Below, piece by piece: positions 1 through 63,621 of a DNA stretch of 63,621 nucleotides. The notes below the pieces were generated by a model. That model saw only the letters and a list, made by a program, of their open reading frames with translations, ran no database searches and was not told the origin of the DNA. This DNA comes from Lachnospiraceae bacterium (GTDB lineage Bacteria; Bacillota; Clostridia; Lachnospirales; Lachnospiraceae), in assembly GCA_017518185.1 (NCBI GenBank), contig JAFWWB010000033.1, positions 1 through 63,621 of the forward strand. Direction: 5' to 3'. Position numbers and translations under genes: made by a program. The stretch's first letter is position 1. Each line of letters starts with the position of its first letter.

Positions 1-2196
1 CGTTTGCACAGCCTTAACATCCCTCAGCTCCTTATCAACGATCATAGTATGGAGCAGAGGTTCATCAAATCCTGTCTGATACTTCTCCGCAACGATCAGG
101 ACATCACCCTCTTCATGGAACACAGCCTTTGTCTGGCTCTCCTTCACCGGATGACCATCCTTATCAATATTCATCTTGCTTTCAGTGTATTCAGGCCCAT
201 CAACCTCATCCGGATCCTTCAATGCGCCGCTGAAAGCGATCATAATCTGAACATCATCATAATTATTCGATTTTAGATACTGCTTGATCGTATGGTAATA
301 CCGTACTGCCGCCAGTCTGGATGCGGTGACTACCATCATCTTGCCCTGACCACCGATCTTCTTCTTCGTAATATCCCGGAAGGTCTCAACAATGATTGCG
401 GCCTTCTGTTCCAGATTATGCGGATGCAATTCCTCATACCGGCGGATTGTCTTAATTGCCTTGGATGTCGGAACATCCGGATTATCCGGCGTGTTCTTCG
501 CAATCTGATAGCACATCTTATAGGTGACATAGTTCGCCAGCACATCCAGAATGAAGCCCTCTTCAATCGCCTGCTTCATGGAATAGATATGGAACGGATG
601 GAAGGAACCGTCCGGATACGGCTCACCGAAGATTTCCAGCGTTTTTCCCTTCGGAGTTGCGGTAAATGCAAAGAAGGACAAGTTTTTATGGCGTCCCTGA
701 GACAGCATCTCCTGGACAAAGATATCCTTGTTATCAATCTCTTCCTCAGCCTTGCCTTCCAGCTCTGCATATTCCTTCAGAGCATCCTCCACATCAGCAA
801 GAGCCGTCTTCAGCTTCATCGCGCTTTGACCAGTCTGACTGGAATGCGCCTCATCCACAATGATCGCAAAGTGCTTTCCAGCAGTATCTTTAACCTGATC
901 ATAGATCACCGGGAACTTCTGAAGCGTTGTTACGATGATGCGCTTGCCATCATTGATAGCGTCCTTCAGATCCTTGGAACTCTTCTTCTCATCAATCGTT
1001 ACAACGGTTCCCAGAGTATGATCAAAGCTTGATACGGTAGCCTGAAGCTGCTGATCCAGCACTCGTCTGTCGGTAACAATGATGACACTGTCGAAGATCG
1101 CCTCATTATCCGCATTATGCAGGCTCGCCATTCGATATGCCGTCCATGCGATAGAATTGGACTTGCCGCTGCCAGCGCTATGCTGAATCAGATAATTATG
1201 ACCAGCTCCGCCTTCACGCACATGATCGACCAATTTCCGCACTACATCCAGCTGATGATAACGTGGGAAAATGACTTTCGTCTTCGTCTCGATGCGCTGT
1301 GAACCATCCTTATTCTTGGTCTTCTTCTCTTCTTTCTGTACATTGATAAACTTCTGCAGAATATCCAGAAGCTTATCCTTCTGCCATACTTCCTTCCACA
1401 GATAGCTTGTTACATAATCGCCATCTTCCGTCTGTGGATTTCCTGCACCGCCATCCCTTCCGGCGCCATTGCTTCCCTGATTAAACGGCAGGAACGGAGT
1501 CTTATCCCGGTCAATGACCGTCGCCATCGCAGCATTATATAGATCCACAGCAAAATATGCCAGGATACGTTTATTCTGACCAAAACACGGTTCCTTCGGA
1601 TCCCTGTTATACATCCACTGACGCTTCGCATCATCGATGCTTTGTCCGGTCAGCTGGTTCTTTAACTCAATCGCTATGATGGGAATACCATTCAATGCCA
1701 GCATCATATCGACCGTGTTGGTATTCGTTTCCGAATAATGCCATTGCCGGATGCACTGGCAGATATTCTTTTGATAGTTTTCCACCGCCAGCTTATTCAG
1801 CGTGGATTCCGGAGCAAAATAGCACACGGAGAACTGCACCCCTCGGTGCTTGAAGCCGTGACGCAACACCTCGATTAACCCAACTTGGTTGACAGCACTG
1901 TCAAACGCCTTATAGAACTGACGCACCGGATCAATATTACACATCCGTTCAAAACGCTTCCAAGCCATCGGCTGACTGGCCTTTACAAAGTCTGTCAACG
2001 TGACGATATCCAGAGCCATCCCCCGATAATCGTGATTGCAGTATCCCGCATCTGTAGCCTTTTGCCATCCACCTTCAGGCGATGTGAGATACTCTTCGAT
2101 TTTACTCTCGAAGTTCTTCTCCGATTCATCCATCATCTTGCCGATGGCATCTGTATAGGCTTTAACACGTTTGTCGAACCCCGTATCTTTCGCCAT
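1..2196 (-). CDS. hsdR: Type I restriction enzyme R subunit (partial, runs off left edge)
   Basis: This is the ATP-dependent translocase and nuclease subunit of a type I restriction system. It cuts DNA that lacks the host methylation once bound through HsdS and HsdM. The reading frame is open for 732 codons from the ATG at 2194-2196 to base 1 without a stop, so the 3' end lies outside the window. Residues seen include an N-terminal nuclease motif ([11 protein letters not shown], the ExK of a PD-(D/E)xK site), a Walker A motif [10 protein letters not shown], a DEAH box, the helicase motif FTATPKGK, and QTGFDEP of the second RecA domain. The start is 2 nt after the hsdS stop, giving the operon order M-S-R. 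The frame looks intact over the visible part. Confidence 0.96.
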
Positions 2197-2198
2197 AA

Positions 2199-3512
2199 TC
2201 ACACCACCTTTCGTTTTCCAGTTACCGTTTCATAAACCAAAGACTTCTTAAATAGTTCCAAGTCAGCAATTACCCTTTGCTTTTCCTGAATCATGTCATC
2301 AATTTCCGAAATCTTGTTGTCAAGATATTCAACTATTCTATCCTGTTCTTCCCTAGTTTCGGGCATTATCACTTTTATTGCCCTGATTTCATCAATAGAT
2401 AACTCTGGCCTTGTTGTTTTTTTACTAGCCACCTCCCAAAATTGGTTATAACCCACCTGTGAGCTCAAAACATACAGAACAAACTTTGGGTTATATCTTG
2501 CATCTAAAGTTATTTTCCCAACATGGGATGTAGTATTCGCAATCGGTACTTCATCGGGGATTATGCCAGTTTTTCCTATAGTTCCTCCTGTCTTTGCAAA
2601 TAAAATATCCTTCGGCCTTAGTGTACTGCTGGCAATTTTTTCGTTTTTTTCTTCAGTAATGTACACTACATTATCCAATGTGATTTCCGTTCCCCAACCT
2701 AAGTTTTGAACTCTAATATATGGTATTCCCTCATCCGTATAATCTGCAGGCTTTATCAATCCATGATCACCGTCACCGACTGGATACGGGTGATTATAAT
2801 CTAGTAGACGGGTGATTTTCACCAAATGCCACTGTTCAGGAATCTTTCCAATCCAATCTATTCCACTATCTTTATATTTAACATTTGAATCCAAGCCTTT
2901 TGTCACAGTTTCGAAAAGAATTGCCTTTCTCCATAGCCCATACTCTTCAATGCTCTGTCTCGCATCTGCAAGAATAGAATCTATTTGCTGTAGCTTTCTA
3001 TCTAAATACTCCACTATCCCATTCTGTTCTTCTATCGAAGGTACAACAAATGGAAGGGTGGCTAATTTATTCCATCTTAAGTCACAGGATCTAACCCGAA
3101 TACCAGTAGATAGAGACATAAACACATCTTTATATGCTAATGCCCTTAAATAGTACATTAGATATTTTTTGTTTTGTGCGCTATCCATCACATTCAAGAC
3201 AGGAGTTGCCTTCCCTCTGGAATCACTAATTCCAATAGAACCCGCAAAACCATCCATCCCATGAACAACCAAATCCCCAGGTTCTATTCCTTGATATCCA
3301 GTTTCTTGTAATGATACTGTATACCCGTCTTCTCTTCGATTCTTTCTGAGTGTCACCTCGCCATCTCTAAAGCACGTAATGACCTCATCATCTGTTTTTA
3401 CAGGACGATTTAGCAGTTTTAGAATGGTTTTCCCACGTCTCACGTTCCATGTATCAGGAATCATGTCAGCCCAGGGAACACCACTTTTTTTCATATTCGC
3501 ATATTGTTCCAT
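2199..3512 (-). CDS. hsdS: Type I restriction-modification specificity subunit S
   Basis: HsdS sets the bipartite DNA target of the type I complex. The 437-residue protein has the usual layout: target-recognition domain 1, a helical conserved spacer ([13 protein letters not shown] then [15 protein letters not shown]), target-recognition domain 2 opening with [13 protein letters not shown], and a second copy of the spacer ([14 protein letters not shown] then [13 protein letters not shown]). The two similar helical repeats are the hallmark of the family. It starts 2 nt after the hsdM stop with only a weak ribosome site inside the end of hsdM, suggesting coupled translation. The DNA is much more AT-rich than the surrounding hsdR and the 5' part of hsdM, a sign of cassette exchange. 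I see no inverted second hsdS copy in the window. Confidence 0.96.
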
Positions 3513-3514
3513 AT

Positions 3515-5290
3515 TTACTCTGCCTTTCTGAACAGTTCCTGAATTTTTCGTATCAATACTTCTTCTTGGCTCTCAATTCTTGTGGCGATATCATCCGCCG
3601 CTTCAAGCGTCTCATACTCATAGAATGTCTTAGTAAATGGTATTTCATATCCTACTTTATCTTTGTTATGATCAATCCATGCTCCGGGACTATAGGGTAA
3701 TACTTCACGTTCAAAGTATTCATCCATATCTTCATTCAATAAAACATTCTCTGTATCACGTCTGGCAGCATCCGCTTGTTTTTTCCCTTTTTTCAATATC
3801 GGATTACCCTCTGAGTCCAGTAGAGGGCTTTCAACAGTTATTTTGTTATATCCTAAAGAAAGTGATGATAACACTCTTGATTTAACAAGTAATTTATACC
3901 CATTTTCAGTTGTTGCATCAAATTCGCCATCTCTGTACTCTCCGTACACCTTAACAATTAGATCTCGTGCTTCCTTAGTAATATCAACACGTTTATTACC
4001 TATAGCTTTTCTACGTTGAACAAAACACTTACTTGCATTTATTAGCTGCACATGTTCCCTATGTGCAACTGGCTTATTCTTTGTCACCAGCCAAATATAG
4101 GTAGCAATGCCCGTATTATAAAAACTATCATTCGGTAATTGCACAATGGCATCAAGCCAATCATTTTCAATAAGAAATCGACGAATTTCACTTGGACCGG
4201 ATCCAGCATCCCCATTTGTCAAACTTGATCCATTCTGTATGATAGCCATGTGTCCTGTATCTTTAAGTTTTGCAATACCATTCAGCATAAAAAGCATCTG
4301 ACCATCACTTTTTGGAGGAAGTCCCGGCGCAAATCTCCCGCTGCTACCAAGCTTTGCTTCCGCCTCTACTTTAGTTGCCTCACGCTTCCAGTCAATACCG
4401 AAGGGCGGATTACTGATGACGAAATCGAAGGTCATTCCGGAGAATTTATCATCGCTCAGAGTATCTCCGAACTGCATATTCTCAGGGTCTCCGCCACGGA
4501 TCAGCATATCTGCCTTTGCAATACCGAACGTGAAGGGATTGATCTCCTGACCATAGCAGATAAGCTTTGCCGCCTTGTCCAGAGTAGAAAGCCGCTCTTC
4601 CATGCAGGTCAGCATCTGGCTGGTACCCATTGCCATATCATATGCGGTATAGATACGTCCTTCTTCCGCCATTCCCATCTTCTCTGTCAGCAGATCGCAC
4701 ATCAGATAAATAATATCTCTGCTGGTGAAATGGGCTCCGGCTTCTTCGTCATAAGACTCGGAAAATCTCTGAACCAGATTCTCAAAGATGTAACCCATAT
4801 CGACCGCAGAGATCTTCTTCGGATCCATATCTGCTTTTTCAGAGCAAAAATCACTGATAACCTGATACAAAAGACCGGCATTCGCCATACGCTCCAACTG
4901 CGTAAAGAAATCCATGCGCGCAAGGATATCCATAACATTATCGGAGAATCCATTCAAGTAAGCCTCAAAGTTTACCTTGATATTCTCCGGATCAGCCTTC
5001 AGCTTCTCAAACGTGTATTCACTGGTATTGTAAAAACGGTACCCAGATGCCTTCCTCAAAAAAGCATCCTTTACAGCCAGCCCCTCAATGTCCTTGTATG
5101 TCTGCACCACCTTATCATGCGTCGGTAACAGACAGTCATGGAAGCGTTTGATAACGACCATAGGCAGAATAACCAAGCCGTACTCATGCGGCTTATATGC
5201 TCCAAAGAGGCTGTTCGCTACATTCCAGATTACGGTAGCCTTTTCTTGGATATTTACACCCACCTCTTTAATCTTCTGGTTCGTATCCAT
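3515..5290 (-). CDS. hsdM: Type I restriction-modification DNA methyltransferase subunit M
   Basis: This 591-residue protein is an N6-adenine DNA methyltransferase of the HsdM family, with an N-terminal helical HsdM_N domain (about 15-150) and an AdoMet-binding catalytic domain. Motif IV is NPPF at residues 294-297, the expected catalytic tetrapeptide. Motif I, expected as D-x-x-x-G-[ST]-G, reads DMAMGTSQM at about 218-226, so the second glycine is replaced by Ser-Gln. This could reflect a subfamily variant or altered cofactor binding. A strong ribosome site (GGAGGAAGAGG) lies in the end of the upstream gene, which overlaps the start by 23 nt. The 3' half is visibly more AT-rich than the 5' half, with the change near 4370. 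Confidence 0.95.
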   Translation of the reverse strand: MDTNQKIKEVGVNIQEKATVIWNVANSLFGAYKPHEYGLVILPMVVIKRFHDCLLPTHDKVVQTYKDIEGLAVKDAFLRKASGYRFYNTSEYTFEKLKADPENIKVNFEAYLNGFSDNVMDILARMDFFTQLERMANAGLLYQVISDFCSEKADMDPKKISAVDMGYIFENLVQRFSESYDEEAGAHFTSRDIIYLMCDLLTEKMGMAEEGRIYTAYDMAMGTSQMLTCMEERLSTLDKAAKLICYGQEINPFTFGIAKADMLIRGGDPENMQFGDTLSDDKFSGMTFDFVISNPPFGIDWKREATKVEAEAKLGSSGRFAPGLPPKSDGQMLFMLNGIAKLKDTGHMAIIQNGSSLTNGDAGSGPSEIRRFLIENDWLDAIVQLPNDSFYNTGIATYIWLVTKNKPVAHREHVQLINASKCFVQRRKAIGNKRVDITKEARDLIVKVYGEYRDGEFDATTENGYKLLVKSRVLSSLSLGYNKITVESPLLDSEGNPILKKGKKQADAARRDTENVLLNEDMDEYFEREVLPYSPGAWIDHNKDKVGYEIPFTKTFYEYETLEAADDIATRIESQEEVLIRKIQELFRKAE

Positions 5291-6662
5291 ATTCCTCTTC
5301 CTCCTTCTTTTTCTTTATTTGTCCTGATATTTCATTCATTTTTCTTGTCAGGCGGTCAACCGGGACTCCAATCCTATATGTTTTCCCGCCTACTATCCTT
5401 TTGTCATGCTCTACATTCAGAAGCATCCGTGCATGGAGCACATCATAGATGCAATATGGCATCTCGTCCAATGCATCCAGCACCGCCAGTACCGCAGATG
5501 CCATTGCTGCAGGCGGCTTTTTCTTCAGATTCAGATATGCCTGAATCTGTGATTCATAGATGTCCAGCACATCCCGGAGCAGATCAAATTCTGTCAGCGC
5601 TTTCAGTTCCTCGCCATCACTTTTTGCTTCATCAAGATAATCTGGAAGGCCATCGATCCATCCTCGGATCATGTCCACGTCCCATTTCTTTTCCATCCTC
5701 ACCAGCAGATCCTGGTATGCGTTATAAGATGCTCTCAGACGGCTCCTTCTTCTCAGCCCGCTGATAACACGCTTATGTTCAAATTCGGACAGATAACTTT
5801 CCGCAATGGTCAGAGTGTGATATCTGTGCGGAATAGAGCATCTGCTTCCATCCTTATGAATGATTTCCTTGAACGCGTCTCTGGCATACCGCTGAACACA
5901 TTCTTCCGACAGCATGATTTCCGCATCAGGGAACGCAGCTGCCGCCGCCATATTAAGCTGTTCATCCGGATCGATATACACACGCTTTACTTCATCCCTG
6001 TCCAGTTCCTGGAAGAATACCGCGTATGTCGCTTCGTCAGATCCGCTCAAAACATCGATCAGCCTCACTTCTCTCCCATATATCCCCAGCACGATCGGAT
6101 ACGCATCACTGAAGTAATACGCCACAAATATGATGAGGCTGTCCGGCGTCTTCAGCGGAGGCATCTGTCCCCGCCTCATACGAAGGCGGCGTCTCATTAT
6201 GACTCCTACCGAAGCCTTGGATGCCGGCACCCCGTATTCTTTGCACACTCGTTCATATGTCCTTGTCAAAGTTCCCTCTGCCAGAAGGTCTGACAGTCTG
6301 TTTGTATATCGGCAGCCTTCCTCAGCGAAATCAATATCCTCCCGGAAGATTTTTCCTTTACAGTCATCACACCGGAAGAATCGTTGATGGAAGACCAGAT
6401 CTATTACTTTTCCCTTTTTCTCCTCGGAAGTCAGGATGTCTTTGAACTTCCTCGGTCTTATTTTCGTTTCTGCCGTGTTTGTCCCACCACAAAACGGGCA
6501 CTTCATTTTGTCCTTATCAAAATAGGACTTATGGACAGCATGATAAGTGAAGTCAACGGTATCTCTATCGTCTGCTTCACTCACAACAACCAGTCCAGGA
6601 AGGCCAAGTTCATCTGTTCTGCTTTGAGAGACATACACTTCTTGAAAGAGTCGTTTTCCCAA
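5268..6662 (-). CDS. Degenerate ISL3-family transposase-like protein, first gene of the hsd operon
   Basis: I read this 464-residue protein as related to ISL3 transposases. It has a zinc ribbon (C55-x2-C58 and C98-x2-C101), a helix-turn-helix stretch after it, and then a segment matching the DDE core layout. In that core the second acidic residue is present (VYIDPDEQL, D231). The usual FPxAxIVxDRFHV reads FPDAEIMLSEECV, so the third-strand Asp and His are gone. No clear first Asp or late Glu is seen, so it is probably not an active transposase. The start is taken as TTG at 6660-6662 because AGGAGG lies 6 nt upstream and the in-frame ATG at 6719 sits inside the promoter. The stop overlaps hsdM by 23 nt, so it is co-transcribed with the restriction genes. 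DNA binding or operon control is inference. Confidence 0.75.
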   Translation of the reverse strand: MGKRLFQEVYVSQSRTDELGLPGLVVVSEADDRDTVDFTYHAVHKSYFDKDKMKCPFCGGTNTAETKIRPRKFKDILTSEEKKGKVIDLVFHQRFFRCDDCKGKIFREDIDFAEEGCRYTNRLSDLLAEGTLTRTYERVCKEYGVPASKASVGVIMRRRLRMRRGQMPPLKTPDSLIIFVAYYFSDAYPIVLGIYGREVRLIDVLSGSDEATYAVFFQELDRDEVKRVYIDPDEQLNMAAAAAFPDAEIMLSEECVQRYARDAFKEIIHKDGSRCSIPHRYHTLTIAESYLSEFEHKRVISGLRRRSRLRASYNAYQDLLVRMEKKWDVDMIRGWIDGLPDYLDEAKSDGEELKALTEFDLLRDVLDIYESQIQAYLNLKKKPPAAMASAVLAVLDALDEMPYCIYDVLHARMLLNVEHDKRIVGGKTYRIGVPVDRLTRKMNEISGQIKKKKEEEEYGYEPED

Positions 6663-6692
6663 GCGCACCCTCCTTTCCGTGTCGTCAATTTC

Positions 6693-6721
6693 ATTATACC
6701 ACCAAAAACAAAACGTCACAA
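6693..6721 (-). promoter_or_regulatory. Promoter of the ISL3-like/hsdMSR operon
   Basis: On the minus strand there is TTGTGA (6716-6721), a 17-bp spacer and a perfect TATAAT (6693-6698), with an extended -10 TG one base upstream. Transcription would begin near 6686, about 24 nt before the TTG start, leaving room for the ribosome site AGGAGG. This position rules out the longer ATG start at 6719. Confidence 0.75.
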
Positions 6722-6772
6722 CAATTATTTAATCTTTTTCCTATCTCACCACCAAGAAATGAACATCACAAA

Positions 6773-6801
6773 TTTTTATAAATTTTTACGGATGCTATAG
6801 T
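6773..6801 (+). promoter_or_regulatory. Possible promoter of the divergent sigma-like gene
   Basis: TTTTTA (6773-6778) and TATAGT (6796-6801) are separated by 17 bp. The -35 element is weak. It would give a leader of about 280 nt before the gene at 7090. Confidence 0.35.
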
Positions 6802-6807
6802 GGCATT

Positions 6808-7010
6808 ATCGGGGGATAGGTCTGCTCCGGCAATTGCTCGCACAGCCTTCTCCCGTTTTATTGCCCAGGAGCACGGCAAGAAACTGCACCACCCTGAAGC
6901 TGGGCCGGTCTTGGACGCAAGACACGCTGAAACGGCTCACCTGAAGGGCAACTGAACATAGCGTCAGACCTTCAGCAGCTGACCAGAAACCGATAACAGG
7001 AGGAAATGTT
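6808..7010 (+). ncRNA. Possible structured leader RNA (unassigned)
   Basis: This roughly 200-nt stretch between divergent genes has no convincing gene and several potential stems. GGTCTG (6819-6824) can pair with CAGACC (6965-6970) and would close the whole region. TTGCC (6861-6865) can pair with GGCAA (6875-6879). GTCTTG-GACG-CAAGAC (6908-6923) is a perfect 6-bp hairpin with a tetraloop, and TCAGC-A-GCTGA (6972-6982) is an interrupted palindrome. I do not recognise a known riboswitch class. It may equally be an operator region or a leader that controls the 7011/7090 reading frames. Confidence 0.35.
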
Positions 7011-7211
7011 ATGGGCTGGTCGAGCACTGCCAAAAAGAAGCTGTCTACCCAGGCTTTCCTCCAAGTGAAAACCCAAGGAGGAAACAAAAATGGGAAAAAC
7101 AGCGGATTATTCAAACACACAAAAGTACAGCAACCGTCGTTCATTCGATGGCAAGCCGGTTCCGACAGGCAAGGTCTTGGTACCCTTCCGCAAGGAACTC
7201 TACGGTCTTAG
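7011..7211 (+). CDS. Possible short upstream reading frame overlapping the sigma-like gene
   Basis: This 66-codon frame begins MGWSSTAKKKLSTQAF and has a strong ribosome site (AGGAGG, 7 nt before the ATG). The first 26 codons lie ahead of the gene at 7090 and contain that gene's own ribosome site. The rest overlaps it in another frame. It resembles no family I know. It could be a leader peptide whose translation affects the downstream gene, or simply a chance frame. The good ribosome site is the only real support. Confidence 0.3.
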   Translation: MGWSSTAKKKLSTQAFLQVKTQGGNKNGKNSGLFKHTKVQQPSFIRWQAGSDRQGLGTLPQGTLRS

Positions 7212-7809
7212 GAAGAGCGACTACATCCAGGACAATTTCACAACCATGCATCTCGGCGAATTCAGGTATGAGATCGGATTCATGCCTATTGACGAAGTTC
7301 TGTATGCTTCTTACATGAAGGGATTTTGGGATGAGATCAATGAAGATATGAAGATGCGCCGCGAAGGCCGCTGCATCATCGGAAAGAACTCCGACGGTTC
7401 AGACAAGCTTTGCCCCTTTACCAGACGCTGCAAGGGCTGTCCGGAAAAAGGGCTCCATGAGCGCTTCAATCCGAATCGTGTGGAGATCCTGTCCCTGGAC
7501 TACGAATATGACGGTGAAACCTTCGATATCGAAGATACATCACAGCCCTCGGTTGAAGATCAGGTCATCAATAAGCTTTGTCCGGAACCCACAGAAGAAG
7601 AATTGAAGATCAAGCTTCTGGCTCACTTCGATAAAGAGAACCCCCGCTATGCTCAGATTATCCGTCTGAAGCTTCAGGGTAAGTCCATTGATGAAATCTG
7701 TGTTGAGATCAATCTGAAGCCCAGCCGTGGCCGTCAGGAAATCAACAACGCCCATGATGCGGTCTGCGAATATTTAAGGCTCCGTCACTGCAAAAAGAAC
7801 CGCAAATAA
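7090..7809 (+). CDS. Sigma-70 region-4-like DNA-binding protein of mobile-element type
   Basis: This 239-residue protein has two recognisable parts. A cysteine cluster at about residues 116-130 (LCPFTRRCKGCPEKG) resembles the small Cys motif of sigma-factor-like regulators carried by Firmicutes integrative elements. The C-terminal 50 residues (YAQIIRLKLQGKSIDEIC and onward) resemble the helix-turn-helix of sigma region 4. AGGAGG lies 9 nt before the ATG. It is divergent from the hsd operon, has a long leader, and is followed by a hairpin terminator. No region 2 is seen, so it is more likely a regulator than a complete sigma factor. It supports an integrative-element origin for this end of the window. 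The specific target is unknown. Confidence 0.7.
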   Translation: MGKTADYSNTQKYSNRRSFDGKPVPTGKVLVPFRKELYGLRKSDYIQDNFTTMHLGEFRYEIGFMPIDEVLYASYMKGFWDEINEDMKMRREGRCIIGKNSDGSDKLCPFTRRCKGCPEKGLHERFNPNRVEILSLDYEYDGETFDIEDTSQPSVEDQVINKLCPEPTEEELKIKLLAHFDKENPRYAQIIRLKLQGKSIDEICVEINLKPSRGRQEINNAHDAVCEYLRLRHCKKNRK

Positions 7810-7836
7810 GATAACAGCATAAATCAAGACAGAGAA

Positions 7837-7878
7837 AGAGCGGCAACATCCATCATCGGGTGCTACCGCTCTGCTTTT
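7837..7878. terminator. Hairpin terminator between convergent genes
   Basis: AGAGCGG (7837-7843) pairs with CCGCTCT (7866-7872), with an inner CATCC/GGGTG stem, followed by GCTTTT on the plus strand. It terminates the sigma-like gene and probably also serves the convergent small gene ending at 7877. Confidence 0.8.
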
Positions 7879-8161
7879 AATGCTTATAGACCGGCTTCCT
7901 ACCGTTTAACTGAAATGTATCATGGGACTTGATATCCCTGATTGCCCTCCGAAGTGTACCGCATCTGGAATGGCTATGATATGGGTGGCTGATTTTATGC
8001 TTGTGATAGACCAGACAAAGGTTCCTGTCCTTCAGCTCCACATTGTGGATATACCATACATGCCGGGTGTTATTGCTGATCAAGGTTACGTCATAAGCAT
8101 CCGCAACGATCACTGTGAAATACTTCCTGTCTATCGCTTGCAATTCCTCTGTGGTAAACAT
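7877..8161 (-). CDS. Small hypothetical protein downstream of the SymE-like gene
   Basis: This 94-residue basic protein begins MFTTEELQAIDRKYF and is rich in histidine near its C-terminus (YHKHKISHPYHSHSR). I do not recognise a family. Its ATG lies 2 nt after the SymE-like stop, with GAGGTGG in the end of that gene as a possible ribosome site. A GTG start at 8168-8170 is also possible and would overlap it. The tight linkage suggests it is co-translated with the SymE-like protein as a pair. Whether it acts as a partner or antitoxin is speculation. Confidence 0.6.
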   Translation of the reverse strand: MFTTEELQAIDRKYFTVIVADAYDVTLISNNTRHVWYIHNVELKDRNLCLVYHKHKISHPYHSHSRCGTLRRAIRDIKSHDTFQLNGRKPVYKH

Positions 8162-8163
8162 AC

Positions 8164-8463
8164 TCACCACCTCGCTCCCGGCTCCGCTACCATCTGAGCC
8201 CTTATTTTGACTTTCTCGGCCTCGTAGCGCTTCTGTAAGGATTTCATCTCCCTCTCCATGAACTCAGCCTCTGCAGCCTTCACAGCAGCTCTCTCGGCGT
8301 CCTGTGCGATGATGAGCTTGCCGTCCTCACAGGTGACGGAGATATAATCCCCGATGTCGAACCCGACTTCCTTAAGCCACTGACCTTTGAGCATGATCGT
8401 CGGTGTCTCACGGTACTTATATCCGCTCTGGCCGTAAACCTTAATACTTCTTTTCTTTGCCAT
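8164..8463 (-). CDS. SymE-like (AbrB-fold) protein
   Basis: This 99-residue protein has a core of about 50 residues (TIMLKGQWLKEVGFDIGDYI then GKLIIAQ) matching the SymE family, whose E. coli founder is an SOS-induced, RNA-targeting toxin with an AbrB-like fold. A helical, charged tail follows (about 60-99). I chose the ATG at 8461-8463 because GGAGG lies 8 nt upstream. The longer frame from the GTG at 8520 would read through that ribosome site. In E. coli symE also lies beside the hsd restriction genes, so the association here is notable. Toxicity cannot be judged from sequence. Confidence 0.75.
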   Translation of the reverse strand: MAKKRSIKVYGQSGYKYRETPTIMLKGQWLKEVGFDIGDYISVTCEDGKLIIAQDAERAAVKAAEAEFMEREMKSLQKRYEAEKVKIRAQMVAEPGARW

Positions 8464-8516
8464 TATGATTTCCTCCATTTCGTGATTGTCGTTGATTGTC
8501 AGTTGCTTCTCCAAAA

Positions 8517-8534
8517 TCACTTATGCCGGATCAT
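8517..8534 (-). other. Five-codon open frame (MIRHK) with strong ribosome site
   Basis: GGGAGG precedes ATG by about 9 nt, and five codons are followed by TGA. The stop overlaps a GTG that opens the 19-codon extension of the SymE-like frame (GTGA). It may be a leader peptide coupled to the SymE-like gene, or the stump left at the edge of an inserted element. Confidence 0.3.
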
Positions 8535-8555
8535 AGGCACCACCTCCCTTCGATG

Positions 8556-8592
8556 AAAAAAGCTGCCAATGCCTTTACACATCAGCAGCTTT
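8556..8592 (-). terminator. Rho-independent terminator of rlmD
   Basis: On the minus strand AAAGCTGC (8585-8592) pairs with GCAGCTTT (8559-8566) around an 18-nt loop, followed by a run of T. It lies 25 nt past the rlmD stop and marks the right-hand border of the accessory island. Confidence 0.85.
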
Positions 8593-8616
8593 CGCTCTTA
8601 GTTCGGTGTTTTATTT

Positions 8617-10098
8617 TCAGTTCTGATTCTTCTTTGAATCCTTGATACGGTAGTAATCTTCCAGATCCACATCGATCCTTACTTTCGTATCTGGTTTTCG
8701 GTTGCTCAAGAGGCACACAGTCTCAACATGGTGGCTCTGGGCAAACATGTCGCAGCCGCGGAAGCGTTTGAGCTCGTAGCCGCCTGAGCGGAGGATGGAG
8801 AGATCGCGGGCGAGGGTGGCGGGATCACAGCTGACATACACGATACGATCGGGAGAGAGCTTCAGGATGGTATCGAGGCAGATACGGTCGCAGCCCTTTC
8901 TGGGAGGATCCACTACCACGACCTGCGGACGGGGAAGGCTCTCATCCGTCACCACTTCTTCCGCAGCGCCAACGATGAAGCGCACGTTTTTCACGCCGTT
9001 AAACCTGGCGTTCTCTTTTGCATCGGCTATGGCCTGGGGCACTATCTCCACGCCTATCACTTCTTTTGCATTTGCTGCCATCATAAGAGAGATAGTTCCG
9101 ATCCCGCAGTACAGATCCCATACTGTTTCGTTTCCGCTAAGACCCGCATAGCTTACGGCAGTGGCATACAGTCTTTCCGTCTGCTCAGGGTTTACCTGAT
9201 AGAATGACAGCGGTGAGATAAAGAATTCTCTTTTTACTCCGGATATCTCCGAAAAATCCTTTCCGTCCAGAAGCCTCAGTGAATCCCTTATTCCGGGTTC
9301 TCCCCATATGAGCCGGCATTCCTCTCCCATTATCACATTGGTGTTCTTAGTGTTTATGCTTATCATCACGCTTTTTACGGAAGGTATTCCCGCCAGACGT
9401 TCGATCAGGGCATCGGCTGCCGGAAGCTTTTTTCCGTTTATCACGAGGCAGAGCATCATATCCCCGTTTTCCCTGCTCCGCCTTATCAGCGCATGGCGGA
9501 TAAACCCTTTACCGCTCTGCTCATCGTAGGGTTCGATCCCATTTTCTTCCATCCAGTCTTTGAGCAGTAAAAGAAGCTTCCCGTCCTCTACGCCTCCGAG
9601 AAGACAGTCTCCGCAGGGAACTATGCGGTGGCTCCGGCTTTCAAAAAAGCCGAATACGATATCTCCGTTCTTATCCTTTCCGAAGGGATACTGGGCCTTG
9701 TTACGGTAACGCAGCGGCGAGACCGCCGATATAAAGCCTTCATTCAGCTCTTCCAGCTTCTCTCTGTCCATACCGCCTATCCTGGAGAGCGTATCAATGA
9801 TCTTCTCTTCCTTATACTTCGCCTGTGCCTCATACTTCATATGCATCAGGCGGCAGCCGCCACAGCGTCCGAAAGCGGGACAGAGCGGCTCACAGCGGTC
9901 TCCGGAAGGCTTAAGCAGCTCTATCAGCCTTGCATAGGCGTAGGTCTTCTTCAGTTTCGTAATTCCTGCCCGGATCACGTCACCGGGTATGGCTCCCTTT
10001 ACAAAAAACGGGAAGCCATCGGAGCGTCCGATACCTTCCCCTTCGCTTGTAAGTCCGGTTATCTCTATATCGATAATGTCGTTTTTATTGTACATCAT
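8617..10098 (-). CDS. rlmD: 23S rRNA (uracil-C5)-methyltransferase, RlmD/RlmCD family
   Basis: This 493-residue protein methylates uracil C5 in 23S rRNA using AdoMet. It has an N-terminal TRAM RNA-binding domain (about 1-65), an iron-sulfur cysteine cluster (CEPLCPAFGRCGGC, about 79-92), the AdoMet motif DLYCGIGTISLM, the VVVDPPRKGCD motif, and the catalytic-cysteine motif VYVSCDPATLARDL. Length and motif order match the family. The start ATG overlaps the yhaM stop as ATGA, so translation is coupled. In Gram-positive bacteria one such enzyme can modify two sites (RlmCD), and sequence alone does not settle which applies here. Confidence 0.95.
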   Translation of the reverse strand: MMYNKNDIIDIEITGLTSEGEGIGRSDGFPFFVKGAIPGDVIRAGITKLKKTYAYARLIELLKPSGDRCEPLCPAFGRCGGCRLMHMKYEAQAKYKEEKIIDTLSRIGGMDREKLEELNEGFISAVSPLRYRNKAQYPFGKDKNGDIVFGFFESRSHRIVPCGDCLLGGVEDGKLLLLLKDWMEENGIEPYDEQSGKGFIRHALIRRSRENGDMMLCLVINGKKLPAADALIERLAGIPSVKSVMISINTKNTNVIMGEECRLIWGEPGIRDSLRLLDGKDFSEISGVKREFFISPLSFYQVNPEQTERLYATAVSYAGLSGNETVWDLYCGIGTISLMMAANAKEVIGVEIVPQAIADAKENARFNGVKNVRFIVGAAEEVVTDESLPRPQVVVVDPPRKGCDRICLDTILKLSPDRIVYVSCDPATLARDLSILRSGGYELKRFRGCDMFAQSHHVETVCLLSNRKPDTKVRIDVDLEDYYRIKDSKKNQN

Positions 10099-11027
10099 GT
10101 CCTTCTTATATTGCTGTCAAGGAATTTGCAGAAGCCCAGCCATCCATCCTTATCGCTGTTGTCCATCTGCTCCTTGAAGGTTTCCAGTTTCGCATCAAGA
10201 TTATCCGCAAAAGAAAGTGCCAGAGCCTCGATGAGCGCCGGCTTCTTGGGGGATCCGAATTCAAGCTCACCGTGATGTGCCAGTATGCAGTGCTGCAGAT
10301 CCGTCAGAGTCTTCTGTGAGAATCCGTCGATCTCCTTTGCCTTTTCAGATACCATCATCGCGCCTATGACAATGTGTCCCATAAGCTGCCCTTCATCCGT
10401 ATAGTCATTATCCGGATAAGGAGAAAGCTCCCTGGTCTTTCCTATATCATGAAGGAGTGCCGCACTTACCAGCAGATCCCTGTTGAGAACAGGATAGCTC
10501 CCGCTTAAGTGATCGCAGAGCTTTCCCACGGCGAGTGAATGCTCAAGAAGCCCTCCTATGAAACCATGGTGCACGGTCTTTGCAGCAGAAGACCATTTGA
10601 ATACCTTTGCGAACTCTTCATCCTTAAAGAAAGCATCCAGCATTGCATGAAGATCCTTATCTTCCACGCTGTCCGCCAGTTTCAGAAGCTCCTCATACAT
10701 CTCATCGATGTTCTTAGAGGTCATAGGCATGTAATCCGCAGGGTTGTAGTCGATATCCTGTGCTTTACGGAGTCGCGATATCTTGGCCTGTCTGGAGCCG
10801 TTAAAGACTATGACATCTCCGGTGATCTCTATGTAATCCCCCGCTTCGTATTCGCCGATCGCAGGTGAATAGGGTTCCCATACCTTCGCATCCATGGTCC
10901 CTGTTTTATCCTGGATCACAAGACTTTCGTAAGGCTTCCCGTTGCGTGTCTCCGTGACCAGCTTTGACTTGCAGTAGTAGATATCCTGTATCCTGCTGCC
11001 TTCCCCTAAGTCCCTGATATATCTCAT
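10095..11027 (-). CDS. yhaM: 3'-5' exoribonuclease YhaM family protein
   Basis: This 310-residue protein has an N-terminal OB-fold (about 10-100: YESLVIQDKTGTMDAKVWEP) and a C-terminal metal-dependent HD domain with HH..., LLEHSLAV and LLHDIGKTRE, the layout of the YhaM 3'-5' exonucleases of Gram-positive bacteria. It probably degrades RNA, and possibly single-stranded DNA, in the cytoplasm. It starts 13 nt after the HtrA-like stop and overlaps rlmD by 4 nt, forming an operon htrA-like, yhaM, rlmD. All expected HD residues appear intact. Confidence 0.95.
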   Translation of the reverse strand: MRYIRDLGEGSRIQDIYYCKSKLVTETRNGKPYESLVIQDKTGTMDAKVWEPYSPAIGEYEAGDYIEITGDVIVFNGSRQAKISRLRKAQDIDYNPADYMPMTSKNIDEMYEELLKLADSVEDKDLHAMLDAFFKDEEFAKVFKWSSAAKTVHHGFIGGLLEHSLAVGKLCDHLSGSYPVLNRDLLVSAALLHDIGKTRELSPYPDNDYTDEGQLMGHIVIGAMMVSEKAKEIDGFSQKTLTDLQHCILAHHGELEFGSPKKPALIEALALSFADNLDAKLETFKEQMDNSDKDGWLGFCKFLDSNIRRT

Positions 11028-11040
11028 TTGATCCCTCCGT

Positions 11041-12516
11041 TCATTTTCTGATTTCCGGTACTATCTGTACCTCGATATCCCTGTACTCCACACTGGCAAG
11101 ACGGGCGTAGGTCAGAGTGATCTCCTCGCCCGGCTCACATTTCTGCAGCGCTGTCATATAATCATTTACGCTGAATACCGGACTGTCGCCGACACGCATT
11201 ATAACATCGCCTTTTGCTATCCCGGCATTCATTGCCGGTGAATCCATTTCCACACGGCTCACGTATACCCCCTCAGGGATACCGTATTCCTCCGCCGTAT
11301 CCTCTGGAATATCAGCCACCCTCAGGCCAAGATAAGCACATTCTTTGCCGTTGGACATATTCTCTATAAGCTTGCGTATGCCTGAAATGCCATAAGCGTA
11401 GATCATATTCTCGCGGCCCTCTTCGTTATATTTCTGGCATATGATCCCGGCTATCTGCCCCCTGACATTTACCAGCACGCCGCTTGCATTACTGCTGCCG
11501 TATATATCGGTGGTCAGCAGCTGGTAACAGGCATCCCTCGCGGAGACCGTCCTGGCTGCGGAGGTCACGGCACCGTAGCATATGGACTGCTCACCCAGGG
11601 GCATACCCACGGCCATGACCGCATTGCCCAGGATATTGGAGGGATATGAATTTCCTATGGTTGCCGTTGCAATAGCATCCCTGGTCCCCTGCTCAAGGCT
11701 TAAGAGCCTGACCGCGTATATGGCAAGTCCCGTATCCTTATCTTCCGCCTTTTTATACAGCTCTGCCTTCTTCCCGTCGCAGAAAGTGGCCCTGATAGTC
11801 TCTCCGCCGTCCATATCTCCGGCATTCACAACTATCAGCAGCTCATAGCCGTTATCTGCGACTATGAGCCCTATGGTCTGCTCCAGCGTCTCATCCGTCT
11901 CTCCCAGCCAGTCCATATCCCTGCGGGATGAGGTGACGGTGACAAGGCTTCTGGAAACCTCCCTGGAAAGAGCGTACATCTTACGGTAGAGCAGCCTGTA
12001 ATCCTCCAGTTCAAGAGGGATCTGCTCATAAACGATCTGAGGCTCAGGCTCCTTCACCTCTTCGGGCGGGAGTTCCTCCACGGGACGGTCCTCGCTCACG
12101 CTCTCCTCTGCCTCATTGGTACTGACTGAAGCATCGTCATCCAGGATCATGTCCTCTATAGGCGTCTCTATGACGATCTGCTCGGGCTCCTCATCCTCGG
12201 CAGGCACTATGACTGCCTTGATATTCTCCTCTTCCTCCGTCTGTTCCGGAAGGGTGATGACCTTAAGCTCACTGTCGCTGCTCCGGTTTATCAGCTTACC
12301 GAGCTGTGGCTCCAGCAGCAGAAAGGTGACGCAGGCGATAAGGCCAAAGAGTACAGCCATGCCTGCTGTCAGGAAGGTACGCCTGAAAAGCTTCTTCTTA
12401 TTGATGGGACGGTCCTTTATCTTCTCACGGATAAAGTTATAATCGCTGGCCTGGGCTGCCGGTCTGCTGTCCTCTTCTCTTTTATCCTGTTTTTTCTCTT
12501 CTTCCAAATCTTTCAT
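11041..12516 (-). CDS. Membrane-anchored HtrA/DegP-like PDZ protein with lost catalytic triad
   Basis: This 491-residue protein has the HtrA design: a basic N-terminal cytoplasmic tail, one membrane helix (about 46-68), an acidic linker (about 85-165), a trypsin-like domain (about 185-385) and a PDZ domain (about 395-487). The family catalytic residues are absent. The NNHV histidine region reads IVVNAGD, the DLAV aspartate reads TGLAI, and GNSGG reads SNASG, placing Ala where Ser should be. It is therefore probably a pseudoprotease that binds exposed C-termini or peptides through PDZ outside the cell. No clear ribosome site precedes the ATG at 12514-12516. It heads an operon with yhaM and rlmD. 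Confidence 0.88.
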   Translation of the reverse strand: MKDLEEEKKQDKREEDSRPAAQASDYNFIREKIKDRPINKKKLFRRTFLTAGMAVLFGLIACVTFLLLEPQLGKLINRSSDSELKVITLPEQTEEEENIKAVIVPAEDEEPEQIVIETPIEDMILDDDASVSTNEAEESVSEDRPVEELPPEEVKEPEPQIVYEQIPLELEDYRLLYRKMYALSREVSRSLVTVTSSRRDMDWLGETDETLEQTIGLIVADNGYELLIVVNAGDMDGGETIRATFCDGKKAELYKKAEDKDTGLAIYAVRLLSLEQGTRDAIATATIGNSYPSNILGNAVMAVGMPLGEQSICYGAVTSAARTVSARDACYQLLTTDIYGSSNASGVLVNVRGQIAGIICQKYNEEGRENMIYAYGISGIRKLIENMSNGKECAYLGLRVADIPEDTAEEYGIPEGVYVSRVEMDSPAMNAGIAKGDVIMRVGDSPVFSVNDYMTALQKCEPGEEITLTYARLASVEYRDIEVQIVPEIRK

Positions 12517-12518
12517 TA

Positions 12519-12547
12519 TTGCAATTTGATCTTAGCTGTGCTAATAT
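12519..12547 (+). promoter_or_regulatory. Probable tRNA-Ala promoter
   Basis: TTGCAA (12519-12524), a 17-bp spacer and TAATAT (12542-12547) put the transcription start a few bases before the tRNA at 12559. The -10 matches the consensus at only four of six positions. Confidence 0.45.
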
Positions 12548-12558
12548 AACCCTTGTTC

Positions 12559-12631
12559 GGGGTCATAGCTCAGTTGGGAGAGCGCAGCGTTCGCAACGCT
12601 GAGGTCGAGGGTTCGATCCCCTTTGGCTCCA
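12559..12631 (+). tRNA. tRNA-Ala (anticodon CGC)
   Basis: This 73-nt gene folds as a full cloverleaf. The anticodon stem CAGCG/CGCTG encloses TTCGCAA, giving anticodon CGC for GCG codons. The T-arm loop is TTCGATC. The acceptor stem GGGGTCA/TGGCTCC carries the G3-U70 pair that marks alanine tRNAs. CCA is not encoded. Confidence 0.97.
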
Positions 12632-12696
12632 CTATTGGCGGGCATCAGTTCCCGCAGACCTATACAATGATAGAGCATTAGCTATGTTATGTCAAG

Positions 12697-12724
12697 AAAG
12701 GGCGGGATCACTCCCGCCCTTTTC
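12697..12724. terminator. Bidirectional hairpin terminator
   Basis: AAAGGGCGGGA-TCAC-TCCCGCCCTTT is a perfect 11-bp stem with a tetraloop, and T-rich sequence follows on the plus strand. It can end the tRNA-Ala transcript and the convergent lipoprotein gene. Confidence 0.9.
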
Positions 12725-12771
12725 TGTTATGCCGCAGACTTTGTGCGCGGCCTGCTTTTTCCCTGTGCCTG

Positions 12772-13797
12772 TTACATTGTCATCGTAAGATCATCTGCGA
12801 TGTGATCCTGATCGTCGATCCAGACGATACTGTAATCCTCGTTGATCACGATCTTGCCGGTTCCGTTGGTATAGGCGGTCTCATCGCTTACGATCTCGCC
12901 GTTATCATCCACTACGAAATCATGCTTCTCGCAGTCGCTGTAAGTGATCTCCATAGCTGCCTCATCAAAAGTTCCGTGCATGGTCCACTCGCTGTGCTCC
13001 TCTGCGCTGCTGCCCCACCATACCTGGATCAGTGCGCCGTTCGAGCCTTCTGCGGAGATGGTCAGGTTTCCGCGGCCTGCATAATACTGGCCGATAAAGT
13101 TCATCACGGGATTCTGGCCGTCCTCTTCAGTACCTGCATCAATATCTTCACCGAGCGCGGGCTCGTTTACCGGATTATACATCTGCTCAACAATGGCCTG
13201 GATGTCAAAGCCGTCCAGATCCTCAGCTTCCGCGGAGAGGGTATAAGCTATTCCGATCTCTATATCATACCAGCTGCAGAGATCCACCATCCATCCGTCT
13301 TCCACATGACGGCTGATGGTTGCCGGCATATTGCTGCCGCCCCAGTATAAAAGGGTAACTTCCCTGGTATCATCCCAATCATAGTATAAACCGGAGATAT
13401 CCTTATCAACGTCTGCACCATACTGTGCCCTGGCACAGTAATCCACGCCTTCCAGACGGAAATCCAGCTGGATCATATTTCCTGCAGATGAATCTTCCAT
13501 CATACTCCAGCCGTTAACGGTGGAACCGTCGGGAGCTCTGAAAAGACGGGGGCAGGACTCAACTGCCTCTTTCTCCGTGCATTCCTTCCAGGGATTTGCT
13601 AACTCTGTATTCCCTTCGCCTTCCTCATTGCCGCCGTTGTCACCGGTCTCCTCTCCGCCATTCTCCTGTGCGGCTTCTGTGGGCTGCTCACTCTCTGTGG
13701 GCTGTGCAGCGTTTCCGCTATCCTCACCGCAGCCTGCAAGGAGCGCTGCTCCCATCGCCATTATACCTAATGTTTTTACGATCGTACTCTTTTTCAT
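12772..13797 (-). CDS. Lipoprotein of unknown function
   Basis: This 341-residue protein has a lipoprotein signal (GAALLAGC, Cys23), an acidic Gly/Glu/Asn-rich linker (about 25-65) and a globular part of unknown family with several Trp-rich strands (GLYYDWDD, VTLLYWGGSN, IQVWWGSSAE). The ATG at 13795-13797 was chosen because AGGAGG lies just upstream. The 30-codon upstream extension overlaps the promoter. It lies between two terminators with its own promoter, so it is a single-gene unit, although it follows the carbohydrate operon. The C-terminal beta-rich part could bind ligand outside the cell, but I cannot assign it. Confidence 0.85.
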   Translation of the reverse strand: MKKSTIVKTLGIMAMGAALLAGCGEDSGNAAQPTESEQPTEAAQENGGEETGDNGGNEEGEGNTELANPWKECTEKEAVESCPRLFRAPDGSTVNGWSMMEDSSAGNMIQLDFRLEGVDYCARAQYGADVDKDISGLYYDWDDTREVTLLYWGGSNMPATISRHVEDGWMVDLCSWYDIEIGIAYTLSAEAEDLDGFDIQAIVEQMYNPVNEPALGEDIDAGTEEDGQNPVMNFIGQYYAGRGNLTISAEGSNGALIQVWWGSSAEEHSEWTMHGTFDEAAMEITYSDCEKHDFVVDDNGEIVSDETAYTNGTGKIVINEDYSIVWIDDQDHIADDLTMTM

Positions 13798-13843
13798 GAT
13801 CTCCTCCTGAATCATCTTATGTAAATTATCTTCATCGTCGGTC

Positions 13844-13871
13844 ATTTTAGCACTTTTCAACGAAAAGGCAA
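13844..13871 (-). promoter_or_regulatory. Promoter of the lipoprotein gene
   Basis: TTGCCT (13866-13871), a 16-bp spacer and TAAAAT (13844-13849) on the minus strand place transcription start near 13837, about 40 nt before the chosen ATG. Confidence 0.65.
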
Positions 13872-13918
13872 CCTGATTTTTATACAAAAATACAGGTTCT
13901 TCCGCCGCTTTTTTAGGG

Positions 13919-13954
13919 GAAAAAAAACAGGCCCCGGAATTCCGGAACCTGTTT
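13919..13954 (-). terminator. Terminator of the carbohydrate operon
   Basis: On the minus strand AACAGG-tt-CCGGAATTCCGG-gg-CCTGTT forms a long, nearly perfect stem followed by eight T. It lies 25 nt past the last gene of the long operon. Confidence 0.9.
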
Positions 13955-13978
13955 AAGAATTACTTAGTGCTTAACTCT

Positions 13979-15508
13979 TTATTTGAACATTGCGTCCAGG
14001 GCATCCTGTACAGGCTGCTTGTAGGTCTCCTGGAACTGGGCAGGAGTCATGGTGCCGTCGATTATGTCTTCAAGACTTAAGCCTTCGACATTAAGGCTCT
14101 CCCAGAGCTCCATTCCGGGATGTGCGAGGCAGTACTGCTGAACCTCAAAGTTGGCATCATTAAGCTCGGGAACCTTTGCGGTCTCGTTGTACCACCAGTT
14201 GTTTGCCTTCCTGTCGTTCATGGGGTTCTCATCCATGCCTTCCCACCAGCTGTTCAGGTCATAGAGGAAGTTTGCAACAAGGGCAGGCTGCTCAACATTA
14301 ACGGGGATAACGAACCAGTTGCCGTCTACGGAGTTGATGGTAGCATTGGTGTCCTGGTTGCCGGAAGGTCCTACAGGCCACTGGACGTAAGCGGTATCCC
14401 AGGTCAGGTTGCCCTGCTCGCCGTTAGGATAGTTGCCGTTCGCATTCTGGATCCACACAGCGATGGGGAAGAATGCGATGTTGCCGTTGTTGTACTGTAT
14501 ACGCATGCTGTCGGAAGGATTTGCGCCGTCCTTGAAGTACTCGTAAGGATAGCAGACCTTCCAGGTGTTATACATATCACTGAGGAACTGGAGGCACTCA
14601 CCGGTAGCCGCTGAGGAAAGGGTCTCGGTGGTTCCGCCTGCAACAGCAGCACCATTGCTCATGAGCAGCTGGTTGAAGGTATCATTTGCAAAACCGCAGA
14701 AGCCGTATTGGTCGGTCTGTCCGTCGCCGTCGGTATCCTGGGTAAGAGCCTCGCAGTATTCACGGAACTTGTCCCAGGTCCACTCGCCTCTCGCATAGAG
14801 GTCACGGGGATCCTCAAGGCCTTCTTCCTCAAGCATCTGCACATTGAATGCCAGAGGATAGGTATTCTTGAAGCCGCCCTGATACCAGAGGATGCTTGCC
14901 TTGCCGTCACCCATATCAAGATAGGTCATGTACTTCTGATCGGTGAACAGGTCATGGTCGGCAGGAAGCACGGTATGAAGGTCGAGCAGCAGGCCGTTTG
15001 CCTGTGCGGGAACAGCCATGGATGTAGCAACCATGTAAACATCCGCATCGGGAGTACCTGCCAGGGTCGAAGTCTGCAGGGACTCAGCGGTACCGTCATA
15101 AGTAAGGTTGGTCCAGGTAAAGCTGCAGTTGTACTTCTCTTCGATCTTCTTCACGGTATCCATCTTGCGGACAGCAAGATCCTGGTTGAAGGTCTTCTCC
15201 TCGCGGAGCGCATCGCTGTCATCATCAGCGAACTGTGCGGTGACCCAGTCCGGGCTGTCCTCCATAACGTCGCCGGAGGCATAGTACATACGCCACCAGG
15301 AACCGATCACCAGGTCACGGTGAGTGTCGGTGGTATACTCCGTATTTGCCGCAACTGCTGCAGCACCGCCATTGCCGCTGTCTCCGCTGTTTCCTTCATT
15401 GCCGGCAGCAGGGGGATTGGCTCCGCCCTCTCCTCCGCAGGCTGCCATACTCAGAGCCATCACACCCGTGAGGCCGAGAGAAACCAGTTTATTTATCTTC
15501 TTGTTCAT
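13979..15508 (-). CDS. Carbohydrate ABC importer solute-binding lipoprotein
   Basis: This 509-residue extracytoplasmic sugar-binding protein of the MalE/family-1 type has a lipobox (ALSMAAC, Cys24) and a Gly/Asn-rich linker. It carries typical signatures such as WTWDKFREYCEALT, DGDGQTDQYGFCG and WFVIPVNVEQPALVANFLYD. The DGDGQTDQYG stretch looks like a calcium loop, common in these proteins. A good ribosome site (AAAGGAG) precedes the ATG. It is the last gene before the terminator and probably serves the permease pair at 17501-19399. The ligand is not evident, and the GH26 enzyme in the same operon suggests mannan fragments. Confidence 0.92.
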   Translation of the reverse strand: MNKKINKLVSLGLTGVMALSMAACGGEGGANPPAAGNEGNSGDSGNGGAAAVAANTEYTTDTHRDLVIGSWWRMYYASGDVMEDSPDWVTAQFADDDSDALREEKTFNQDLAVRKMDTVKKIEEKYNCSFTWTNLTYDGTAESLQTSTLAGTPDADVYMVATSMAVPAQANGLLLDLHTVLPADHDLFTDQKYMTYLDMGDGKASILWYQGGFKNTYPLAFNVQMLEEEGLEDPRDLYARGEWTWDKFREYCEALTQDTDGDGQTDQYGFCGFANDTFNQLLMSNGAAVAGGTTETLSSAATGECLQFLSDMYNTWKVCYPYEYFKDGANPSDSMRIQYNNGNIAFFPIAVWIQNANGNYPNGEQGNLTWDTAYVQWPVGPSGNQDTNATINSVDGNWFVIPVNVEQPALVANFLYDLNSWWEGMDENPMNDRKANNWWYNETAKVPELNDANFEVQQYCLAHPGMELWESLNVEGLSLEDIIDGTMTPAQFQETYKQPVQDALDAMFK

Positions 15509-15541
15509 TTCTTCTCCTTTCGATCCTTTTCTCTATGTCGA

Positions 15542-17437
15542 TCACTCAGCTACAGGGCCCTGACCTATGGTCACGCCGAATACTTCAAATGCAGAGGAGG
15601 CTTCGATAACGATCTGGTTGCCCCAGGTATCGGGATCCTCGCCGTATGCCTCTGCGATCTGGTCGTGGGTCACCTGGCAATAGGAACCGTTGCATGCTGC
15701 ATAGCTGCTTCCGGAACCGTCATAATCGCCGACACCCACACGTACCCATCCGTTATCACCGCTGGTCATAACGATCCATGCCTCTCCGGTCTCGGAGGTG
15801 TAGGATACGTTGACCACGGAGCCGGGAGCCTTGAGAGCCTCAAGAGCCTCGTCGGAAAGGGTGACGTTGTAATCGATCTGTGCCCAGCCGTCGCCGGTTC
15901 CGCTTATACCGGCATCGACCTGACGGTTGTTGGGGATGAAAGGCACGCCCGTGCCGACCTTTGCGGAATAAACCTCAAAGTGGCTGTCGGACTCGATGAA
16001 GAACTGCTTGTCCCACGCTTCAGGATCGTCTCCGCAGATCTCTGCGATCATATCATAAGTAACAAAGCATTTGGAGCCGTCGGTGATGGCATCCACGGTG
16101 CCGGATCCGTCAGCGTTACCTACGCCGATACGGTTCCAGGCATCACCGGAAAGGCCGAACCAGATGTCGCCGTCATCCGAAGAATAATCGATCTCCACTA
16201 CGGAGCCGGGAGTATGAAGCTTCTCGAGCGCTTCATCGCTGAGATCTATATAACCGATCTGGCTCCATCCGTCAGCCGATGTAGCATCGGGAAGAGTGAT
16301 GTCAACGGCATTTGCCACACTGTAATTGTATGCAGCCTGGCCTATGGTCACTGAATAAACCTCCCAGTCAGCATCGGACTCAGCCTGGATACGGTCGCCC
16401 CAGGTGCTGGTGTCGTCACCGCATACAGCTGCGATCTGCTCGTAGGTTATCTGTGCGGTATCCCTGGAATTATTGAGATAAGCATACTCCTGGCCGCTGC
16501 CGTCGGTATCACCGACACCTACACGCATCCAGCCTGCAGCAGCGCCGGGCATTACGATCCACATATTGCCGGAGCCGGAGCTGTACTTGATCTCAATAAC
16601 ACTGCCGGGTACCAGCTTTGCAAGGGTCTCCTCATCAAGAGTGAGGATGTCTGCCTGAGCCCAGCCGCCTGCGGAGGTGTTTGCCTCGTACTCAACGCCG
16701 CCTGCCACAGCATAAAGATTGGAGGTGTCGGGACCGCCCTCGACTCCCTTCCATGCAACGCTGGTATCAACAGGAAGCGTATTGCCGGCAGCATCCTTGA
16801 AGGTTATATAATTGATGTACAGTTCGGCGCCTTCAAGCCCTTCCTTTGCGCCGGATTCTTCCAATGAGAGTACGATATAATCCCCTGCCTGGGCACCGCT
16901 TATGTCGGCTCCCACAGCCTTGGGGTTACCCTTTTCGGTAAAGATGGACCAGGGAACGTTGGAAGGAGTTCCTCCCAGCACCGTGTAGATCTTACCTGAT
17001 TTGGCCGAGAAGCTGCTCCCCTGCTGCGTCTCAAGACCGAATTCCACACGTGCCACATCGCTTACCTTGTCGCCCAGAAGCTCATCCATCTGGATGCCGA
17101 CAAACATCTTGCCGCCATCCGTTGCCGTGACCCTGACTCCGGCATCACCCACTACCATCTCCAGATCTCCTGCAGAGGGGTTCATGCTCTTGTCTGAGCC
17201 AAGGAAAGAGATGCTTCCGTCTCCGAACAGGATGCTGGCGTTAGGATCGATCTCATACGCCGGCTGCTCTACCGGTGTGGGCTTATTCTCTTCCTCGCCT
17301 CCGGTATTGCCTGCTTCTTCAGTAGGTGCCTCAGTCTCCGTAGGCGCTGCAGGCTCGGTCCCGGTCTCACCGCAGGCAGCCATGGAAAGCGTCAGCACGC
17401 CTGCCATAAGGACAGACATAATCTTTCTTGCTTTCAA
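15542..17437 (-). CDS. Lipoprotein with three tandem carbohydrate-binding-like modules
   Basis: This 631-residue protein has a lipobox (LSMAAC, Cys22) and a Thr/Glu/Pro linker. An N-terminal beta-rich domain (about 60-225) is followed by three homologous repeats at about 254-367, 385-495 and 512-627. Each repeat runs GWxQxD, LSDEALxxL, PGSVVxIxYSS, WxRxGVGxxDGSG, VTYDxIAEICG, and ends in VYSVTIGQ. The pattern resembles free-standing carbohydrate-binding modules of rumen and gut Clostridia, but the family is not certain. There is no catalytic domain. The start codon is TTG (17435-17437) with AGGAGG 9 nt upstream. It lies between importer permeases and a binding protein, so it probably holds glycan at the cell surface. 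It could instead be structural. Confidence 0.85.
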   Translation of the reverse strand: MKARKIMSVLMAGVLTLSMAACGETGTEPAAPTETEAPTEEAGNTGGEEENKPTPVEQPAYEIDPNASILFGDGSISFLGSDKSMNPSAGDLEMVVGDAGVRVTATDGGKMFVGIQMDELLGDKVSDVARVEFGLETQQGSSFSAKSGKIYTVLGGTPSNVPWSIFTEKGNPKAVGADISGAQAGDYIVLSLEESGAKEGLEGAELYINYITFKDAAGNTLPVDTSVAWKGVEGGPDTSNLYAVAGGVEYEANTSAGGWAQADILTLDEETLAKLVPGSVIEIKYSSGSGNMWIVMPGAAAGWMRVGVGDTDGSGQEYAYLNNSRDTAQITYEQIAAVCGDDTSTWGDRIQAESDADWEVYSVTIGQAAYNYSVANAVDITLPDATSADGWSQIGYIDLSDEALEKLHTPGSVVEIDYSSDDGDIWFGLSGDAWNRIGVGNADGSGTVDAITDGSKCFVTYDMIAEICGDDPEAWDKQFFIESDSHFEVYSAKVGTGVPFIPNNRQVDAGISGTGDGWAQIDYNVTLSDEALEALKAPGSVVNVSYTSETGEAWIVMTSGDNGWVRVGVGDYDGSGSSYAACNGSYCQVTHDQIAEAYGEDPDTWGNQIVIEASSAFEVFGVTIGQGPVAE

Positions 17438-17500
17438 CTCTTTCTTCCTCCTTTTTGCCTTTTTTATCTGTAAAGCGGCATCTGCACCGCACTACATTCA

Positions 17501-18448
17501 TCATCCGACTATACCGGACCTCTCGGCTCCCTCCATGAACTGCTTCTGAAGGAGCAGATAGATCATCACTATGGGGAGCAGGATCAGGATGATACCCGCA
17601 TTCACATACTGCTCCTGGATCTTCACGTTAAGTATCTTATCCTGGTTGGCTATGACCGCCGCCAGGGAACCGATCTTCTTGCTGATGACCACATCCTCGC
17701 TTATCAGGAAGAGATTGGCATAGAAAACATCATTAAACTGCCACACCAGTGAAAATACCGTCACGGTGATGACGGAAGGCATGGCATTCACCAGCATGAT
17801 ACGGAAATAAGTATACCACACTCCGGCTCCGTCTACAAACGCCGCCTCTTCGATCTCCTTGGGGAGGCCCCTGAAGAACTGATTGAATATGTATATATAC
17901 AATCCGGAACGGACGCCGCAGCCCAGCGCTGTCATGATGTACACGGGCTTTACCGTGCTCATCATGTTGATGGAGGGTATGAGACCGAAAAGATCGAAGT
18001 TCTTGAAGGTCATGTACAAAGGGAGCATTATGGTGTGGGGCGGGATCACGATCATTATGACCACGCAGGCGAAGAGCAGGTTCTTGAACCTGAAATTAAA
18101 ACGCGCAAAGCCGTACCCCACCATGGAACACACCAGCAGCTGGATGATTGTCAGTGTTATGGTGTAGAGCAGATCCCTGCCCATGGTCTTCACATAGTCG
18201 AGACGGAGCGCCGCCAGCGAATACTTCTCGAGGCTGGGATTCTCCGGCAGTATGAACATCATGGGATTGTAGATATCTTCCGTGGAAGCTATGGAGCTGA
18301 CTATCATGCCGATTATGGGTGAGATGATGACATAGCTCACTCCCACCAGTATGGCGACTTTAAGCAGGGTGACAAAGAACTCCGTCACCTGCCCAAGGAA
18401 CACCTTCCTGTCCAGTTCATTTGTAAAGATCTCTCGTTTGACTTTCAT
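17501..18448 (-). CDS. Carbohydrate ABC transporter permease, MalG type
   Basis: This 315-residue inner-membrane permease has six predicted helices. The EAA loop that contacts the ATPase reads EIEEAAFVDGAGVWYTYFRI, as expected for the second permease of CUT1 sugar importers. A ribosome site (AAGGGG) precedes the ATG. It starts 9 nt after the MalF-type partner at 18458. No ATP-binding subunit is present in the window, so a shared MsmX-like ATPase is inferred. Confidence 0.94.
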   Translation of the reverse strand: MKVKREIFTNELDRKVFLGQVTEFFVTLLKVAILVGVSYVIISPIIGMIVSSIASTEDIYNPMMFILPENPSLEKYSLAALRLDYVKTMGRDLLYTITLTIIQLLVCSMVGYGFARFNFRFKNLLFACVVIMIVIPPHTIMLPLYMTFKNFDLFGLIPSINMMSTVKPVYIMTALGCGVRSGLYIYIFNQFFRGLPKEIEEAAFVDGAGVWYTYFRIMLVNAMPSVITVTVFSLVWQFNDVFYANLFLISEDVVISKKIGSLAAVIANQDKILNVKIQEQYVNAGIILILLPIVMIYLLLQKQFMEGAERSGIVG

Positions 18449-18457
18449 ATAAACCCC

Positions 18458-19399
18458 TTACGTGTAATAGAACGTTCTCTTCTGTATAAAGTTGACCACC
18501 ACGACCAGTATGGCGCAGGTCACGACAGCCGATACCAGGGAGAAGACCGCGCTGAGTCCGTAGTTGAAATTGGTAAACGCCGTGGAGGACGCCAGTTCCA
18601 CCACATCGGAGGTGGAATAGGAATCCACTATGGTGTAGACCACGTTGGTGATGATATGGGGCATCACCATGGGGAAGGTCACCTTCCAGAAGGTCTCATA
18701 AGTGGTGGCGCCTTCGATCTTAGCAACCTCGTAAAGGCTTGAGGGTATGGACTGGAGCGCAGCGATGAAGATGACTATCTGCACGCCCGAAGCCCTGATT
18801 ATGTCGTTGATGCGCTCCACTGCCGAGACCATGTAATCCAGCAGCTTTGCCGGTATGCCTATGCTCACGAACATATCTATGAGGTAATCCAGGGAGAATG
18901 CCACTGCATCGCTGGCTGCGCCTGCGGTCTCGGCCACCTCCCCCGAAACGCCGCCGTTCATCATGGTGGCAGAAAGATCCAGCGCCGCAGTTATGGCACC
19001 GGCATTCATCAGCACCGGCAGGAAGAAGATGGCACGCACCAGCCCCCTGCCCTTGAACTCCTTATTGAGGAGCATAGCCATAAAGAGACTGAAAAAGATT
19101 ATCAGTGGCACGTCTATCACCATATCCATAACGGAGGTGGTTAGTATCTGTTTAAAGGTGGGATGCACGGTAAAGGCATAACGGTAGTTCTCCAGCCCTG
19201 CCCAGGAGAGAGCATAGCCTCCCACCCCCGCATCCATGGTAAGGGTATTGAAGGAGAACTGTATGGTCTGGATGATGCTGCGCACGTAAAATACGATAAA
19301 ACCTACCAGCCAGGGCAGTATGAAAAGGTAACCCTTACGGTCCCTCCGCTGCAGCAGCGTCGCTTTTTTCTTTACTTTCTTTTCAGCGCCTTCCGCCAT
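18458..19399 (-). CDS. Carbohydrate ABC transporter permease, MalF type
   Basis: This 313-residue multispanning permease of the CUT1 family has a basic N-terminal tail, a first helix YLFILPWLVGFIVFYV, and the EAA motif SLYEVAKIEGATTYETF. A Gly/Ala-rich insert at about 145-170 (after SATMMNGGV) enlarges one extracellular loop compared with the usual size. The ATG at 19397-19399 is preferred because GGAGG lies 6 nt upstream, inside the stop region of the DUF5696 gene. An upstream TTG is possible but overlaps that site. It forms a pair with the permease at 17501. Confidence 0.93.
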   Translation of the reverse strand: MAEGAEKKVKKKATLLQRRDRKGYLFILPWLVGFIVFYVRSIIQTIQFSFNTLTMDAGVGGYALSWAGLENYRYAFTVHPTFKQILTTSVMDMVIDVPLIIFFSLFMAMLLNKEFKGRGLVRAIFFLPVLMNAGAITAALDLSATMMNGGVSGEVAETAGAASDAVAFSLDYLIDMFVSIGIPAKLLDYMVSAVERINDIIRASGVQIVIFIAALQSIPSSLYEVAKIEGATTYETFWKVTFPMVMPHIITNVVYTIVDSYSTSDVVELASSTAFTNFNYGLSAVFSLVSAVVTCAILVVVVNFIQKRTFYYT

Positions 19400-19400
19400 C

Positions 19401-21944
19401 TTATTCCTCCACAAAATATCCTAAGGCCGGGACCGTGTTGCCATCCACCACAGTATCCTCGCTCCCGTAATTGATCACAATGGCCACGCCGTTGGAATAG
19501 GTCACCCGGCGTACCGTATGGCTGAGTATCTCATGTTTTACTATATCTTCGTTCTGAATATCCTTCAGCGCATTGTTCACGAACTCATAGGTCTCTGCCG
19601 CGGGATCTGCCCAGTTGGAAAACGTTGTGGAATAGTAGCAGTTAAGGGCTGTCTCCTTCATCCTGCTGCTCTCCTCCCAGGTGAACACATAATGGGGAGA
19701 AGCTCCCGCTTCCACCAGCTGAAGCCTGGTCTTCGCCATATCGTCACGGTTCTCATAGTTGAGAAGCTGTGAGGAATAGTTGATATAGCCATGGATGATC
19801 ATCTCGTAGAAAGGTATGCACTCATCCACGATGGCATAATCCGTATGGTAGAGCGGAACATTTATTATGTCCGTGGAATAGGGGAAAGCATAGGCGTTGG
19901 CCTGGCTGGTCATCAGCTTCTTTCCCGTATCTTCCATGAGACCCAGCTGTCCCGTGAGGATATCCAGTGCTTCCTCGCGCTCTATGGTATCACTCCTCTT
20001 CTTGTCGGAAATAAGGTAATTGCCCATATCCCTCAGAGAGTAGCCGTAGATATCCAGGTTCTTTGTCGCATTAAGGAAACCCTCTGTGTATCTGGGCAGG
20101 AACTTGGGGCTCAGGGCCGTATATTTGTTCTCCACATATCCGAGGCTGGAGGTGTTACGGTAAGTAGTGGGATTCACCAGACCGAAACGGGCGGTATATC
20201 CCGAACCGTAATAGCGGCTTGCCACCTGGTCATGGGGGAAATACTTATCGGCTGCAGTCACCTTCTGCAGCGCCACATCCATATAAAGGCTGGAGCCGTT
20301 TGCTTCAAGCTTGGAACTGAGCTTTTCCAGAGCGGACTCTCCCCCCAGCTTAGCCATTATGTTCACGTGGTTTGCAGCCTTGTGGTAGTATCCGCCTCCG
20401 AAAGCTCCCTGGATGTTCAGGACCTGGTTGTTTATGCCTCTTTCGGCCAGGGCGTCGCTCATCTGTCCCGCCTGGTCGAAGGTGGTCATGGCAAAGCTGT
20501 GAAGATACTGCACTCCCAGGAAATGACCCGTTTCCTTTACGCCGGTTATAACGTCGTAATAGAAGGGGATGTCGTTTTCGTTGACATTGGCCGTCAGCAC
20601 TCCTTCGCTCACAAGGCGCTCACGGTAATAATTTGCCAGTCCCGAATAACCGGTATGGCTGTCATCCATGAAGCTGTAGCGCACTCTCACGGGTGAATCG
20701 TATTTCTTCTTTTCCATTACCAGCACGCTTGTTGTAGAATCGCCGAAGTTCATAAGGTCGTCCACGGTGCGGAAGACAAAGGCCGGGAAGGCATAGTTGT
20801 AGTCGTTGTAGGTACCGGAAACCTGGGCGTTCAGCACGCAGTTGCCGGCGCCTTCCTCGATAGTCACCAGTATATCCCTGTCCTGTGAGCAGATGCCGTA
20901 CAGCGGCAGGCGGTTGACCTCAAGGGGCTCCGGTGTGGTATAGGTGGCCGCAAGGGGATCTATATCGTACACATACTGGGAATATGCGGCTGCCGAAGTC
21001 TTTCCGTTATTGAAATATATAAGGGAGCCGCTGCCGTTTGGCACAACGAAATATCCCTCATCCTCATAGCCGGTGGAGCCCATGAAGCGCATGAGCTGTA
21101 TCCTGTATACATAACCTGCACCAAGCTCCTGTATCTGTTCCGAAGGTATGGTCACATCAAGATGATCCCCTTCAAGCCTGTATTCAAGAGGCACCACAAA
21201 AGACGCCGTTGCATCACCGATCTCGTAGATCCAGCGGACGCCGTTTTCGATCCCTTCCGCATGGAAGCTGCCCTTTGCAACGCAGTCCACATAGGAGTTC
21301 CAGCTGCCGGAAACCACATCATCGTTATAGTAATACAGCATAAAGGCGCTGCGCATGATATTCTTGTTGGCTCCGTTTGCAACGGTATCCGAATCCGGAT
21401 CCTGGGGATTGGAATAGGTTATCACCCCGCTTCTCTTATCATATACCGCTATCTGCGCATCGGACATCCTTGTGTAGAGCTCAAGCGAATCGCTCTGTGC
21501 GGCAAGCTCGAAGCCCGGCACATTGCCGCCGCCTGCAAGAGGGGTAAAGCTGCCGCCCTGTTCGTAGGTATAAGCCTGCAGATATTTCTGATAACCCTTA
21601 TAGCCCACTATATGGATAAAGTAATAGAGCACGTATACGATGAGCACAAGGAAGAGCGCCGTCACAAGACCCAGGATGATCTTTGTCACGGGACGCATAG
21701 GTTCTTTGCTCTTTTCCTTCTTGCGCCTGCGCTCCTCGGCACGGATCTCACGCCTGCTCTTCTTGCGGCTCAGGTAATCCGCATCCTTGTCGTGGTTGCG
21801 CTTGCTGCTCTCATTTTCCTCGGCGATGGACTTCAGAACGGAGAGGGCACGTTCCATCTCCTCGCTCTGCTTTTTACGCCTCTCTTCCTTCGAGAGCTTT
21901 CCCTCTTTTGTCTGAGGGCTCAGTTTTTCTTTTTCTTCGCTCAT
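19401..21944 (-). CDS. DUF5696 membrane-anchored protein
   Basis: This 847-residue protein has a highly charged cytoplasmic N-terminus (Lys/Arg/Glu-rich, about 1-85), one membrane helix (about 89-112) and a large extracellular part matching the DUF5696 family, whose function is unknown. The region around GYSGLANYYRERLV and the later DVALQKVTAADKYFP could be part of a TIM-barrel-like glycosidase fold, but I see no firm catalytic assignment. In other Firmicutes this family is found beside ABC sugar importers and YIP1 proteins, as here. Its stop is followed 1 nt later by the permease at 19399. It probably acts on or senses glycan outside the cell. Confidence 0.85.
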   Translation of the reverse strand: MSEEKEKLSPQTKEGKLSKEERRKKQSEEMERALSVLKSIAEENESSKRNHDKDADYLSRKKSRREIRAEERRRKKEKSKEPMRPVTKIILGLVTALFLVLIVYVLYYFIHIVGYKGYQKYLQAYTYEQGGSFTPLAGGGNVPGFELAAQSDSLELYTRMSDAQIAVYDKRSGVITYSNPQDPDSDTVANGANKNIMRSAFMLYYYNDDVVSGSWNSYVDCVAKGSFHAEGIENGVRWIYEIGDATASFVVPLEYRLEGDHLDVTIPSEQIQELGAGYVYRIQLMRFMGSTGYEDEGYFVVPNGSGSLIYFNNGKTSAAAYSQYVYDIDPLAATYTTPEPLEVNRLPLYGICSQDRDILVTIEEGAGNCVLNAQVSGTYNDYNYAFPAFVFRTVDDLMNFGDSTTSVLVMEKKKYDSPVRVRYSFMDDSHTGYSGLANYYRERLVSEGVLTANVNENDIPFYYDVITGVKETGHFLGVQYLHSFAMTTFDQAGQMSDALAERGINNQVLNIQGAFGGGYYHKAANHVNIMAKLGGESALEKLSSKLEANGSSLYMDVALQKVTAADKYFPHDQVASRYYGSGYTARFGLVNPTTYRNTSSLGYVENKYTALSPKFLPRYTEGFLNATKNLDIYGYSLRDMGNYLISDKKRSDTIEREEALDILTGQLGLMEDTGKKLMTSQANAYAFPYSTDIINVPLYHTDYAIVDECIPFYEMIIHGYINYSSQLLNYENRDDMAKTRLQLVEAGASPHYVFTWEESSRMKETALNCYYSTTFSNWADPAAETYEFVNNALKDIQNEDIVKHEILSHTVRRVTYSNGVAIVINYGSEDTVVDGNTVPALGYFVEE

Positions 21945-21953
21945 CCGCGCCCC

Positions 21954-22586
21954 CTAAGCCCTGAATATTATCTCCACATAAATACTGTGGAAGAAGTTGT
22001 ATACCATTCCCAGCAGGTTGAAAAGAAGCAGTGCCAGGAAGACTATGATCAGAAATGCCGCAAAGGTGATGAGCACAGTGATCAGGGTCTTGCCCAGTGT
22101 ATAATTATGCACCTGCATGATGCCTATCATCATAAGTATCAGACCGTAGGCTATGCCCACGCCCAGGAGCAGGAAATAGAATGCCTGCTCGTCATCAGCC
22201 ACGAAATTACTCATTATGGTACCCAGTATCAGCACAAAGCTTATGGGGGCTGTGCCGTAGCCTATGGCTATGGCGATATCCTTCATCCTGCCCTCACCGT
22301 TCATAAGGCAGGTCACGGACCAGTTGCTCACACAGAAGAGCAGGTAAAGTATCATCACCGAGAAGAGCTCATATAAGCTGTTCACCGTCCTGGCATCTAT
22401 GTCATTTACCACGAAGCTTGCCAGCAGCCTGTTAGCCGAAAAGCTCGCGGAAAAAATGAACACCAGGAGTATGGCTATGCCCACACTTCCCCTGTCCTGA
22501 TGACGGATCCAGTAGAACCCGTCCATTGGATGCGATATGGTGTGCAGCAGATACTGCCACTTTTCCTTAGAGAAGGCTTTCTGCAT
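21954..22586 (-). CDS. YIP1 family membrane protein
   Basis: This 210-residue protein has about five membrane helices and the YIP1-like start (ISHPMDGFYWIRHQDRGSVG). Family members sit in membranes, and their bacterial role is unclear. It overlaps the end of the NHL gene by 20 nt and is followed 9 nt later by the DUF5696 gene. The three genes NHL, YIP1 and DUF5696 form a core between the two importer sets, so they may form a membrane complex connected with sugar uptake. That link is inference from position. Confidence 0.82.
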   Translation of the reverse strand: MQKAFSKEKWQYLLHTISHPMDGFYWIRHQDRGSVGIAILLVFIFSASFSANRLLASFVVNDIDARTVNSLYELFSVMILYLLFCVSNWSVTCLMNGEGRMKDIAIAIGYGTAPISFVLILGTIMSNFVADDEQAFYFLLLGVGIAYGLILMMIGIMQVHNYTLGKTLITVLITFAAFLIIVFLALLLFNLLGMVYNFFHSIYVEIIFRA

Positions 22587-24078
22587 CTTTCTTACCTTTC
22601 CTGCTCTTTATGATACCCTTGTCCTTAAGCTTCGACACCACAACCAGCGCCGCCACCACAAGGATCAGCGCGGTAAGGAAAAGGCTGGCGTGCTTCGTAA
22701 GGAACTGGTTGCGGTAGCGCTTATAGGCCACCGAATAGTACTCGCGGCTCATACCGAGCTTAAGATATTTCATGGCCTGCTCATAATCGCCGGCGGTAAG
22801 ATAAGCCTTTCCTATACCGGTATTTGCAAGCTCGTTATTCTCATCCAGCAAAAGCACCTGATTCCAGAGCTCCACAGCCGCCGTCTCATCACCGTCATAG
22901 CGCAGGCCCACGGCCTGATTGATGAGCCGTCCGTACTCGGTCTCCTTGAAATAGGTGATGTTGGCCTTGGTGGCATCCAGGACGATGATATCCCCGCCCA
23001 CACTCTCTATGGCTGAAGGCAGCTGGAAGTTGCCGTCCTGCGTGCCGATGCCTCCGAAGATATAGAGCAGGTTACCCTCATGGTCATAGGTAAATATTCG
23101 GCCGCGCCTCCTGTCCATGCAGGAATAGATGCCGTTCTTCCTGTAGACCACATCGGTGAACTGGCTGGGGCCGGCGAATTCCGTGCTTCCGGCTATCCAC
23201 AGATCTCCTCCCAGGTTCTCGTTAACGCCTTTTTTGATGACATCCTCGCCCCTGGGATTTAAGCGCCTTACACCCTGTTCCCCGTTGACGTCGATATTGG
23301 AAGCGTATACGAAGCCCTCGGGATCCACGTCGATGCCGGTGAACTCGGTAGGGATGAAGAGCTGTGACTTGCTCCTCTCCTCCTTGGATGCCAGCTTTCT
23401 CCAGAAGCGTTCCCAGAGGGTTATGTCCACATTTATTGTACCGAAAAAACCGGTGAACTGTCCGTCGGCTTCAAAGACCATGATGCCCTCGAACATGTTC
23501 TGGGCTATACAGTAGATACGGTCCGCATAGTCCACGGTGACCTTAAGGGGCACGAAGGTGAAATTCTCCTCCAGCACCTCGCTGGTGGGATTATCCACTA
23601 TACGCACCAGATTTCCTTCATTATCTAACACAACAACGCGTTTGTTCTGTGAGTCTGCAATGTAGAGCTGATCCTTCTCGGATATTGCAACTCCGTAGGG
23701 CTGATTAAAGCTGTCCTCTGTGCCGTTATTGTCAAAGTGATCGATGATGCCCTTTACTGTGCGGGCGGAACTGTCAAGTATGACTATGCGGTTGTTTTTG
23801 GTGTCGGCCAGGTAAATGGTGCCGTCATCCGCCACACAGAGATCCTCCGGCGTGTCGAAGCTGCCTATGCTCTCACCGTTGTAGCTGAGGGAGAGCCCGT
23901 CTACCACATAGTCCGGCTCATAAGGGGCCGGCGTATAGACTATATCCTCCCAGTAATTATAATTATAGGACTGGTAGGGCAGACTGGCGGCAAAGGAGTC
24001 CGTATGCACGATGCTGAGACCCAGCGCCGCCGTCATGGTGATACCGAATATAAGTTTTTTAAGCAATCCTTTTTTCAT
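22567..24078 (-). CDS. NHL beta-propeller protein with TPR and C-terminal membrane anchor
   Basis: This 503-residue exported protein has a signal peptide (about 1-30). NHL repeats form a beta-propeller, with blades starting near PEDLCVADDGTIYLADTKNN, QPYGVAISEKDQLYIADSQN, GIDVDPEGFVYASN and QLPSAIESVGGDIIVLDATK. A short TPR-like helical pair follows (about 395-445: AVELWNQVLLLDENNELANT, then GDYEQAMKYL). A C-terminal membrane helix (about 467-487) and a basic tail complete it. The propeller would lie outside the cell and could bind sugars or proteins. It is placed 4 nt after a permease and overlaps the YIP1 gene. Confidence 0.86.
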   Translation of the reverse strand: MKKGLLKKLIFGITMTAALGLSIVHTDSFAASLPYQSYNYNYWEDIVYTPAPYEPDYVVDGLSLSYNGESIGSFDTPEDLCVADDGTIYLADTKNNRIVILDSSARTVKGIIDHFDNNGTEDSFNQPYGVAISEKDQLYIADSQNKRVVVLDNEGNLVRIVDNPTSEVLEENFTFVPLKVTVDYADRIYCIAQNMFEGIMVFEADGQFTGFFGTINVDITLWERFWRKLASKEERSKSQLFIPTEFTGIDVDPEGFVYASNIDVNGEQGVRRLNPRGEDVIKKGVNENLGGDLWIAGSTEFAGPSQFTDVVYRKNGIYSCMDRRRGRIFTYDHEGNLLYIFGGIGTQDGNFQLPSAIESVGGDIIVLDATKANITYFKETEYGRLINQAVGLRYDGDETAAVELWNQVLLLDENNELANTGIGKAYLTAGDYEQAMKYLKLGMSREYYSVAYKRYRNQFLTKHASLFLTALILVVAALVVVSKLKDKGIIKSRKGKKDAESLL

Positions 24079-24082
24079 AAGC

Positions 24083-25057
24083 TTAATCCTTCATACCCGA
24101 TGTGGTCATGGTCTCCAGCACGTTCCTCTGGCATATGAGGAAGAAGGTGATGGGCACTGCCGCGATTATAAAGGTGACGGCTGCGGCTGCTCCGGCACGT
24201 CTGGTACCGCCGGCAGTGATCTGCTGGAGTGCGAACTGCATGGGCTTTAACTGCTCGTCCCTTAAGAAGATGGAGCCCGTATTCGCCCACATCTGCTGGA
24301 ACTGGAATATCGCCAGCGTAAGCCAGGCGGGCTTGACGTTGGGCATGACTATCTTCCAGAAGATGGTCCATTCGGTTGCGCCGTCAAGCCTTGCGCTCTC
24401 CATCAGTGAATCCGGGAGCTGCTCCATGAACTGCTTCATAAGATAGAGGCCCATACCGAAGCTCCAGGCCGGCAGTATAAGTGCCGCATAGGTATTGTTG
24501 ATGCCCAGCCAGGAGATGATCAGATACTGGGGTATCTGTGTGACCTGCCAGGAGAACATCATCGAGAGCACGACCATGGAAAAGAGCAGGTCACGTCCCG
24601 GGAATTTGTGCTTTGCCAGGGGATAAGCAGCCAGGGATGCGCAGATGACATGGCCCAGCATGCCTCCCAGGGTGATGATTATTGTGTTGAGTATGTATCT
24701 GGAAAAGGGAACCCAGGAATCGTTCATCAGCACGAACAGATCCGAGAAGTTTTCCAGAGTAGGATTCCGCACAAAGATCTTCGGAGGGAACTGGTACAGT
24801 TCGTCCAAAGGCTTAAGGCAGTTATTGATTATCATGACCAGGGGCAGCACCATGAAAAGGCCGCAGATGATCATCAGGGTAAAGAGTATGGTATTGCCCG
24901 CCATTGAACGGTTAAGGCGCTTCTCCTTGCCCTTTTTAGGCTTCTTCTTATTCTGGATCTTTGCGACTCTCTTCGCTTCCTTCTTTGCCGCGCGCTCGGC
25001 TTTCTTAAGCTCGGCAGCGGTCAGGTCATTGCGGGCCGCGGGATTTACATTTGCCAT
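24083..25057 (-). CDS. Carbohydrate ABC transporter permease, MalG type (second set)
   Basis: This 324-residue permease has a Lys/Ala-rich cytoplasmic N-terminus (about 1-48) and six predicted helices. The EAA loop reads DSLMESARLDGATEWTIFWK, characteristic of CUT1 sugar importers. Its start overlaps the stop of the partner permease by 1 nt (TAATG). Together with the MalF-type gene and the large binding protein at 26032 it forms the first importer of the operon. The N-terminal extension is longer than usual for the family. Confidence 0.93.
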   Translation of the reverse strand: MANVNPAARNDLTAAELKKAERAAKKEAKRVAKIQNKKKPKKGKEKRLNRSMAGNTILFTLMIICGLFMVLPLVMIINNCLKPLDELYQFPPKIFVRNPTLENFSDLFVLMNDSWVPFSRYILNTIIITLGGMLGHVICASLAAYPLAKHKFPGRDLLFSMVVLSMMFSWQVTQIPQYLIISWLGINNTYAALILPAWSFGMGLYLMKQFMEQLPDSLMESARLDGATEWTIFWKIVMPNVKPAWLTLAIFQFQQMWANTGSIFLRDEQLKPMQFALQQITAGGTRRAGAAAAVTFIIAAVPITFFLICQRNVLETMTTSGMKD

Positions 25058-26031
25058 TACTCTCCGACCCTCCTCAGTACTTTCTGCACAAGTTTATTGG
25101 TTCCCACCATCAGCAGGAACAGCACCGTGGCTATGGCCGAAGCATAGCCCATCTCAAATCGGGTATTGCCGTAGTCCAGCAGATGTGTCACCACCGTGGC
25201 GCCGGCATAGTTGACAGACGGATTACCCGCCAGGTTGATGGAGATATCCGCCACTGCAAAGGACTGGGTTATCTGCATAACGGCGCCGAACATGAGCTGG
25301 GGCTTCATGGCAGGCAGTGTCACATACCAGAGCTCCTGCCAGCGGTTCTTGATGCCGTCGATGGCTGCCGCCTCATAAAGGCTCTTATCCACGGTCTGCA
25401 GACCGGCTATGAAGGAGAGGAAGCCTGTACCGAGGGAAAGCCATAACTGCACTATGATAAGGCAGGGCATGACATATTTCTCCGTCTTAAGCCACACCAC
25501 GGCCTCGTTTATCACATCCAGCTTGAGCAGTATACCGTTGAGATATCCGTAACGGTCACCGGTAAGTATCAGGTTCCAGACCAGATATGCGTTACCGCAG
25601 ATGGAAGGCGCATAGAAGATCAGGGTAAGGAAGGTCCTGAGCCAGCCCTTGAACTCGTTTATTATCCAGGCAAAGAGCAGGCAGAGCAGGTAACTGATAG
25701 GGCCTGTTATCACCGCGAATATCAGAGTGTTCTTGAGAGACACCAGGAAGACATCGTCCTCAAGGAAAAGCTTGACATAGTTTCTCCAGCCCACCCATTC
25801 GGGGAACTCCAGCATGTTGAAATAGGTAAAGCTCAGCACTATGGAGATCGCCACGGGCACTACGGTGAAGAAAAAGAACAGTATGAAGTAGGGAGCCATC
25901 ATTGCATAGCTCCAGCGGGCGCGCTTGATCTGGTAACCCAGAGTCCCCTGCTTTCTGGCGGCCTCAAGAGCCTCGGCAGATACACCGGGGGTCTTCGGTT
26001 CTTCTTTTTTCAGCGTTTTTTCATCCGCCAC
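25057..26031 (-). CDS. Carbohydrate ABC transporter permease, MalF type (second set)
   Basis: This 324-residue CUT1 permease has about six helices, starting at WSYAMMAPYFILFFFFTVVP, and an EAA motif KSLYEAAAIDGIKNRWQELW. It begins directly after the binding-protein stop and overlaps the next permease by 1 nt, so the three are translated together. The predicted substrate is a sugar or oligosaccharide. Confidence 0.94.
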   Translation of the reverse strand: MADEKTLKKEEPKTPGVSAEALEAARKQGTLGYQIKRARWSYAMMAPYFILFFFFTVVPVAISIVLSFTYFNMLEFPEWVGWRNYVKLFLEDDVFLVSLKNTLIFAVITGPISYLLCLLFAWIINEFKGWLRTFLTLIFYAPSICGNAYLVWNLILTGDRYGYLNGILLKLDVINEAVVWLKTEKYVMPCLIIVQLWLSLGTGFLSFIAGLQTVDKSLYEAAAIDGIKNRWQELWYVTLPAMKPQLMFGAVMQITQSFAVADISINLAGNPSVNYAGATVVTHLLDYGNTRFEMGYASAIATVLFLLMVGTNKLVQKVLRRVGE

Positions 26032-29000
26032 TTAATCCTCCTCCAGCACAGGGAGCTTCAGCTCCTGCCGCTTGTAATTTATCTCCGCGTTGATATATTC
26101 CACGACCTCCGTAAGCTCCTCCCTGGGAGTCACGGCATCGGTATCCGTCGTCACCTTATAGAATGCATTGTTCACGTTACGCCAGGTATAATAGCCGCCG
26201 GGAACCTGGGGTATGCCCTGAACCTGGCCGAACTGCTCCATGAGCTGCTCGTAGGCATCTACCTGCCAGGAGGAATTAGCCAGTGCTTCAAGATTTGCGG
26301 TTGCAACCCTGGCGGAGGCCCCCATAAGACTTTCCATCTCTCGTCCGTAGAGAGTCTGTGTCTCGGCGCTTGTCCACCACTTGAGGAATTCCCAGCTTTC
26401 CTCGGGATGTTTGCTTCCACTCATTATCATGTCAGCAAGACCGGTAGAACCGGTGGCGTGGTTGATGCTGCCGTCGGGCATCTCCAGGCCGGGAACCACG
26501 GTGAAATCCCAGAGTCCCTCGATATCGGGAGCCGAGACCACCAGGTTATTGAACACGGTATAATCGGCAATGATGATAGGACACTCACCGGTACGGAAAC
26601 GTTCTTCCACACTGGTCTCCTTGTCCAGCTTGTAATCGGTATAGAACTCGCAGTAATCCTTGAACACACCCACGGCCACATCGGAGTCCAGGTCGCTTGC
26701 CATACCTCCGTCGCGGTAATACTGACCGCCCGCCTGGTAAAGGAGCATTGCGAAGACCTGCTCACTGGGCAGCATGCCGAACTCCATCTGGTTCTTTGCC
26801 AGGACTGTCATGGCCACCTTAACGTCATCCCAGGTCTCCGGGATCTCCATGCCTATCTCCTTCAATATGTCCTTACGGTAAAACATCATGAGGAAGGTCT
26901 GCGTATCAGGCAGCGCATAGGTGGCTCCGTCATAAGAGAACTGCAGCAGCGCGCTGGGAGAATACCTTTTCACCGTTTCCTCATAATCCGGGAACTGCGT
27001 CAGATCCAGCACCGCATGACGTATGCCGTAATTAACGGGAGTATCGTTTCCGGCGGTTATCATCGAGGCCGTAGCCGCGCCGGTGGCCACCGCCGTGCCT
27101 CCCACCTGTATGGCGACGTCCGGCCCTTCTCCTGCCAGCTCCGCTTTCAGCAGCGTGCTCATATCCACCAGCTGCACGTTAACGGCTATATTGGTCTTTG
27201 CCGTGAAATTCTCGTCTATAAGACTCTTTATGACATTTGCCTGGTCACGGCCGGTACCTACCCAGAGGGTGAGTATGACGCCGTCTTCACCGGGCTCGGC
27301 GATATTGCCTATCTGGTTGTAATCCACGATGAAGGAATAGAAGAGGCGCCTGAGCTCGAACCATGCGCCGGAGAGCCAGTTGGAATGACCTATCTCCGGA
27401 ACCGCATCGGGCGAATAGACGTAGATCCTGTCCACCTGCAGGGGCTGCGCGATGACCTGGCTGATCCAGTTGCCGCAGGCGCGGACATTTCCCTTATAGG
27501 AGGAAAGCACTTCGGTAAAGCGCTCCTGATCGTATATGAGCTCGTCAAGCTGGTCACGCATGGTGATCAGCACTGTGGTCTTGTCCGTGTTGTTGCCGGC
27601 TATCTCCTGAAGCTGCAGGATAGCCACGTTTATCTTGTTCCTGACCACCCTCAGCTCATCCTCAAGACCGGGCAGGGAACGGGTCAGCTGGTAATCACGG
27701 TACTGGTCCGGAGACACGCCGGTGATACGTATTACCTGACGGTAGATGCTGTTGAGATCCTGCACCGAATCCTGCACCAGGGCGATCATCTCGGAGAAAT
27801 CACCCAGGACCACCTCCATGCGGAGGGTGTGCTTTCCTTCAGTAAGGAAGAATTCGTAGGGGGTTCCTTTCTCATCCGAGAGCACATCGGTGCGCCAGCT
27901 CTGCTGATAGCCGAAACCGTAAGATTCAAGCTCGGAAAAAGGAACTTCTCCGTCTATGGAGATCCGTCTTGAAACATATATGCCCCTGACAAAATTCTGC
28001 TTGTCATACAGGGAGATATTATAGAAGCCGTCCTGCGGTACCTCTACCTCCCATTCTATCCACTGTCCCGCATTCTGCCAGCTCTCGCCGCCTATGGAGT
28101 TGTTGAGGAGTTCCCTGGCGCTGGAGGGATAGACCGCCGGTGAAGACTGGTCCTGCCTGGGATAGAGCATCTGTGAGGACGTCTTTACCGCGTTCTCCGC
28201 TTCAATGCGTATGCACTGTCCGGAGGATGCCTTCGCGCCGCTCCTCTCCCAGGCCGCATGCACATCGGCATAATCCTTTAAGGTCTCGGTATTTGAGAAT
28301 ATGATCTCTCCCAGCATCATGGGTTCGCGGAGGGAGAGCATGCTCAGACAGTGGTCGCCGCTCTCCAGATAAACCTTGAGACGGTCCACCACATAGCCGT
28401 TGGAATCGTAACAGTAGCCGGTGACCCATTCGGGTATCTCGATGGCCGTGGGCTTCATGTCGTTGCCCTGGTTATCCTTCACCCAGGCCTTTACCGTGAT
28501 GCCCAGTGCATTAACGTAACTTCCGTCTATATCATTTGTCCAGATCCTGGGGAATTCCAGAAGGGAGAATTCGTCACAGGGCAGCACCCCGTCAAGGAAA
28601 ACGGCGCGCTGAATCTCACTGCTCTTGCCTTCTATGGGATAATACAGTAAAGAAAGGTCATACCAGCCCGCGGTCTCCACACTGAAATCATACTCGATCA
28701 GGCCGGTCTCCCCGGTGATGACGGAATTGCCTTCAAAACCTTCATATCCGCTCTCGATGACGGGCTCCGTCTCCACGCCCCTCTCTTCGTAACGGGAAAA
28801 TGAATCTGCGGGGATGACTATGCTCTCCGCCGGTTCGATATCGGGATGCATCCCGCGGTATTCGTTATATCCGGGAATACCGGTATCAAGAGAATAGGTG
28901 CTGACCAGCTCCCTGTAATCATCGTAACTGTTTTCGGTCTCTGCTCTGGCATCGATACTGCCGCGGAAAAAACAGCCCGCAGTAACGGTAAGAGTAAGTC

Positions 29001-29043
29001 CGAAGCTTACAGCCCTTCTTATACCTTGTTTAAAAGCAGACAT
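26032..29043 (-). CDS. Large extracellular solute-binding protein fused to two carbohydrate-binding-like domains
   Basis: This 1003-residue protein is about twice the usual binding-protein size. It has a signal peptide ending near ARA-ET, then a beta-rich domain (about 75-255), then a CBM35/CBM6-like domain (about 275-420: IRIEAENAVK, GQWIEWEVEVPQDGFYNISL, GKHTLRMEV). A helical stretch (about 425-560) leads to a MalE-type solute-binding domain (about 590-960: ILTLWVGTGRDQANVI, LMMFYRKDILKEIG, ETWDDVKVAM, GSTGLADMIMSGSKHPEESW). The ATG at 29041-29043 has GGGG 6 nt upstream and is preferred over the TTG at 29049. The fusion could let the importer gather substrate directly from polymer. It is the first gene of the importer trio. 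Confidence 0.88.
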   Translation of the reverse strand: MSAFKQGIRRAVSFGLTLTVTAGCFFRGSIDARAETENSYDDYRELVSTYSLDTGIPGYNEYRGMHPDIEPAESIVIPADSFSRYEERGVETEPVIESGYEGFEGNSVITGETGLIEYDFSVETAGWYDLSLLYYPIEGKSSEIQRAVFLDGVLPCDEFSLLEFPRIWTNDIDGSYVNALGITVKAWVKDNQGNDMKPTAIEIPEWVTGYCYDSNGYVVDRLKVYLESGDHCLSMLSLREPMMLGEIIFSNTETLKDYADVHAAWERSGAKASSGQCIRIEAENAVKTSSQMLYPRQDQSSPAVYPSSARELLNNSIGGESWQNAGQWIEWEVEVPQDGFYNISLYDKQNFVRGIYVSRRISIDGEVPFSELESYGFGYQQSWRTDVLSDEKGTPYEFFLTEGKHTLRMEVVLGDFSEMIALVQDSVQDLNSIYRQVIRITGVSPDQYRDYQLTRSLPGLEDELRVVRNKINVAILQLQEIAGNNTDKTTVLITMRDQLDELIYDQERFTEVLSSYKGNVRACGNWISQVIAQPLQVDRIYVYSPDAVPEIGHSNWLSGAWFELRRLFYSFIVDYNQIGNIAEPGEDGVILTLWVGTGRDQANVIKSLIDENFTAKTNIAVNVQLVDMSTLLKAELAGEGPDVAIQVGGTAVATGAATASMITAGNDTPVNYGIRHAVLDLTQFPDYEETVKRYSPSALLQFSYDGATYALPDTQTFLMMFYRKDILKEIGMEIPETWDDVKVAMTVLAKNQMEFGMLPSEQVFAMLLYQAGGQYYRDGGMASDLDSDVAVGVFKDYCEFYTDYKLDKETSVEERFRTGECPIIIADYTVFNNLVVSAPDIEGLWDFTVVPGLEMPDGSINHATGSTGLADMIMSGSKHPEESWEFLKWWTSAETQTLYGREMESLMGASARVATANLEALANSSWQVDAYEQLMEQFGQVQGIPQVPGGYYTWRNVNNAFYKVTTDTDAVTPREELTEVVEYINAEINYKRQELKLPVLEED

Positions 29044-29063
29044 CCGCAACCCCTTTTATATCC

Positions 29064-29672
29064 TCAGTCTTCAAGCCACCAGGCATCCACGCCCTCGGGC
29101 GCTTCCTTAGGCTGATATCTTTTAAGCCCTTTCTCAATGAGAAAGGAAGAAAAATACGTCCACAGTCCCGGCAGAAAGGGCAGCGCCATAAGAGGCAGGA
29201 ACCCTGTATACATGAACAGGTATATGAGCAGCCCTCCGGCCCCCGCAAGCAGCAGGGTCACATACCAGAAACGCAGAGTCACAACAAATGTGAGCATTAC
29301 CAGTTCCGTGAACTTCTTTTCAAAGCGGCTGGTGACCGGGAAGAGCCACAGGGCAAATCCGGCCATGGCCGCAGCGGCCGCAATGCGCAGCATGCTCGTA
29401 GTATTATACAACATTGTTGTGAAAAATGCTATAAAAAAAAGAGAAAAAATAATTCCTTTTGGTAGGTTTTTTAAAAACGCCCTGAAATACTCCTTTGTGG
29501 GATAGCCTCTACCCCGCCGCACGCTCTTCACCACGGAATAATACAGGGCGCAGCAGGATGAGCCCGCAGTGACCACGGGAATGCTCGTCAGGATGAACAA
29601 AAGCCCCAGTATCACCAGCTGTCCCGTCTTATTCATCAGATCGATGAACTTCTGCCCCGGCTTTTCACTCAT
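29064..29672 (-). CDS. DUF624 (YesL-like) membrane protein
   Basis: This 202-residue protein has about five helices and the DUF624 start (FIDLMNKTGQLVILGLLFIL then SIPVVTAGSSCCALYY). The family is common beside sugar ABC importers and two-component systems in Firmicutes and has no fixed function. Its start overlaps the GH26 stop by 8 nt and it ends 20 nt before the large binding protein, so it belongs to the same operon. Confidence 0.9.
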   Translation of the reverse strand: MSEKPGQKFIDLMNKTGQLVILGLLFILTSIPVVTAGSSCCALYYSVVKSVRRGRGYPTKEYFRAFLKNLPKGIIFSLFFIAFFTTMLYNTTSMLRIAAAAAMAGFALWLFPVTSRFEKKFTELVMLTFVVTLRFWYVTLLLAGAGGLLIYLFMYTGFLPLMALPFLPGLWTYFSSFLIEKGLKRYQPKEAPEGVDAWWLED

Positions 29673-31158
29673 AATTTTTTAGATCCGGCAGCTCATCCCT
29701 GCTGATGACAAGCTCCGAGTCGTATACTTTCTTTACCATATCCTCTTCCGTATACTGTTCGGAATACTTTGCAAACTGCCCCGTGCGTACGAACTCTCCC
29801 TGCCAGGTGCAGAAAAAGCCCCACCACGCTCCGTCCCTGGCTGCCAGCTCAGGATCAAAGAGACAGCCGTTCTCACTCATTACCACCATCTTACGGGCAG
29901 GGGTATAATCCGCCGCTTCAAAGAACTTGTTGGTCTGGGGTGTATAGACATGCTCGCCGGGATAGAGATCCTCGCCTATGATATCCACATACTCATCCCC
30001 GGGATACCAGTCCTTATCCTGACCGTTCCAGATCCAGATAAGGTTGTGAAGACCGTATTCATTCCGGAATTTATCATACATGGTGATATACAGCTGCTTA
30101 TAGGCTTCGGCGCCTGACGCGCCCCACCAGAACCAGCCGCCGGCAGCCTCGTGCAGGGGTCTCCAGAGCACCGGGACTCCCGCATCCTGAAGCTTTTTAA
30201 GCTCTCCCGCGATAGCCTCCATATCACGTTCCAGCAGGACATAGCCCTTCTCATCCTGACCGCTCATTATAGCCGCAAGATCTATATCTGTATATTCTTT
30301 ATAGAAACCGCTGTACCACTGCCCCGTGAGATAATCCTCGGGGGCGTTCCAGTGCCAGCAGAAGGTTACTATACCGCCCTTGTTCCAGTAATCGATGGCG
30401 AAATCCGTGGCATGGCCCTTGCTTCCGTTGGCCACTCTGGAAGGAGTATACTCGATGAAGTCAAGGCCAAGGACAGCAGGATATTTACCGCCTGCCGCAT
30501 CGGAGACCGCGTTCATATCCAGACCTATCATGCCTGTGTCGCAGTACTGTCCGGAAAGGATGTGGTTTCCGTAGATGTCCTTGAGATATTTGAAAAGCCG
30601 CTTTGTCTCCTCCGTGGCATCGGGATCGGTAAGCTCGTAATCCGCCGCGTAGATGGCGGGATCGATATCGTCGGAAGGCTTCACCTTAAGCCTGTCGAGC
30701 TTTATCCAGCCCCAGAACTTCGTCACCTCCACCTCATGGCTTCCGGGAGTCATATAGACGCGGCTCAGCACGGAGTCGGTATAGTCTTTGCTCTCGGTAA
30801 CGATGGTCCCCATGGACTCGCCGTCCACTCTCACGTAGTTTTCCTTATAATCCCCGCCGCTGGATGCCGTAAAGGCAAAGTCATAGAAGCCTTCATCCTT
30901 AATATCAACGGTAATGGCAACGCCATCGCCGTCGTCCGCCAGCCCTTCCACATGATCGCCGGAGACCTTTGCAGCCCCAAGGAGCCTGCCTTCTTCAGCT
31001 TCGTATATGTCTGCATCATCCCAGGAGTAGGTCCTGACATCTGCAGCTGCCTGTGTGACAGGCTCCGTGGAGGGAGCGCTTACAGTTCCTTCTTCCCCGC
31101 ATGCCGCCAACGTAACAGCCGACAGAGCCGCAGCCGCGAAAAACCTACTTTTTTTCAT
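29665..31158 (-). CDS. GH26 beta-mannanase lipoprotein with CBM35-like domain
   Basis: This 497-residue surface lipoprotein (lipobox TLAAC, Cys20) has a CBM35-like domain (about 50-160: IYEAEEGRL, GFYDFAFTASSGG, GSHEVEVTKFWGWIKLDRLKV). A GH26 catalytic domain (about 180-480) follows, with acid/base Glu337 in RPLHEAAGGWFWWG and nucleophile Glu429 in VVMSENG. GH26 enzymes hydrolyse beta-1,4-mannans. The ribosome site GGAGG lies in the 3' end of trmO, and the frames overlap by 14 nt. The enzyme starts the sugar-uptake operon and is the main evidence that the operon handles mannan. Some GH26 members act on other beta-glycans, so the exact substrate is not settled. Confidence 0.93.
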   Translation of the reverse strand: MKKSRFFAAAALSAVTLAACGEEGTVSAPSTEPVTQAAADVRTYSWDDADIYEAEEGRLLGAAKVSGDHVEGLADDGDGVAITVDIKDEGFYDFAFTASSGGDYKENYVRVDGESMGTIVTESKDYTDSVLSRVYMTPGSHEVEVTKFWGWIKLDRLKVKPSDDIDPAIYAADYELTDPDATEETKRLFKYLKDIYGNHILSGQYCDTGMIGLDMNAVSDAAGGKYPAVLGLDFIEYTPSRVANGSKGHATDFAIDYWNKGGIVTFCWHWNAPEDYLTGQWYSGFYKEYTDIDLAAIMSGQDEKGYVLLERDMEAIAGELKKLQDAGVPVLWRPLHEAAGGWFWWGASGAEAYKQLYITMYDKFRNEYGLHNLIWIWNGQDKDWYPGDEYVDIIGEDLYPGEHVYTPQTNKFFEAADYTPARKMVVMSENGCLFDPELAARDGAWWGFFCTWQGEFVRTGQFAKYSEQYTEEDMVKKVYDSELVISRDELPDLKNYE

Positions 31159-31825
31159 CCCATACCTCCCTGACCGTGAGTACTTCCCCGTCCACGGTAA
31201 AACGGATGTTCATGCCGTCATAGCTTACCCCCCAGAGCCTTTCCGGGTCATGTATATATGCGGTCCTGGGATCCGCCTTAAGTACATCTTCAACGCTGGT
31301 GAGCTTTTCCTCTCCTATCTCAGCCGCAATCTCCTCCGCAAAAACAACCTGAAGCCTGTGCTCCCCGTCAGAAGAGAATCCGCCCTTTGCCTCAGGGTGC
31401 GCATCCGAATAGGGGAGATAGGGTTTGATATCGAATACCGGAGTGCCGTCCAGCATATCCACACCGCCAACGATTATCACGGGACCTTCTTCCGTATCCG
31501 GGACCACTTCCTTTATCGTTACGCAGGACAGCCCCAGAGGATTGGGCCTGAAGGGACTGCGGCAGGCAAAAACGCCCACGCGCTTCCTGCCTCCCAGCTT
31601 CGGAGGCGCCGCCGTGGCACGCCAGCCGCTCTTGTGGTTTTCGGAAAAATCCCAGATGATCCAGAGATGGGAATACTCCTCAAGCCCCCGCACGGAATCA
31701 GGCTGTCTGTACTTCGGTGTAAAGACTATGCGGCCCTCTGCCGACGGTGCAAGCCCGCTCTGCCTGGGGATCCCGAACTTTTCGGGAAAGGGGGTATATA
31801 TATGCGCTACAGGCTCTATTTCCAT
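31145..31825 (-). CDS. trmO: tRNA-Thr (N6)-methyltransferase TrmO (TsaA)
   Basis: This 226-residue protein methylates N6 of t6A37 in threonine tRNA with AdoMet. It has the family signatures YSHLWIIWDFSENH, RKRVGVFACRSPFRPNPLGL and GVDMLDGTPVFDIKPYLPY. A C-terminal domain (about 140-226) corresponds to that of longer family members. It lies 12 nt after a response-regulator gene and overlaps the GH26 gene, so a housekeeping enzyme bridges a signalling operon and a sugar operon. Confidence 0.94.
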   Translation of the reverse strand: MEIEPVAHIYTPFPEKFGIPRQSGLAPSAEGRIVFTPKYRQPDSVRGLEEYSHLWIIWDFSENHKSGWRATAAPPKLGGRKRVGVFACRSPFRPNPLGLSCVTIKEVVPDTEEGPVIIVGGVDMLDGTPVFDIKPYLPYSDAHPEAKGGFSSDGEHRLQVVFAEEIAAEIGEEKLTSVEDVLKADPRTAYIHDPERLWGVSYDGMNIRFTVDGEVLTVREVWDEKK

Positions 31826-31837
31826 GGTGTGTCCTGA

Positions 31838-32641
31838 TCAGGAAAACAGAGCCGCATTCTGCCATTTTTCCGTCTCAAAATAATTATCGATGGCAGAAAC
31901 TAAATCGGTCCTGTTCATATTTTTCAGGAGATATCCCTGGGGCTTCAGGCTCATGACCTGCATGACAGTGGCCTTGTCGGCCTTCCCGGTGAGAAAGATC
32001 ACCGGTACCCCCGCATATTCCGGCTCGCTCCTCATCATCTCCAGCACCTGCGAGCCGTTGGTGATGGGCATATCATAATCCATCAGCACCAGATCCGGCT
32101 TATGGCCGGTAAGATATTTTATGGCCTGGACCCCGGATTTTACTACCGTCACCTGATAACTGTCCATGAGCCATTTCTTTATGAGCTTCAGAAAGGTCAC
32201 GTCATCATCCACTATGAGTATCTTCTTAGTCCCCTTTTTAAGCGCGGCCTTCTCGGCCTCGTAGGAGAGATCCCCAACCATCTTTTTTATATTGAAGGGC
32301 CTCTCGAAGACTTCCTTCACAAGTCCGGTGGGAATGAGCCTGTAAACCTCTTCGATCTGGCCCGGATGTCCCGCGAGATAAAGCGACTTGGAATCGTCGG
32401 CACAGACGTCCTTCAGAAAAACGAGGACCTTCGTCATGTCGGTAACATCATCGTTTATATAAAGAAGGATAAGGTCAGCTTCATCCTTGTGGGCCTCTAT
32501 CTCCCTTATCTCCGTATCCACGCATATACAGCGTATCCCCTGTTCTTCAAGAGCCGATACCAGCGAGTCCGTAACGAAGGACTGCTCTCTGCGTATGATG
32601 ATGAGCCTGTGCTCTGACGCCTTAGCACTGTCATTCGTCAT
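31838..32641 (-). CDS. Double receiver-domain response regulator without output domain
   Basis: This 267-residue protein is built of two receiver domains. The first (about 10-125) lacks the acidic pair and carries Tyr where the phosphorylated Asp belongs (LLYINDD), so it is degenerate. The second (about 140-258) is complete: acidic pocket ILIVDDDVTF, phospho-acceptor in LVLMDYDMP, Thr in VIFLTGKAD and Lys in GYLLK. No DNA-binding or enzymatic domain follows, so it probably works by protein contact, for example with the HD-GYP protein whose gene overlaps it by 4 nt or with the Hpt protein nearby. Confidence 0.88.
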   Translation of the reverse strand: MTNDSAKASEHRLIIIRREQSFVTDSLVSALEEQGIRCICVDTEIREIEAHKDEADLILLYINDDVTDMTKVLVFLKDVCADDSKSLYLAGHPGQIEEVYRLIPTGLVKEVFERPFNIKKMVGDLSYEAEKAALKKGTKKILIVDDDVTFLKLIKKWLMDSYQVTVVKSGVQAIKYLTGHKPDLVLMDYDMPITNGSQVLEMMRSEPEYAGVPVIFLTGKADKATVMQVMSLKPQGYLLKNMNRTDLVSAIDNYFETEKWQNAALFS

Positions 32642-33687
32642 TCGTCTTCATTCTCCTTCCGGTCACGTAATCTGTATTCCTTATCCTCATCTATCATTTC
32701 AGTCATGATGTCCGCAAAGCGGGGATCGAACTGTCTGCCCCTTCCCTTTACTATCTCTTCACGCACCTGTGCCTGTGACAGCGCCTTGCGGTAGCTGCGG
32801 TTGCTGCTCATGGCGTCATAGGCATCTGCCACTGCGATGATCCTTGCCTCCTCGGGGATATCCTCACCCGTAAGGCCGTCGGGATAGCCTCTTCCGTCAT
32901 AACGCTCATGATGCCATCTGGCCCCGTTGGCAAGGCTCGGCATCTCGATGATATTCCCGAGGATCCTCCCTCCTACCGCCGGATGGGTCTTTATCATGGC
33001 GAATTCCTCATCATTGAGACGGTCGGGCTTGTTTATCACGCTGTCCGGGACCCCTATCTTGCCCACGTCATGGAGCAGACCCATCATATAGATCTCCTCC
33101 TGCCGCTTTTCGTCATAGCCGCATCGTCTCGCTATCTCCCTGGAATACTCCGCCACCCTGGTCGAATGGCCGTTGGTGTAGGTATCCTTCGCATCTATGG
33201 CGGAAGCGAGGGATGCCACCACATGCAGGAAGAGCTGGTCATGCTCCCTGGATTTCTTTTCCAGGGCTTCAGTCTTTTTTTCCACTTCCCCCGCAAGATC
33301 ATGCTGCAGGCGCGTAAGCTCTATGGCATGCTTTACCCTCAGCACCAGCACATTGGGCACAAAGGGCTTCTTGATATAATCCATGGCGCCGTAGGCGAGG
33401 CCTTTTGCCTCTGCGGCCTCATCCTCGTTGGCCGTAAGGAAGATGACCGGTATCTCATGCCCTTTATCCTCACGGTTCCTGATCTCTTTCAGCACATCAA
33501 AGCCGTCCATCCCGGGCATGCAGATGTCGAGAAGTATCAGATCCGGAGCCGGGCCGGTACGGAGATGCTCCAGCAGCTGGTCTCCGCTCTTCAGCACCAC
33601 GGTCTTCATTCCGTTATCATTCAGTATGCTCCATGCCTTCTTAAGGATCATGGGATCGTCGTCTACAACTACAACACGGGCTGTCAT
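32638..33687 (-). CDS. Response regulator with HD-GYP cyclic-di-GMP phosphodiesterase domain
   Basis: This 349-residue protein has a receiver domain (about 1-120, phospho-acceptor in LILLDICMPGMDGF, Lys in KKPF), a coiled linker (about 125-155) and an HD-GYP domain (about 160-335) with HDVGKIGVPD and HHERYDGRGYPDGL. HD-GYP enzymes hydrolyse cyclic-di-GMP, and all main residues are present. It is the first gene of a run with the double receiver, trmO and perhaps the sugar operon, with a ribosome site GGAGGAGAAC and a good promoter upstream. Confidence 0.93.
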   Translation of the reverse strand: MTARVVVVDDDPMILKKAWSILNDNGMKTVVLKSGDQLLEHLRTGPAPDLILLDICMPGMDGFDVLKEIRNREDKGHEIPVIFLTANEDEAAEAKGLAYGAMDYIKKPFVPNVLVLRVKHAIELTRLQHDLAGEVEKKTEALEKKSREHDQLFLHVVASLASAIDAKDTYTNGHSTRVAEYSREIARRCGYDEKRQEEIYMMGLLHDVGKIGVPDSVINKPDRLNDEEFAMIKTHPAVGGRILGNIIEMPSLANGARWHHERYDGRGYPDGLTGEDIPEEARIIAVADAYDAMSSNRSYRKALSQAQVREEIVKGRGRQFDPRFADIMTEMIDEDKEYRLRDRKENEDE

Positions 33688-33745
33688 GTTCTCCTCCGGG
33701 ATAATCTTAATGCCGGGGTCAAAAGCTCATATGACTCCGCATATA

Positions 33746-33774
33746 ATAATATCCCATGCCGGCCATATTGGCAA
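33746..33774 (-). promoter_or_regulatory. Promoter of the HD-GYP/double-receiver operon
   Basis: TTGCCA (33769-33774), a 17-bp spacer and TATTAT (33746-33751) on the minus strand. Transcription would start near 33739, giving a leader of about 50 nt. The region is shared with the divergent Hpt gene. Confidence 0.7.
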
Positions 33775-33846
33775 CAAAAAAAGCTGGTGAACCTCTCCCC
33801 GGCATGATATACTTATCCTGCTCCGGATCTCCGGAAAAAAGGCGGA

Positions 33847-34479
33847 ATGGTAAAAAACATGGAGACAGAGAATAAAAACGAAGCTTCCCCCCCGGAGGCA
33901 GACATACCCGGCATCGATCCCGCGCAAGGCATACTCAACTCAGGCGGTCCTTCCCTTTTCACGGAGACCCTGGGCGATGTCCATGATATCATAGACGACA
34001 AATGCGCAGCCATAGAAAAGTATCTTGAGGAAGGCGATCTAAGGTCCTACACAACGCAGGTCCACGCCCTTAAAACCACCTGCCGCATGATAGGCGCCAT
34101 GGAGCTGGGCGAGCGCTTCTTTACACTCGAAAAGCTGGGAAACGAAAATGACCGCGGAAGGATCGCCGAACTGACCCCGGGCGTGCTTTCGGACTTCAGG
34201 GCACTCAAGCCTTATCTGGAACCCTATTCGGTGAAAAAATCCGGTCCCGACAGGGATTTCGACCGGGAGCAGATGCTCTCCCTTCTGAGCGCCCTTTCCT
34301 CCGCGCTTGAGGAATTTGAACTGACGGCTGCAGGCGAAAACATGGAACAGCTCTGTTCCTTCAGATGCAGCGATGAGATCGCATCAATGATACAGGAACT
34401 GGACACGCTGGTATCCGGGCTTGATTATGACGAAGCCCTGCAGCTTGCGAAGGATATCATCGATAAGATCCAAAAGTAG
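33847..34479 (+). CDS. Histidine phosphotransfer (Hpt) domain protein
   Basis: This protein of about 210 residues has an Hpt four-helix domain (about 38-130) with the phospho-acceptor histidine in QVHALKTTCRMIGAMELGE. The C-terminal part (about 135-210) is helical, possibly a second four-helix domain without histidine. The ATG at 33847 is used. ATG at 33859 is equally possible, and neither has an ideal ribosome site. It is divergent from two receiver proteins and no histidine kinase lies nearby, so it presumably relays phosphate from a kinase encoded elsewhere. Confidence 0.87.
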   Translation: MVKNMETENKNEASPPEADIPGIDPAQGILNSGGPSLFTETLGDVHDIIDDKCAAIEKYLEEGDLRSYTTQVHALKTTCRMIGAMELGERFFTLEKLGNENDRGRIAELTPGVLSDFRALKPYLEPYSVKKSGPDRDFDREQMLSLLSALSSALEEFELTAAGENMEQLCSFRCSDEIASMIQELDTLVSGLDYDEALQLAKDIIDKIQK

Positions 34480-34495
34480 ATAAGCAATAAAAAAA

Positions 34496-34569
34496 TCGGC
34501 GTGACAGGATTTGAACCTGCGGCTTCTACGTCCCGAACGTAGCGCTCTACCAAACTGAGCCACACGCCG
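34496..34569 (-). tRNA. tRNA-Pro (anticodon CGG)
   Basis: This 74-nt cloverleaf on the minus strand has acceptor CGGCGTG/CACGCCG starting with the C1-G72 pair typical of bacterial proline tRNAs. The anticodon stem CTACG/CGTAG encloses TTCGGGA (anticodon CGG). The T-arm is GCAGG-TTCAAAT-CCTGT. CCA is not encoded, and a run of T follows the gene. Confidence 0.97.
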
Positions 34570-34580
34570 TACAAAACGGT

Positions 34581-34610
34581 ATTATACCCCAAAACGTTCG
34601 TCTATGTCAA
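34581..34610 (-). promoter_or_regulatory. Consensus promoter of tRNA-Pro
   Basis: Perfect TTGACA (34605-34610) and perfect TATAAT (34581-34586) lie 18 bp apart, 11 bp upstream of the tRNA. The -35 partly lies just beyond the trmB stop codon at 34602-34604, showing tight packing. Confidence 0.85.
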
Positions 34611-35225
34611 GACTGCCCTGTACTTGCAGATAGGGTTCCCCATCGAGGAAAACTTCTCCTCATATTCGGTCATAACGTTTCCCTCCATGAGCTTTTCATC
34701 GGCATGGAGATCCCTTGTCATATACTCCAGCTCAAAGGCGCTGCCCTCAAGGGCCTCCAGAGCAAAGTCGAAAAGGGTGACGTTATCGGTCTTGAATTCG
34801 ACAAAACCTCCGGGAGCCAGTATCTCAGCGTATCTGGCCAGGAATTCCCTGCCGGGCAGACGCCTTTTGGCATGCCTGTCCTTAGGCCAGGGATCGGAAA
34901 AATTCAGATATATGCCCTTTACCTCACCGGGAGCGAATACCTCGCAGATCTCCTCCGCATCCATGCGTATCAGATACAGGTTATCCTTGGGCTCCTTCTT
35001 CAGCTTATCCAGAGCCTTGATCAGCACGGAGGAATATTTTTCTATGCCCACGAAGCTGTCCCCGGGCCGCATCATGGCCAGGGTATTGATGAAGCGGCCC
35101 TTACCGCAGCCTATCTCTATATACAGCTCTCCCGGCCATTTCCCCTTTATGGACTGCGGCTCATGGACCACCTCCGCCGCCTCCGCTATAGCTTCTCTCG
35201 ATCCGGGTATATTTTTCAGACGCAT
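34602..35225 (-). CDS. trmB: tRNA (guanine-N7-)-methyltransferase TrmB
   Basis: This 207-residue AdoMet enzyme makes m7G46 in tRNA. It has the AdoMet loop IEIGCGKGRFI, the family signature YLNFSDPWPKDRHAKRRL, and FVEFKTDN near the C-terminus. The ATG at 35223-35225 is chosen because the family starts at about this length and a GAGGAAG site lies 11 nt upstream. The longer frame would run into dacF on the opposite strand. Its 5' end is head to head with dacF, 18 bp apart. Confidence 0.94.
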   Translation of the reverse strand: MRLKNIPGSREAIAEAAEVVHEPQSIKGKWPGELYIEIGCGKGRFINTLAMMRPGDSFVGIEKYSSVLIKALDKLKKEPKDNLYLIRMDAEEICEVFAPGEVKGIYLNFSDPWPKDRHAKRRLPGREFLARYAEILAPGGFVEFKTDNVTLFDFALEALEGSAFELEYMTRDLHADEKLMEGNVMTEYEEKFSSMGNPICKYRAVLT

Positions 35226-35227
35226 TG

Positions 35228-35236
35228 TGTTATAAT
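35228..35236 (+). promoter_or_regulatory. Extended -10 promoter next to the dacF start codon
   Basis: TGT plus perfect TATAAT (35231-35236) forms an extended -10 element, and no good -35 is seen. The expected transcription start falls at about 35243-35244, exactly at the dacF ATG, implying an mRNA with no 5' leader. Confidence 0.6.
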
Positions 35237-35243
35237 CTTCCTC

Positions 35244-36869
35244 ATGAAAAAATATTTGTTTAGAGCAGCGCTGCTGCTGATCCTTTGTATTTATACTACA
35301 CATCCCATTTATGCGCAAGCCACCCAGCAGGATTTTCTTGATGCCGCGGAGGAACGGAAGGACGATCCTGTAGAATCAAATGACAGGGAAAAATGGCCCG
35401 ACGGACCTGCCATAGGCGCAAAAGCCGCCGCCCTGATGGACGTGAGCACGGGGGCAATGTTATATGCAAAAGACGCGGAGGAGCGTCTCTACCCCGCTTC
35501 AATCACCAAGCTCATGACCTGTCTGGTAGCCATAGAGAACTGCCCCCTTGACGAGCTCATAACCGTCAACCAGTCGGCGATAAACGCAAACGCCTCCGAC
35601 GGCTCCAACATGGGACTTACCGCGGGAGAACAGCTCACTCTCGAAGAAATGCTCTACGGCATACTGATCAATTCGGCCAATGAGGCCTGCAATGCGGTGG
35701 GCGAGCATATCGGCGGCAGCATGGACGGCTATGTGGATATGATGAACGCCAAAGCTGCCGAGCTTGGCTGCACCAACACCCACTTCGTCACCACCAACGG
35801 CCTGCATGACGAGGATCACTACACCTGCGCCCGTGACATGGCTCTTATAGCCAGGGCGTTTTATTCCTATGATTACCTCTGTACCATCGCCAGCACCCCT
35901 TCCCATCACATCTCGGAAACGGAGCTGCACGGTGAGCACTATCTTCACAGCAAGAACCGGCTCTATGCCGGAGGTGAATACGAATACGAGAAGCTGGTAG
36001 GTTCGAAGACAGGCTTTACCAGCCATTCCCGCCAAACCCTGGTCTCATGTGCAAAAGAGGGCGAGACCAAGCTGGTCTGTGTCATACTCATGGAGGAAAG
36101 CCCCTATCAGTTCACGGACACCGTTGAACTGTTCGAATACGGCTTCAATAATTTTGTGCGTATCAACCCTGCCGCCTCCGAGGAGCGTTTCAGGGTTTCA
36201 AATTCGGATTTCTTTGAATCCGAGGGGGACCTTTTCGGCAGCACTTCTCCGCTCCTCTATATAGAAAAAGACGCATCCGTTCTGGTCCCTGAGGGCTTTA
36301 CCATCTCCGACCTGGATGCGGATATCACCTATGACAGCTTAAAGAGCGGTGTTGCCGGACATATAGAATACAGCTATCTCGGCATACCTCTGGGAGGCGC
36401 GGACATACTTGTGAACACAGCTGCCGCTCCAAGCATCTCCTTTACGGATGGGGAACCGCAGAAAAGCACCGGGACACAGTCCTCTGTTGAAGCACAGAAT
36501 GCTGCGGGATCCGCAAACGCAGCTGCTGCCGGCACCACGGAAGAGCCCAGGATATACATTAACGTGATCACCGTACTGAAATACGTGGTCATATCTGCCC
36601 TGGGAGTGGCACTGCTCTACATACTGATAAAGCTGCTGATCGTTTTACACAAAAGGAACAAGCGCAGACGCCAGATCAGGCGCCGCTCTTCGGAAGTCCT
36701 GAAAAGCAGGGGGGATCTTAGAAGAAGCTATTCACGGCATGCGCCGCTGCAGACAGGAAAGCGCTCGCCTAGCCGCTATATCTTGAACAATAACTCTCGA
36801 TCTGAGCGCGGCTCCGGGAGAAACAGTCAAGGATCTTCTCAGAGAAGACGCCGGCCTCCCCGCCCGTGA
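35244..36869 (+). CDS. dacF: D-alanyl-D-alanine carboxypeptidase (S11 family, DacF-like)
   Basis: This 541-residue penicillin-binding protein trims the terminal D-Ala of peptidoglycan stem peptides. It has a signal peptide ending near IYAQA (about 1-25) and the three active-site motifs S86-I-T-K, S144-A-N and K255-T-G. A C-terminal beta domain, an Ala/Ser-rich linker (about 405-430), a membrane helix (about 443-470) and a basic Arg/Ser-rich cytoplasmic tail follow. A real membrane helix replaces the amphipathic anchor usual for DacA. The start is fixed by the signal peptide, but no ribosome site exists. The last 101 bp overlap the convergent HD-GYP gene. Confidence 0.94.
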   Translation: MKKYLFRAALLLILCIYTTHPIYAQATQQDFLDAAEERKDDPVESNDREKWPDGPAIGAKAAALMDVSTGAMLYAKDAEERLYPASITKLMTCLVAIENCPLDELITVNQSAINANASDGSNMGLTAGEQLTLEEMLYGILINSANEACNAVGEHIGGSMDGYVDMMNAKAAELGCTNTHFVTTNGLHDEDHYTCARDMALIARAFYSYDYLCTIASTPSHHISETELHGEHYLHSKNRLYAGGEYEYEKLVGSKTGFTSHSRQTLVSCAKEGETKLVCVILMEESPYQFTDTVELFEYGFNNFVRINPAASEERFRVSNSDFFESEGDLFGSTSPLLYIEKDASVLVPEGFTISDLDADITYDSLKSGVAGHIEYSYLGIPLGGADILVNTAAAPSISFTDGEPQKSTGTQSSVEAQNAAGSANAAAAGTTEEPRIYINVITVLKYVVISALGVALLYILIKLLIVLHKRNKRRRQIRRRSSEVLKSRGDLRRSYSRHAPLQTGKRSPSRYILNNNSRSERGSGRNSQGSSQRRRRPPRP

Positions 36870-37845
36870 TCATGGAGTAAGCCTTATCCATATCGAAAGC
36901 GTCACGGTATGCCCTGTCTGAAATAAGGGAATCGTAAACGTCCGCAATGGAAACGATCTGGGCCTCTATGGGGATGGCATCTCCGACAAGATGGTCCGGA
37001 TAGCCGCTGCCGTCATATTTCTCATGATGATGGCGGCATATATCATAGCTCACCTTAATATATTCCTTGCTCTGGAGCTCCTGTATCTGCTCCAGTATCT
37101 CACAGCCGCGGGTGGTGTGGCTCTTGACCACCTCGAACTCATCGGCCGTCAGTTTTCCGGGCTTCAGCAGTATGCTGTCAGGGATGGCGATCATCCCTAT
37201 GTCATGGAGGGCAGAGGCGCTCTCTATGATATCCACCTTCTCGGGAGGCAGGTTATACTCTTTGCCGTATATGCCGGAGAGGGTCTCAGCCAGTATCCTG
37301 GAGATCCCCTTTATCTTCTTAATATGGGCATTGGATTCCAGATTACGGAATTCCACTATGGAGCTCATGACCTCCATGAGGCGGTCGTTGAAAGCTTTAA
37401 GCTCCTTATTCTTCTCCTTTATCTGCGCCGTCTGCTGTGCGATTATGCCCTTAAGCTGGGCCGAGCTGTGATAGAGGGCGATAGTATTCTTAACCCTTCC
37501 CACCACTATCTCGGGAGTAAAGGGCTTCATGACAAAGTCCACGGCACCGTTTGCGTAGCATTCCTTGACAAGCTCCGTATCAAGGGTGGTGGTCATCATC
37601 ACCACAGGTATGCGGGAGGTGACACCCTTGACCTTGAGGACCTTGAGCAGAGCCCTCCCGTCCACCACCGGCATATGCATATCCAGCAGCAGTATAGCCA
37701 CATCCTGATGATTCTGCATAAGGAATTCCATTGCCTGCCTGCCGTTCTCAGTCACCGCAACGGTATAATCCTCCTGAAAAAGGGATTTCAGGAAAGTCCT
37801 GTTTTCTTCATCATCATCAGCTATCAAAATGGTGTTTCTAGCCAT
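36769..37845 (-). CDS. Response regulator with HD-GYP domain (variant HD motif)
   Basis: This 358-residue protein has a receiver domain (about 1-122: ILIADDDEEN, phospho-acceptor in ILLLDMHMP, Lys in VMKPF), a coiled coil (about 130-160) and an HD-GYP domain (about 165-350). The GYP part is intact (HHHEKYDGSGYPDHL), but HDxGK reads HDIGM, with Met in place of the conserved Lys. This may change metal or ligand handling, so activity on cyclic-di-GMP is uncertain. It starts 2 nt after fapA with AGGAGG inside the fapA end. Its 3' end overlaps dacF convergently. Confidence 0.9.
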   Translation of the reverse strand: MARNTILIADDDEENRTFLKSLFQEDYTVAVTENGRQAMEFLMQNHQDVAILLLDMHMPVVDGRALLKVLKVKGVTSRIPVVMMTTTLDTELVKECYANGAVDFVMKPFTPEIVVGRVKNTIALYHSSAQLKGIIAQQTAQIKEKNKELKAFNDRLMEVMSSIVEFRNLESNAHIKKIKGISRILAETLSGIYGKEYNLPPEKVDIIESASALHDIGMIAIPDSILLKPGKLTADEFEVVKSHTTRGCEILEQIQELQSKEYIKVSYDICRHHHEKYDGSGYPDHLVGDAIPIEAQIVSIADVYDSLISDRAYRDAFDMDKAYSMITGGEAGVFSEKILDCFSRSRAQIESYCSRYSG

Positions 37846-37847
37846 TA

Positions 37848-39857
37848 TCAGCCTCCTGTAAAGGGTTCGTGAACTATCTGCCTGCCTCTGGAGTAGAAAC
37901 GTGACCTTGTAACATCGGCGTTCAGCACATTTGCTACACCGTTTATCACTATCCTGGTATTCTCATATGCGGTATTCTCAACGATCACAAACACGCGGAG
38001 GTTCTTGCTGTTGTCTTCATCCAGCACCTCCTGCTCCTCGTTGAGCGCAGCCATCTCCTGCTTCTGCTGCTCCAGCACATCCTGAAATTTAAGGTACATG
38101 GGATGGGTACGTCCGTTCAGGGCTCCCACCTTTCTCAGCACCATGGCCATACCGGTACGCACCTTTTCCATCTCCTCCGCAAGCTGCTTGCGACGCCTGT
38201 AAAGCTGCGATGCCCTGTCGCTGCCATCCGAGACCCCGCCGGCCTCAAGAGTGGTCTTAACCTGGTACTTGTTGCCTGCGGTCCCGGTCTTTATGCCCTG
38301 CTTGGCGGACACCGTGCCTCCGCAGATCATATTCTTGGAACCCTGGGTCTTTACCATTCCGAGGCAGCGCACATCACTGTTGAGTATATAATTCGCCTCA
38401 ACATCGCCTCCGGCAAGGATATTGGCATTTTCAAAGAAAGCAGCCACAACATTGCCGTTTGCCTCAAGGCTCCCCCTGCCGTCGCCGTTCATGCCCGTCC
38501 GCAGGATTATATCCTTTCCCGCCTTCAGCACCGCGCTCTCCACGAAGCCGTCCACAATGATGTCCCCGCCGGCCTGTATCACCGCATTCTCCAGCACGGA
38601 AGCCCTGATATATATATCGCCGTCGAAAGCTATATTGCCGTTGCCGTAACCGACATCCTCCTTGAACTCCAGCTGCTCAACGATGTTGAGTATGCCGTTC
38701 TTGATGGAGACAAAGCCTTCCTTCTTTGCCACATAGGTGACGCCGTCTTCAAGGAGCCTTATCTTGTCCATGTTGAGCCTGGGCAGGTTCTTTCCCGAAG
38801 ATGCGGGAAGATCCAGACCCTTCACGGTCTTTCCTATATGCCCCAGCGTGGCGGGATGATAAAGCGCCACCTTCTGCCCGGGCTGGGCATAGCTGTACTT
38901 TTTCTGGGCCATGTAATTGATGCTTCCGTCCTCTTCTATATGAGGCGAGGAATCATCCAGATTATCAACAAAATACTCATACCAGCCGTCTTCGCCCTGA
39001 AGGGACTCTTCGCCTCTGGCAACCTGTATCTCCTCGCCCACCTTCAGGGTTGAGAGATCATTGTCCAGCTGGTCCAGCATAAGTCCGTATTCGATGCCGT
39101 AGATCTTGAGCAGGGTCTGGAGCTTTTTCCTGTTCCAGCCCTTGGGAAGCGGCTCCTTCAGCTGAATGAAGGCATTCATCAGCCCGTCCATGGTGTAGAT
39201 CTGCACATTGGTATCCATATCGGTCACCAGGAAATCCAGTGCCTGCGGATCCTTTGCATAAGCCTTCCCCATAAGTTCATTGCGCATGCGCTGCATATCG
39301 GGAAGACTGTAGATCAGCCTGGCGTAGCTGCCTACGTCTATCTTCTCCATAAGGCCCAGACGTATCTCGCGCATCTGGGCGTCTTTATAATATTTGCTCG
39401 AATAATAGGAAACATCCAGTCCCAGTTCAAGGCCTATGCGGATCTCACGCATCTGCCGGAAGGACAGCTCGGCGCTGTCATAGAAGGAGACATCCAGCCC
39501 GCGCTTGATGCCCTTCTCGATCTCATCCAGCTGGGGATAGCCGTAGACAGCCTTGTCATAGTCATCCATCTTTGCCGCGGCGGCAGGCTTGACTTCTTCC
39601 TTTGCAGCCTCAGCAGCATTGCCGGACATAAGCTCCTTAGCTTCGTCTCCCAGGCTTCCGACAAGCTTCTTAAAGGCCTCCTCGCTGCTGGCCGCCTGTT
39701 CGGCAGGCTTTTCCTCTGAAGCCGTGGTCCCCCCTTCATTCTTGTTCTGCTGTTCCTGGACATCGTCAAGAAGGCTTAAGAGATCGTCTCCTCCGAAGAG
39801 ATCCCCAAGGTCTCCAAATTCGCCGATATCATCCAGATTTCCCAGATCGTTCCCCAT
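37848..39857 (-). CDS. fapA: FapA family protein (DUF342, flagellar assembly protein A-like)
   Basis: This 669-residue protein has an acidic N-terminal region (about 1-110). A helical part carries two near-repeats (RGLDVSFYDSAELSFRQMRE and LGLDVSYYSSKYYKDAQMRE, about 135-185), and a FapA_N domain follows. A right-handed beta-helix (about 395-540) shows repeats such as GDIYIRASVLENAVIQAGGD. A C-terminal coiled coil completes it. FapA proteins are linked with flagella or polar targeting in other bacteria. No flagellar genes are seen here, so the role may be in cell-surface signalling. The ATG at 39855-39857 has GGAGG 6 nt upstream and overlaps the preceding gene by 29 nt. Confidence 0.88.
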   Translation of the reverse strand: MGNDLGNLDDIGEFGDLGDLFGGDDLLSLLDDVQEQQNKNEGGTTASEEKPAEQAASSEEAFKKLVGSLGDEAKELMSGNAAEAAKEEVKPAAAAKMDDYDKAVYGYPQLDEIEKGIKRGLDVSFYDSAELSFRQMREIRIGLELGLDVSYYSSKYYKDAQMREIRLGLMEKIDVGSYARLIYSLPDMQRMRNELMGKAYAKDPQALDFLVTDMDTNVQIYTMDGLMNAFIQLKEPLPKGWNRKKLQTLLKIYGIEYGLMLDQLDNDLSTLKVGEEIQVARGEESLQGEDGWYEYFVDNLDDSSPHIEEDGSINYMAQKKYSYAQPGQKVALYHPATLGHIGKTVKGLDLPASSGKNLPRLNMDKIRLLEDGVTYVAKKEGFVSIKNGILNIVEQLEFKEDVGYGNGNIAFDGDIYIRASVLENAVIQAGGDIIVDGFVESAVLKAGKDIILRTGMNGDGRGSLEANGNVVAAFFENANILAGGDVEANYILNSDVRCLGMVKTQGSKNMICGGTVSAKQGIKTGTAGNKYQVKTTLEAGGVSDGSDRASQLYRRRKQLAEEMEKVRTGMAMVLRKVGALNGRTHPMYLKFQDVLEQQKQEMAALNEEQEVLDEDNSKNLRVFVIVENTAYENTRIVINGVANVLNADVTRSRFYSRGRQIVHEPFTGG

Positions 39858-40281
39858 CCTCATCCTCCGGGGCAAATATCTCCCGCCCCGTCTTTTCGTT
39901 TATGAAGCGTTTGAAAGCGGCCTCCTCCATTTCCCTGAAGCCGTTCTTATACAAAAGCTGAACATGTCCGGCCATACCCTCACGTTCCAGCTCCAGTACT
40001 ATCAGCTCCTCAGTCTCGAAAGCAGAACTGATGGTATCATACTTGAACCAGAAGGAAGTCTCGTTCACCTGCACCTGCACATTGACAGGGTAGAACCTGA
40101 CGATATTCACCACGGCTTCGCCGTGGTCGGCCACAAGCTGCCTGTAATTTACCCATTCCCTGAACCTGTAGCCTAAGTAGAACAGCTGCCTGAACCTTAG
40201 CCGCATATACCTTTCCCGGTAATACTCCCTGTGAAGCTTCCTTGTGAGTATAAAGCGGTTTTCGCACAAAAGCCTGGCCAT
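39829..40281 (-). CDS. YcxB-like small protein preceding fapA
   Basis: This 150-residue protein has a strongly basic start (RFILTRKLHREYYRERYMRLR) and a beta-rich middle (SFWFKYDTISSAFETEELIVLEL, then NGFREMEEAAFKRFINEKTG) resembling the C-terminal YcxB-like domain. That domain usually follows two membrane helices, and none are present here. It overlaps fapA by 29 nt and heads the operon with fapA and the HD-GYP gene. No ribosome site precedes the ATG, and a -10 box ends only 6 nt upstream, so translation may be leaderless. Confidence 0.75.
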   Translation of the reverse strand: MARLLCENRFILTRKLHREYYRERYMRLRFRQLFYLGYRFREWVNYRQLVADHGEAVVNIVRFYPVNVQVQVNETSFWFKYDTISSAFETEELIVLELEREGMAGHVQLLYKNGFREMEEAAFKRFINEKTGREIFAPEDEDGERSGKSG

Positions 40282-40287
40282 TAAACT

Positions 40288-40296
40288 ATTTTACCA
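40288..40296 (-). promoter_or_regulatory. Extended -10 promoter next to the YcxB-like start codon
   Basis: TGG plus TAAAAT (40288-40293) on the minus strand is an extended -10 element. Only 6 nt separate it from the ATG at 40279-40281, so the transcript would begin at or next to the start codon. Confidence 0.6.
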
Positions 40297-40334
40297 TACA
40301 TCATAACAGATTACCAGAGAAAAATACCTCCGGA

Positions 40335-40559
40335 TCACCCCCTGAGCTTCTCAATGAGTTCGTAAAGCGCCGCTGCGGTATTGAAGTTTTCCGGCAGAAG
40401 ATCGTTAACGTTGATCTCGATGCCGAACTCCTCATTCACCTCGTTTACGATGGAAATGATATCAAAGGAATCCAGGATATCATCATCGATGAGATCCTCG
40501 GCGGTAGTGAAATCTATATCAGGCCTTACCTCACTCATTATCCTTATCAGCTGATCCAT
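40335..40559 (-). CDS. Acyl/aminoacyl carrier protein, DltC-like
   Basis: This 74-residue carrier protein has the phosphopantetheine attachment site in LDSFDIISI (Ser of DSF, about residue 31), an acidic helix II and the typical four-helix length. GGAGG lies 6 nt before the ATG, and it overlaps the adenylation gene by 29 nt, so the two are made together. It most resembles DltC, which carries D-alanine, but here an amino acid other than D-Ala may be loaded. It is the last gene of the Dlt-like module. Confidence 0.9.
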   Translation of the reverse strand: MDQLIRIMSEVRPDIDFTTAEDLIDDDILDSFDIISIVNEVNEEFGIEINVNDLLPENFNTAAALYELIEKLRG

Positions 40560-42060
40560 AGTTGCCCTCCTTTATCATCTGCTTTAATAACGCCCTGTCT
40601 ATCTTGGCATTCTTATTCATGGGGATGGCCCTGTAGCGGACATATTCCGTGGGCCGCATATATTTCGGCAGCTTTTTCGCAAAAGCCTCCAGTATCTCTT
40701 TCCTGCGGGGTTCTGCCGACTGGTAGAAGCATACGATGGCTTCCTTTGACGCGTCATAGAGGCAGCATCCCGTATCTATCCCGCCAACCGAGTTCAGGAC
40801 AAGCTCCAGTTCTCCCAGCTCTATCCTGTGGCCCATATGCTTTATCTGGGAATCACGTCTCCCTGCGAAGACCAGTTCGCCCCTGTCATTATAATACCCT
40901 AAATCTCCGGATACGTAAACCTCGGATCTGTAGCCTCCGGCCAGGGGGTCCTGTATAAAGGCCCTTTCCGTCATTGAACTGTCATTTATATACCCAAGCG
41001 CCAGACAGCTGCCGGCTATGCAGATCTCCCCGATGACGTTCTTTTCGCTCACACGGCGTCCCTCTTCATCCCTGAGGAATACCCTGGAATTGACAAAGGG
41101 CTTTCCTATGGGTATGGCCTGCGCAGGATCCGGAGCTTCCTTTATCTCGTGGTAGGTACAGTTGCAGGTGATCTCAGTTGGACCGTAAAGGTTCACATAG
41201 CGCGCTTCCGGTATATGCTCCCGCCAATAAGCCAGGACCCGTCCAGGCATGGTCTCTCCGGAGAACATGACGTTCTTAAGCTGCGGAGGTTCATTTACGT
41301 CAAAGGTCTTAAAGTCCGCGACTATCCTCAGCGCCGAGACAGCCCAGATGATCGTATCTGCCTTCCGTTCCCTGAGATGCTCTGTCAGGAGCTTAGGCAT
41401 CTTAAAAAGCTTCTTCGGGAGAACTTCAACCCTGCCACCCACATATAGGGAATTATAGATATCCTTTACCGACACATCGAAATCGAAGGGAGCCTGGTTG
41501 GCGAATACCGTGCCCTCTTCAAAGTGGAACGCCTCCTCAAAAGCCTGCACCATATCCAGCACGGATCTGTGTGAGATAAGGACTCCCTTAGGGATCCCGG
41601 TGGAGCCTGAGGTAAAGATGGCGTAAAGGGGATCCGTGTCAATGTTAACAGACGGCTCATACGCTTTCCCCCTGTTCTCCGAAACAATTGTCTCGAAGCT
41701 TACCGCTCCGGGGACATCGTTCTTTTTGTTTCTCGCATCGATGATGAGCAGCGGAGAAGTCCTCTCGTATATCAGACTTATCCTTTCCTCCGGAAGGGAC
41801 ATATCCACGGGAACATAGTAATTCCCGCTGTAAGCTGCGCCCAGAAAGCAGATGATGCTCTCCACGTTCCTGTCTATGAGGACAGCCACAGCCTTTCTCC
41901 GTTCCCCGGGAGCCCGGGCTTCTATCCCGGCTGCTATGGCCATTGCCTTCTCCCTGTACTCCCTGTAGCTCAGCTCTTTTTTATCGTCCGCAAGGGCGAT
42001 CCTGTCCGGATGCGCTCCCGCGGCTCTGTCCAGTAATCCCGTAACATCGTACAGCATCAT
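40531..42060 (-). CDS. Amino-acid adenylation enzyme, DltA-like
   Basis: This 509-residue member of the acyl-adenylate-forming superfamily activates an amino acid and loads it on the adjacent carrier. Core motifs are IFTSGSTGIPKG (A3), FDFDVSVKDIYNSL (A4, with the Asp that binds an alpha-amino group), NLYGPTE (A5), YVSGDLG (A7), GRRDSQIKHMGHRIELGE (A8) and NAKIDR with the catalytic Lys (A10). DltA enzymes have a Cys in FCGE (Cys269 in B. cereus) that helps select D-Ala. Here the position reads FSGE, so the substrate may differ. It overlaps the formyltransferase by 4 nt and the carrier gene by 29 nt. Confidence 0.92.
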   Translation of the reverse strand: MMLYDVTGLLDRAAGAHPDRIALADDKKELSYREYREKAMAIAAGIEARAPGERRKAVAVLIDRNVESIICFLGAAYSGNYYVPVDMSLPEERISLIYERTSPLLIIDARNKKNDVPGAVSFETIVSENRGKAYEPSVNIDTDPLYAIFTSGSTGIPKGVLISHRSVLDMVQAFEEAFHFEEGTVFANQAPFDFDVSVKDIYNSLYVGGRVEVLPKKLFKMPKLLTEHLRERKADTIIWAVSALRIVADFKTFDVNEPPQLKNVMFSGETMPGRVLAYWREHIPEARYVNLYGPTEITCNCTYHEIKEAPDPAQAIPIGKPFVNSRVFLRDEEGRRVSEKNVIGEICIAGSCLALGYINDSSMTERAFIQDPLAGGYRSEVYVSGDLGYYNDRGELVFAGRRDSQIKHMGHRIELGELELVLNSVGGIDTGCCLYDASKEAIVCFYQSAEPRRKEILEAFAKKLPKYMRPTEYVRYRAIPMNKNAKIDRALLKQMIKEGNYGSADKDNE

Positions 42061-42887
42061 TCTTCTCCCAACTCTTTTCCGAGACTTAAGCCTATCACCA
42101 TGCCGTCTTTATCTATCACCATATCGCCGCCGGACTCCGGTCTGTTTATCCGGTAGCCGGTGATGATCTTTTCCTTTCCACAGCTGAGTATCCGCGGATC
42201 TCCCAGGGTCTTTGCCGGGCCGTAATCCATGGCGCGCAGAAAGGCGCTGATCTTAGCTGCGGGCCAGTCCGGATCCAGCAGTCCGCCGCCCGGTATCTCA
42301 TAAGAATAGTGCAGCTTATCACCGCGGTTCTCCTGTTTAGTCCCCGAAAGGCTCCCCTCCAGGAGCTTATCCATAAAGCCCGCAAAGGCTTCCACAGCCA
42401 GGTCGTTCTGTATCTTCAGAAGCTGCCAGGATGTGATATCTTCAGAAAGCCTTACCTTTCCCTGACTTATGATATCACCGCCGTCGACGTCAGAAGTGAT
42501 GAAATGCCAGGTCACTCCGCCGTATTCATCCCCTTCAAATATGGTCCAGGCCTCAGCATTCCTGCCGGGATGGGAAGGCAGCAGCGCATGATGAAGGTTT
42601 ACCGCCGTAACCCGCGGATCCTCCACGATACGCCGGGGTATGATGTAGGGATTCGCGGCGCTGATCAGAAGTATGCTTCCTTCCAGGCTGCCGATATCCG
42701 CAAAGGTCCCCTTCTTATCAAAAAAACGGTATTCCGCATTCTCAGTCTTTTCCGCCTGTCTCTTCAGATACCAGGAAGCCTCCTCATTGGTATCGTAGAG
42801 TATGACCTTCTCTCCCTTATCGGAGAGCAGACGGGTGCAGCTTTTTGCCAGGGCCCCGTTTCCCAATACACAGATATTATCGTACAA
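42057..42887 (-). CDS. Formyltransferase family protein in the Dlt-like module
   Basis: This 276-residue protein of the formyltransferase fold transfers formyl from 10-formyl-tetrahydrofolate to an amine. The catalytic residues are all visible: N97 and H99 in AVNLHHALLPSHPGRN and D135 in DVDGGDIISQ. A short C-terminal domain (about 190-276: GGGLLDPDWPAAKISAFLRA) resembles those of sugar N-formyltransferases and of the formylating domain of linear gramicidin synthase. It lies between the SGNH and adenylation genes, 5 nt and 4-nt overlap away. It could formylate the carrier-bound amino acid or an amino sugar of the glycan. The first is favoured by position. Confidence 0.88.
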   Translation of the reverse strand: MYDNICVLGNGALAKSCTRLLSDKGEKVILYDTNEEASWYLKRQAEKTENAEYRFFDKKGTFADIGSLEGSILLISAANPYIIPRRIVEDPRVTAVNLHHALLPSHPGRNAEAWTIFEGDEYGGVTWHFITSDVDGGDIISQGKVRLSEDITSWQLLKIQNDLAVEAFAGFMDKLLEGSLSGTKQENRGDKLHYSYEIPGGGLLDPDWPAAKISAFLRAMDYGPAKTLGDPRILSCGKEKIITGYRINRPESGGDMVIDKDGMVIGLSLGKELGEE

Positions 42888-42892
42888 GCTCT

Positions 42893-44254
42893 TTACTCCT
42901 TATCGTACTCCATCCACGCAGGCACGGGATCTTCCGGGGATAAAGCCGCCGTCACCTTCAGCGTGTATGCGCCCTCGGGTTTTTCAAAGCTTACGGAACC
43001 GCTCTCTGACCAGTCCGCCACCGTTTCAAAGCTCTCCCCTCCGTCCGTGGAGAGCTCAAATCTGTACAGCGGTATAACCCCGTCATTATGAAGGCTTTCA
43101 GCCTTTGCACTGCAGATGCCGTCCTCCTCTGAGATCTTTGCGCTCACCGCAACGATCCGGTCTACATCCGCTTTCAGTTCATCAAGATCCTTATAAAAAT
43201 ATCCCGAGGTATCCTCTCCGCGCATGTCCTTTCCGAGTATCTCCGCATAGAGACGGCTGACCCTGCAGGCTCCTTCCCCGCTGAGATGGACATAGTCCGT
43301 CATACAGTCATCGCCCAGGAATTCCTCCCTGTCCTTCAGGTAGTTGAGGTTGTGGTATATAAGCCCCCGTTCTTCAGCGTAGCTTTCCAGAAATTCCTCC
43401 GCCTCCTGATAGCCCTCAATATGATACAGGTTCATAAGGGACATGGGCGGCGCAGCGAGATAAAGCCTTATGTTATTTTTCTCACAGTAATCCGCTATGG
43501 CGTCGATGTATTTCATGTTTCCTTCGATAACGGCATCCGTTGAAAAGCTGTGAATCCCCTCGTCCATTATTGGGATATTGCCCTGCTCACAGCGGTGATT
43601 TGCGTATACGAAGCCCTTGCCGCAGTAATAGTGGTCCGCGGAGGTATTGGGTGTAAACCCGTTCTTCCGGTAATCCTTCCACTTTGCAAGACCTGCCTTT
43701 ACGGTATCAAAACGCAGGTCATAGCGGTATCTGTAGGCCGGAAAAAGCTCGGGCCACACCGGGGAGCCCAGCTTCCTTACCATACAGTCAAGACGGCCTG
43801 CCGCCGTCATCCTGTCATAGACCATAAGGGTGCTCTCAGTGATCTGGGCATCCGTTGCAAATTCCAGCGGTGAGGTCCACTGTACTCCCAGCACCACGGC
43901 CTTCGGCTTTATCTGCCTGTCCAGGTCCTTAAGGAACATATAGCTGCTCTCGGGCCTCTGGGTGCCCGTACCGCCGTTTATGACGCAGCCAAGCCCCAGT
44001 TCCTCTTCAAATATCTCCGGTGCAAAAGAGTGGAACACACGGGAGGTCCCCAGGAAGAGCAGGTCCGCCTCCGCTCCCTGATCCGAAAGCTCCGCTATCT
44101 CATCCTTAAAATACACCGCGCTGTTTACGGGCGTCAGCAGCCGGCCCAGGGCATATTCCCCCGTCAGAAAGAACGCAAGGGTCAGAAGCGGCAGCAATAT
44201 TCTCTTTATAAGCTTTCCCTTAGAAGTTTGCATAAATGAATCCCTTTGAGACAT
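42893..44254 (-). CDS. SGNH-hydrolase-like membrane-anchored protein (DltD/AlgX-like)
   Basis: This 453-residue protein has one N-terminal membrane helix (about 17-37) and an extracellular SGNH-like domain with the nucleophile block LLFLGTSRVFHS and the late DxxH-type motif MTDYVHLSGEG. A small beta domain (about 350-453) ends it. Proteins of this class work with MBOAT transporters to move acyl groups to polymers outside the cell. AGGGGA lies 5 nt before the ATG, and it overlaps the MBOAT gene by 35 nt. It is thus the probable final transferase of the module. The exact catalytic step is inference. Confidence 0.85.
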   Translation of the reverse strand: MSQRDSFMQTSKGKLIKRILLPLLTLAFFLTGEYALGRLLTPVNSAVYFKDEIAELSDQGAEADLLFLGTSRVFHSFAPEIFEEELGLGCVINGGTGTQRPESSYMFLKDLDRQIKPKAVVLGVQWTSPLEFATDAQITESTLMVYDRMTAAGRLDCMVRKLGSPVWPELFPAYRYRYDLRFDTVKAGLAKWKDYRKNGFTPNTSADHYYCGKGFVYANHRCEQGNIPIMDEGIHSFSTDAVIEGNMKYIDAIADYCEKNNIRLYLAAPPMSLMNLYHIEGYQEAEEFLESYAEERGLIYHNLNYLKDREEFLGDDCMTDYVHLSGEGACRVSRLYAEILGKDMRGEDTSGYFYKDLDELKADVDRIVAVSAKISEEDGICSAKAESLHNDGVIPLYRFELSTDGGESFETVADWSESGSVSFEKPEGAYTLKVTAALSPEDPVPAWMEYDKE

Positions 44255-45791
44255 CGCTTCCCCTGGTCATCATCATTATCATCAGCATCATAAGAGCATA
44301 TATGAATGCCCTTCCGGCAAAAGGCATCCTGCCCTTCACCTTCTCCCATTTCCCGGTCTCCCTCAGTACATCGGTTATGATGAGGAATATCACGCCGGCT
44401 CCGCATATTATCAGTTCTTCCCTGTACATGCCCACGAAGAAGCCCGAAGGGTTAGCCAGGGCTCCTATGCGCAGATCCTTAAAACAGTGGCCTATGGTGC
44501 TGAAGGCCACTCCCACGGAGGCGGAGATACTGAAGAAGCGGAAAAAGCTCACCAGCAGAAAGGTCCTCAGCATACAGAAGCCTTTCCACAGTTTCCCTTC
44601 GGAGTTTATATGAAGACGGTTCTTTACGTGCTCGTAAAGATCACCCAGCTGCATGGTGCTGACGATCACGAGCAGGTTCAGATATCCCCAGACCAGAAAG
44701 GTCCAGTTGGCCCCGTGCCAGAGACCGGTGGCGGTCCATACAAAGATAAGTGCAAAATAACCGCTGATCAGCTTGGCTGCCTTGGGTCCCCATTTCTTTC
44801 TTGCCCACTTGGAAAGCTTAACGCCGGTCTTCCCCATGGATACGGGATAAAACACATAATCTCTGAACCAGCGGCCCAAAGTGATGTGCCATCTCCTCCA
44901 GTATTCGTCCACGGTCCTGGCAAAATAGGGCATGCGGAAGTTCTCTGCAAGCTCTATCCCCAGTATGCGGCAGAAACCGCAGACCATATCCATATATCCG
45001 GAGAAATCTGCATAAAGCCTTATGCTGTATACCAGAAGTGCGAATATGATATGGACTCCGCCGTAATTTTCATAATCTCCGAGTATCATCGTTACGGTCG
45101 ATGCAAGGGGATCCGCTATCACCACTTTCTTGAAAACGCCAAAGAGTATGCGCGCGCAGCCCTCGTAAAGCCTGTCTGCCGAAAAGGAATGCTCCTCTTT
45201 CAGGGACTTTCCCAGCAGGTCATAACGGCTGAAGGGCCCCTCTATCATGTGGGGGAAGAAGGAAAGGAAGGTAAAAAACTTAAGAAAGCTCCGTTCCGCC
45301 GGATACTTTTTCCTGTACACATCCACGATGTAGCCTATGGCATGAAAGGTATAAAAGGACATGCCCAGGGGAAGGATGAGCTCCGGGATCCCGATCTCCG
45401 TGACGCTGCCCGAGAGCCTCAGCAGGGCGTTTATATTGCCCAAAAGAAAGGCTCCGTATTTTATCACTATCCAGGTCCCGAGTATACCTGCCACGGCAGC
45501 GGCAGTGATGAGCTTCTTCTTTTTCAGAAGGGTCTTCTGAACCTCCCCACGGTCCTTACCCGCTTCCTGCGCTTTACCGGCAGAGGCGGCCGCCTTCTCG
45601 AGCAGCAGCGCCGCAAAAAAGCTGAGTATCCCCGCAGATACAAGATAGATCAGATAAAAGGCTCCGTGGGTACAGTAAAAAAAGACATTCGCCGCAAGGA
45701 GCACCGTCCACTGCAGCTTTTTCGGAACTATGAAATATAACAACGCCACGGCCAGCGCAAACAGCAGGCATCGTGTCGATACAAGCACCAT
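44220..45791 (-). CDS. MBOAT family O-acyltransferase, DltB-like
   Basis: This 523-residue polytopic protein of about 11 helices has MBOAT signatures: YWRRWHITLGRWFRDYVFYP and the catalytic-histidine motif TGLWHGANWTFLVWG. It resembles DltB and AlgI, which pass acyl groups across the membrane. It begins the five-gene module, and the ribosome site GAGGGAG lies somewhat far upstream (11 nt). A charged insert (about 70-100) with a Lys-rich run lies between early helices. The acyl donor would be the carrier protein encoded at 40335. Confidence 0.93.
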   Translation of the reverse strand: MVLVSTRCLLFALAVALLYFIVPKKLQWTVLLAANVFFYCTHGAFYLIYLVSAGILSFFAALLLEKAAASAGKAQEAGKDRGEVQKTLLKKKKLITAAAVAGILGTWIVIKYGAFLLGNINALLRLSGSVTEIGIPELILPLGMSFYTFHAIGYIVDVYRKKYPAERSFLKFFTFLSFFPHMIEGPFSRYDLLGKSLKEEHSFSADRLYEGCARILFGVFKKVVIADPLASTVTMILGDYENYGGVHIIFALLVYSIRLYADFSGYMDMVCGFCRILGIELAENFRMPYFARTVDEYWRRWHITLGRWFRDYVFYPVSMGKTGVKLSKWARKKWGPKAAKLISGYFALIFVWTATGLWHGANWTFLVWGYLNLLVIVSTMQLGDLYEHVKNRLHINSEGKLWKGFCMLRTFLLVSFFRFFSISASVGVAFSTIGHCFKDLRIGALANPSGFFVGMYREELIICGAGVIFLIITDVLRETGKWEKVKGRMPFAGRAFIYALMMLMIMMMTRGSDVSKGFIYANF

Positions 45792-45907
45792 CGTACTTAA
45801 AGCTCCCTCACCAAGGCATAATCATACATTTTCATAGTTTATTCCAACGGACAGTGCGTGTCAAGCGCATATGGGCTGCCCTGAAGCCTGCAAAAAGAAA
45901 GAATACA

Positions 45908-45936
45908 TTGATTTTTTTCCTGCAATGCTCTATAGT
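45908..45936 (+). promoter_or_regulatory. Promoter of the TupA-like gene
   Basis: TTGATT (45908-45913), a 17-bp spacer and TATAGT (45931-45936). Transcription would start near 45943, about 55 nt before the ATG. It also lies in the 206-bp gap upstream of the divergent MBOAT gene. Confidence 0.65.
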
Positions 45937-45997
45937 CTTGATGTCGGCCCGGCGGGGTATCCGCCACATACCTGAGGCCGGCAGGACCGGAGTATAC

Positions 45998-46864
45998 ATG
46001 AAAAAACTGAGAGAGAGCCTCCGCCGCATGAAGCACGAATGGATGTGCGCGCATGATCCGGCAGGGGAAACGATAAAATACTATACCGCAGTCTTCGGAA
46101 AAGCTCCGGACTTTGAGCATCCCCGTACCATCAATGAGAAGATACATTATCTGAAGCTCTTCAGATATGCTGAGGATCCGGTGGTGGCCGGCTGCGCCGA
46201 CAAGTACAGGGTACGGGAGTATCTGACGGAGCATGGGTATTCGGATATACTTCCCGGACTGCTGGGTGCATATGACCGCCCGGAGGATATCGACTGGGAT
46301 GCGCTCCCTGAACGCTTTGTCATAAAATGCAACCACGGCTGCGGCTACAATATCATATGTAAGGATAAGAGCAGCCTGGATATCCCCGATGCTGTAAGCC
46401 GGCTAAAAAATTGGATGAAGCAGGACTACTGGAAGGAATTCTGCGAGCTCCATTATAAAAACATCAGAAAAAAGATCATCATAGAAGATTATCTCGGTGA
46501 TGATATCGAAACCTACAAATTCTACTGCTTTAACGGCATCCCCAGGATCATATATGCCATGACCTCTGAGGGAGATGTCCATTACGTGGATTTCTTTGAT
46601 GGGAACTGGGAGCATCTGGATGTTCACAGGACAGACCGTCCCGGGGTTCCCGATCCATCAGCCATAAAAAAACCTCCCCATCTCGATGAGATGCTGAGGC
46701 TTTCCGCCGAACTCTCCGCTCCCTTTCCCTTTGTGAGAGTGGATCTCTATGACCTTGAGAAGGTTTATTTTTCGGAGCTCACCTTCACCCCTGCCGGAGG
46801 TTTCCTGAAACTGGATCCCTCAGAGGCAGAGGCAGAATGGGGCAGCTGGATTGACATGGGCTGA
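45998..46864 (+). CDS. TupA-like ATP-grasp polysaccharide biosynthesis protein
   Basis: This 288-residue protein matches the TupA-like ATP-grasp family (TINEKIHYLKLFR, ADKYRVREYL, FVIKCNHGCGYN, IIEDYLGDDIETYKFYCFNG, PFPFVRVDLYDL). TupA helps form the teichuronopeptide of alkaliphilic bacilli, and many members lie in surface-glycan loci where they may attach amino acids to glycans. The ATG at 45998 is preferred over the far longer frame, which lacks support. It is the only plus-strand gene in the locus, transcribed away from the Dlt-like module, and ends 24 bp from the convergent gene. Confidence 0.88.
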   Translation: MKKLRESLRRMKHEWMCAHDPAGETIKYYTAVFGKAPDFEHPRTINEKIHYLKLFRYAEDPVVAGCADKYRVREYLTEHGYSDILPGLLGAYDRPEDIDWDALPERFVIKCNHGCGYNIICKDKSSLDIPDAVSRLKNWMKQDYWKEFCELHYKNIRKKIIIEDYLGDDIETYKFYCFNGIPRIIYAMTSEGDVHYVDFFDGNWEHLDVHRTDRPGVPDPSAIKKPPHLDEMLRLSAELSAPFPFVRVDLYDLEKVYFSELTFTPAGGFLKLDPSEAEAEWGSWIDMG

Positions 46865-46888
46865 TCCCTTCTCCCCGTTCGCAGCTGT

Positions 46889-48484
46889 TCAGGCACTGAC
46901 TCCCCTGCTCTCTCCCCTGCGGTAGTACTCCGTCCCTTCTATGCCGTGTTCCTTTATATAGTCCGAAACTCTGCGGCAGATCTCGTCATTATACTTTTTC
47001 GTTCCCGTATTCTTTTCGAAATACTGCACTGCCATATCGTCCAGCATCCCGTTATACATTCCCTTTACAAGCTCCGCGAACTCATCCCTGAAGGCAAGGG
47101 TATTGAGGCCCTTCAGATTGTTCAGATAAAACACCTCTCTTGCTTTGGATGTCTGCCCGGGCGTCAGCCGCTCCACGGAAGCTATATCCTTAAGCACCCT
47201 GTCATAGGCCTCCCGGCTCTCCGGCTCAATGGTATATCCAAAGCCATGATAATAGGGCTTCCCAACGATGATCACCGGGATCCCGAAGCAGGAAAACTCC
47301 GCTCCTGCATTGCCTCCTATGGTTATGAGCACATCCGCCAGATCCCTTATGCTCTCGGCGCTCACATCCTCCGGGAGCAGGTAGGTATTGTCCTTCTTAT
47401 GCCGTTCGAACATCGCCTCTATGGAATCCGCCGATTCATGGTAGGCCTTCCTGGTGGGATGGGGTTTAAGTATCCAGTTCACCTCCCCGTTCTTTCCCGC
47501 CTCTATCAGAGTCTGCTCCAGCCAGTCATAATAGTCCCTGAAATACAGTCTGCCGTAATTATATACCGCATCCGTAAAGGTATGGGCCATGATCACCGCG
47601 TTCTTTTTCCCGGGATCCAGTCCGAGCCGCTTCGTGAGTTCCTCCCTGCCGGCCACCTTCTTCCCGCAGAAAGCACCCTTATCCAGCTTCCTGCCGTTCT
47701 TTCCGCTGAAGCGGTCCTCCAGCATCTTCTCCGCCTTTTCTGACACATCTTCCCCGGAGGCCTTCATGCGTTCGATCACACGTTCATGCATCCAGCCCGA
47801 GCGGCGCACAGTGCTGCCGTCCTCATTGAAGAGCACGCGCTCCTCCGCCACCTGGCTCACATTTACGATCTTCGCTCCGTGCCTGTTGAAGATGCCCAGC
47901 TGGATCGCCTCATGGTAAGCCAGATCATCGGCTATGCAGCAGGCAGGGGGATATTTCTTAAGATGCCCCGAAAGGGCGTAGCACATCCAGAGGATGTGGA
48001 GCATTTTCTTTGCGCAGGTCTTATTCCTGGCAGACCTTATCGTTGAGAGTCCCGAGGTGCGTATTATGTCCTCATACAGATATCTTCCGGCAGGTACATC
48101 GAAAAGGCGTATATCCTGCATCCCTTCCCCGCTGCCGTCCGAAGCAAGAAAACCGGCAGTCTTCAGGAAAGCCCTGAAGCCGGAGCCGGGAGACTGCCTG
48201 TCAAGGCTCTCCAGGCACAGAAGCTTAAAGCCGAAGGCCTCCACCAGTTCCCGGAAAAGGGCATTCTCCCTCCAGGTGATGACATATACGCCGCAGCCGC
48301 TCTTTTCGGAAAGTCCTGCGGCATAAAGGAGTTTCGGTAGCACCCAGGCTATCTGCAGACGCACCATGGAAAGATTTACGTAGATATACCTGCTGCTTAC
48401 CGCATCCCTGCAGCGGTGCTCCGCACAGGCGGAAACAAGCCCCTTAAGGGCATCCTCGCTTATGGGAAAATCCTCTTTTCTCAT
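46889..48484 (-). CDS. Putative capsule/glycan glycosyltransferase (GT-B-like)
   Basis: This 531-residue protein is not assigned firmly. The C-terminal half has a GT-B-like pattern seen in capsule synthesis and CDP-glycerol transferases: WILKPHPTRKAYHE, LADVLITIGGNAGAEFSCFG, IPVIIVGKPYYHGFG. A Lys/Arg-rich middle separates it from an N-terminal Rossmann-like part (VYVITWRENALF). It overlaps the glycosyltransferase upstream by 4 nt and closes that operon. A role in making the surface polymer is likely, and the donor sugar is unknown. Confidence 0.72.
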   Translation of the reverse strand: MRKEDFPISEDALKGLVSACAEHRCRDAVSSRYIYVNLSMVRLQIAWVLPKLLYAAGLSEKSGCGVYVITWRENALFRELVEAFGFKLLCLESLDRQSPGSGFRAFLKTAGFLASDGSGEGMQDIRLFDVPAGRYLYEDIIRTSGLSTIRSARNKTCAKKMLHILWMCYALSGHLKKYPPACCIADDLAYHEAIQLGIFNRHGAKIVNVSQVAEERVLFNEDGSTVRRSGWMHERVIERMKASGEDVSEKAEKMLEDRFSGKNGRKLDKGAFCGKKVAGREELTKRLGLDPGKKNAVIMAHTFTDAVYNYGRLYFRDYYDWLEQTLIEAGKNGEVNWILKPHPTRKAYHESADSIEAMFERHKKDNTYLLPEDVSAESIRDLADVLITIGGNAGAEFSCFGIPVIIVGKPYYHGFGYTIEPESREAYDRVLKDIASVERLTPGQTSKAREVFYLNNLKGLNTLAFRDEFAELVKGMYNGMLDDMAVQYFEKNTGTKKYNDEICRRVSDYIKEHGIEGTEYYRRGESRGVSA

Positions 48485-49614
48485 ACGGCAGCTTCCTTCC
48501 TGTGTTTTCTCCTGTAGCAGCGGTAGGCTGCTGCCGTGCGCCTCATCTCCTTAGGCGACACCAGCCTGTACCTGTCACCGGGATTGAGTTTAAGCCCTTC
48601 TTCATCCAGCTTGTACCTATCGGGAAGAACGTTGTCAAAATATTCGTCATCCTTTTCCATTTCCTTGATGACGGCATATGCCTTCTCATACAGGGCCGCG
48701 CGTAACCTGTACTTAAGCTCTTTTAAAGGTCCCGTCTTCTCGGTATAGAAACGCTGCTGGAACATCCTGTCATAGCGCTTGTTGCGGATTATCTTCTTCG
48801 GGTACTTTATCGGGAATTCCATTTCCCCGCGTTCCACTTCGGAAACTTCGGAAACCTTTTCCGCGGTATCTCCGGGATGCTCTCCCCGCTCATCACCCAT
48901 TCCTATATTGTTCACCAGGTCGTATTTCGGGACTATGCCCAGCAGATTATCCGCCCAGACCATAAAGTTCCACTGGTATCCCCAGGTCCTGTACCAGTGA
49001 TACTGGAGATCGTCGAAAACTATGGAAAAGAACTTATAACTGTTCTTGTTGAGTATCCTGCGGAGCTTCATCTCTTTTTTCAGCTCCGGCCAGCGCCTTA
49101 TGTTTACATCATAATTCTTCCAGGCCCTCTTCCAGGTGGCCCAGCCCCAGATGGTGGCGAAAGCGGAAAAGCAGATGTCATCCTTTCCGAAACTCTCTTC
49201 GCCGGGATAGAGGTTCGTCCCCGATATCATGGCGATGCGTTCCTCATCCTTATAGTGCTCCAGCATCTCCCTGCAGAACAGGAAAAAGCTCTGTGACGCT
49301 TCGATATCGTCCTCGATGAAGATAGCACTCTCCTCGGTCTCAAATACCCATGCCATGCCGCTGGGCATACGGTAACGCAGGCCCATGTTCTTCTCGGCAT
49401 AGTTCTTATGCACCTCACAGGGCCAGTCTATGTTTTTCTCCAGATATTCCCTTACAGCCTTTACCTGCTGCGCTTCCTTTCTGTCCCTGGGCCCGTCGGA
49501 GATTATATAGAGCTTCGCGGGCTTCAGCTCCCGGATGGGCGCAAAACTCCGCTCCGTGAGATCGAGACGCTTATATACTATCATCACAACAGGTACGTCA
49601 AATCTTTCCATCAT
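48481..49614 (-). CDS. Glycosyltransferase family 2-like protein
   Basis: This 377-residue GT-A enzyme has the start PVVMIVYKRLDLTERSF, the nucleotide-binding segment AIFIEDDIEASQSF (EDD standing for the DxD motif) and FATIWGWATWKRAWKNY, typical of a subgroup found in glycan loci. The C-terminal part (about 260-377) is basic and helical. It overlaps both neighbours by 4 nt. The sugar is unknown. Confidence 0.82.
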   Translation of the reverse strand: MMERFDVPVVMIVYKRLDLTERSFAPIRELKPAKLYIISDGPRDRKEAQQVKAVREYLEKNIDWPCEVHKNYAEKNMGLRYRMPSGMAWVFETEESAIFIEDDIEASQSFFLFCREMLEHYKDEERIAMISGTNLYPGEESFGKDDICFSAFATIWGWATWKRAWKNYDVNIRRWPELKKEMKLRRILNKNSYKFFSIVFDDLQYHWYRTWGYQWNFMVWADNLLGIVPKYDLVNNIGMGDERGEHPGDTAEKVSEVSEVERGEMEFPIKYPKKIIRNKRYDRMFQQRFYTEKTGPLKELKYRLRAALYEKAYAVIKEMEKDDEYFDNVLPDRYKLDEEGLKLNPGDRYRLVSPKEMRRTAAAYRCYRRKHRKEAAV

Positions 49615-50357
49615 CCCTCACCGGCTTCTCTTCTCAGATGCTCCACTTCGTCAAAAGCCCCGGCATGAGTCTTTATCCACTCTTCGTCCTTTTCCCACCA
49701 CCTGAGCTTTTTCAGGAAAGCGATATCCTCCTCCGGAAAACGCATGCGTATGCGCTTCGCCGGAGCTCCCCCGACTACCGAATAGGGTTCCACATCCTTT
49801 ACGACAACGCTGCCGGCTGCTATGATGGCCCCGTCTCCTATCCTGACGCCTTCCATCAGCAGGACTCCGTCCCCTATCCACACATCATTTCCAATCTCAA
49901 GGCAGATCTGCTTTTCCTTATCCAGCCAGCGGAACTCTTCGAAACGCTGCTCCGCGGCATAGGTAAAGCCTGCCTGTTTTCTCAGCGAATAAAAACAGGG
50001 AGAGGTCGATACCCATCTGCGCGAGGGGTGCTGCCCCCGGACTATGCGCACATTTGCCCCTATGCTGCAGTACCTTCCGATGCTGCAGTATTCAAGCTTC
50101 GAGCCCGGTGAGATAAAGCTGCCTCTTCCCATTACGGACTGATAGAGCTCTCCCCATATCACGTTCTTCCCTTCCAGCCTGCAGTCAAAAGCAACGCCGA
50201 GTATACGGCAGTCACGCCCAAGCTCAGTCTTAAGGCTTATGTCGCTTTTTCTGGAAAAAACGCTTCCGGTCTGCCTGTGGAGCTTCGCCATGCGGGCCCT
50301 TATGGCGATCCTGCGGACAAAACTCCTTATGCAGTCTTTATCGGCTTCCGTTCTCAC
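49611..50357 (-). CDS. Hexapeptide-repeat O-acetyltransferase (CatB/LbH type)
   Basis: This 248-residue protein forms a left-handed beta-helix. Repeats include YCSIGRYCSIGANVRIV, LEIGNDVWIGDGVLL and VRIGDGAIIAAGSVVVKDVEPYSVVGG, and the active His is likely in VRGQHPSRR. Such enzymes acetylate sugars with acetyl-CoA, as in capsule decoration. The start is GTG (50355-50357) with GAGGG close upstream. It overlaps the next gene by 4 nt. Confidence 0.9.
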   Translation of the reverse strand: MRTEADKDCIRSFVRRIAIRARMAKLHRQTGSVFSRKSDISLKTELGRDCRILGVAFDCRLEGKNVIWGELYQSVMGRGSFISPGSKLEYCSIGRYCSIGANVRIVRGQHPSRRWVSTSPCFYSLRKQAGFTYAAEQRFEEFRWLDKEKQICLEIGNDVWIGDGVLLMEGVRIGDGAIIAAGSVVVKDVEPYSVVGGAPAKRIRMRFPEEDIAFLKKLRWWEKDEEWIKTHAGAFDEVEHLRREAGEG

Positions 50358-50397
50358 AGTCCCTCTTTATCCTCCGAAATATCCCTGATCTGTCTGT

Positions 50398-51387
50398 TCA
50401 GATCTTATTTATATCCAGTGTGCCCGGGTCCGTGCTGCCCATGGTCCCCAGGAACCAGCAGTGAATGTATTCGTACCCCTCGGACAGTATATAGGCTCCG
50501 GTGGCACCGCCGGTATTGGCCGTCACCAGGCAGTTACAGCGTGAAAGATACCATATAGCCGCCAGATAGGTTATGTTCATGGCGATGGCATTCTCCCGGT
50601 AATCAGCCTGCTGTCCAAGCTTTACCTCCTGCTTTCCGCGGTAGCGCTTCTGGTCCAGATACATAAGGCTGTCCCCGAAGCTCTCCTTCAGTATATCCAG
50701 AAGCTCTTCGTCCTCGGTCGCCGCAAAGACGCCGTCACAGGAATACTCCTCCTTAACGGCCCTGAGCTTTTCGATCAGTGTATCCTTATCGGGCTGGACC
50801 GCGTGTCCCACGCCAAGGCTCAGGTAATCCGTTCCCCTGGCCAGCACTCCCAGCCAGCGCTTTTTTGAATCAAACGCAGCTTTATACTTATCTATCTCTT
50901 CGAGCACGGGCTTTGAAAAATGCAGGTACTTCTTACACAGTTTTCTCCAGTAGGCACTCTGCTGCGGCTGCCTGGTAAGGTGCAGAAGCCCTCCCTCCGG
51001 CATCCTGAGATTTTCCAGCACTATGACATTCTTTTTATTCTTTACCTCAGCAAATGAGACTCCCGCAGGCTGCTCAAAAAAGGCCTCCCACACATTGGTA
51101 TCCTTCCGCTGCGCATCGCTTACGAAGATATTTTCCTTCGTCTGCATATCCATCACCGGGATATAGCCGTGCTGTATGCTGTAGCTTATGCCTGACAGCC
51201 CCTTAAGAAAGTAATTGAAAAGCCCGCCTTCATCGCTGTACATGCGGAGTACGCAGTAGATATCTTCCCTGCCTCCGTATTTTTCCAGCACCTTTGCATT
51301 GCGCGCATCCTGCCGGTTCTTTTCTATCTCACGCAGATCTCCTGCGATCAGCGTCCTTGTTTTTCTGTAGAAACTCTTTAAGCTCAT
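50398..51387 (-). CDS. Possible fucosyltransferase-like glycosyltransferase
   Basis: This 329-residue protein has a segment WLGVLARGTDYLSLGVGHAV that resembles the GDP-binding region (HxRxxD) of fucosyltransferases of the NodZ/O-FucT type. The following DGVFAATEDEELLDILKESF and CLVTANTGGATGAYIL match the same fold. It also carries an N-terminal helical part. The family call is made from these motifs only. It lies in the middle of the glycan operon, 6 nt after a GT2 gene, with ribosome site GAGGACAT. Confidence 0.6.
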   Translation of the reverse strand: MSLKSFYRKTRTLIAGDLREIEKNRQDARNAKVLEKYGGREDIYCVLRMYSDEGGLFNYFLKGLSGISYSIQHGYIPVMDMQTKENIFVSDAQRKDTNVWEAFFEQPAGVSFAEVKNKKNVIVLENLRMPEGGLLHLTRQPQQSAYWRKLCKKYLHFSKPVLEEIDKYKAAFDSKKRWLGVLARGTDYLSLGVGHAVQPDKDTLIEKLRAVKEEYSCDGVFAATEDEELLDILKESFGDSLMYLDQKRYRGKQEVKLGQQADYRENAIAMNITYLAAIWYLSRCNCLVTANTGGATGAYILSEGYEYIHCWFLGTMGSTDPGTLDINKI

Positions 51388-51393
51388 ATGTCC

Positions 51394-52365
51394 TCAGAAA
51401 TGAAGGAGATACCTGAATATATCCCCCCGTCCTATGTCAAATGCCTTCAGCTTCCCGTCAGCCATGCGCTGCATAAGGAAGAGCGCTTTTCTGATGTTTG
51501 AAGAATCCTCATAGAAAGACAGCTCATCAAACAGCTTTATATAATTCCCGATCTCCTCCCGGTAGTCTGCAGGCATTTCCTCTCCTTTGGCTTCCACAAG
51601 GGTCTTAAGCCTGTCCCTGTGGCGTTTCAGGTAAAAGAGCACCTTCTGTATCTGGGTTATATCCTCTTCCCTGCCGGATCTTTTGACCGCCTTTACGCCC
51701 ACGGTATTCTTTCCGTGCTGTCTGTACAATGTCAGGTTCTTATCGATGGCCGCTACATTGCCGTATATGGGCGCCGTGATGGCAAGCCAGCTGTCATGGA
51801 GCCAGCCCCCCTCCGCCGGTATGGGAAAGGCCTTTCTGGCAAAGCCGGATCTGAAGGACATCATAGTGCCGGGGACGGCCCAGTAATACATCAGCAGCTG
51901 CCTGTATTTCTCCTGCGAAACATGATCGCACAGTCCCGCTCTCCTCAGGTTTAAGGCGCTCCACACATCGTTTCCGAGAGGTTCAAGTTCTGCGCCCACC
52001 AGCTCACCGTTACTGAAAACGAACACACAGTCCGGGTCTGTCGCGTACTCCACCATCATATGTTTTATCTTGTCCCGCTGCCAGATATCATCCTGGTCGG
52101 AGGTAAAGATCACGTCCCCCCTGCAGGCGTTTATGCATTTCACGAAAGAGCGCTTTACTCCCAGGTTCTCTTCATTCCGGATAAGCCTGTATCTTATGCC
52201 TCCGGCCTCCAGCACTCTTTGGGCGATATCGGCCGTACGGTCCCTGCTGCAATCGTCCAGCAGGACTATCTCATCCGGCGGACAGCTCTGGGATATGATG
52301 CTGTCCAGCTGGTCTTCTATAAATCTTTCTCCGTTATAACAGCATAATGCAACGGATGTCGTCAT
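51394..52365 (-). CDS. Glycosyltransferase family 2 (rhamnosyltransferase-like)
   Basis: This 323-residue GT-A enzyme has SVALCCYNGERFIEDQLDSI, IVLLDDCSRDRTADI, and VIFTSDQDDIWQRDKI with the metal-binding DQDD. This pattern is common in rhamnosyltransferases of surface glycans. The C-terminal region is helical. It overlaps the glmS stop by 4 nt. Confidence 0.88.
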   Translation of the reverse strand: MTTSVALCCYNGERFIEDQLDSIISQSCPPDEIVLLDDCSRDRTADIAQRVLEAGGIRYRLIRNEENLGVKRSFVKCINACRGDVIFTSDQDDIWQRDKIKHMMVEYATDPDCVFVFSNGELVGAELEPLGNDVWSALNLRRAGLCDHVSQEKYRQLLMYYWAVPGTMMSFRSGFARKAFPIPAEGGWLHDSWLAITAPIYGNVAAIDKNLTLYRQHGKNTVGVKAVKRSGREEDITQIQKVLFYLKRHRDRLKTLVEAKGEEMPADYREEIGNYIKLFDELSFYEDSSNIRKALFLMQRMADGKLKAFDIGRGDIFRYLLHF

Positions 52366-54188
52366 TCCACAGTCACCGATTTTGCCAGGTTCCTGGGATG
52401 GTCCACGTCATAGCCCTTGCCCACGGATACATAGTAGGCAAAAAGCTGGAGAGGGATTATGGCCAGTGAATTTGCAAAGAAGGGATCCGTGTGAGGAATG
52501 TAGAGCACATAGTCTGCCTCCTTCTCGATCTCCTTGCGGCCTCTCTCTGCCACCGCCATTACAAAGGCTCCTCTGGCTTTTACTTCCTTTATGTTGCTCA
52601 GGGTCTTGGCAAAGAGCTCAGGCTGGGTCGCCACAGCCACCACCAGAGTCCCTGGCTCGATAAGGGAGATGGTGCCGTGCTTGAGCTCTCCTGCAGCATA
52701 GGCCTCGGAATGTATATAGGATATCTCCTTAAGCTTGAGCGATCCCTCCAGGCCAATAGCATAGTCTATGCCCCTTCCTATGAAGAACACATCCTTTGCC
52801 GCCACATATCGGTTCGCAAAATGCTGTATCTTTTCCTTCTGTCCCAGCAGGAGCTCTATCTGGTCCGGCAGCGCACAGAGATAATCCATAAGCTCCGAAT
52901 AGCGTTTATCATCGATAACACCCCGCACTCTACCCAGCTTCATGGCCAGCAGGTAAAACGCCGCAAGCTGGGCGCTGTAGGCCTTGGTGGTGGCAACAGA
53001 GATCTCCGGGCCTGCCCAGGTGTAGAACACGCTGTCCGCCTCCCTGGCAATGGAGCTGCCGACAACATTGACTATGGCCAGCACCTTGAGTCCCTTAGCC
53101 TTGGATTCCCTTACGGCCTCCAGTGTATCCGCAGTCTCGCCGGACTGGCTGACAACTATCACCAGGTCATTCTTTGAGAGTATGGGATCGCGGTAGCGGA
53201 ATTCGCTGGCCACATCCACCTCCACGGGGATCCTCAGCATCCCCTCTATCACGTACTTGGCCGTAACGCCGGTATGGTATGCGGAACCGCAGGCCACGAT
53301 ATGTATGCGGCTTATGGCCTTAAGCTCTTCGTCGGTGAGTCCGAGCCCTTCTATCTCTATCTTTCCGTCGCGGATACGGGGCGAGATGGTATCGGTCACG
53401 GTTTTGGGTTCCTCATAGATCTCCTTGAGCATGAAGAACTCGTATCCGGCCTTTTCAGCCGCATTGGCATCCCAGTCGATGGTCACGGGCTTCTTCTCTA
53501 TGCTCTCCTCATCCACGGTAAAGAAAGAGACCTGATCCGCCTTCAGCATGGCGATCTCCTGGTTATCCAGATAATATACGCTGCGGGTGTACTTAAGGAT
53601 CGCCGGAACGTCGGAGGCGATGAAGCATCCTTCATCGCTGTGTCCCACGATGAGGGGACTCTCCTTCCTTGCGGCATAGAGCTCATCGGGATGGTCCGCG
53701 AACATTATGCCCAGCGCGTAGGAACCCTCCACACGGTGCAGCACCTTTGTTATGGCCTGAAGGGGATTGCCGCTGTAATAGTAATCAAGGAGCTGTGCCA
53801 GCACCTCGGTATCGGTCTCCGAAGCGAAACTGTAGCCCTTATCCGTAAGCTTGGTCTTAAGGCTCATGTAATTTTCGATGATGCCGTTATGCACCACCAC
53901 AATGGTCCCCTCTTTGTTGGTATGGGGATGGGCATTAAGATCGCTGGGTGCGCCGTGGGTAGCCCATCTGGTGTGTCCTATACCCGAAAAGCCCGGCATA
54001 TTCTCTCCGCTGTGGGTCAGGTTCTCCAGCACCGCCAGGCGTCCCGCGGCTTTTTTTGTAACTATCTTCTCACCGTCATAGACAGCGATACCGGCAGAAT
54101 CATAACCTCTGTACTCCAGCTTTGAAAGTCCCTCCAGCACTATGGGCGCCGCCTGTTTCTTTCCTATGTATCCAACTATTCCGCACAT
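52362..54188 (-). CDS. glmS: Glutamine-fructose-6-phosphate aminotransferase (isomerizing)
   Basis: This 608-residue enzyme makes glucosamine-6-phosphate, the first step to UDP-GlcNAc. The N-terminal glutaminase begins with catalytic Cys2 (MCGIVGYIGKK), followed by two sugar-isomerase domains (VACGSAYHTG, VSQSGETADT, GRGIDYAIGLEGSLKLKE) and the C-terminal HPRNLAKSVTVE. The ATG at 54186-54188 is required to expose Cys2, and GGAGG lies 8 nt upstream. The stop of the preceding GT2 overlaps the start by 1 nt (TGATG). I see no glmS ribozyme sequence in the window. Location inside a glycan operon is unusual for this gene. Confidence 0.97.
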   Translation of the reverse strand: MCGIVGYIGKKQAAPIVLEGLSKLEYRGYDSAGIAVYDGEKIVTKKAAGRLAVLENLTHSGENMPGFSGIGHTRWATHGAPSDLNAHPHTNKEGTIVVVHNGIIENYMSLKTKLTDKGYSFASETDTEVLAQLLDYYYSGNPLQAITKVLHRVEGSYALGIMFADHPDELYAARKESPLIVGHSDEGCFIASDVPAILKYTRSVYYLDNQEIAMLKADQVSFFTVDEESIEKKPVTIDWDANAAEKAGYEFFMLKEIYEEPKTVTDTISPRIRDGKIEIEGLGLTDEELKAISRIHIVACGSAYHTGVTAKYVIEGMLRIPVEVDVASEFRYRDPILSKNDLVIVVSQSGETADTLEAVRESKAKGLKVLAIVNVVGSSIAREADSVFYTWAGPEISVATTKAYSAQLAAFYLLAMKLGRVRGVIDDKRYSELMDYLCALPDQIELLLGQKEKIQHFANRYVAAKDVFFIGRGIDYAIGLEGSLKLKEISYIHSEAYAAGELKHGTISLIEPGTLVVAVATQPELFAKTLSNIKEVKARGAFVMAVAERGRKEIEKEADYVLYIPHTDPFFANSLAIIPLQLFAYYVSVGKGYDVDHPRNLAKSVTVE

Positions 54189-55120
54189 CAGATAAACCTC
54201 CAATATCCTTTATTCATGGTAAATGCTTTTATGAGAAGCCTGGGGAGTTTTTTGTAAAGTTTCCCAAGCCTGTAGCCCGCAAGCTTTGCCGCAGCTCCCA
54301 CCAGAACGGGTATCAGCAGCCGAAACAGCCTTCTGCGTACCAGATATCCCGTCATCCCCCGCATCATCCTTATGCCCTCCGAGGAAGAAGATATGCCGCC
54401 GAAGACATCCGGATACTGTGCCTGTGAGACCCCGAGATCAAAGTTCCTCCTGAACTGCTGGAGGGGTGTGTAGCTGTGGCTGTGGAGCACCCTTGCCTCC
54501 GCCACATAGGCAATGCTACCGCCTGAATCTATGAGGTGCCTGGCATAAACCATATCCTCATTGAATATCATGTCCTTCTCGAAACCGCCGGCTGCCGTAT
54601 AGGTCTTTTTGTCATAGGCAGCGCAGGCGTTGGAGCAGAAGAAGGTCTTTATGCCAAGAGTGTGCAGGTCAGCAGCACTCTTGATGCATGACACCAGCGG
54701 ATAGTTGAAACGCCTGGAAAACTTTTCCGAAATATCCGCGTTCTTTCCCGCCAGCTGTCTGGCATAGGCTGCCTGGGCCTTTCCCTCCTCTATGGGCTTC
54801 ACAAGCCTCTCCACCAGGTATCTGTCCAGGGGCAGGGCGTCATCCGTCATGCAGATGAATATGTCCGCATCTGACATGGCCGCCGCCATGCGCCTGGTGG
54901 TCCCGTGGTCGAACTGCTCCTTGAAGATGTGCCTTATCTTCACACCCTTAAGAAAATCCTCATCTCCCGTGAATACGGAATCGAAATATTCCTTCCCCGT
55001 ATTTATGATGATGATCCTGTTCACGGGATGGGTCTGGCGCTTCAGCCTCTCTATGAGTTTTTTTAGTCTCAGATCCGGCCTGTATACCGGAATGATGATG
55101 TCTACTGTCATATCCGTCAA
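54188..55120 (-). CDS. Glycosyltransferase family 2 (rhamnosyltransferase-like)
   Basis: This 310-residue protein has VDIIIPVYRPDLRLKKLIER, the acceptor-side DADIFICMTDDALP (DD pair of the DxD-like motif) and SNACAAYDKKTYTAAGGF. The last 50 residues are hydrophobic and basic and may contact the membrane. It overlaps glmS by 1 nt and the sugar-phosphate transferase by 4 nt. Confidence 0.88.
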   Translation of the reverse strand: MTDMTVDIIIPVYRPDLRLKKLIERLKRQTHPVNRIIIINTGKEYFDSVFTGDEDFLKGVKIRHIFKEQFDHGTTRRMAAAMSDADIFICMTDDALPLDRYLVERLVKPIEEGKAQAAYARQLAGKNADISEKFSRRFNYPLVSCIKSAADLHTLGIKTFFCSNACAAYDKKTYTAAGGFEKDMIFNEDMVYARHLIDSGGSIAYVAEARVLHSHSYTPLQQFRRNFDLGVSQAQYPDVFGGISSSSEGIRMMRGMTGYLVRRRLFRLLIPVLVGAAAKLAGYRLGKLYKKLPRLLIKAFTMNKGYWRFI

Positions 55121-56526
55121 TACGCGTTCTTGTTGATAAAGCCCTTGAAAAGCGTCAGGAACAGTATCTTCACATCAAACATCAGGGTCCAGTTCTCAAT
55201 GTAATAAAGATCGCATTCTATGCGGCGGCGTATGGAGGTGTCACCCCTGAAGCCGTTCACCTGGGCCCAGCCCGTCATCCCGGGACGCACCTGGTGCTTT
55301 ATCATATAGCCCGGGATCTCCTCCCTGAACTTGTCCACGAAATGGGGCCGCTCCGGTCTCGGGCCTACCAGCGACATATCCCCCACCAGAACGTTGAAAA
55401 GCTGGGGGAGCTCGTCTATGCTGGTCTTTCTCATAAACCGCCCTATGGGCGTTACCCTGCTGTCCCCCTTTGTTGTCCAGGTGGTCTCGTCCTCCCCGTC
55501 TTTCTGCTCCCTCATGGAACGGAATTTGTACATACGGAAGTTCCTGTTGTGCAGGCCCACACGCTCCTGGGAATAGATGACCTTCCCCCCGTCCGTAAAC
55601 TTTATGAGAAGGGCGCAGACCAGCATCACCGGCGAGAAGAGTACTATCAGGATAATGGAGCCGATAAGGTCGATGATACGTTTTATCAGCATGTTCACCG
55701 TATTGCTCAGTGGAACATAACGAATGTTTACCACCGCAAGCCCCGTAAGGTCTTCGATATAAGGATTGGAGGATATTACAGAGTTGTAGTCCGGGATGAA
55801 CTTGGTATGCACCCCGGCCTTTTCGCACATGCGCACCAATTCCTCCAGCCTGCCGTAATCCTGGAGCGAAAGTGAAATGCCTATCTCGTCCAGCTTGTTC
55901 TCCGGCAGTATTATCTCAAGGTTCGCTATCCTGCCCAGGACCTTCACGCCCCTGTAAAGCGTGCCCGCGGGTATGCGGTCATCCAGTATGCCGCAGACCA
56001 CGTATCCCCACTGGGGGTTATCCTGGATCCTGTCTATATAGGTCTCCGCCGCCCGGGAATAGCCCACAAGCAGCACGTATTTTACGTTATAGCCTCTTCT
56101 GCGGATGGCCCTGAGGACCTTCCGTATCACCTGTCTCTCCAGGATTATTGCGATAGTGACGCAGATATAGAAGATCATTATCATGCTTCGGGAGAAGTTC
56201 ACCAGCTTTACAATGAACATTCCCACTATGACCACCGCGAGGCCCATGGTATTGGCCTTTATGATGTTGAAGATCTCCCGCTCCACGCTGGAATAACGTT
56301 TGGAGCTGTAAAGGTCGCAGAGGTAATATATGACCAGATAACCGGGAACTATGAAGTACAGAAGTGAAAAATAGGTAGAAGTAGGCAGTATGCCTCCCTC
56401 AAACAGTTCACGGCCCCTCAGGAGCTCGAATCTTATATACCATGCCAGCACATAGGAGCCGGCCACCAGCACCGCGTCCAGCAGGACGTGGATGCGGTTC
56501 AGCACCTTCTGGTTATCCTTGATCAT
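55117..56526 (-). CDS. Polyprenyl glycosylphosphotransferase (initiating sugar transferase)
   Basis: This 469-residue enzyme of the WbaP/WcaJ class starts glycan synthesis by moving a sugar-1-phosphate to undecaprenyl phosphate. There are four N-terminal helices, a CoA-binding-like domain (about 140-250: YVLLVGYSRAAETYI), a further helix at about 280-305 and the catalytic core (VIYSQERVGLHNRNFRMYKF, TSIDELPQLFNVLVGDMSLVGPRPERP, VRPGMTGWAQVNGFRG). It is the first gene after its own promoter and probably leads the operon down to the gene at 46889. The sugar, often glucose, galactose or GlcNAc, is not clear. Confidence 0.95.
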   Translation of the reverse strand: MIKDNQKVLNRIHVLLDAVLVAGSYVLAWYIRFELLRGRELFEGGILPTSTYFSLLYFIVPGYLVIYYLCDLYSSKRYSSVEREIFNIIKANTMGLAVVIVGMFIVKLVNFSRSMIMIFYICVTIAIILERQVIRKVLRAIRRRGYNVKYVLLVGYSRAAETYIDRIQDNPQWGYVVCGILDDRIPAGTLYRGVKVLGRIANLEIILPENKLDEIGISLSLQDYGRLEELVRMCEKAGVHTKFIPDYNSVISSNPYIEDLTGLAVVNIRYVPLSNTVNMLIKRIIDLIGSIILIVLFSPVMLVCALLIKFTDGGKVIYSQERVGLHNRNFRMYKFRSMREQKDGEDETTWTTKGDSRVTPIGRFMRKTSIDELPQLFNVLVGDMSLVGPRPERPHFVDKFREEIPGYMIKHQVRPGMTGWAQVNGFRGDTSIRRRIECDLYYIENWTLMFDVKILFLTLFKGFINKNAY

Positions 56527-56569
56527 CTCCGCCTCTACCGATGCCTAAAGATAAAAACACACAAGATAT

Positions 56570-56598
56570 AGTATATCATAAGTTAACATAATATTCAA
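56570..56598 (-). promoter_or_regulatory. Promoter of the glycan operon starting with the sugar-phosphate transferase
   Basis: TTGAAT (56593-56598), a 17-bp spacer and TATACT (56570-56575) on the minus strand, with TG upstream of the -10. It lies directly behind the stop of the GT2 gene at 56599. The leader would be about 35 nt. Confidence 0.75.
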
Positions 56599-57570
56599 TC
56601 ACACAATTCTTCTGAAGGTATTCGCGATGAGCTCCGCCTCGATCCCCAGCTGCCTCAGGAACGGCACTCCCTCCAGATGGGCCCTTTTCTCCTTTTTGCA
56701 GAGTGAAAAGCCCTCAAAAAACGCCTTCAGATAGGTGAGCCCCAGCCCCTTTACCGTAAAAAAGCAGAGCTTTATCAGCCAGCCCGCCGCAAGCAGCTGG
56801 AAGTTTACTATCCACATCCAGAGGGGAAGGTTCTTATAGAGCAGATAAAGCTGGTTCCTCACCGTAAGCCTGGTCTTGAACTCATTGTAACGCGATCCGC
56901 TGCTGCCGCTGCCCGCATGTAGCACCACAGCCTCGGGACTGTAGAGGTTGTCGTAGCCCGCCAGCTTCGCCCTGAAGCCCAGGTCCACATCCTCCAGATA
57001 GGCGAAATGGGCTTCGTCAAAGCCGCCCAGCTTTTCCAGCACATCCTTCCTGTATATGGCCGCTCCGCCGCAGGCGCTGAAGATGCGCTTTCTCTTCTTA
57101 AACCTTTCGGCGCTCTTATCCCTGGCCGGCGAAAACGCCCAGCCGAGGACGCAGAAGAGATCGCCGCCGTCGTCCATCACAGTCTCGTCATCCATCTTAC
57201 GCATGGAAGCCGACACGCTGAAGATCTTTTCGCTGCGGCGTATCTCCCTCCACAGGTTCTCAATAAAGCCGGGCTTCACCACAGTATCATTGTTGAGGAG
57301 GATCACAAATTCCGCCTCCGAAGCTCTTATGCCGTCATTTACGGAAGCCGCAAAGCCTTTATTCTCCTCATGGAAGATATAACGGATACGGGGCCTTGCG
57401 CCGTTTTCCGGCCAGCTCTTCTTAAGTGCCTCAGCAGAGCCGTCCGTCGATGCGTCATCCACAACGATGACCTCGAAGGACCTCAGCCCCTGGCCCATCA
57501 GGCTGTCCACACAGTTTTTAAGATATTTCTCCCCGTTATAATTCGGGATCACTACGCTTACTTTTATCAT
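56599..57570 (-). CDS. Glycosyltransferase family 2
   Basis: This 323-residue GT-A enzyme has VSVVIPNYNGEKYLKNCVDS, VIVVDDASTDGSAEAL, FVILLNNDTVVKPGF and EAHFAYLEDVDLGFRAKLAGY, the pattern of rhamnosyl/hexosyl transferases, with a hydrophobic segment near residue 250. The ATG at 57568-57570 starts at the conserved KVSVVIPNYN and is preferred over the TTG at 57612. It overlaps the upstream GT2 gene by 35 nt. It ends the pgcA-led transcript just before the promoter of the next operon. Confidence 0.9.
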   Translation of the reverse strand: MIKVSVVIPNYNGEKYLKNCVDSLMGQGLRSFEVIVVDDASTDGSAEALKKSWPENGARPRIRYIFHEENKGFAASVNDGIRASEAEFVILLNNDTVVKPGFIENLWREIRRSEKIFSVSASMRKMDDETVMDDGGDLFCVLGWAFSPARDKSAERFKKRKRIFSACGGAAIYRKDVLEKLGGFDEAHFAYLEDVDLGFRAKLAGYDNLYSPEAVVLHAGSGSSGSRYNEFKTRLTVRNQLYLLYKNLPLWMWIVNFQLLAAGWLIKLCFFTVKGLGLTYLKAFFEGFSLCKKEKRAHLEGVPFLRQLGIEAELIANTFRRIV

Positions 57571-58882
57571 TTTCTCTCTGCTCCGGGTCGTATAGTATAC
57601 CAATGCCCGCATCCCGTAATTTATTGCAGAACTTAAGACTCCTGCTCTTCAGGCGTTTTTCGTCCTTATCCCCCCCGAAAGGCCATTCATAGCCGGTAGT
57701 CTCCTTAAATAACGGTATCAGGTCTTCCCTGAGCTTGATATTTCTTATATCCACAGCCTCCGCGCTCTGCTGCAGCACCGCAAGATGCATATAGCCCGAA
57801 AAACCTGTGGGCAGGCCGTCAAATATCACCTTTCCTTCAGCATCCATAAGACCTCCGCAGATACAGCCCCCGCTGTATACCGGGCCGCCCACAAGGCCTA
57901 TGTCCCTTCTGCAGGCAAATATCCCGCCTTCGTATTCCACCCTGCAGAAGCCCAGATGCTTGAGGGGTTTTACCTCCGCCTTTATGTCCATGGCCGAAAG
58001 CGCCGACTCCGCAGCCCTCCGTCCCGCGTCATAGGCGTATTCCTTGGCGTCCCTGCTGCCGGAGGTGGAGGCCGGATGCACCCTCCAGTGATAGAGCACC
58101 CTGTCCACATGCCTTATCTGCTTTTTCCAGGCAGCCCCTGTGTAATGCTCCTTTGTCCACAGGGCGGTCCTCAGCAGCAGCTCATGGTCCTGTGCCCCGT
58201 CAAAGGCCGGATCCAGCTTCAGTTCCTTTATCACGTCGGCCCTGAAGACCGAAAGATGACATATATAATTGTTGGTCAGCAAAAGCTCGAAGTCGAAATC
58301 CCGCTTCCTGTTGGGCTCAAAGAACTTCTCCAGCTCGCTGTCGCATTTATCCTCATCGCTGTATACAAGCACCGGCCTGTCAGCCTGGTCTATGGCCTCC
58401 CGCATCCTGAATAATGCATCGGGAGTCAGAACGTCATCGTGATCCAGCAGGGCGATGTAATCCCCCTCCGCCGCTTCTATGGCAGCGTTGGTGTTCAGGG
58501 ATATGCCGCCGTTCTTTTCCAGCTTCAGATAACGTATGCCCTCATACTGCTCCTGAAAACTCTTCACCACATGCTCCACCCTGCCGCTCTCCGAGGCATC
58601 TGCTATCACCAGCTCGCGGTCGGTATAGCTCTGCTCCACCACGGAAAGGATCAGGTCCTGCAGAAAGACCTCCGGGGTCTCATAAGCCGGGACCACCACT
58701 GAAAATTTAAGAGGCCTCCCGAACACCTTCCCCCGCTGTTCCGCCAGCTCCTTTTCGGAGGGCGGGGAGAAGCTGTATCTGAGACGCCTCTTTTCACATA
58801 TTCTTTCTGCAGCGGCCCACATGGTATCCTTCAGGCCGTTTCTTTTAAGGTAAGCGAGAGTTTTTCCTATCTCTCCGCTCAA
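57536..58882 (-). CDS. Glycosyltransferase family 2
   Basis: This 448-residue protein has an N-terminal helical part (about 1-55) and a GT-A domain with FSVVVPAYETPEVFLQDLIL, NGGISLNTNAAIEAAEGDYI, ALLDHDDVL and LVYSDEDKCD. A C-terminal half of unclear fold follows, with a Cys-rich segment (YSGGCICGGLM). This type is seen in large glycan synthases such as O-antigen and rhamnan transferases. It overlaps the pgcA stop by 4 nt and the next GT2 by 35 nt. Confidence 0.88.
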   Translation of the reverse strand: MSGEIGKTLAYLKRNGLKDTMWAAAERICEKRRLRYSFSPPSEKELAEQRGKVFGRPLKFSVVVPAYETPEVFLQDLILSVVEQSYTDRELVIADASESGRVEHVVKSFQEQYEGIRYLKLEKNGGISLNTNAAIEAAEGDYIALLDHDDVLTPDALFRMREAIDQADRPVLVYSDEDKCDSELEKFFEPNRKRDFDFELLLTNNYICHLSVFRADVIKELKLDPAFDGAQDHELLLRTALWTKEHYTGAAWKKQIRHVDRVLYHWRVHPASTSGSRDAKEYAYDAGRRAAESALSAMDIKAEVKPLKHLGFCRVEYEGGIFACRRDIGLVGGPVYSGGCICGGLMDAEGKVIFDGLPTGFSGYMHLAVLQQSAEAVDIRNIKLREDLIPLFKETTGYEWPFGGDKDEKRLKSRSLKFCNKLRDAGIGILYDPEQRENDKSKRSDPEL

Positions 58883-60600
58883 ATGTTTGCCTTCACAGCC
58901 TCGGTAAGAGCATCCAGCTTCTTCTGTGCATCCTCAAGGCTGTCTCCCTTTATACCCATGTAGAACTTGATCTTAGGCTCCGTTCCCGAAGGTCTCGCGC
59001 AGCACCAGGAGTCATTCTCCAGATCAAAGTAGAGCACGTTGCTGGTAGGCAGGTCGGTCTCGCCCTCCTTGCCCGTTGCCATATCTATAGTCTTGTGAAG
59101 CTTGTAATCCTTGAAGGTCTTAACCTTAAGGTCACCGAAGGCCTTGGGCGGATCATTCCTCAGCTTGTCCATCATGGCTGCGATCTCCTCAAGTCCCTCC
59201 TTGCCCTTCTTGGTTATGGCATACTGGGTCTCCTTATAGTAACCGTACTTCTCGTACATATCGATCATCATATCCCAGAGGGTGATGCCCTGCTTCTTGC
59301 ACCATGCGGCGACCTCGCTTAAGCACATCACGGCCACCACTGCATCCTTGTCTCTTGCATGGGTGCCTGCCAGACAGCCGTAGCTCTCCTCAAGACCGAA
59401 TACGTAGTTGTTGGAACCGGTCTCATCAAAGAGCTTCATCTGCTCGCCTATGTACTTGAAGCCCGTGAGCACGTCGATCTCCTTTACGCCGTAAGCGCCG
59501 GTGACGGCATGGGCCAGGTTGGTGGTAACAATGGTCGTTACCAGTGCGGGATTCTCGGGCATGGTACCCGTAGCCTTCCGCTCTCTCAGTATATATTCGG
59601 CGATCAGCATGCCGGACATATTACCGGTGAAGGGAACGTATTCCCCGCTCTTGGTATCCAACGCGTAGATGCCCAGACGGTCGGCATCGGGATCCGTCGC
59701 CATGACGATATCTGCGCCCTTTTCCTTAGCCAGCTTAAGAGCCAGGGTAAAGGCCTTGGGATCCTCGGGATTGGGATAATCCAGAGTGGTGAAGTCGCCG
59801 TCCGGCTCTTCCTGCTCGGGAACCACGTACACGTTCTTAAATCCAAGCTCATCCAGTATGCGGCGGACCGGGATATTGCCGGTGCCGTGGAAAGGCGTGT
59901 AAACGATCTTGATATCATTTGCCATCTCGGCGATAACTTCCGGATGTATGATCTGCTTCTTCAGTTCGACCATGTACTTATCATCGATCTCCTTGCCGAT
60001 GACCTCGTAGAGTCCCTTTGAAAGAGCCTCCTCCTTGGGCATGGTCTTCATGCTGTGGTAATCACTGATGGCGTTGACCTCGGCGATGATGCCGGTATCG
60101 TGAGGGGGCGTCACCTGTGCGCCGTCCTCCCAGTATACCTTATAGCCGTTGTACTCCGGCGGATTGTGGCTTGCGGTGACCACGATGCCTGCGGTGCAGC
60201 CCAGAGTCCTCAGAGCAAAGGAAAGCTCAGGAGTGGGACGGAGGCTGTCGAAGACGTAAGCCTTTATCCCGTTGGCTGCCAGGCAAAGTGCCGCCTCATC
60301 GGCAAACTCGGGGCTCATATGACGTGAATCGTATGCGATAGCCACGCCCTTTGCTCCCGTGCCGGCCTTGTTTATGTAATTCGCAAGACCCTGTGAGGCC
60401 TTCCGTACCGTATATATGTTCATGCGGTTGGTGCCGGCTCCGATGATACCCCTGAGACCGCCGGTACCGAATTCCAGATCCTTATAGAACCTGTCCTCCA
60501 CCTCTTTCTCATCGTTCCTGATGGCAAGGAGCTCCTGCTTCGTTGCCTCGTCAAAGTAACTGTCATTCAGCCAGAATTCAAATGCCTCGCGATAATCCAT
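58879..60600 (-). CDS. pgcA: Phosphoglucomutase/phosphomannomutase (alpha-D-phosphohexomutase)
   Basis: This 573-residue enzyme interconverts hexose-6-phosphate and hexose-1-phosphate to supply nucleotide sugars. The phosphoserine loop is VTASHNPPEYNGYKVY, the metal loop is ATDPDADRLGI, the sugar loop is FGLEESYG, and the phosphate-binding loop is ARPSGTEPKIKFY. All domains are complete and the size is usual for the Firmicutes PgcA type. A ribosome site (AAGGAG) precedes the ATG. It leads an operon with two GT2 genes, from a promoter that carries an inverted repeat. Confidence 0.95.
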   Translation of the reverse strand: MDYREAFEFWLNDSYFDEATKQELLAIRNDEKEVEDRFYKDLEFGTGGLRGIIGAGTNRMNIYTVRKASQGLANYINKAGTGAKGVAIAYDSRHMSPEFADEAALCLAANGIKAYVFDSLRPTPELSFALRTLGCTAGIVVTASHNPPEYNGYKVYWEDGAQVTPPHDTGIIAEVNAISDYHSMKTMPKEEALSKGLYEVIGKEIDDKYMVELKKQIIHPEVIAEMANDIKIVYTPFHGTGNIPVRRILDELGFKNVYVVPEQEEPDGDFTTLDYPNPEDPKAFTLALKLAKEKGADIVMATDPDADRLGIYALDTKSGEYVPFTGNMSGMLIAEYILRERKATGTMPENPALVTTIVTTNLAHAVTGAYGVKEIDVLTGFKYIGEQMKLFDETGSNNYVFGLEESYGCLAGTHARDKDAVVAVMCLSEVAAWCKKQGITLWDMMIDMYEKYGYYKETQYAITKKGKEGLEEIAAMMDKLRNDPPKAFGDLKVKTFKDYKLHKTIDMATGKEGETDLPTSNVLYFDLENDSWCCARPSGTEPKIKFYMGIKGDSLEDAQKKLDALTEAVKANI

Positions 60601-60648
60601 AATTCTTCTCCTTCCAGATCAGATGTGTTGGAACCCCCAACGAGGGTA

Positions 60649-60677
60649 ATTATACCAAACCCGGCACGGGTTTACAA
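60649..60677 (-). promoter_or_regulatory. Promoter of pgcA with inverted repeat in the spacer
   Basis: TTGTAA (60672-60677), a 17-bp spacer and perfect TATAAT (60649-60654) on the minus strand. The spacer contains nearly all of the perfect repeat AAACCCG-TGC-CGGGTTT. Transcription would start near 60642. Confidence 0.75.
60657..60673. repeat. Perfect inverted repeat inside the pgcA promoter (possible operator)
   Basis: Arms of 7 bp (AAACCCG/CGGGTTT) flank 3 bp and lie between the -35 and -10 boxes. A repressor bound here would block RNA polymerase. A weak terminator for the gene at 60687 is an alternative, but no T-run follows. Confidence 0.55.
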
Positions 60678-60686
60678 GTTCCCGCT

Positions 60687-61400
60687 TCATTCAAAAAGAT
60701 TGTATTTTATTATGCAGTAAAGGGCGCGGAACGCGTCTTTCAAACCTATCTTCTTGCCCTGCGCAAAAGTCCGGGGCTTATAGGATATGGGTATCTCATA
60801 GATCCTGCATTTCTTTTTTGCCAGCCTTGCAGTGACCTCCGGCTCAAAGCCGAAACGGTCCTCCTTAAGCTTAAGGGACTGTATCACTTCCCTTTTGAAC
60901 ATCTTATAGCAGGTCTCCATATCGGTGAGCGCAAGATCGGAAAACAGGTTCGAGGCCAGCGTCAGGAGCTTGTTGCCGAACTCGTGGTAAAAGCCGTCCA
61001 CGCAGAAATTGCTCCCCCTGAGGTATCGTGAGCCGTATACCACATCCGCATCTGCATCCCCGGTGCAGAAGGGTTCGGCCAGCTTCGGAAACTGTCCGGG
61101 ATCGTATTCCAGATCCGCGTCCTGCACTATGACCAGATCCCCCGTAGCAGCGGCAAAGCCGTGTTTCAGGGCTGCACCCTTTCCCATGTTCCTTTTGTGG
61201 AACAGTATCTTGTCTGCCTTTTTCCCCAGCTCTCCTCTCAGAAGTTCCCTGCTGCCGTCGGTAGAACCGTCATCCACCACGATCAGTTCCGTCCTGAGCC
61301 CGCAGGCCCGGACCCGTTCAATGACTTCTTTGAGCGTATCCGCCTCATTGTAACAGGGGATGACCACCGATAGCAGGAGTTTATCCTTATCCAGCGCCAT
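60687..61400 (-). CDS. Polyprenol-phosphate sugar transferase-like GT2 (DPM1/DPG synthase type)
   Basis: This 237-residue soluble GT-A enzyme has LLSVVIPCYNEADTLKEVIE, LIVVDDGSTDGSREL, HKRNMGKGAALKHGFAAATG, and VIVQDADLEYDPGQFP with the DAD metal motif. This is the pattern of enzymes that make polyprenyl-phosphate mannose or glucose for extracellular glycosylation. No C-terminal membrane helix is seen. The ATG at 61398-61400 has GGAGG 5 nt upstream. It has its own promoter and is followed by the pgcA promoter. Confidence 0.9.
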   Translation of the reverse strand: MALDKDKLLLSVVIPCYNEADTLKEVIERVRACGLRTELIVVDDGSTDGSRELLRGELGKKADKILFHKRNMGKGAALKHGFAAATGDLVIVQDADLEYDPGQFPKLAEPFCTGDADADVVYGSRYLRGSNFCVDGFYHEFGNKLLTLASNLFSDLALTDMETCYKMFKREVIQSLKLKEDRFGFEPEVTARLAKKKCRIYEIPISYKPRTFAQGKKIGLKDAFRALYCIIKYNLFE

Positions 61401-61464
61401 GTATGCCTCCTTCATTCCCGCCCCACATTCCGCAGTATGCCATCTGTATGGGGTGGACTATCCG

Positions 61465-61493
61465 ATGATACCATATCCTGTGGCTCTGCGCAA
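61465..61493 (-). promoter_or_regulatory. Promoter of the DPM1-like gene
   Basis: TTGCGC (61488-61493), a 17-bp spacer and TATCAT (61465-61470) on the minus strand. It is back to back with the promoter of the pseudouridine synthase gene. Confidence 0.65.
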
Positions 61494-61514
61494 CTAAACC
61501 CTTTCCCGAAAAAC

Positions 61515-61543
61515 TTGCGAAAACTCCTTATATTTGGTAAAAT
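61515..61543 (+). promoter_or_regulatory. Promoter of the RluA-type/recU operon
   Basis: TTGCGA (61515-61520), a 17-bp spacer and TAAAAT (61538-61543), with TGG upstream of the -10. Transcription would start near 61550, about 14 nt before the ATG at 61564. Confidence 0.7.
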
Positions 61544-61563
61544 CGCCGTGGAAAGGATGTGCC

Positions 61564-62244
61564 ATGTCCGGAATAGTTTATGAAGACAGGAGCATAATCG
61601 TGTACCACAAGCCTCCCGGGCTCGCCGTGCAGACCTCAAGGGCCGGCGAAGCTGACCTGGAGCACGAGCTGAAATGTCACGTTGCAAAGGAAGCGCCCGG
61701 TGAAAAGATCTTCATAGGAGTTGTACACAGACTGGACCAACCGGTAGAGGGACTACTGGTATTTGCAAAGAGCCCGAAGGCCCAGGCTGAGCTTGGACGG
61801 CAGGCAGCCGTAAAGGATGAAGCCGGCGGCATGGTGAAAGAATATATCGCCGGGGTTTACGGCGCCCTTGAGCCCCCTGAGGGAAGGCTTGAGGATCATA
61901 TCATCGCCGGAGGAAAAGGGATCTCCGCAAGGATCGGTTCCCCGGGCGAAGCCGGCGCCAAAGCCTCTGCCCTGAGCTACAGTGAACTGGGCCGCAGTGA
62001 AGAGACACAGCTTCTGCGCATCAGACTGGAAAGCGGCAGGCACCACCAGATAAGGCTTCAGCTCTCTTCGCGGGGCTGCCCGATACTGGGAGACCGGCGC
62101 TATGGCTCCGATGCGGCAAAGGCTTACGCTGAAGCGCACAGCATCAGGAATATACAGCTTAAAGCCGTACACCTTTCCTTCCGTCATCCCGATGACGGCA
62201 GAATGATGGACTTCCGGCTGGAAGAGACATTTCAGACCACATAG
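61564..62244 (+). CDS. RluA-family RNA pseudouridine synthase
   Basis: This 226-residue enzyme isomerises uridine to pseudouridine in rRNA or tRNA. The catalytic Asp lies in VVHRLDQPVEGLLVFAKS, with KEYIAGVYG and RLESGRHHQIRLQLSSRG completing the family pattern. There is no N-terminal S4 domain, so it is a short RluA type. The ATG at 61564 has AAAGGA 6 nt upstream. It heads a plus-strand run with the unknown gene at 62256 and recU. Confidence 0.93.
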   Translation: MSGIVYEDRSIIVYHKPPGLAVQTSRAGEADLEHELKCHVAKEAPGEKIFIGVVHRLDQPVEGLLVFAKSPKAQAELGRQAAVKDEAGGMVKEYIAGVYGALEPPEGRLEDHIIAGGKGISARIGSPGEAGAKASALSYSELGRSEETQLLRIRLESGRHHQIRLQLSSRGCPILGDRRYGSDAAKAYAEAHSIRNIQLKAVHLSFRHPDDGRMMDFRLEETFQTT

Positions 62245-62255
62245 GGGGAGAATAA

Positions 62256-62717
62256 ATGGCAGATTTTGACGCACTGGGCGTAAAGCGTCCAATGTCGCGG
62301 GAGCAGATATCCCGGCGCACGGTCTCAAGAGACGAACTGGCCCGATGGACCAATGAGACCGCAAGGGAGGAGTTCAGCTATTCCCATTACTGGGAAGCTC
62401 CCGAAAAGATCCAGATCTCTAAGGCAGGAGACGAGTTCCTTGTCTTCGTCGGGCGTAATGAAGTCATGACCGCCAAGATCTGGACCTTCCTGGATCACAG
62501 GATCCCCCACTACGCTTATATACTCCGCCCCGATCTCAGTACACGCTACGATCTGAGCGAAAAAGAAGGCATAATGCTGCGCTTCCGTTTTACCGGGGAA
62601 GTGCGAATCTTTGATAAAGACGGGCTCACCGGCATCATTGACGAGCACGAGATCTCCGTCTACCAGAAGGCCGATGATGTAATAATCCGCGTTGACCGCG
62701 GAAAGCAGCTGCACTGA
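62256..62717 (+). CDS. Hypothetical protein between the pseudouridine synthase and recU
   Basis: This 153-residue soluble protein is not recognised. It has a charged N-terminus (MSREQISRRTVSRDELARW) and a beta-rich C-terminal half (EFLVFVGRNEVMTAKIWTFL, GIMLRFRFTGEVRIFDK, EISVYQKADDVIIRVDRG). A ribosome site GGGGGAG precedes the ATG. It starts 11 nt after the synthase stop and ends 36 nt before recU, so it is part of the same operon. No signal peptide or membrane helix is present. Confidence 0.8.
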   Translation: MADFDALGVKRPMSREQISRRTVSRDELARWTNETAREEFSYSHYWEAPEKIQISKAGDEFLVFVGRNEVMTAKIWTFLDHRIPHYAYILRPDLSTRYDLSEKEGIMLRFRFTGEVRIFDKDGLTGIIDEHEISVYQKADDVIIRVDRGKQLH

Positions 62718-62753
62718 CGATGGCAGCCGCAAGCTCAGGGAGGCAGTGCTGAT

Positions 62754-63284
62754 ATGGGAACCTGGAATACCAGGGGACTGCGGGGTTCCACACTTGAAGA
62801 GATGATAAACCGCAGCAACGAAAAATACAGGGAGGGAGGGCTGGCGCTGATACAGAAGATCCCCACCCCGATCACTCCCATCACCATCGATAAGAAGAGC
62901 AGCCAGATCACCCTGGCCTACTTCGACCAGAAGAGTACCGTGGACTACATCGGAGCCGTTCAGGGCGTTCCCGTCTGCTTCGATGCCAAGGAATGCGCCG
63001 GCACCACTTTTGCACTGGCCAACATACATCCCCATCAGGTTCAGTTCATGAAGGATTTCGAGGCACAGGACGGAGTTGCCTTTTTTCTTATAAACTTCAC
63101 CTCAAGCGACACCCTTTACTATCTGAGGCTCTGCGATCTGCTGGTCTTCTGGGAACGCATGGAGAAGGGAGGACGGAAGAGCTTCCGCATGGACGAGCTC
63201 AATCCGGACTACATCATCCCTCCCCACCGCAGCGTCCTGGTGCCTTATCTTGAGATGATAAACCTTGATCTTTCGGAGAGGTAG
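62754..63284 (+). CDS. recU: Holliday junction resolvase RecU
   Basis: This 176-residue protein has the RecU pattern: GSTLEEMINRSNEKYREGGL, ALIQKIPTPITPI, the nuclease core TVDYIGAVQGVPVCFDAKEC (Asp, then DAK as the E/D-x-K element) and HPHQVQFMKDFEAQDGVAFF. RecU resolves Holliday junctions in Firmicutes and binds RecA and RuvB. The usual partner, penicillin-binding protein PBP1, is not adjacent here. Length is close to that of the family. Confidence 0.93.
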   Translation: MGTWNTRGLRGSTLEEMINRSNEKYREGGLALIQKIPTPITPITIDKKSSQITLAYFDQKSTVDYIGAVQGVPVCFDAKECAGTTFALANIHPHQVQFMKDFEAQDGVAFFLINFTSSDTLYYLRLCDLLVFWERMEKGGRKSFRMDELNPDYIIPPHRSVLVPYLEMINLDLSER

Positions 63285-63288
63285 GAAT

Positions 63289-63621
63289 ATGAAGATCGTA
63301 ATACTTGAACGCGGGACCGTGGGCGCGGATACTGATATATCCGCTCTGCTGGGCTTCGGCAGTACCGATGTTTATGACAACAGCCTGCCTGAAGAGGTTG
63401 CCGGACGGGTGGCCGGCGCCGATATAGTCATCGCCAACAAGATGCCCCTTAACGAAAAGACCCTTTACACCGCCCCGGAGCTTAAGCTCATAGCGGAATT
63501 CGCCACGGGCTACGACAATATAGACCTCGACTACTGCCGGGCGCACGGGATAGCTGTCTGTAACGTCAGCGGCTATTCCACCGACTGCGTTGCCCAGCAT
63601 ACCTTCGCCATGGCCCTGTCC
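63289..63621 (+). CDS. D-2-hydroxyacid dehydrogenase family protein (partial, runs off right edge)
   Basis: Only the first 111 codons are in the window. MKIVILERGTVGAD, ADIVIANKMPLNEKTLYTAPELKLI and FATGYDNIDLDYCRAHGIAV are the substrate-binding half of NAD-dependent D-2-hydroxyacid dehydrogenases, such as glycerate or lactate types. The NAD-binding domain lies outside. The start is 4 nt after recU with GGAGAGG as ribosome site. Confidence 0.9.
   Translation, partial: MKIVILERGTVGADTDISALLGFGSTDVYDNSLPEEVAGRVAGADIVIANKMPLNEKTLYTAPELKLIAEFATGYDNIDLDYCRAHGIAVCNVSGYSTDCVAQHTFAMALS

Follow-up and report, generated by a model that had tools for sequence, protein, structure and literature searches.

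The 63,621-nt stretch of Lachnospiraceae DNA analysed here (contig JAFWWB010000033.1; hereafter the window) encodes what is probably a carrier-fed MBOAT-SGNH module with a tailoring step, in which N-formyl-aminoacyl groups would be made on a carrier protein and esterified to a surface polymer. The gene set, the conserved residues, the shuttle motif, the co-occurrence of the genes and the mutual exclusion of a decarboxylase and the formyltransferase are observed, whereas every reaction, the amino acid and the acceptor are inferred.

Gene organization

Five open reading frames (ORFs) form an overlapping run on the minus strand (40335-45791), encoding in order an MBOAT protein, an SGNH-like protein, a formyltransferase (FT), an adenylation (A) enzyme and a carrier protein (Table 1). 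The successive junctions are a 35-nt overlap, a 5-nt gap, a 4-nt overlap and a 29-nt overlap. An earlier sequence-only reading had described this run as Dlt-like with an added formyltransferase; all of its ORFs lie where that reading placed them, and the Pfam matches and the SGNH structural model agree with it. A single opposite-strand gene (45773-46864) separates the module from a glycan cluster that encodes five GT2 proteins, an initiating sugar transferase, a phosphohexomutase, a GATase/SIS protein, a hexapeptide acyltransferase and a Capsule_synth protein. It is the proximity of this cluster to the module that makes it a candidate source of the acceptor.

Table 1. Positions of the module, its key residues and the adjacent cluster in the window
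Feature	Position	Strand	Details
MBOAT membrane O-acyltransferase	44220..45791	-	523 aa; Pfam MBOAT 49.2 bits
FIYANF acyl-shuttle hexapeptide (FXYXXF), final six codons of MBOAT gene	44223..44240	-	codon check
SGNH-type extracytoplasmic acyltransferase (predicted)	42893..44254	-	453 aa; single N-terminal hydrophobic segment
Formyltransferase (FT)	42057..42887	-	276 aa, TTG start; Pfam Formyl_trans_N 64.9 bits
FT residue N97	codon 42597-42599	-	codon check
FT residue H99	codon 42591-42593	-	codon check
FT residue D135	codon 42483-42485	-	codon check
Stand-alone amino acid adenylation enzyme (A)	40531..42060	-	509 aa; Pfam AMP-binding 208.1 bits
FDFDVSVKD, A4 motif and signature of the A subfamily	41461..41487	-	codon check
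Carrier protein	40335..40559	-	74 aa; Pfam PP-binding 28.2 bits
Carrier phosphopantetheine Ser31 in DSF	codon 40467-40469	-	codon check
Glycan cluster	46889..61415	-	candidate origin of acceptor polymer

The MBOAT protein, its SGNH partner and predicted export

MBOAT proteins of this kind acylate the tyrosine of a C-terminal FXYXXF peptide, from which the acyl group passes to an SGNH partner; the peptide resides on DltX in the Dlt system and is fused to the MBOAT protein in PatA, where the gonococcal version reads FIYANF (PMC12148441). The window MBOAT ends exactly in FIYANF, identical to the N. gonorrhoeae peptide, and thus bears the shuttle motif itself, whereas dlt operons place it on the DltX microprotein, as with the DltX-like ORF beside the canonical dlt operon L130. 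Among the 68 MBOAT ORFs of 79 related loci, the strict FXYXXF end is found in 27 and a relaxed end ([FLMPV]xYxx[FY], e.g. LIYAGF) in 40, with one of the 68 cut by a contig end. The MBOAT residues H302 and H359 are invariant across 10 aligned homologues.

The SGNH protein has no Pfam match, but its structural model is predicted to adopt an SGNH/GDSL fold, for which the matches include DltD and PatB, and it carries a beta-rich part at the C-terminus. Its catalytic set is retained: H323 is invariant, and S71 and D320 are conserved in at least 90% of 32 aligned rows. The FIYANF terminus, the conserved MBOAT histidine and the SGNH Ser-Asp-His set are accordingly the features held in common with PatA/PatB and other pairs with a fused shuttle peptide. 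Given the FIYANF end, export is expected to take the MBOAT-SGNH route already described, with a carrier as supplier; the chemistry resembles that of a fused-shuttle pair whose acyl groups come from the A enzyme and carrier. According to PMC12148441, the other MBOAT-SGNH pathways, PatA/PatB-type pairs included, lack such a carrier.

The formyltransferase and its association with the carrier system

The FT residues N97, H99 and D135, which the sequence-only reading had noted as kept, are invariant in 13 aligned FTs. That reading also likened the formylation to that of linear gramicidin synthase, but the likeness is not special: the FT profile scores 119 bits for the sugar formyltransferase WbkC, the best sequence match, against 69 bits for LgrA. 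As in the F-A-PCP arrangement of LgrA, an N-H-D formyltransferase adjoins an A enzyme and a carrier, but in LgrA these are domains of one synthase, whereas the window encodes separate proteins, with an FT that is not specially close and no peptide synthesis seen. In structural comparisons with the FT model, sugar formyltransferases head the list of similar folds by a small margin, and the comparison gives no separation of sugar FTs from Fmt.

A search of 397 genomes of the window's family returned FT matches in 13 at E <=1e-16, of which two (G149 and G114) are Fmt-like and the other 11 belong to the window's FT subfamily. At the phylum level, two of 398 genomes pass E 1e-33, namely the window's own and G1106 of another family, which supplies a twelfth clade member. 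At class level, 28 of 391 genomes pass E 1e-25; apart from the window's own, G179 (9e-104) is outstanding, followed by G751 (1e-36), and the remaining matches fall between 4e-30 and 7e-26. In the FT tree the 12 proteins form one clade (support 100/99) apart from six Fmt-like and two other FTs. The one locus found by a single-protein FT scan (L044, in a Bacteroidales MAG) was rejected as a member, its FT grouping with the Fmt-like controls.

At 11 of the 12 clade loci the FT has both an A gene and a carrier gene no more than 7 kb away, an MBOAT gene lies within 9 kb at nine, and all three lie together within 9 kb at eight loci in eight genomes, counts that come from draft genomes sampled from a larger family. 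None of the three was found within 9 kb at any of eight control FT loci, which were hand-picked from earlier matches and of which L044 and L127 have short stretches on one side of the FT. The neighbour profiles were built from a handful of members, mostly from these FT loci with L128 left out, so that part of the agreement follows from how they were made; independent support comes from Pfam at L038 and from BLAST against the proteins of the window and L042 at the other loci. FT and A distances are also correlated (Mantel r 0.69, p 0.008, 9 loci). The carrier system is thus the most constant partner of the FT, and it persists where an MBOAT gene does not: L128 has the order A-FT-carrier-KASIII, L064 has A-carrier-KASIII with the FT 7 kb away, and at L038 a carrier is accompanied by a class-II aaRS-like ligase, with no MBOAT near. 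These three loci favour a substrate bound to the carrier rather than an amino sugar of the glycan. The earlier hypothesis of formylation on the carrier is thus partly supported: the lack of co-occurrence that it named as a refutation did not appear, as the FT accompanies the other genes in other genomes, but the argument from LgrA is lost.

We consider it unlikely that the FT instead formylates an amino sugar, nucleotide-linked or within the glycan, while the A enzyme, carrier, MBOAT and SGNH proteins attach an unmodified aminoacyl group to the same polymer. The WbkC match and the order of the fold list would suit such a role, since WbkC, PseJ and ArnA share with the window FT both fold and nearest sequences, and a GATase/SIS (GlmS-like) gene stands 9.5 kb from the FT in the adjoining glycan cluster. 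Nevertheless, the FT clade is separate from the PseJ-like FT of the pseudaminic acid cluster L127, and amino-sugar genes occur at only one or two of the 12 clade loci: by similarity to the two L127 proteins used as probes (DegT and dehydratase, both present in L127), a DegT aminotransferase appears only at L128 and a weak dehydratase-like match only at L060. The same two probes found no neighbouring amino-sugar nucleotide genes in the window. That 11 of the 12 FTs stay close to A and carrier genes, in three cases with no MBOAT, likewise counts against the amino-sugar reading.

Decarboxylase and formyltransferase as alternatives

The A4 signature FDFDVSVKD occurs at 80 places in 78 of the 397 family genomes, and FT genomes have it more often than the rest (8 of 11 against 70 of 386; p 1.6e-4). 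Of the 79 A enzymes at these places, 62 are fully readable by script as DVKW[MLI]S[LVI]CN and 17 partly. Classed by profiles made from a handful of members, 66 of the 80 places hold a PLP decarboxylase (at least 253 bits in each), seven an FT (the window included), six neither and none both, while at one the contig is too short. Sixty-six signature loci have a same-strand MBOAT gene within 6 kb, 53 of them with the decarboxylase and seven with the FT. The commonest gene order is A-decarboxylase-carrier-MBOAT-SGNH, and the FT occupies the decarboxylase slot in L056, L057, L058, L060 and L061; the window and L062 are ordered otherwise. The window's genome has no homologue of the L135 decarboxylase (E 1e-30), nor do 10 of 13 other genomes tested. 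All three kinds of operon coexist as separate systems in one genome, G153 (dlt, L129; decarboxylase, L135; FT, L058), which suggests that they serve different jobs.

The one decarboxylase compared, that of L135, has as its best PDB match BtrK, the L-glutamyl-[BtrI carrier] decarboxylase (2e-37). The NCBIfam models TIGR03098/TIGR03099 match below cut-off, and for an exosortase-linked trio of ligase, decarboxylase and carrier the open literature yielded one paper with single mentions. For a substrate on a carrier, loss of the alpha-carboxyl group is possible only when the thioester is on another carboxyl. The pairing of a BtrK-like decarboxylase with A enzymes of the same signature therefore suggests an Asp- or Glu-like acid held by its distal carboxyl, and the simplest common reading is perhaps that the whole A subfamily loads such acids in this way. 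Precedents exist in butirosin biosynthesis, where BtrK converts glutamyl-BtrI to GABA-BtrI (PMC7857480), and in vicenistatin biosynthesis, where VinN, VinL and VinO act in the loading of methylaspartate on a carrier and its subsequent decarboxylation (PMC11284099). In both, as proposed for the module, a dedicated enzyme edits an amino acid that sits on a stand-alone carrier, and a BtrK-like gene replaces the FT in operons related to the window's; the butirosin and vicenistatin products enter antibiotics, however, whereas the window's product would be expected at the envelope and its editor is the FT. Taken together, the slot exchange and exclusion point to the decarboxylase and the FT as alternative edits of a carrier-bound amino acid.

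The formyl group might also be a transient one, protecting a gamma- or beta-aminoacyl thioester from cyclisation or other reaction and later removed to leave the polymer unformylated. Protect-deprotect logic is described for amino acids on the carrier in vicenistatin biosynthesis and is mentioned for butirosin (PMC11284099), but the recurring gene set contains no deprotecting enzyme among its identified neighbours, many neighbours being unassigned, and we regard this as quite improbable beside a formyl group that is retained.

The adenylation enzyme and its pocket

The window A enzyme exceeds the cut-off of the general model TIGR01733 (322.8 against 317.4) and falls far below that of the DltA equivalog TIGR01734 (284.4 bits; cut-off 559.85), for which the DltA proteins of two relatives score 576.5 and 558 bits. 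From a motif alignment, with the pocket positions taken from GrsA numbering, its pocket is D195 V196 K199 W239 M265 S267 L291 C299 N300 K486. The A4 aspartate, which the sequence-only reading had reported as kept, is D195; an Asp at this position binds the free amine in related A enzymes, and K199 next to it would fit an alpha-carboxylate. The pocket DVKW[M/L]SLCNK recurs in six other FT operons (L056, L057, L058, L060, L061 and L062), and the same pocket is seen at the FT-less loci L132 and L135, while the pockets of L063 and L128 differ. Compared with DLMxLCTVAK in the two DltA proteins, one position of which is uncertain, the window's DVKWMSLCNK shares the first and last residues alone; since the pocket is unlike that of DltA, D-alanine is an improbable substrate.

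These features bear on the order of the reactions. It is very improbable that formylation by the FT comes first, on the free amino acid, and that the A enzyme then activates the N-formyl product; this sequence of events would give the same gene set, but the enzyme keeps the amine-binding D195, and the same pocket serves the A enzymes of L132 and L135, where there is no FT. Formylation after loading is the better fit.

The module resembles the dlt operon (DltA-B-C-D with DltX) in combining an A enzyme, a carrier, an MBOAT protein and an SGNH protein with a DltD-like fold, and differs from it in the A pocket and the added FT. An ordinary D-alanylation operon with an unrelated inserted FT is nonetheless scarcely credible: the DltA, DltB and DltC models do match, but at scores far below the equivalog cut-offs (MBOAT 150.2 against 375 for DltB; carrier 30.5 against 68 for DltC), the pocket is unlike the two DltA, two FT genomes possess a separate dlt operon (L129, L130), and the FT is flanked by A, carrier and MBOAT genes in eight loci of eight genomes.

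Evolution on a common chassis

A quick tree built from 85 A enzymes places the nine FT-associated sequences inside one supported set of 19, together with seven rows lacking both genes, two decarboxylase rows and L064. This set is not kept in a careful tree of 35 rows (9/9 FT rows, 7/9 neither-gene rows, 16/64 decarboxylase rows, L064 and two DltA), where L062 is placed next to decarboxylase rows, with L063 and L128 outside. On the 35-row tree the FT label requires seven changes, and a single lineage of FT-bearing A enzymes is rejected (p-AU 8e-35). The nearest relatives of the window A enzyme are those of L173 (55% identity) and L178, whose operons have the carrier, MBOAT and SGNH genes and lack both FT and decarboxylase. 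Thus, the FT was gained or lost, in one direction or the other, several times on the same chassis.

Proposed mechanism and significance

On the preferred reading, the A enzyme would load an amino acid, probably an aminodicarboxylic (Asp- or Glu-like) one held through its distal carboxyl, on the carrier, as its family and conserved motifs suggest. The FT would then formylate the amine of the carrier-bound aminoacyl group with 10-formyl-tetrahydrofolate as donor, a step to which the genetic linkage, the slot exchange and the conserved N-H-D residues point. Finally, by analogy with known systems and from the shuttle motif, the MBOAT protein would pass the N-formyl-aminoacyl group to the tyrosine of its own FIYANF peptide outside the membrane, from which Ser71 of the SGNH protein would accept it and esterify the surface polymer, perhaps the adjacent glycan. 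The open literature yielded no paper bringing together DltB, MBOAT and formyltransferase and, by title and start of abstract, none on this module, most subscription papers lying outside the scope; the word N-formylalanine was not found in the matching open-literature papers.

D-Alanylation is the best-known Gram-positive means of tuning surface charge, and the sequence-only reading had supposed that formylation removes a positive charge, which is an assumption. A broader and tentative possibility is that one chassis (A enzyme, carrier, shuttle-fused MBOAT and SGNH), loading the same aminodicarboxylic acid through its distal carboxyl and with a single exchangeable gene setting the decoration, forms a switch for surface-polymer charge across a large bacterial family. 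If true, the BtrK-like decarboxylase would yield a cationic beta-alanyl or GABA ester, the FT an anionic N-formyl-aminodicarboxylate ester and, where neither gene is present, the plain amino acid would be attached. Surface polymers would then be expected to bear N-formyl-aminoacyl and omega-aminoacyl esters, and many related bacteria may export other, edited amino acids by the same chemistry, with formylation and decarboxylation as the alternatives.

Decarboxylase Operons

Genes for an adenylation enzyme, a carrier and a decarboxylase resembling BtrK, the glutamyl-carrier protein decarboxylase of butirosin, occur together at 66 loci (e.g. L135, L166 and L170), and 53 of the 66 also include an MBOAT gene. 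A surface polymer esterified with beta-alanyl or GABA groups is the predicted outcome at these loci. At 13 loci, among them L168, L169, L177, L187 and L198, the decarboxylase gene adjoins that of the adenylation enzyme with no MBOAT gene within 6 kb, and here the same acyl-carrier perhaps serves other users. Very long ORFs adjoin some of these 13. At L206, the adenylation gene, adjoining that of the decarboxylase, is split into two ORFs (324 and 182 aa).

Related Operons and Formyltransferase Loci

The window's own genome carries a second operon (L042, contig C62), which lacks a formyltransferase gene; its MBOAT protein ends C-terminally in FIYNQF, and its SGNH protein has GDC in place of the G-x-S found in most others. 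Elsewhere, a 53-aa ORF adjoining a dlt operon (L130), with the C-terminal end PVFIYEQF, is likely DltX.

Features and their coordinates
Feature	Location	Remarks
Adenylation enzyme, BtrK-like decarboxylase, carrier	L135:5424-10906
Adenylation enzyme, carrier, transglutaminase-like, MBOAT, SGNH	L042:6073-12350	second operon
DltX candidate	L130:3063-3224
Pseudaminic acid cluster	L127:1718-7550	PseJ-like formyltransferase
KASIII-like enzyme, adenylation enzyme, formyltransferase, carrier	L128:5875-11020
As L128	L064:8839-18248
Unnamed cluster	L038:1-9048	two AMP-binding enzymes, two carriers, class-II aaRS-like ligase; ABC and FtsX-like transporter genes, formyltransferase of window's clade
GH26/CBM35 protein, two transporter permeases, 1005-aa protein with solute-binding domain	window 24083-31158	neighbours
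TupA-like ATP-grasp	window 45773-46864	strand opposite to module; separates it from glycan cluster
GATase + SIS (GlmS-like)	window 52362-54203	within glycan cluster

The formyltransferase of L127 served as a contrast for those of the window type. The two loci with KASIII-like enzymes, L128 and L064, lie in two genomes of different families; there the formyl-aminoacyl group may be handed to a different acceptor.
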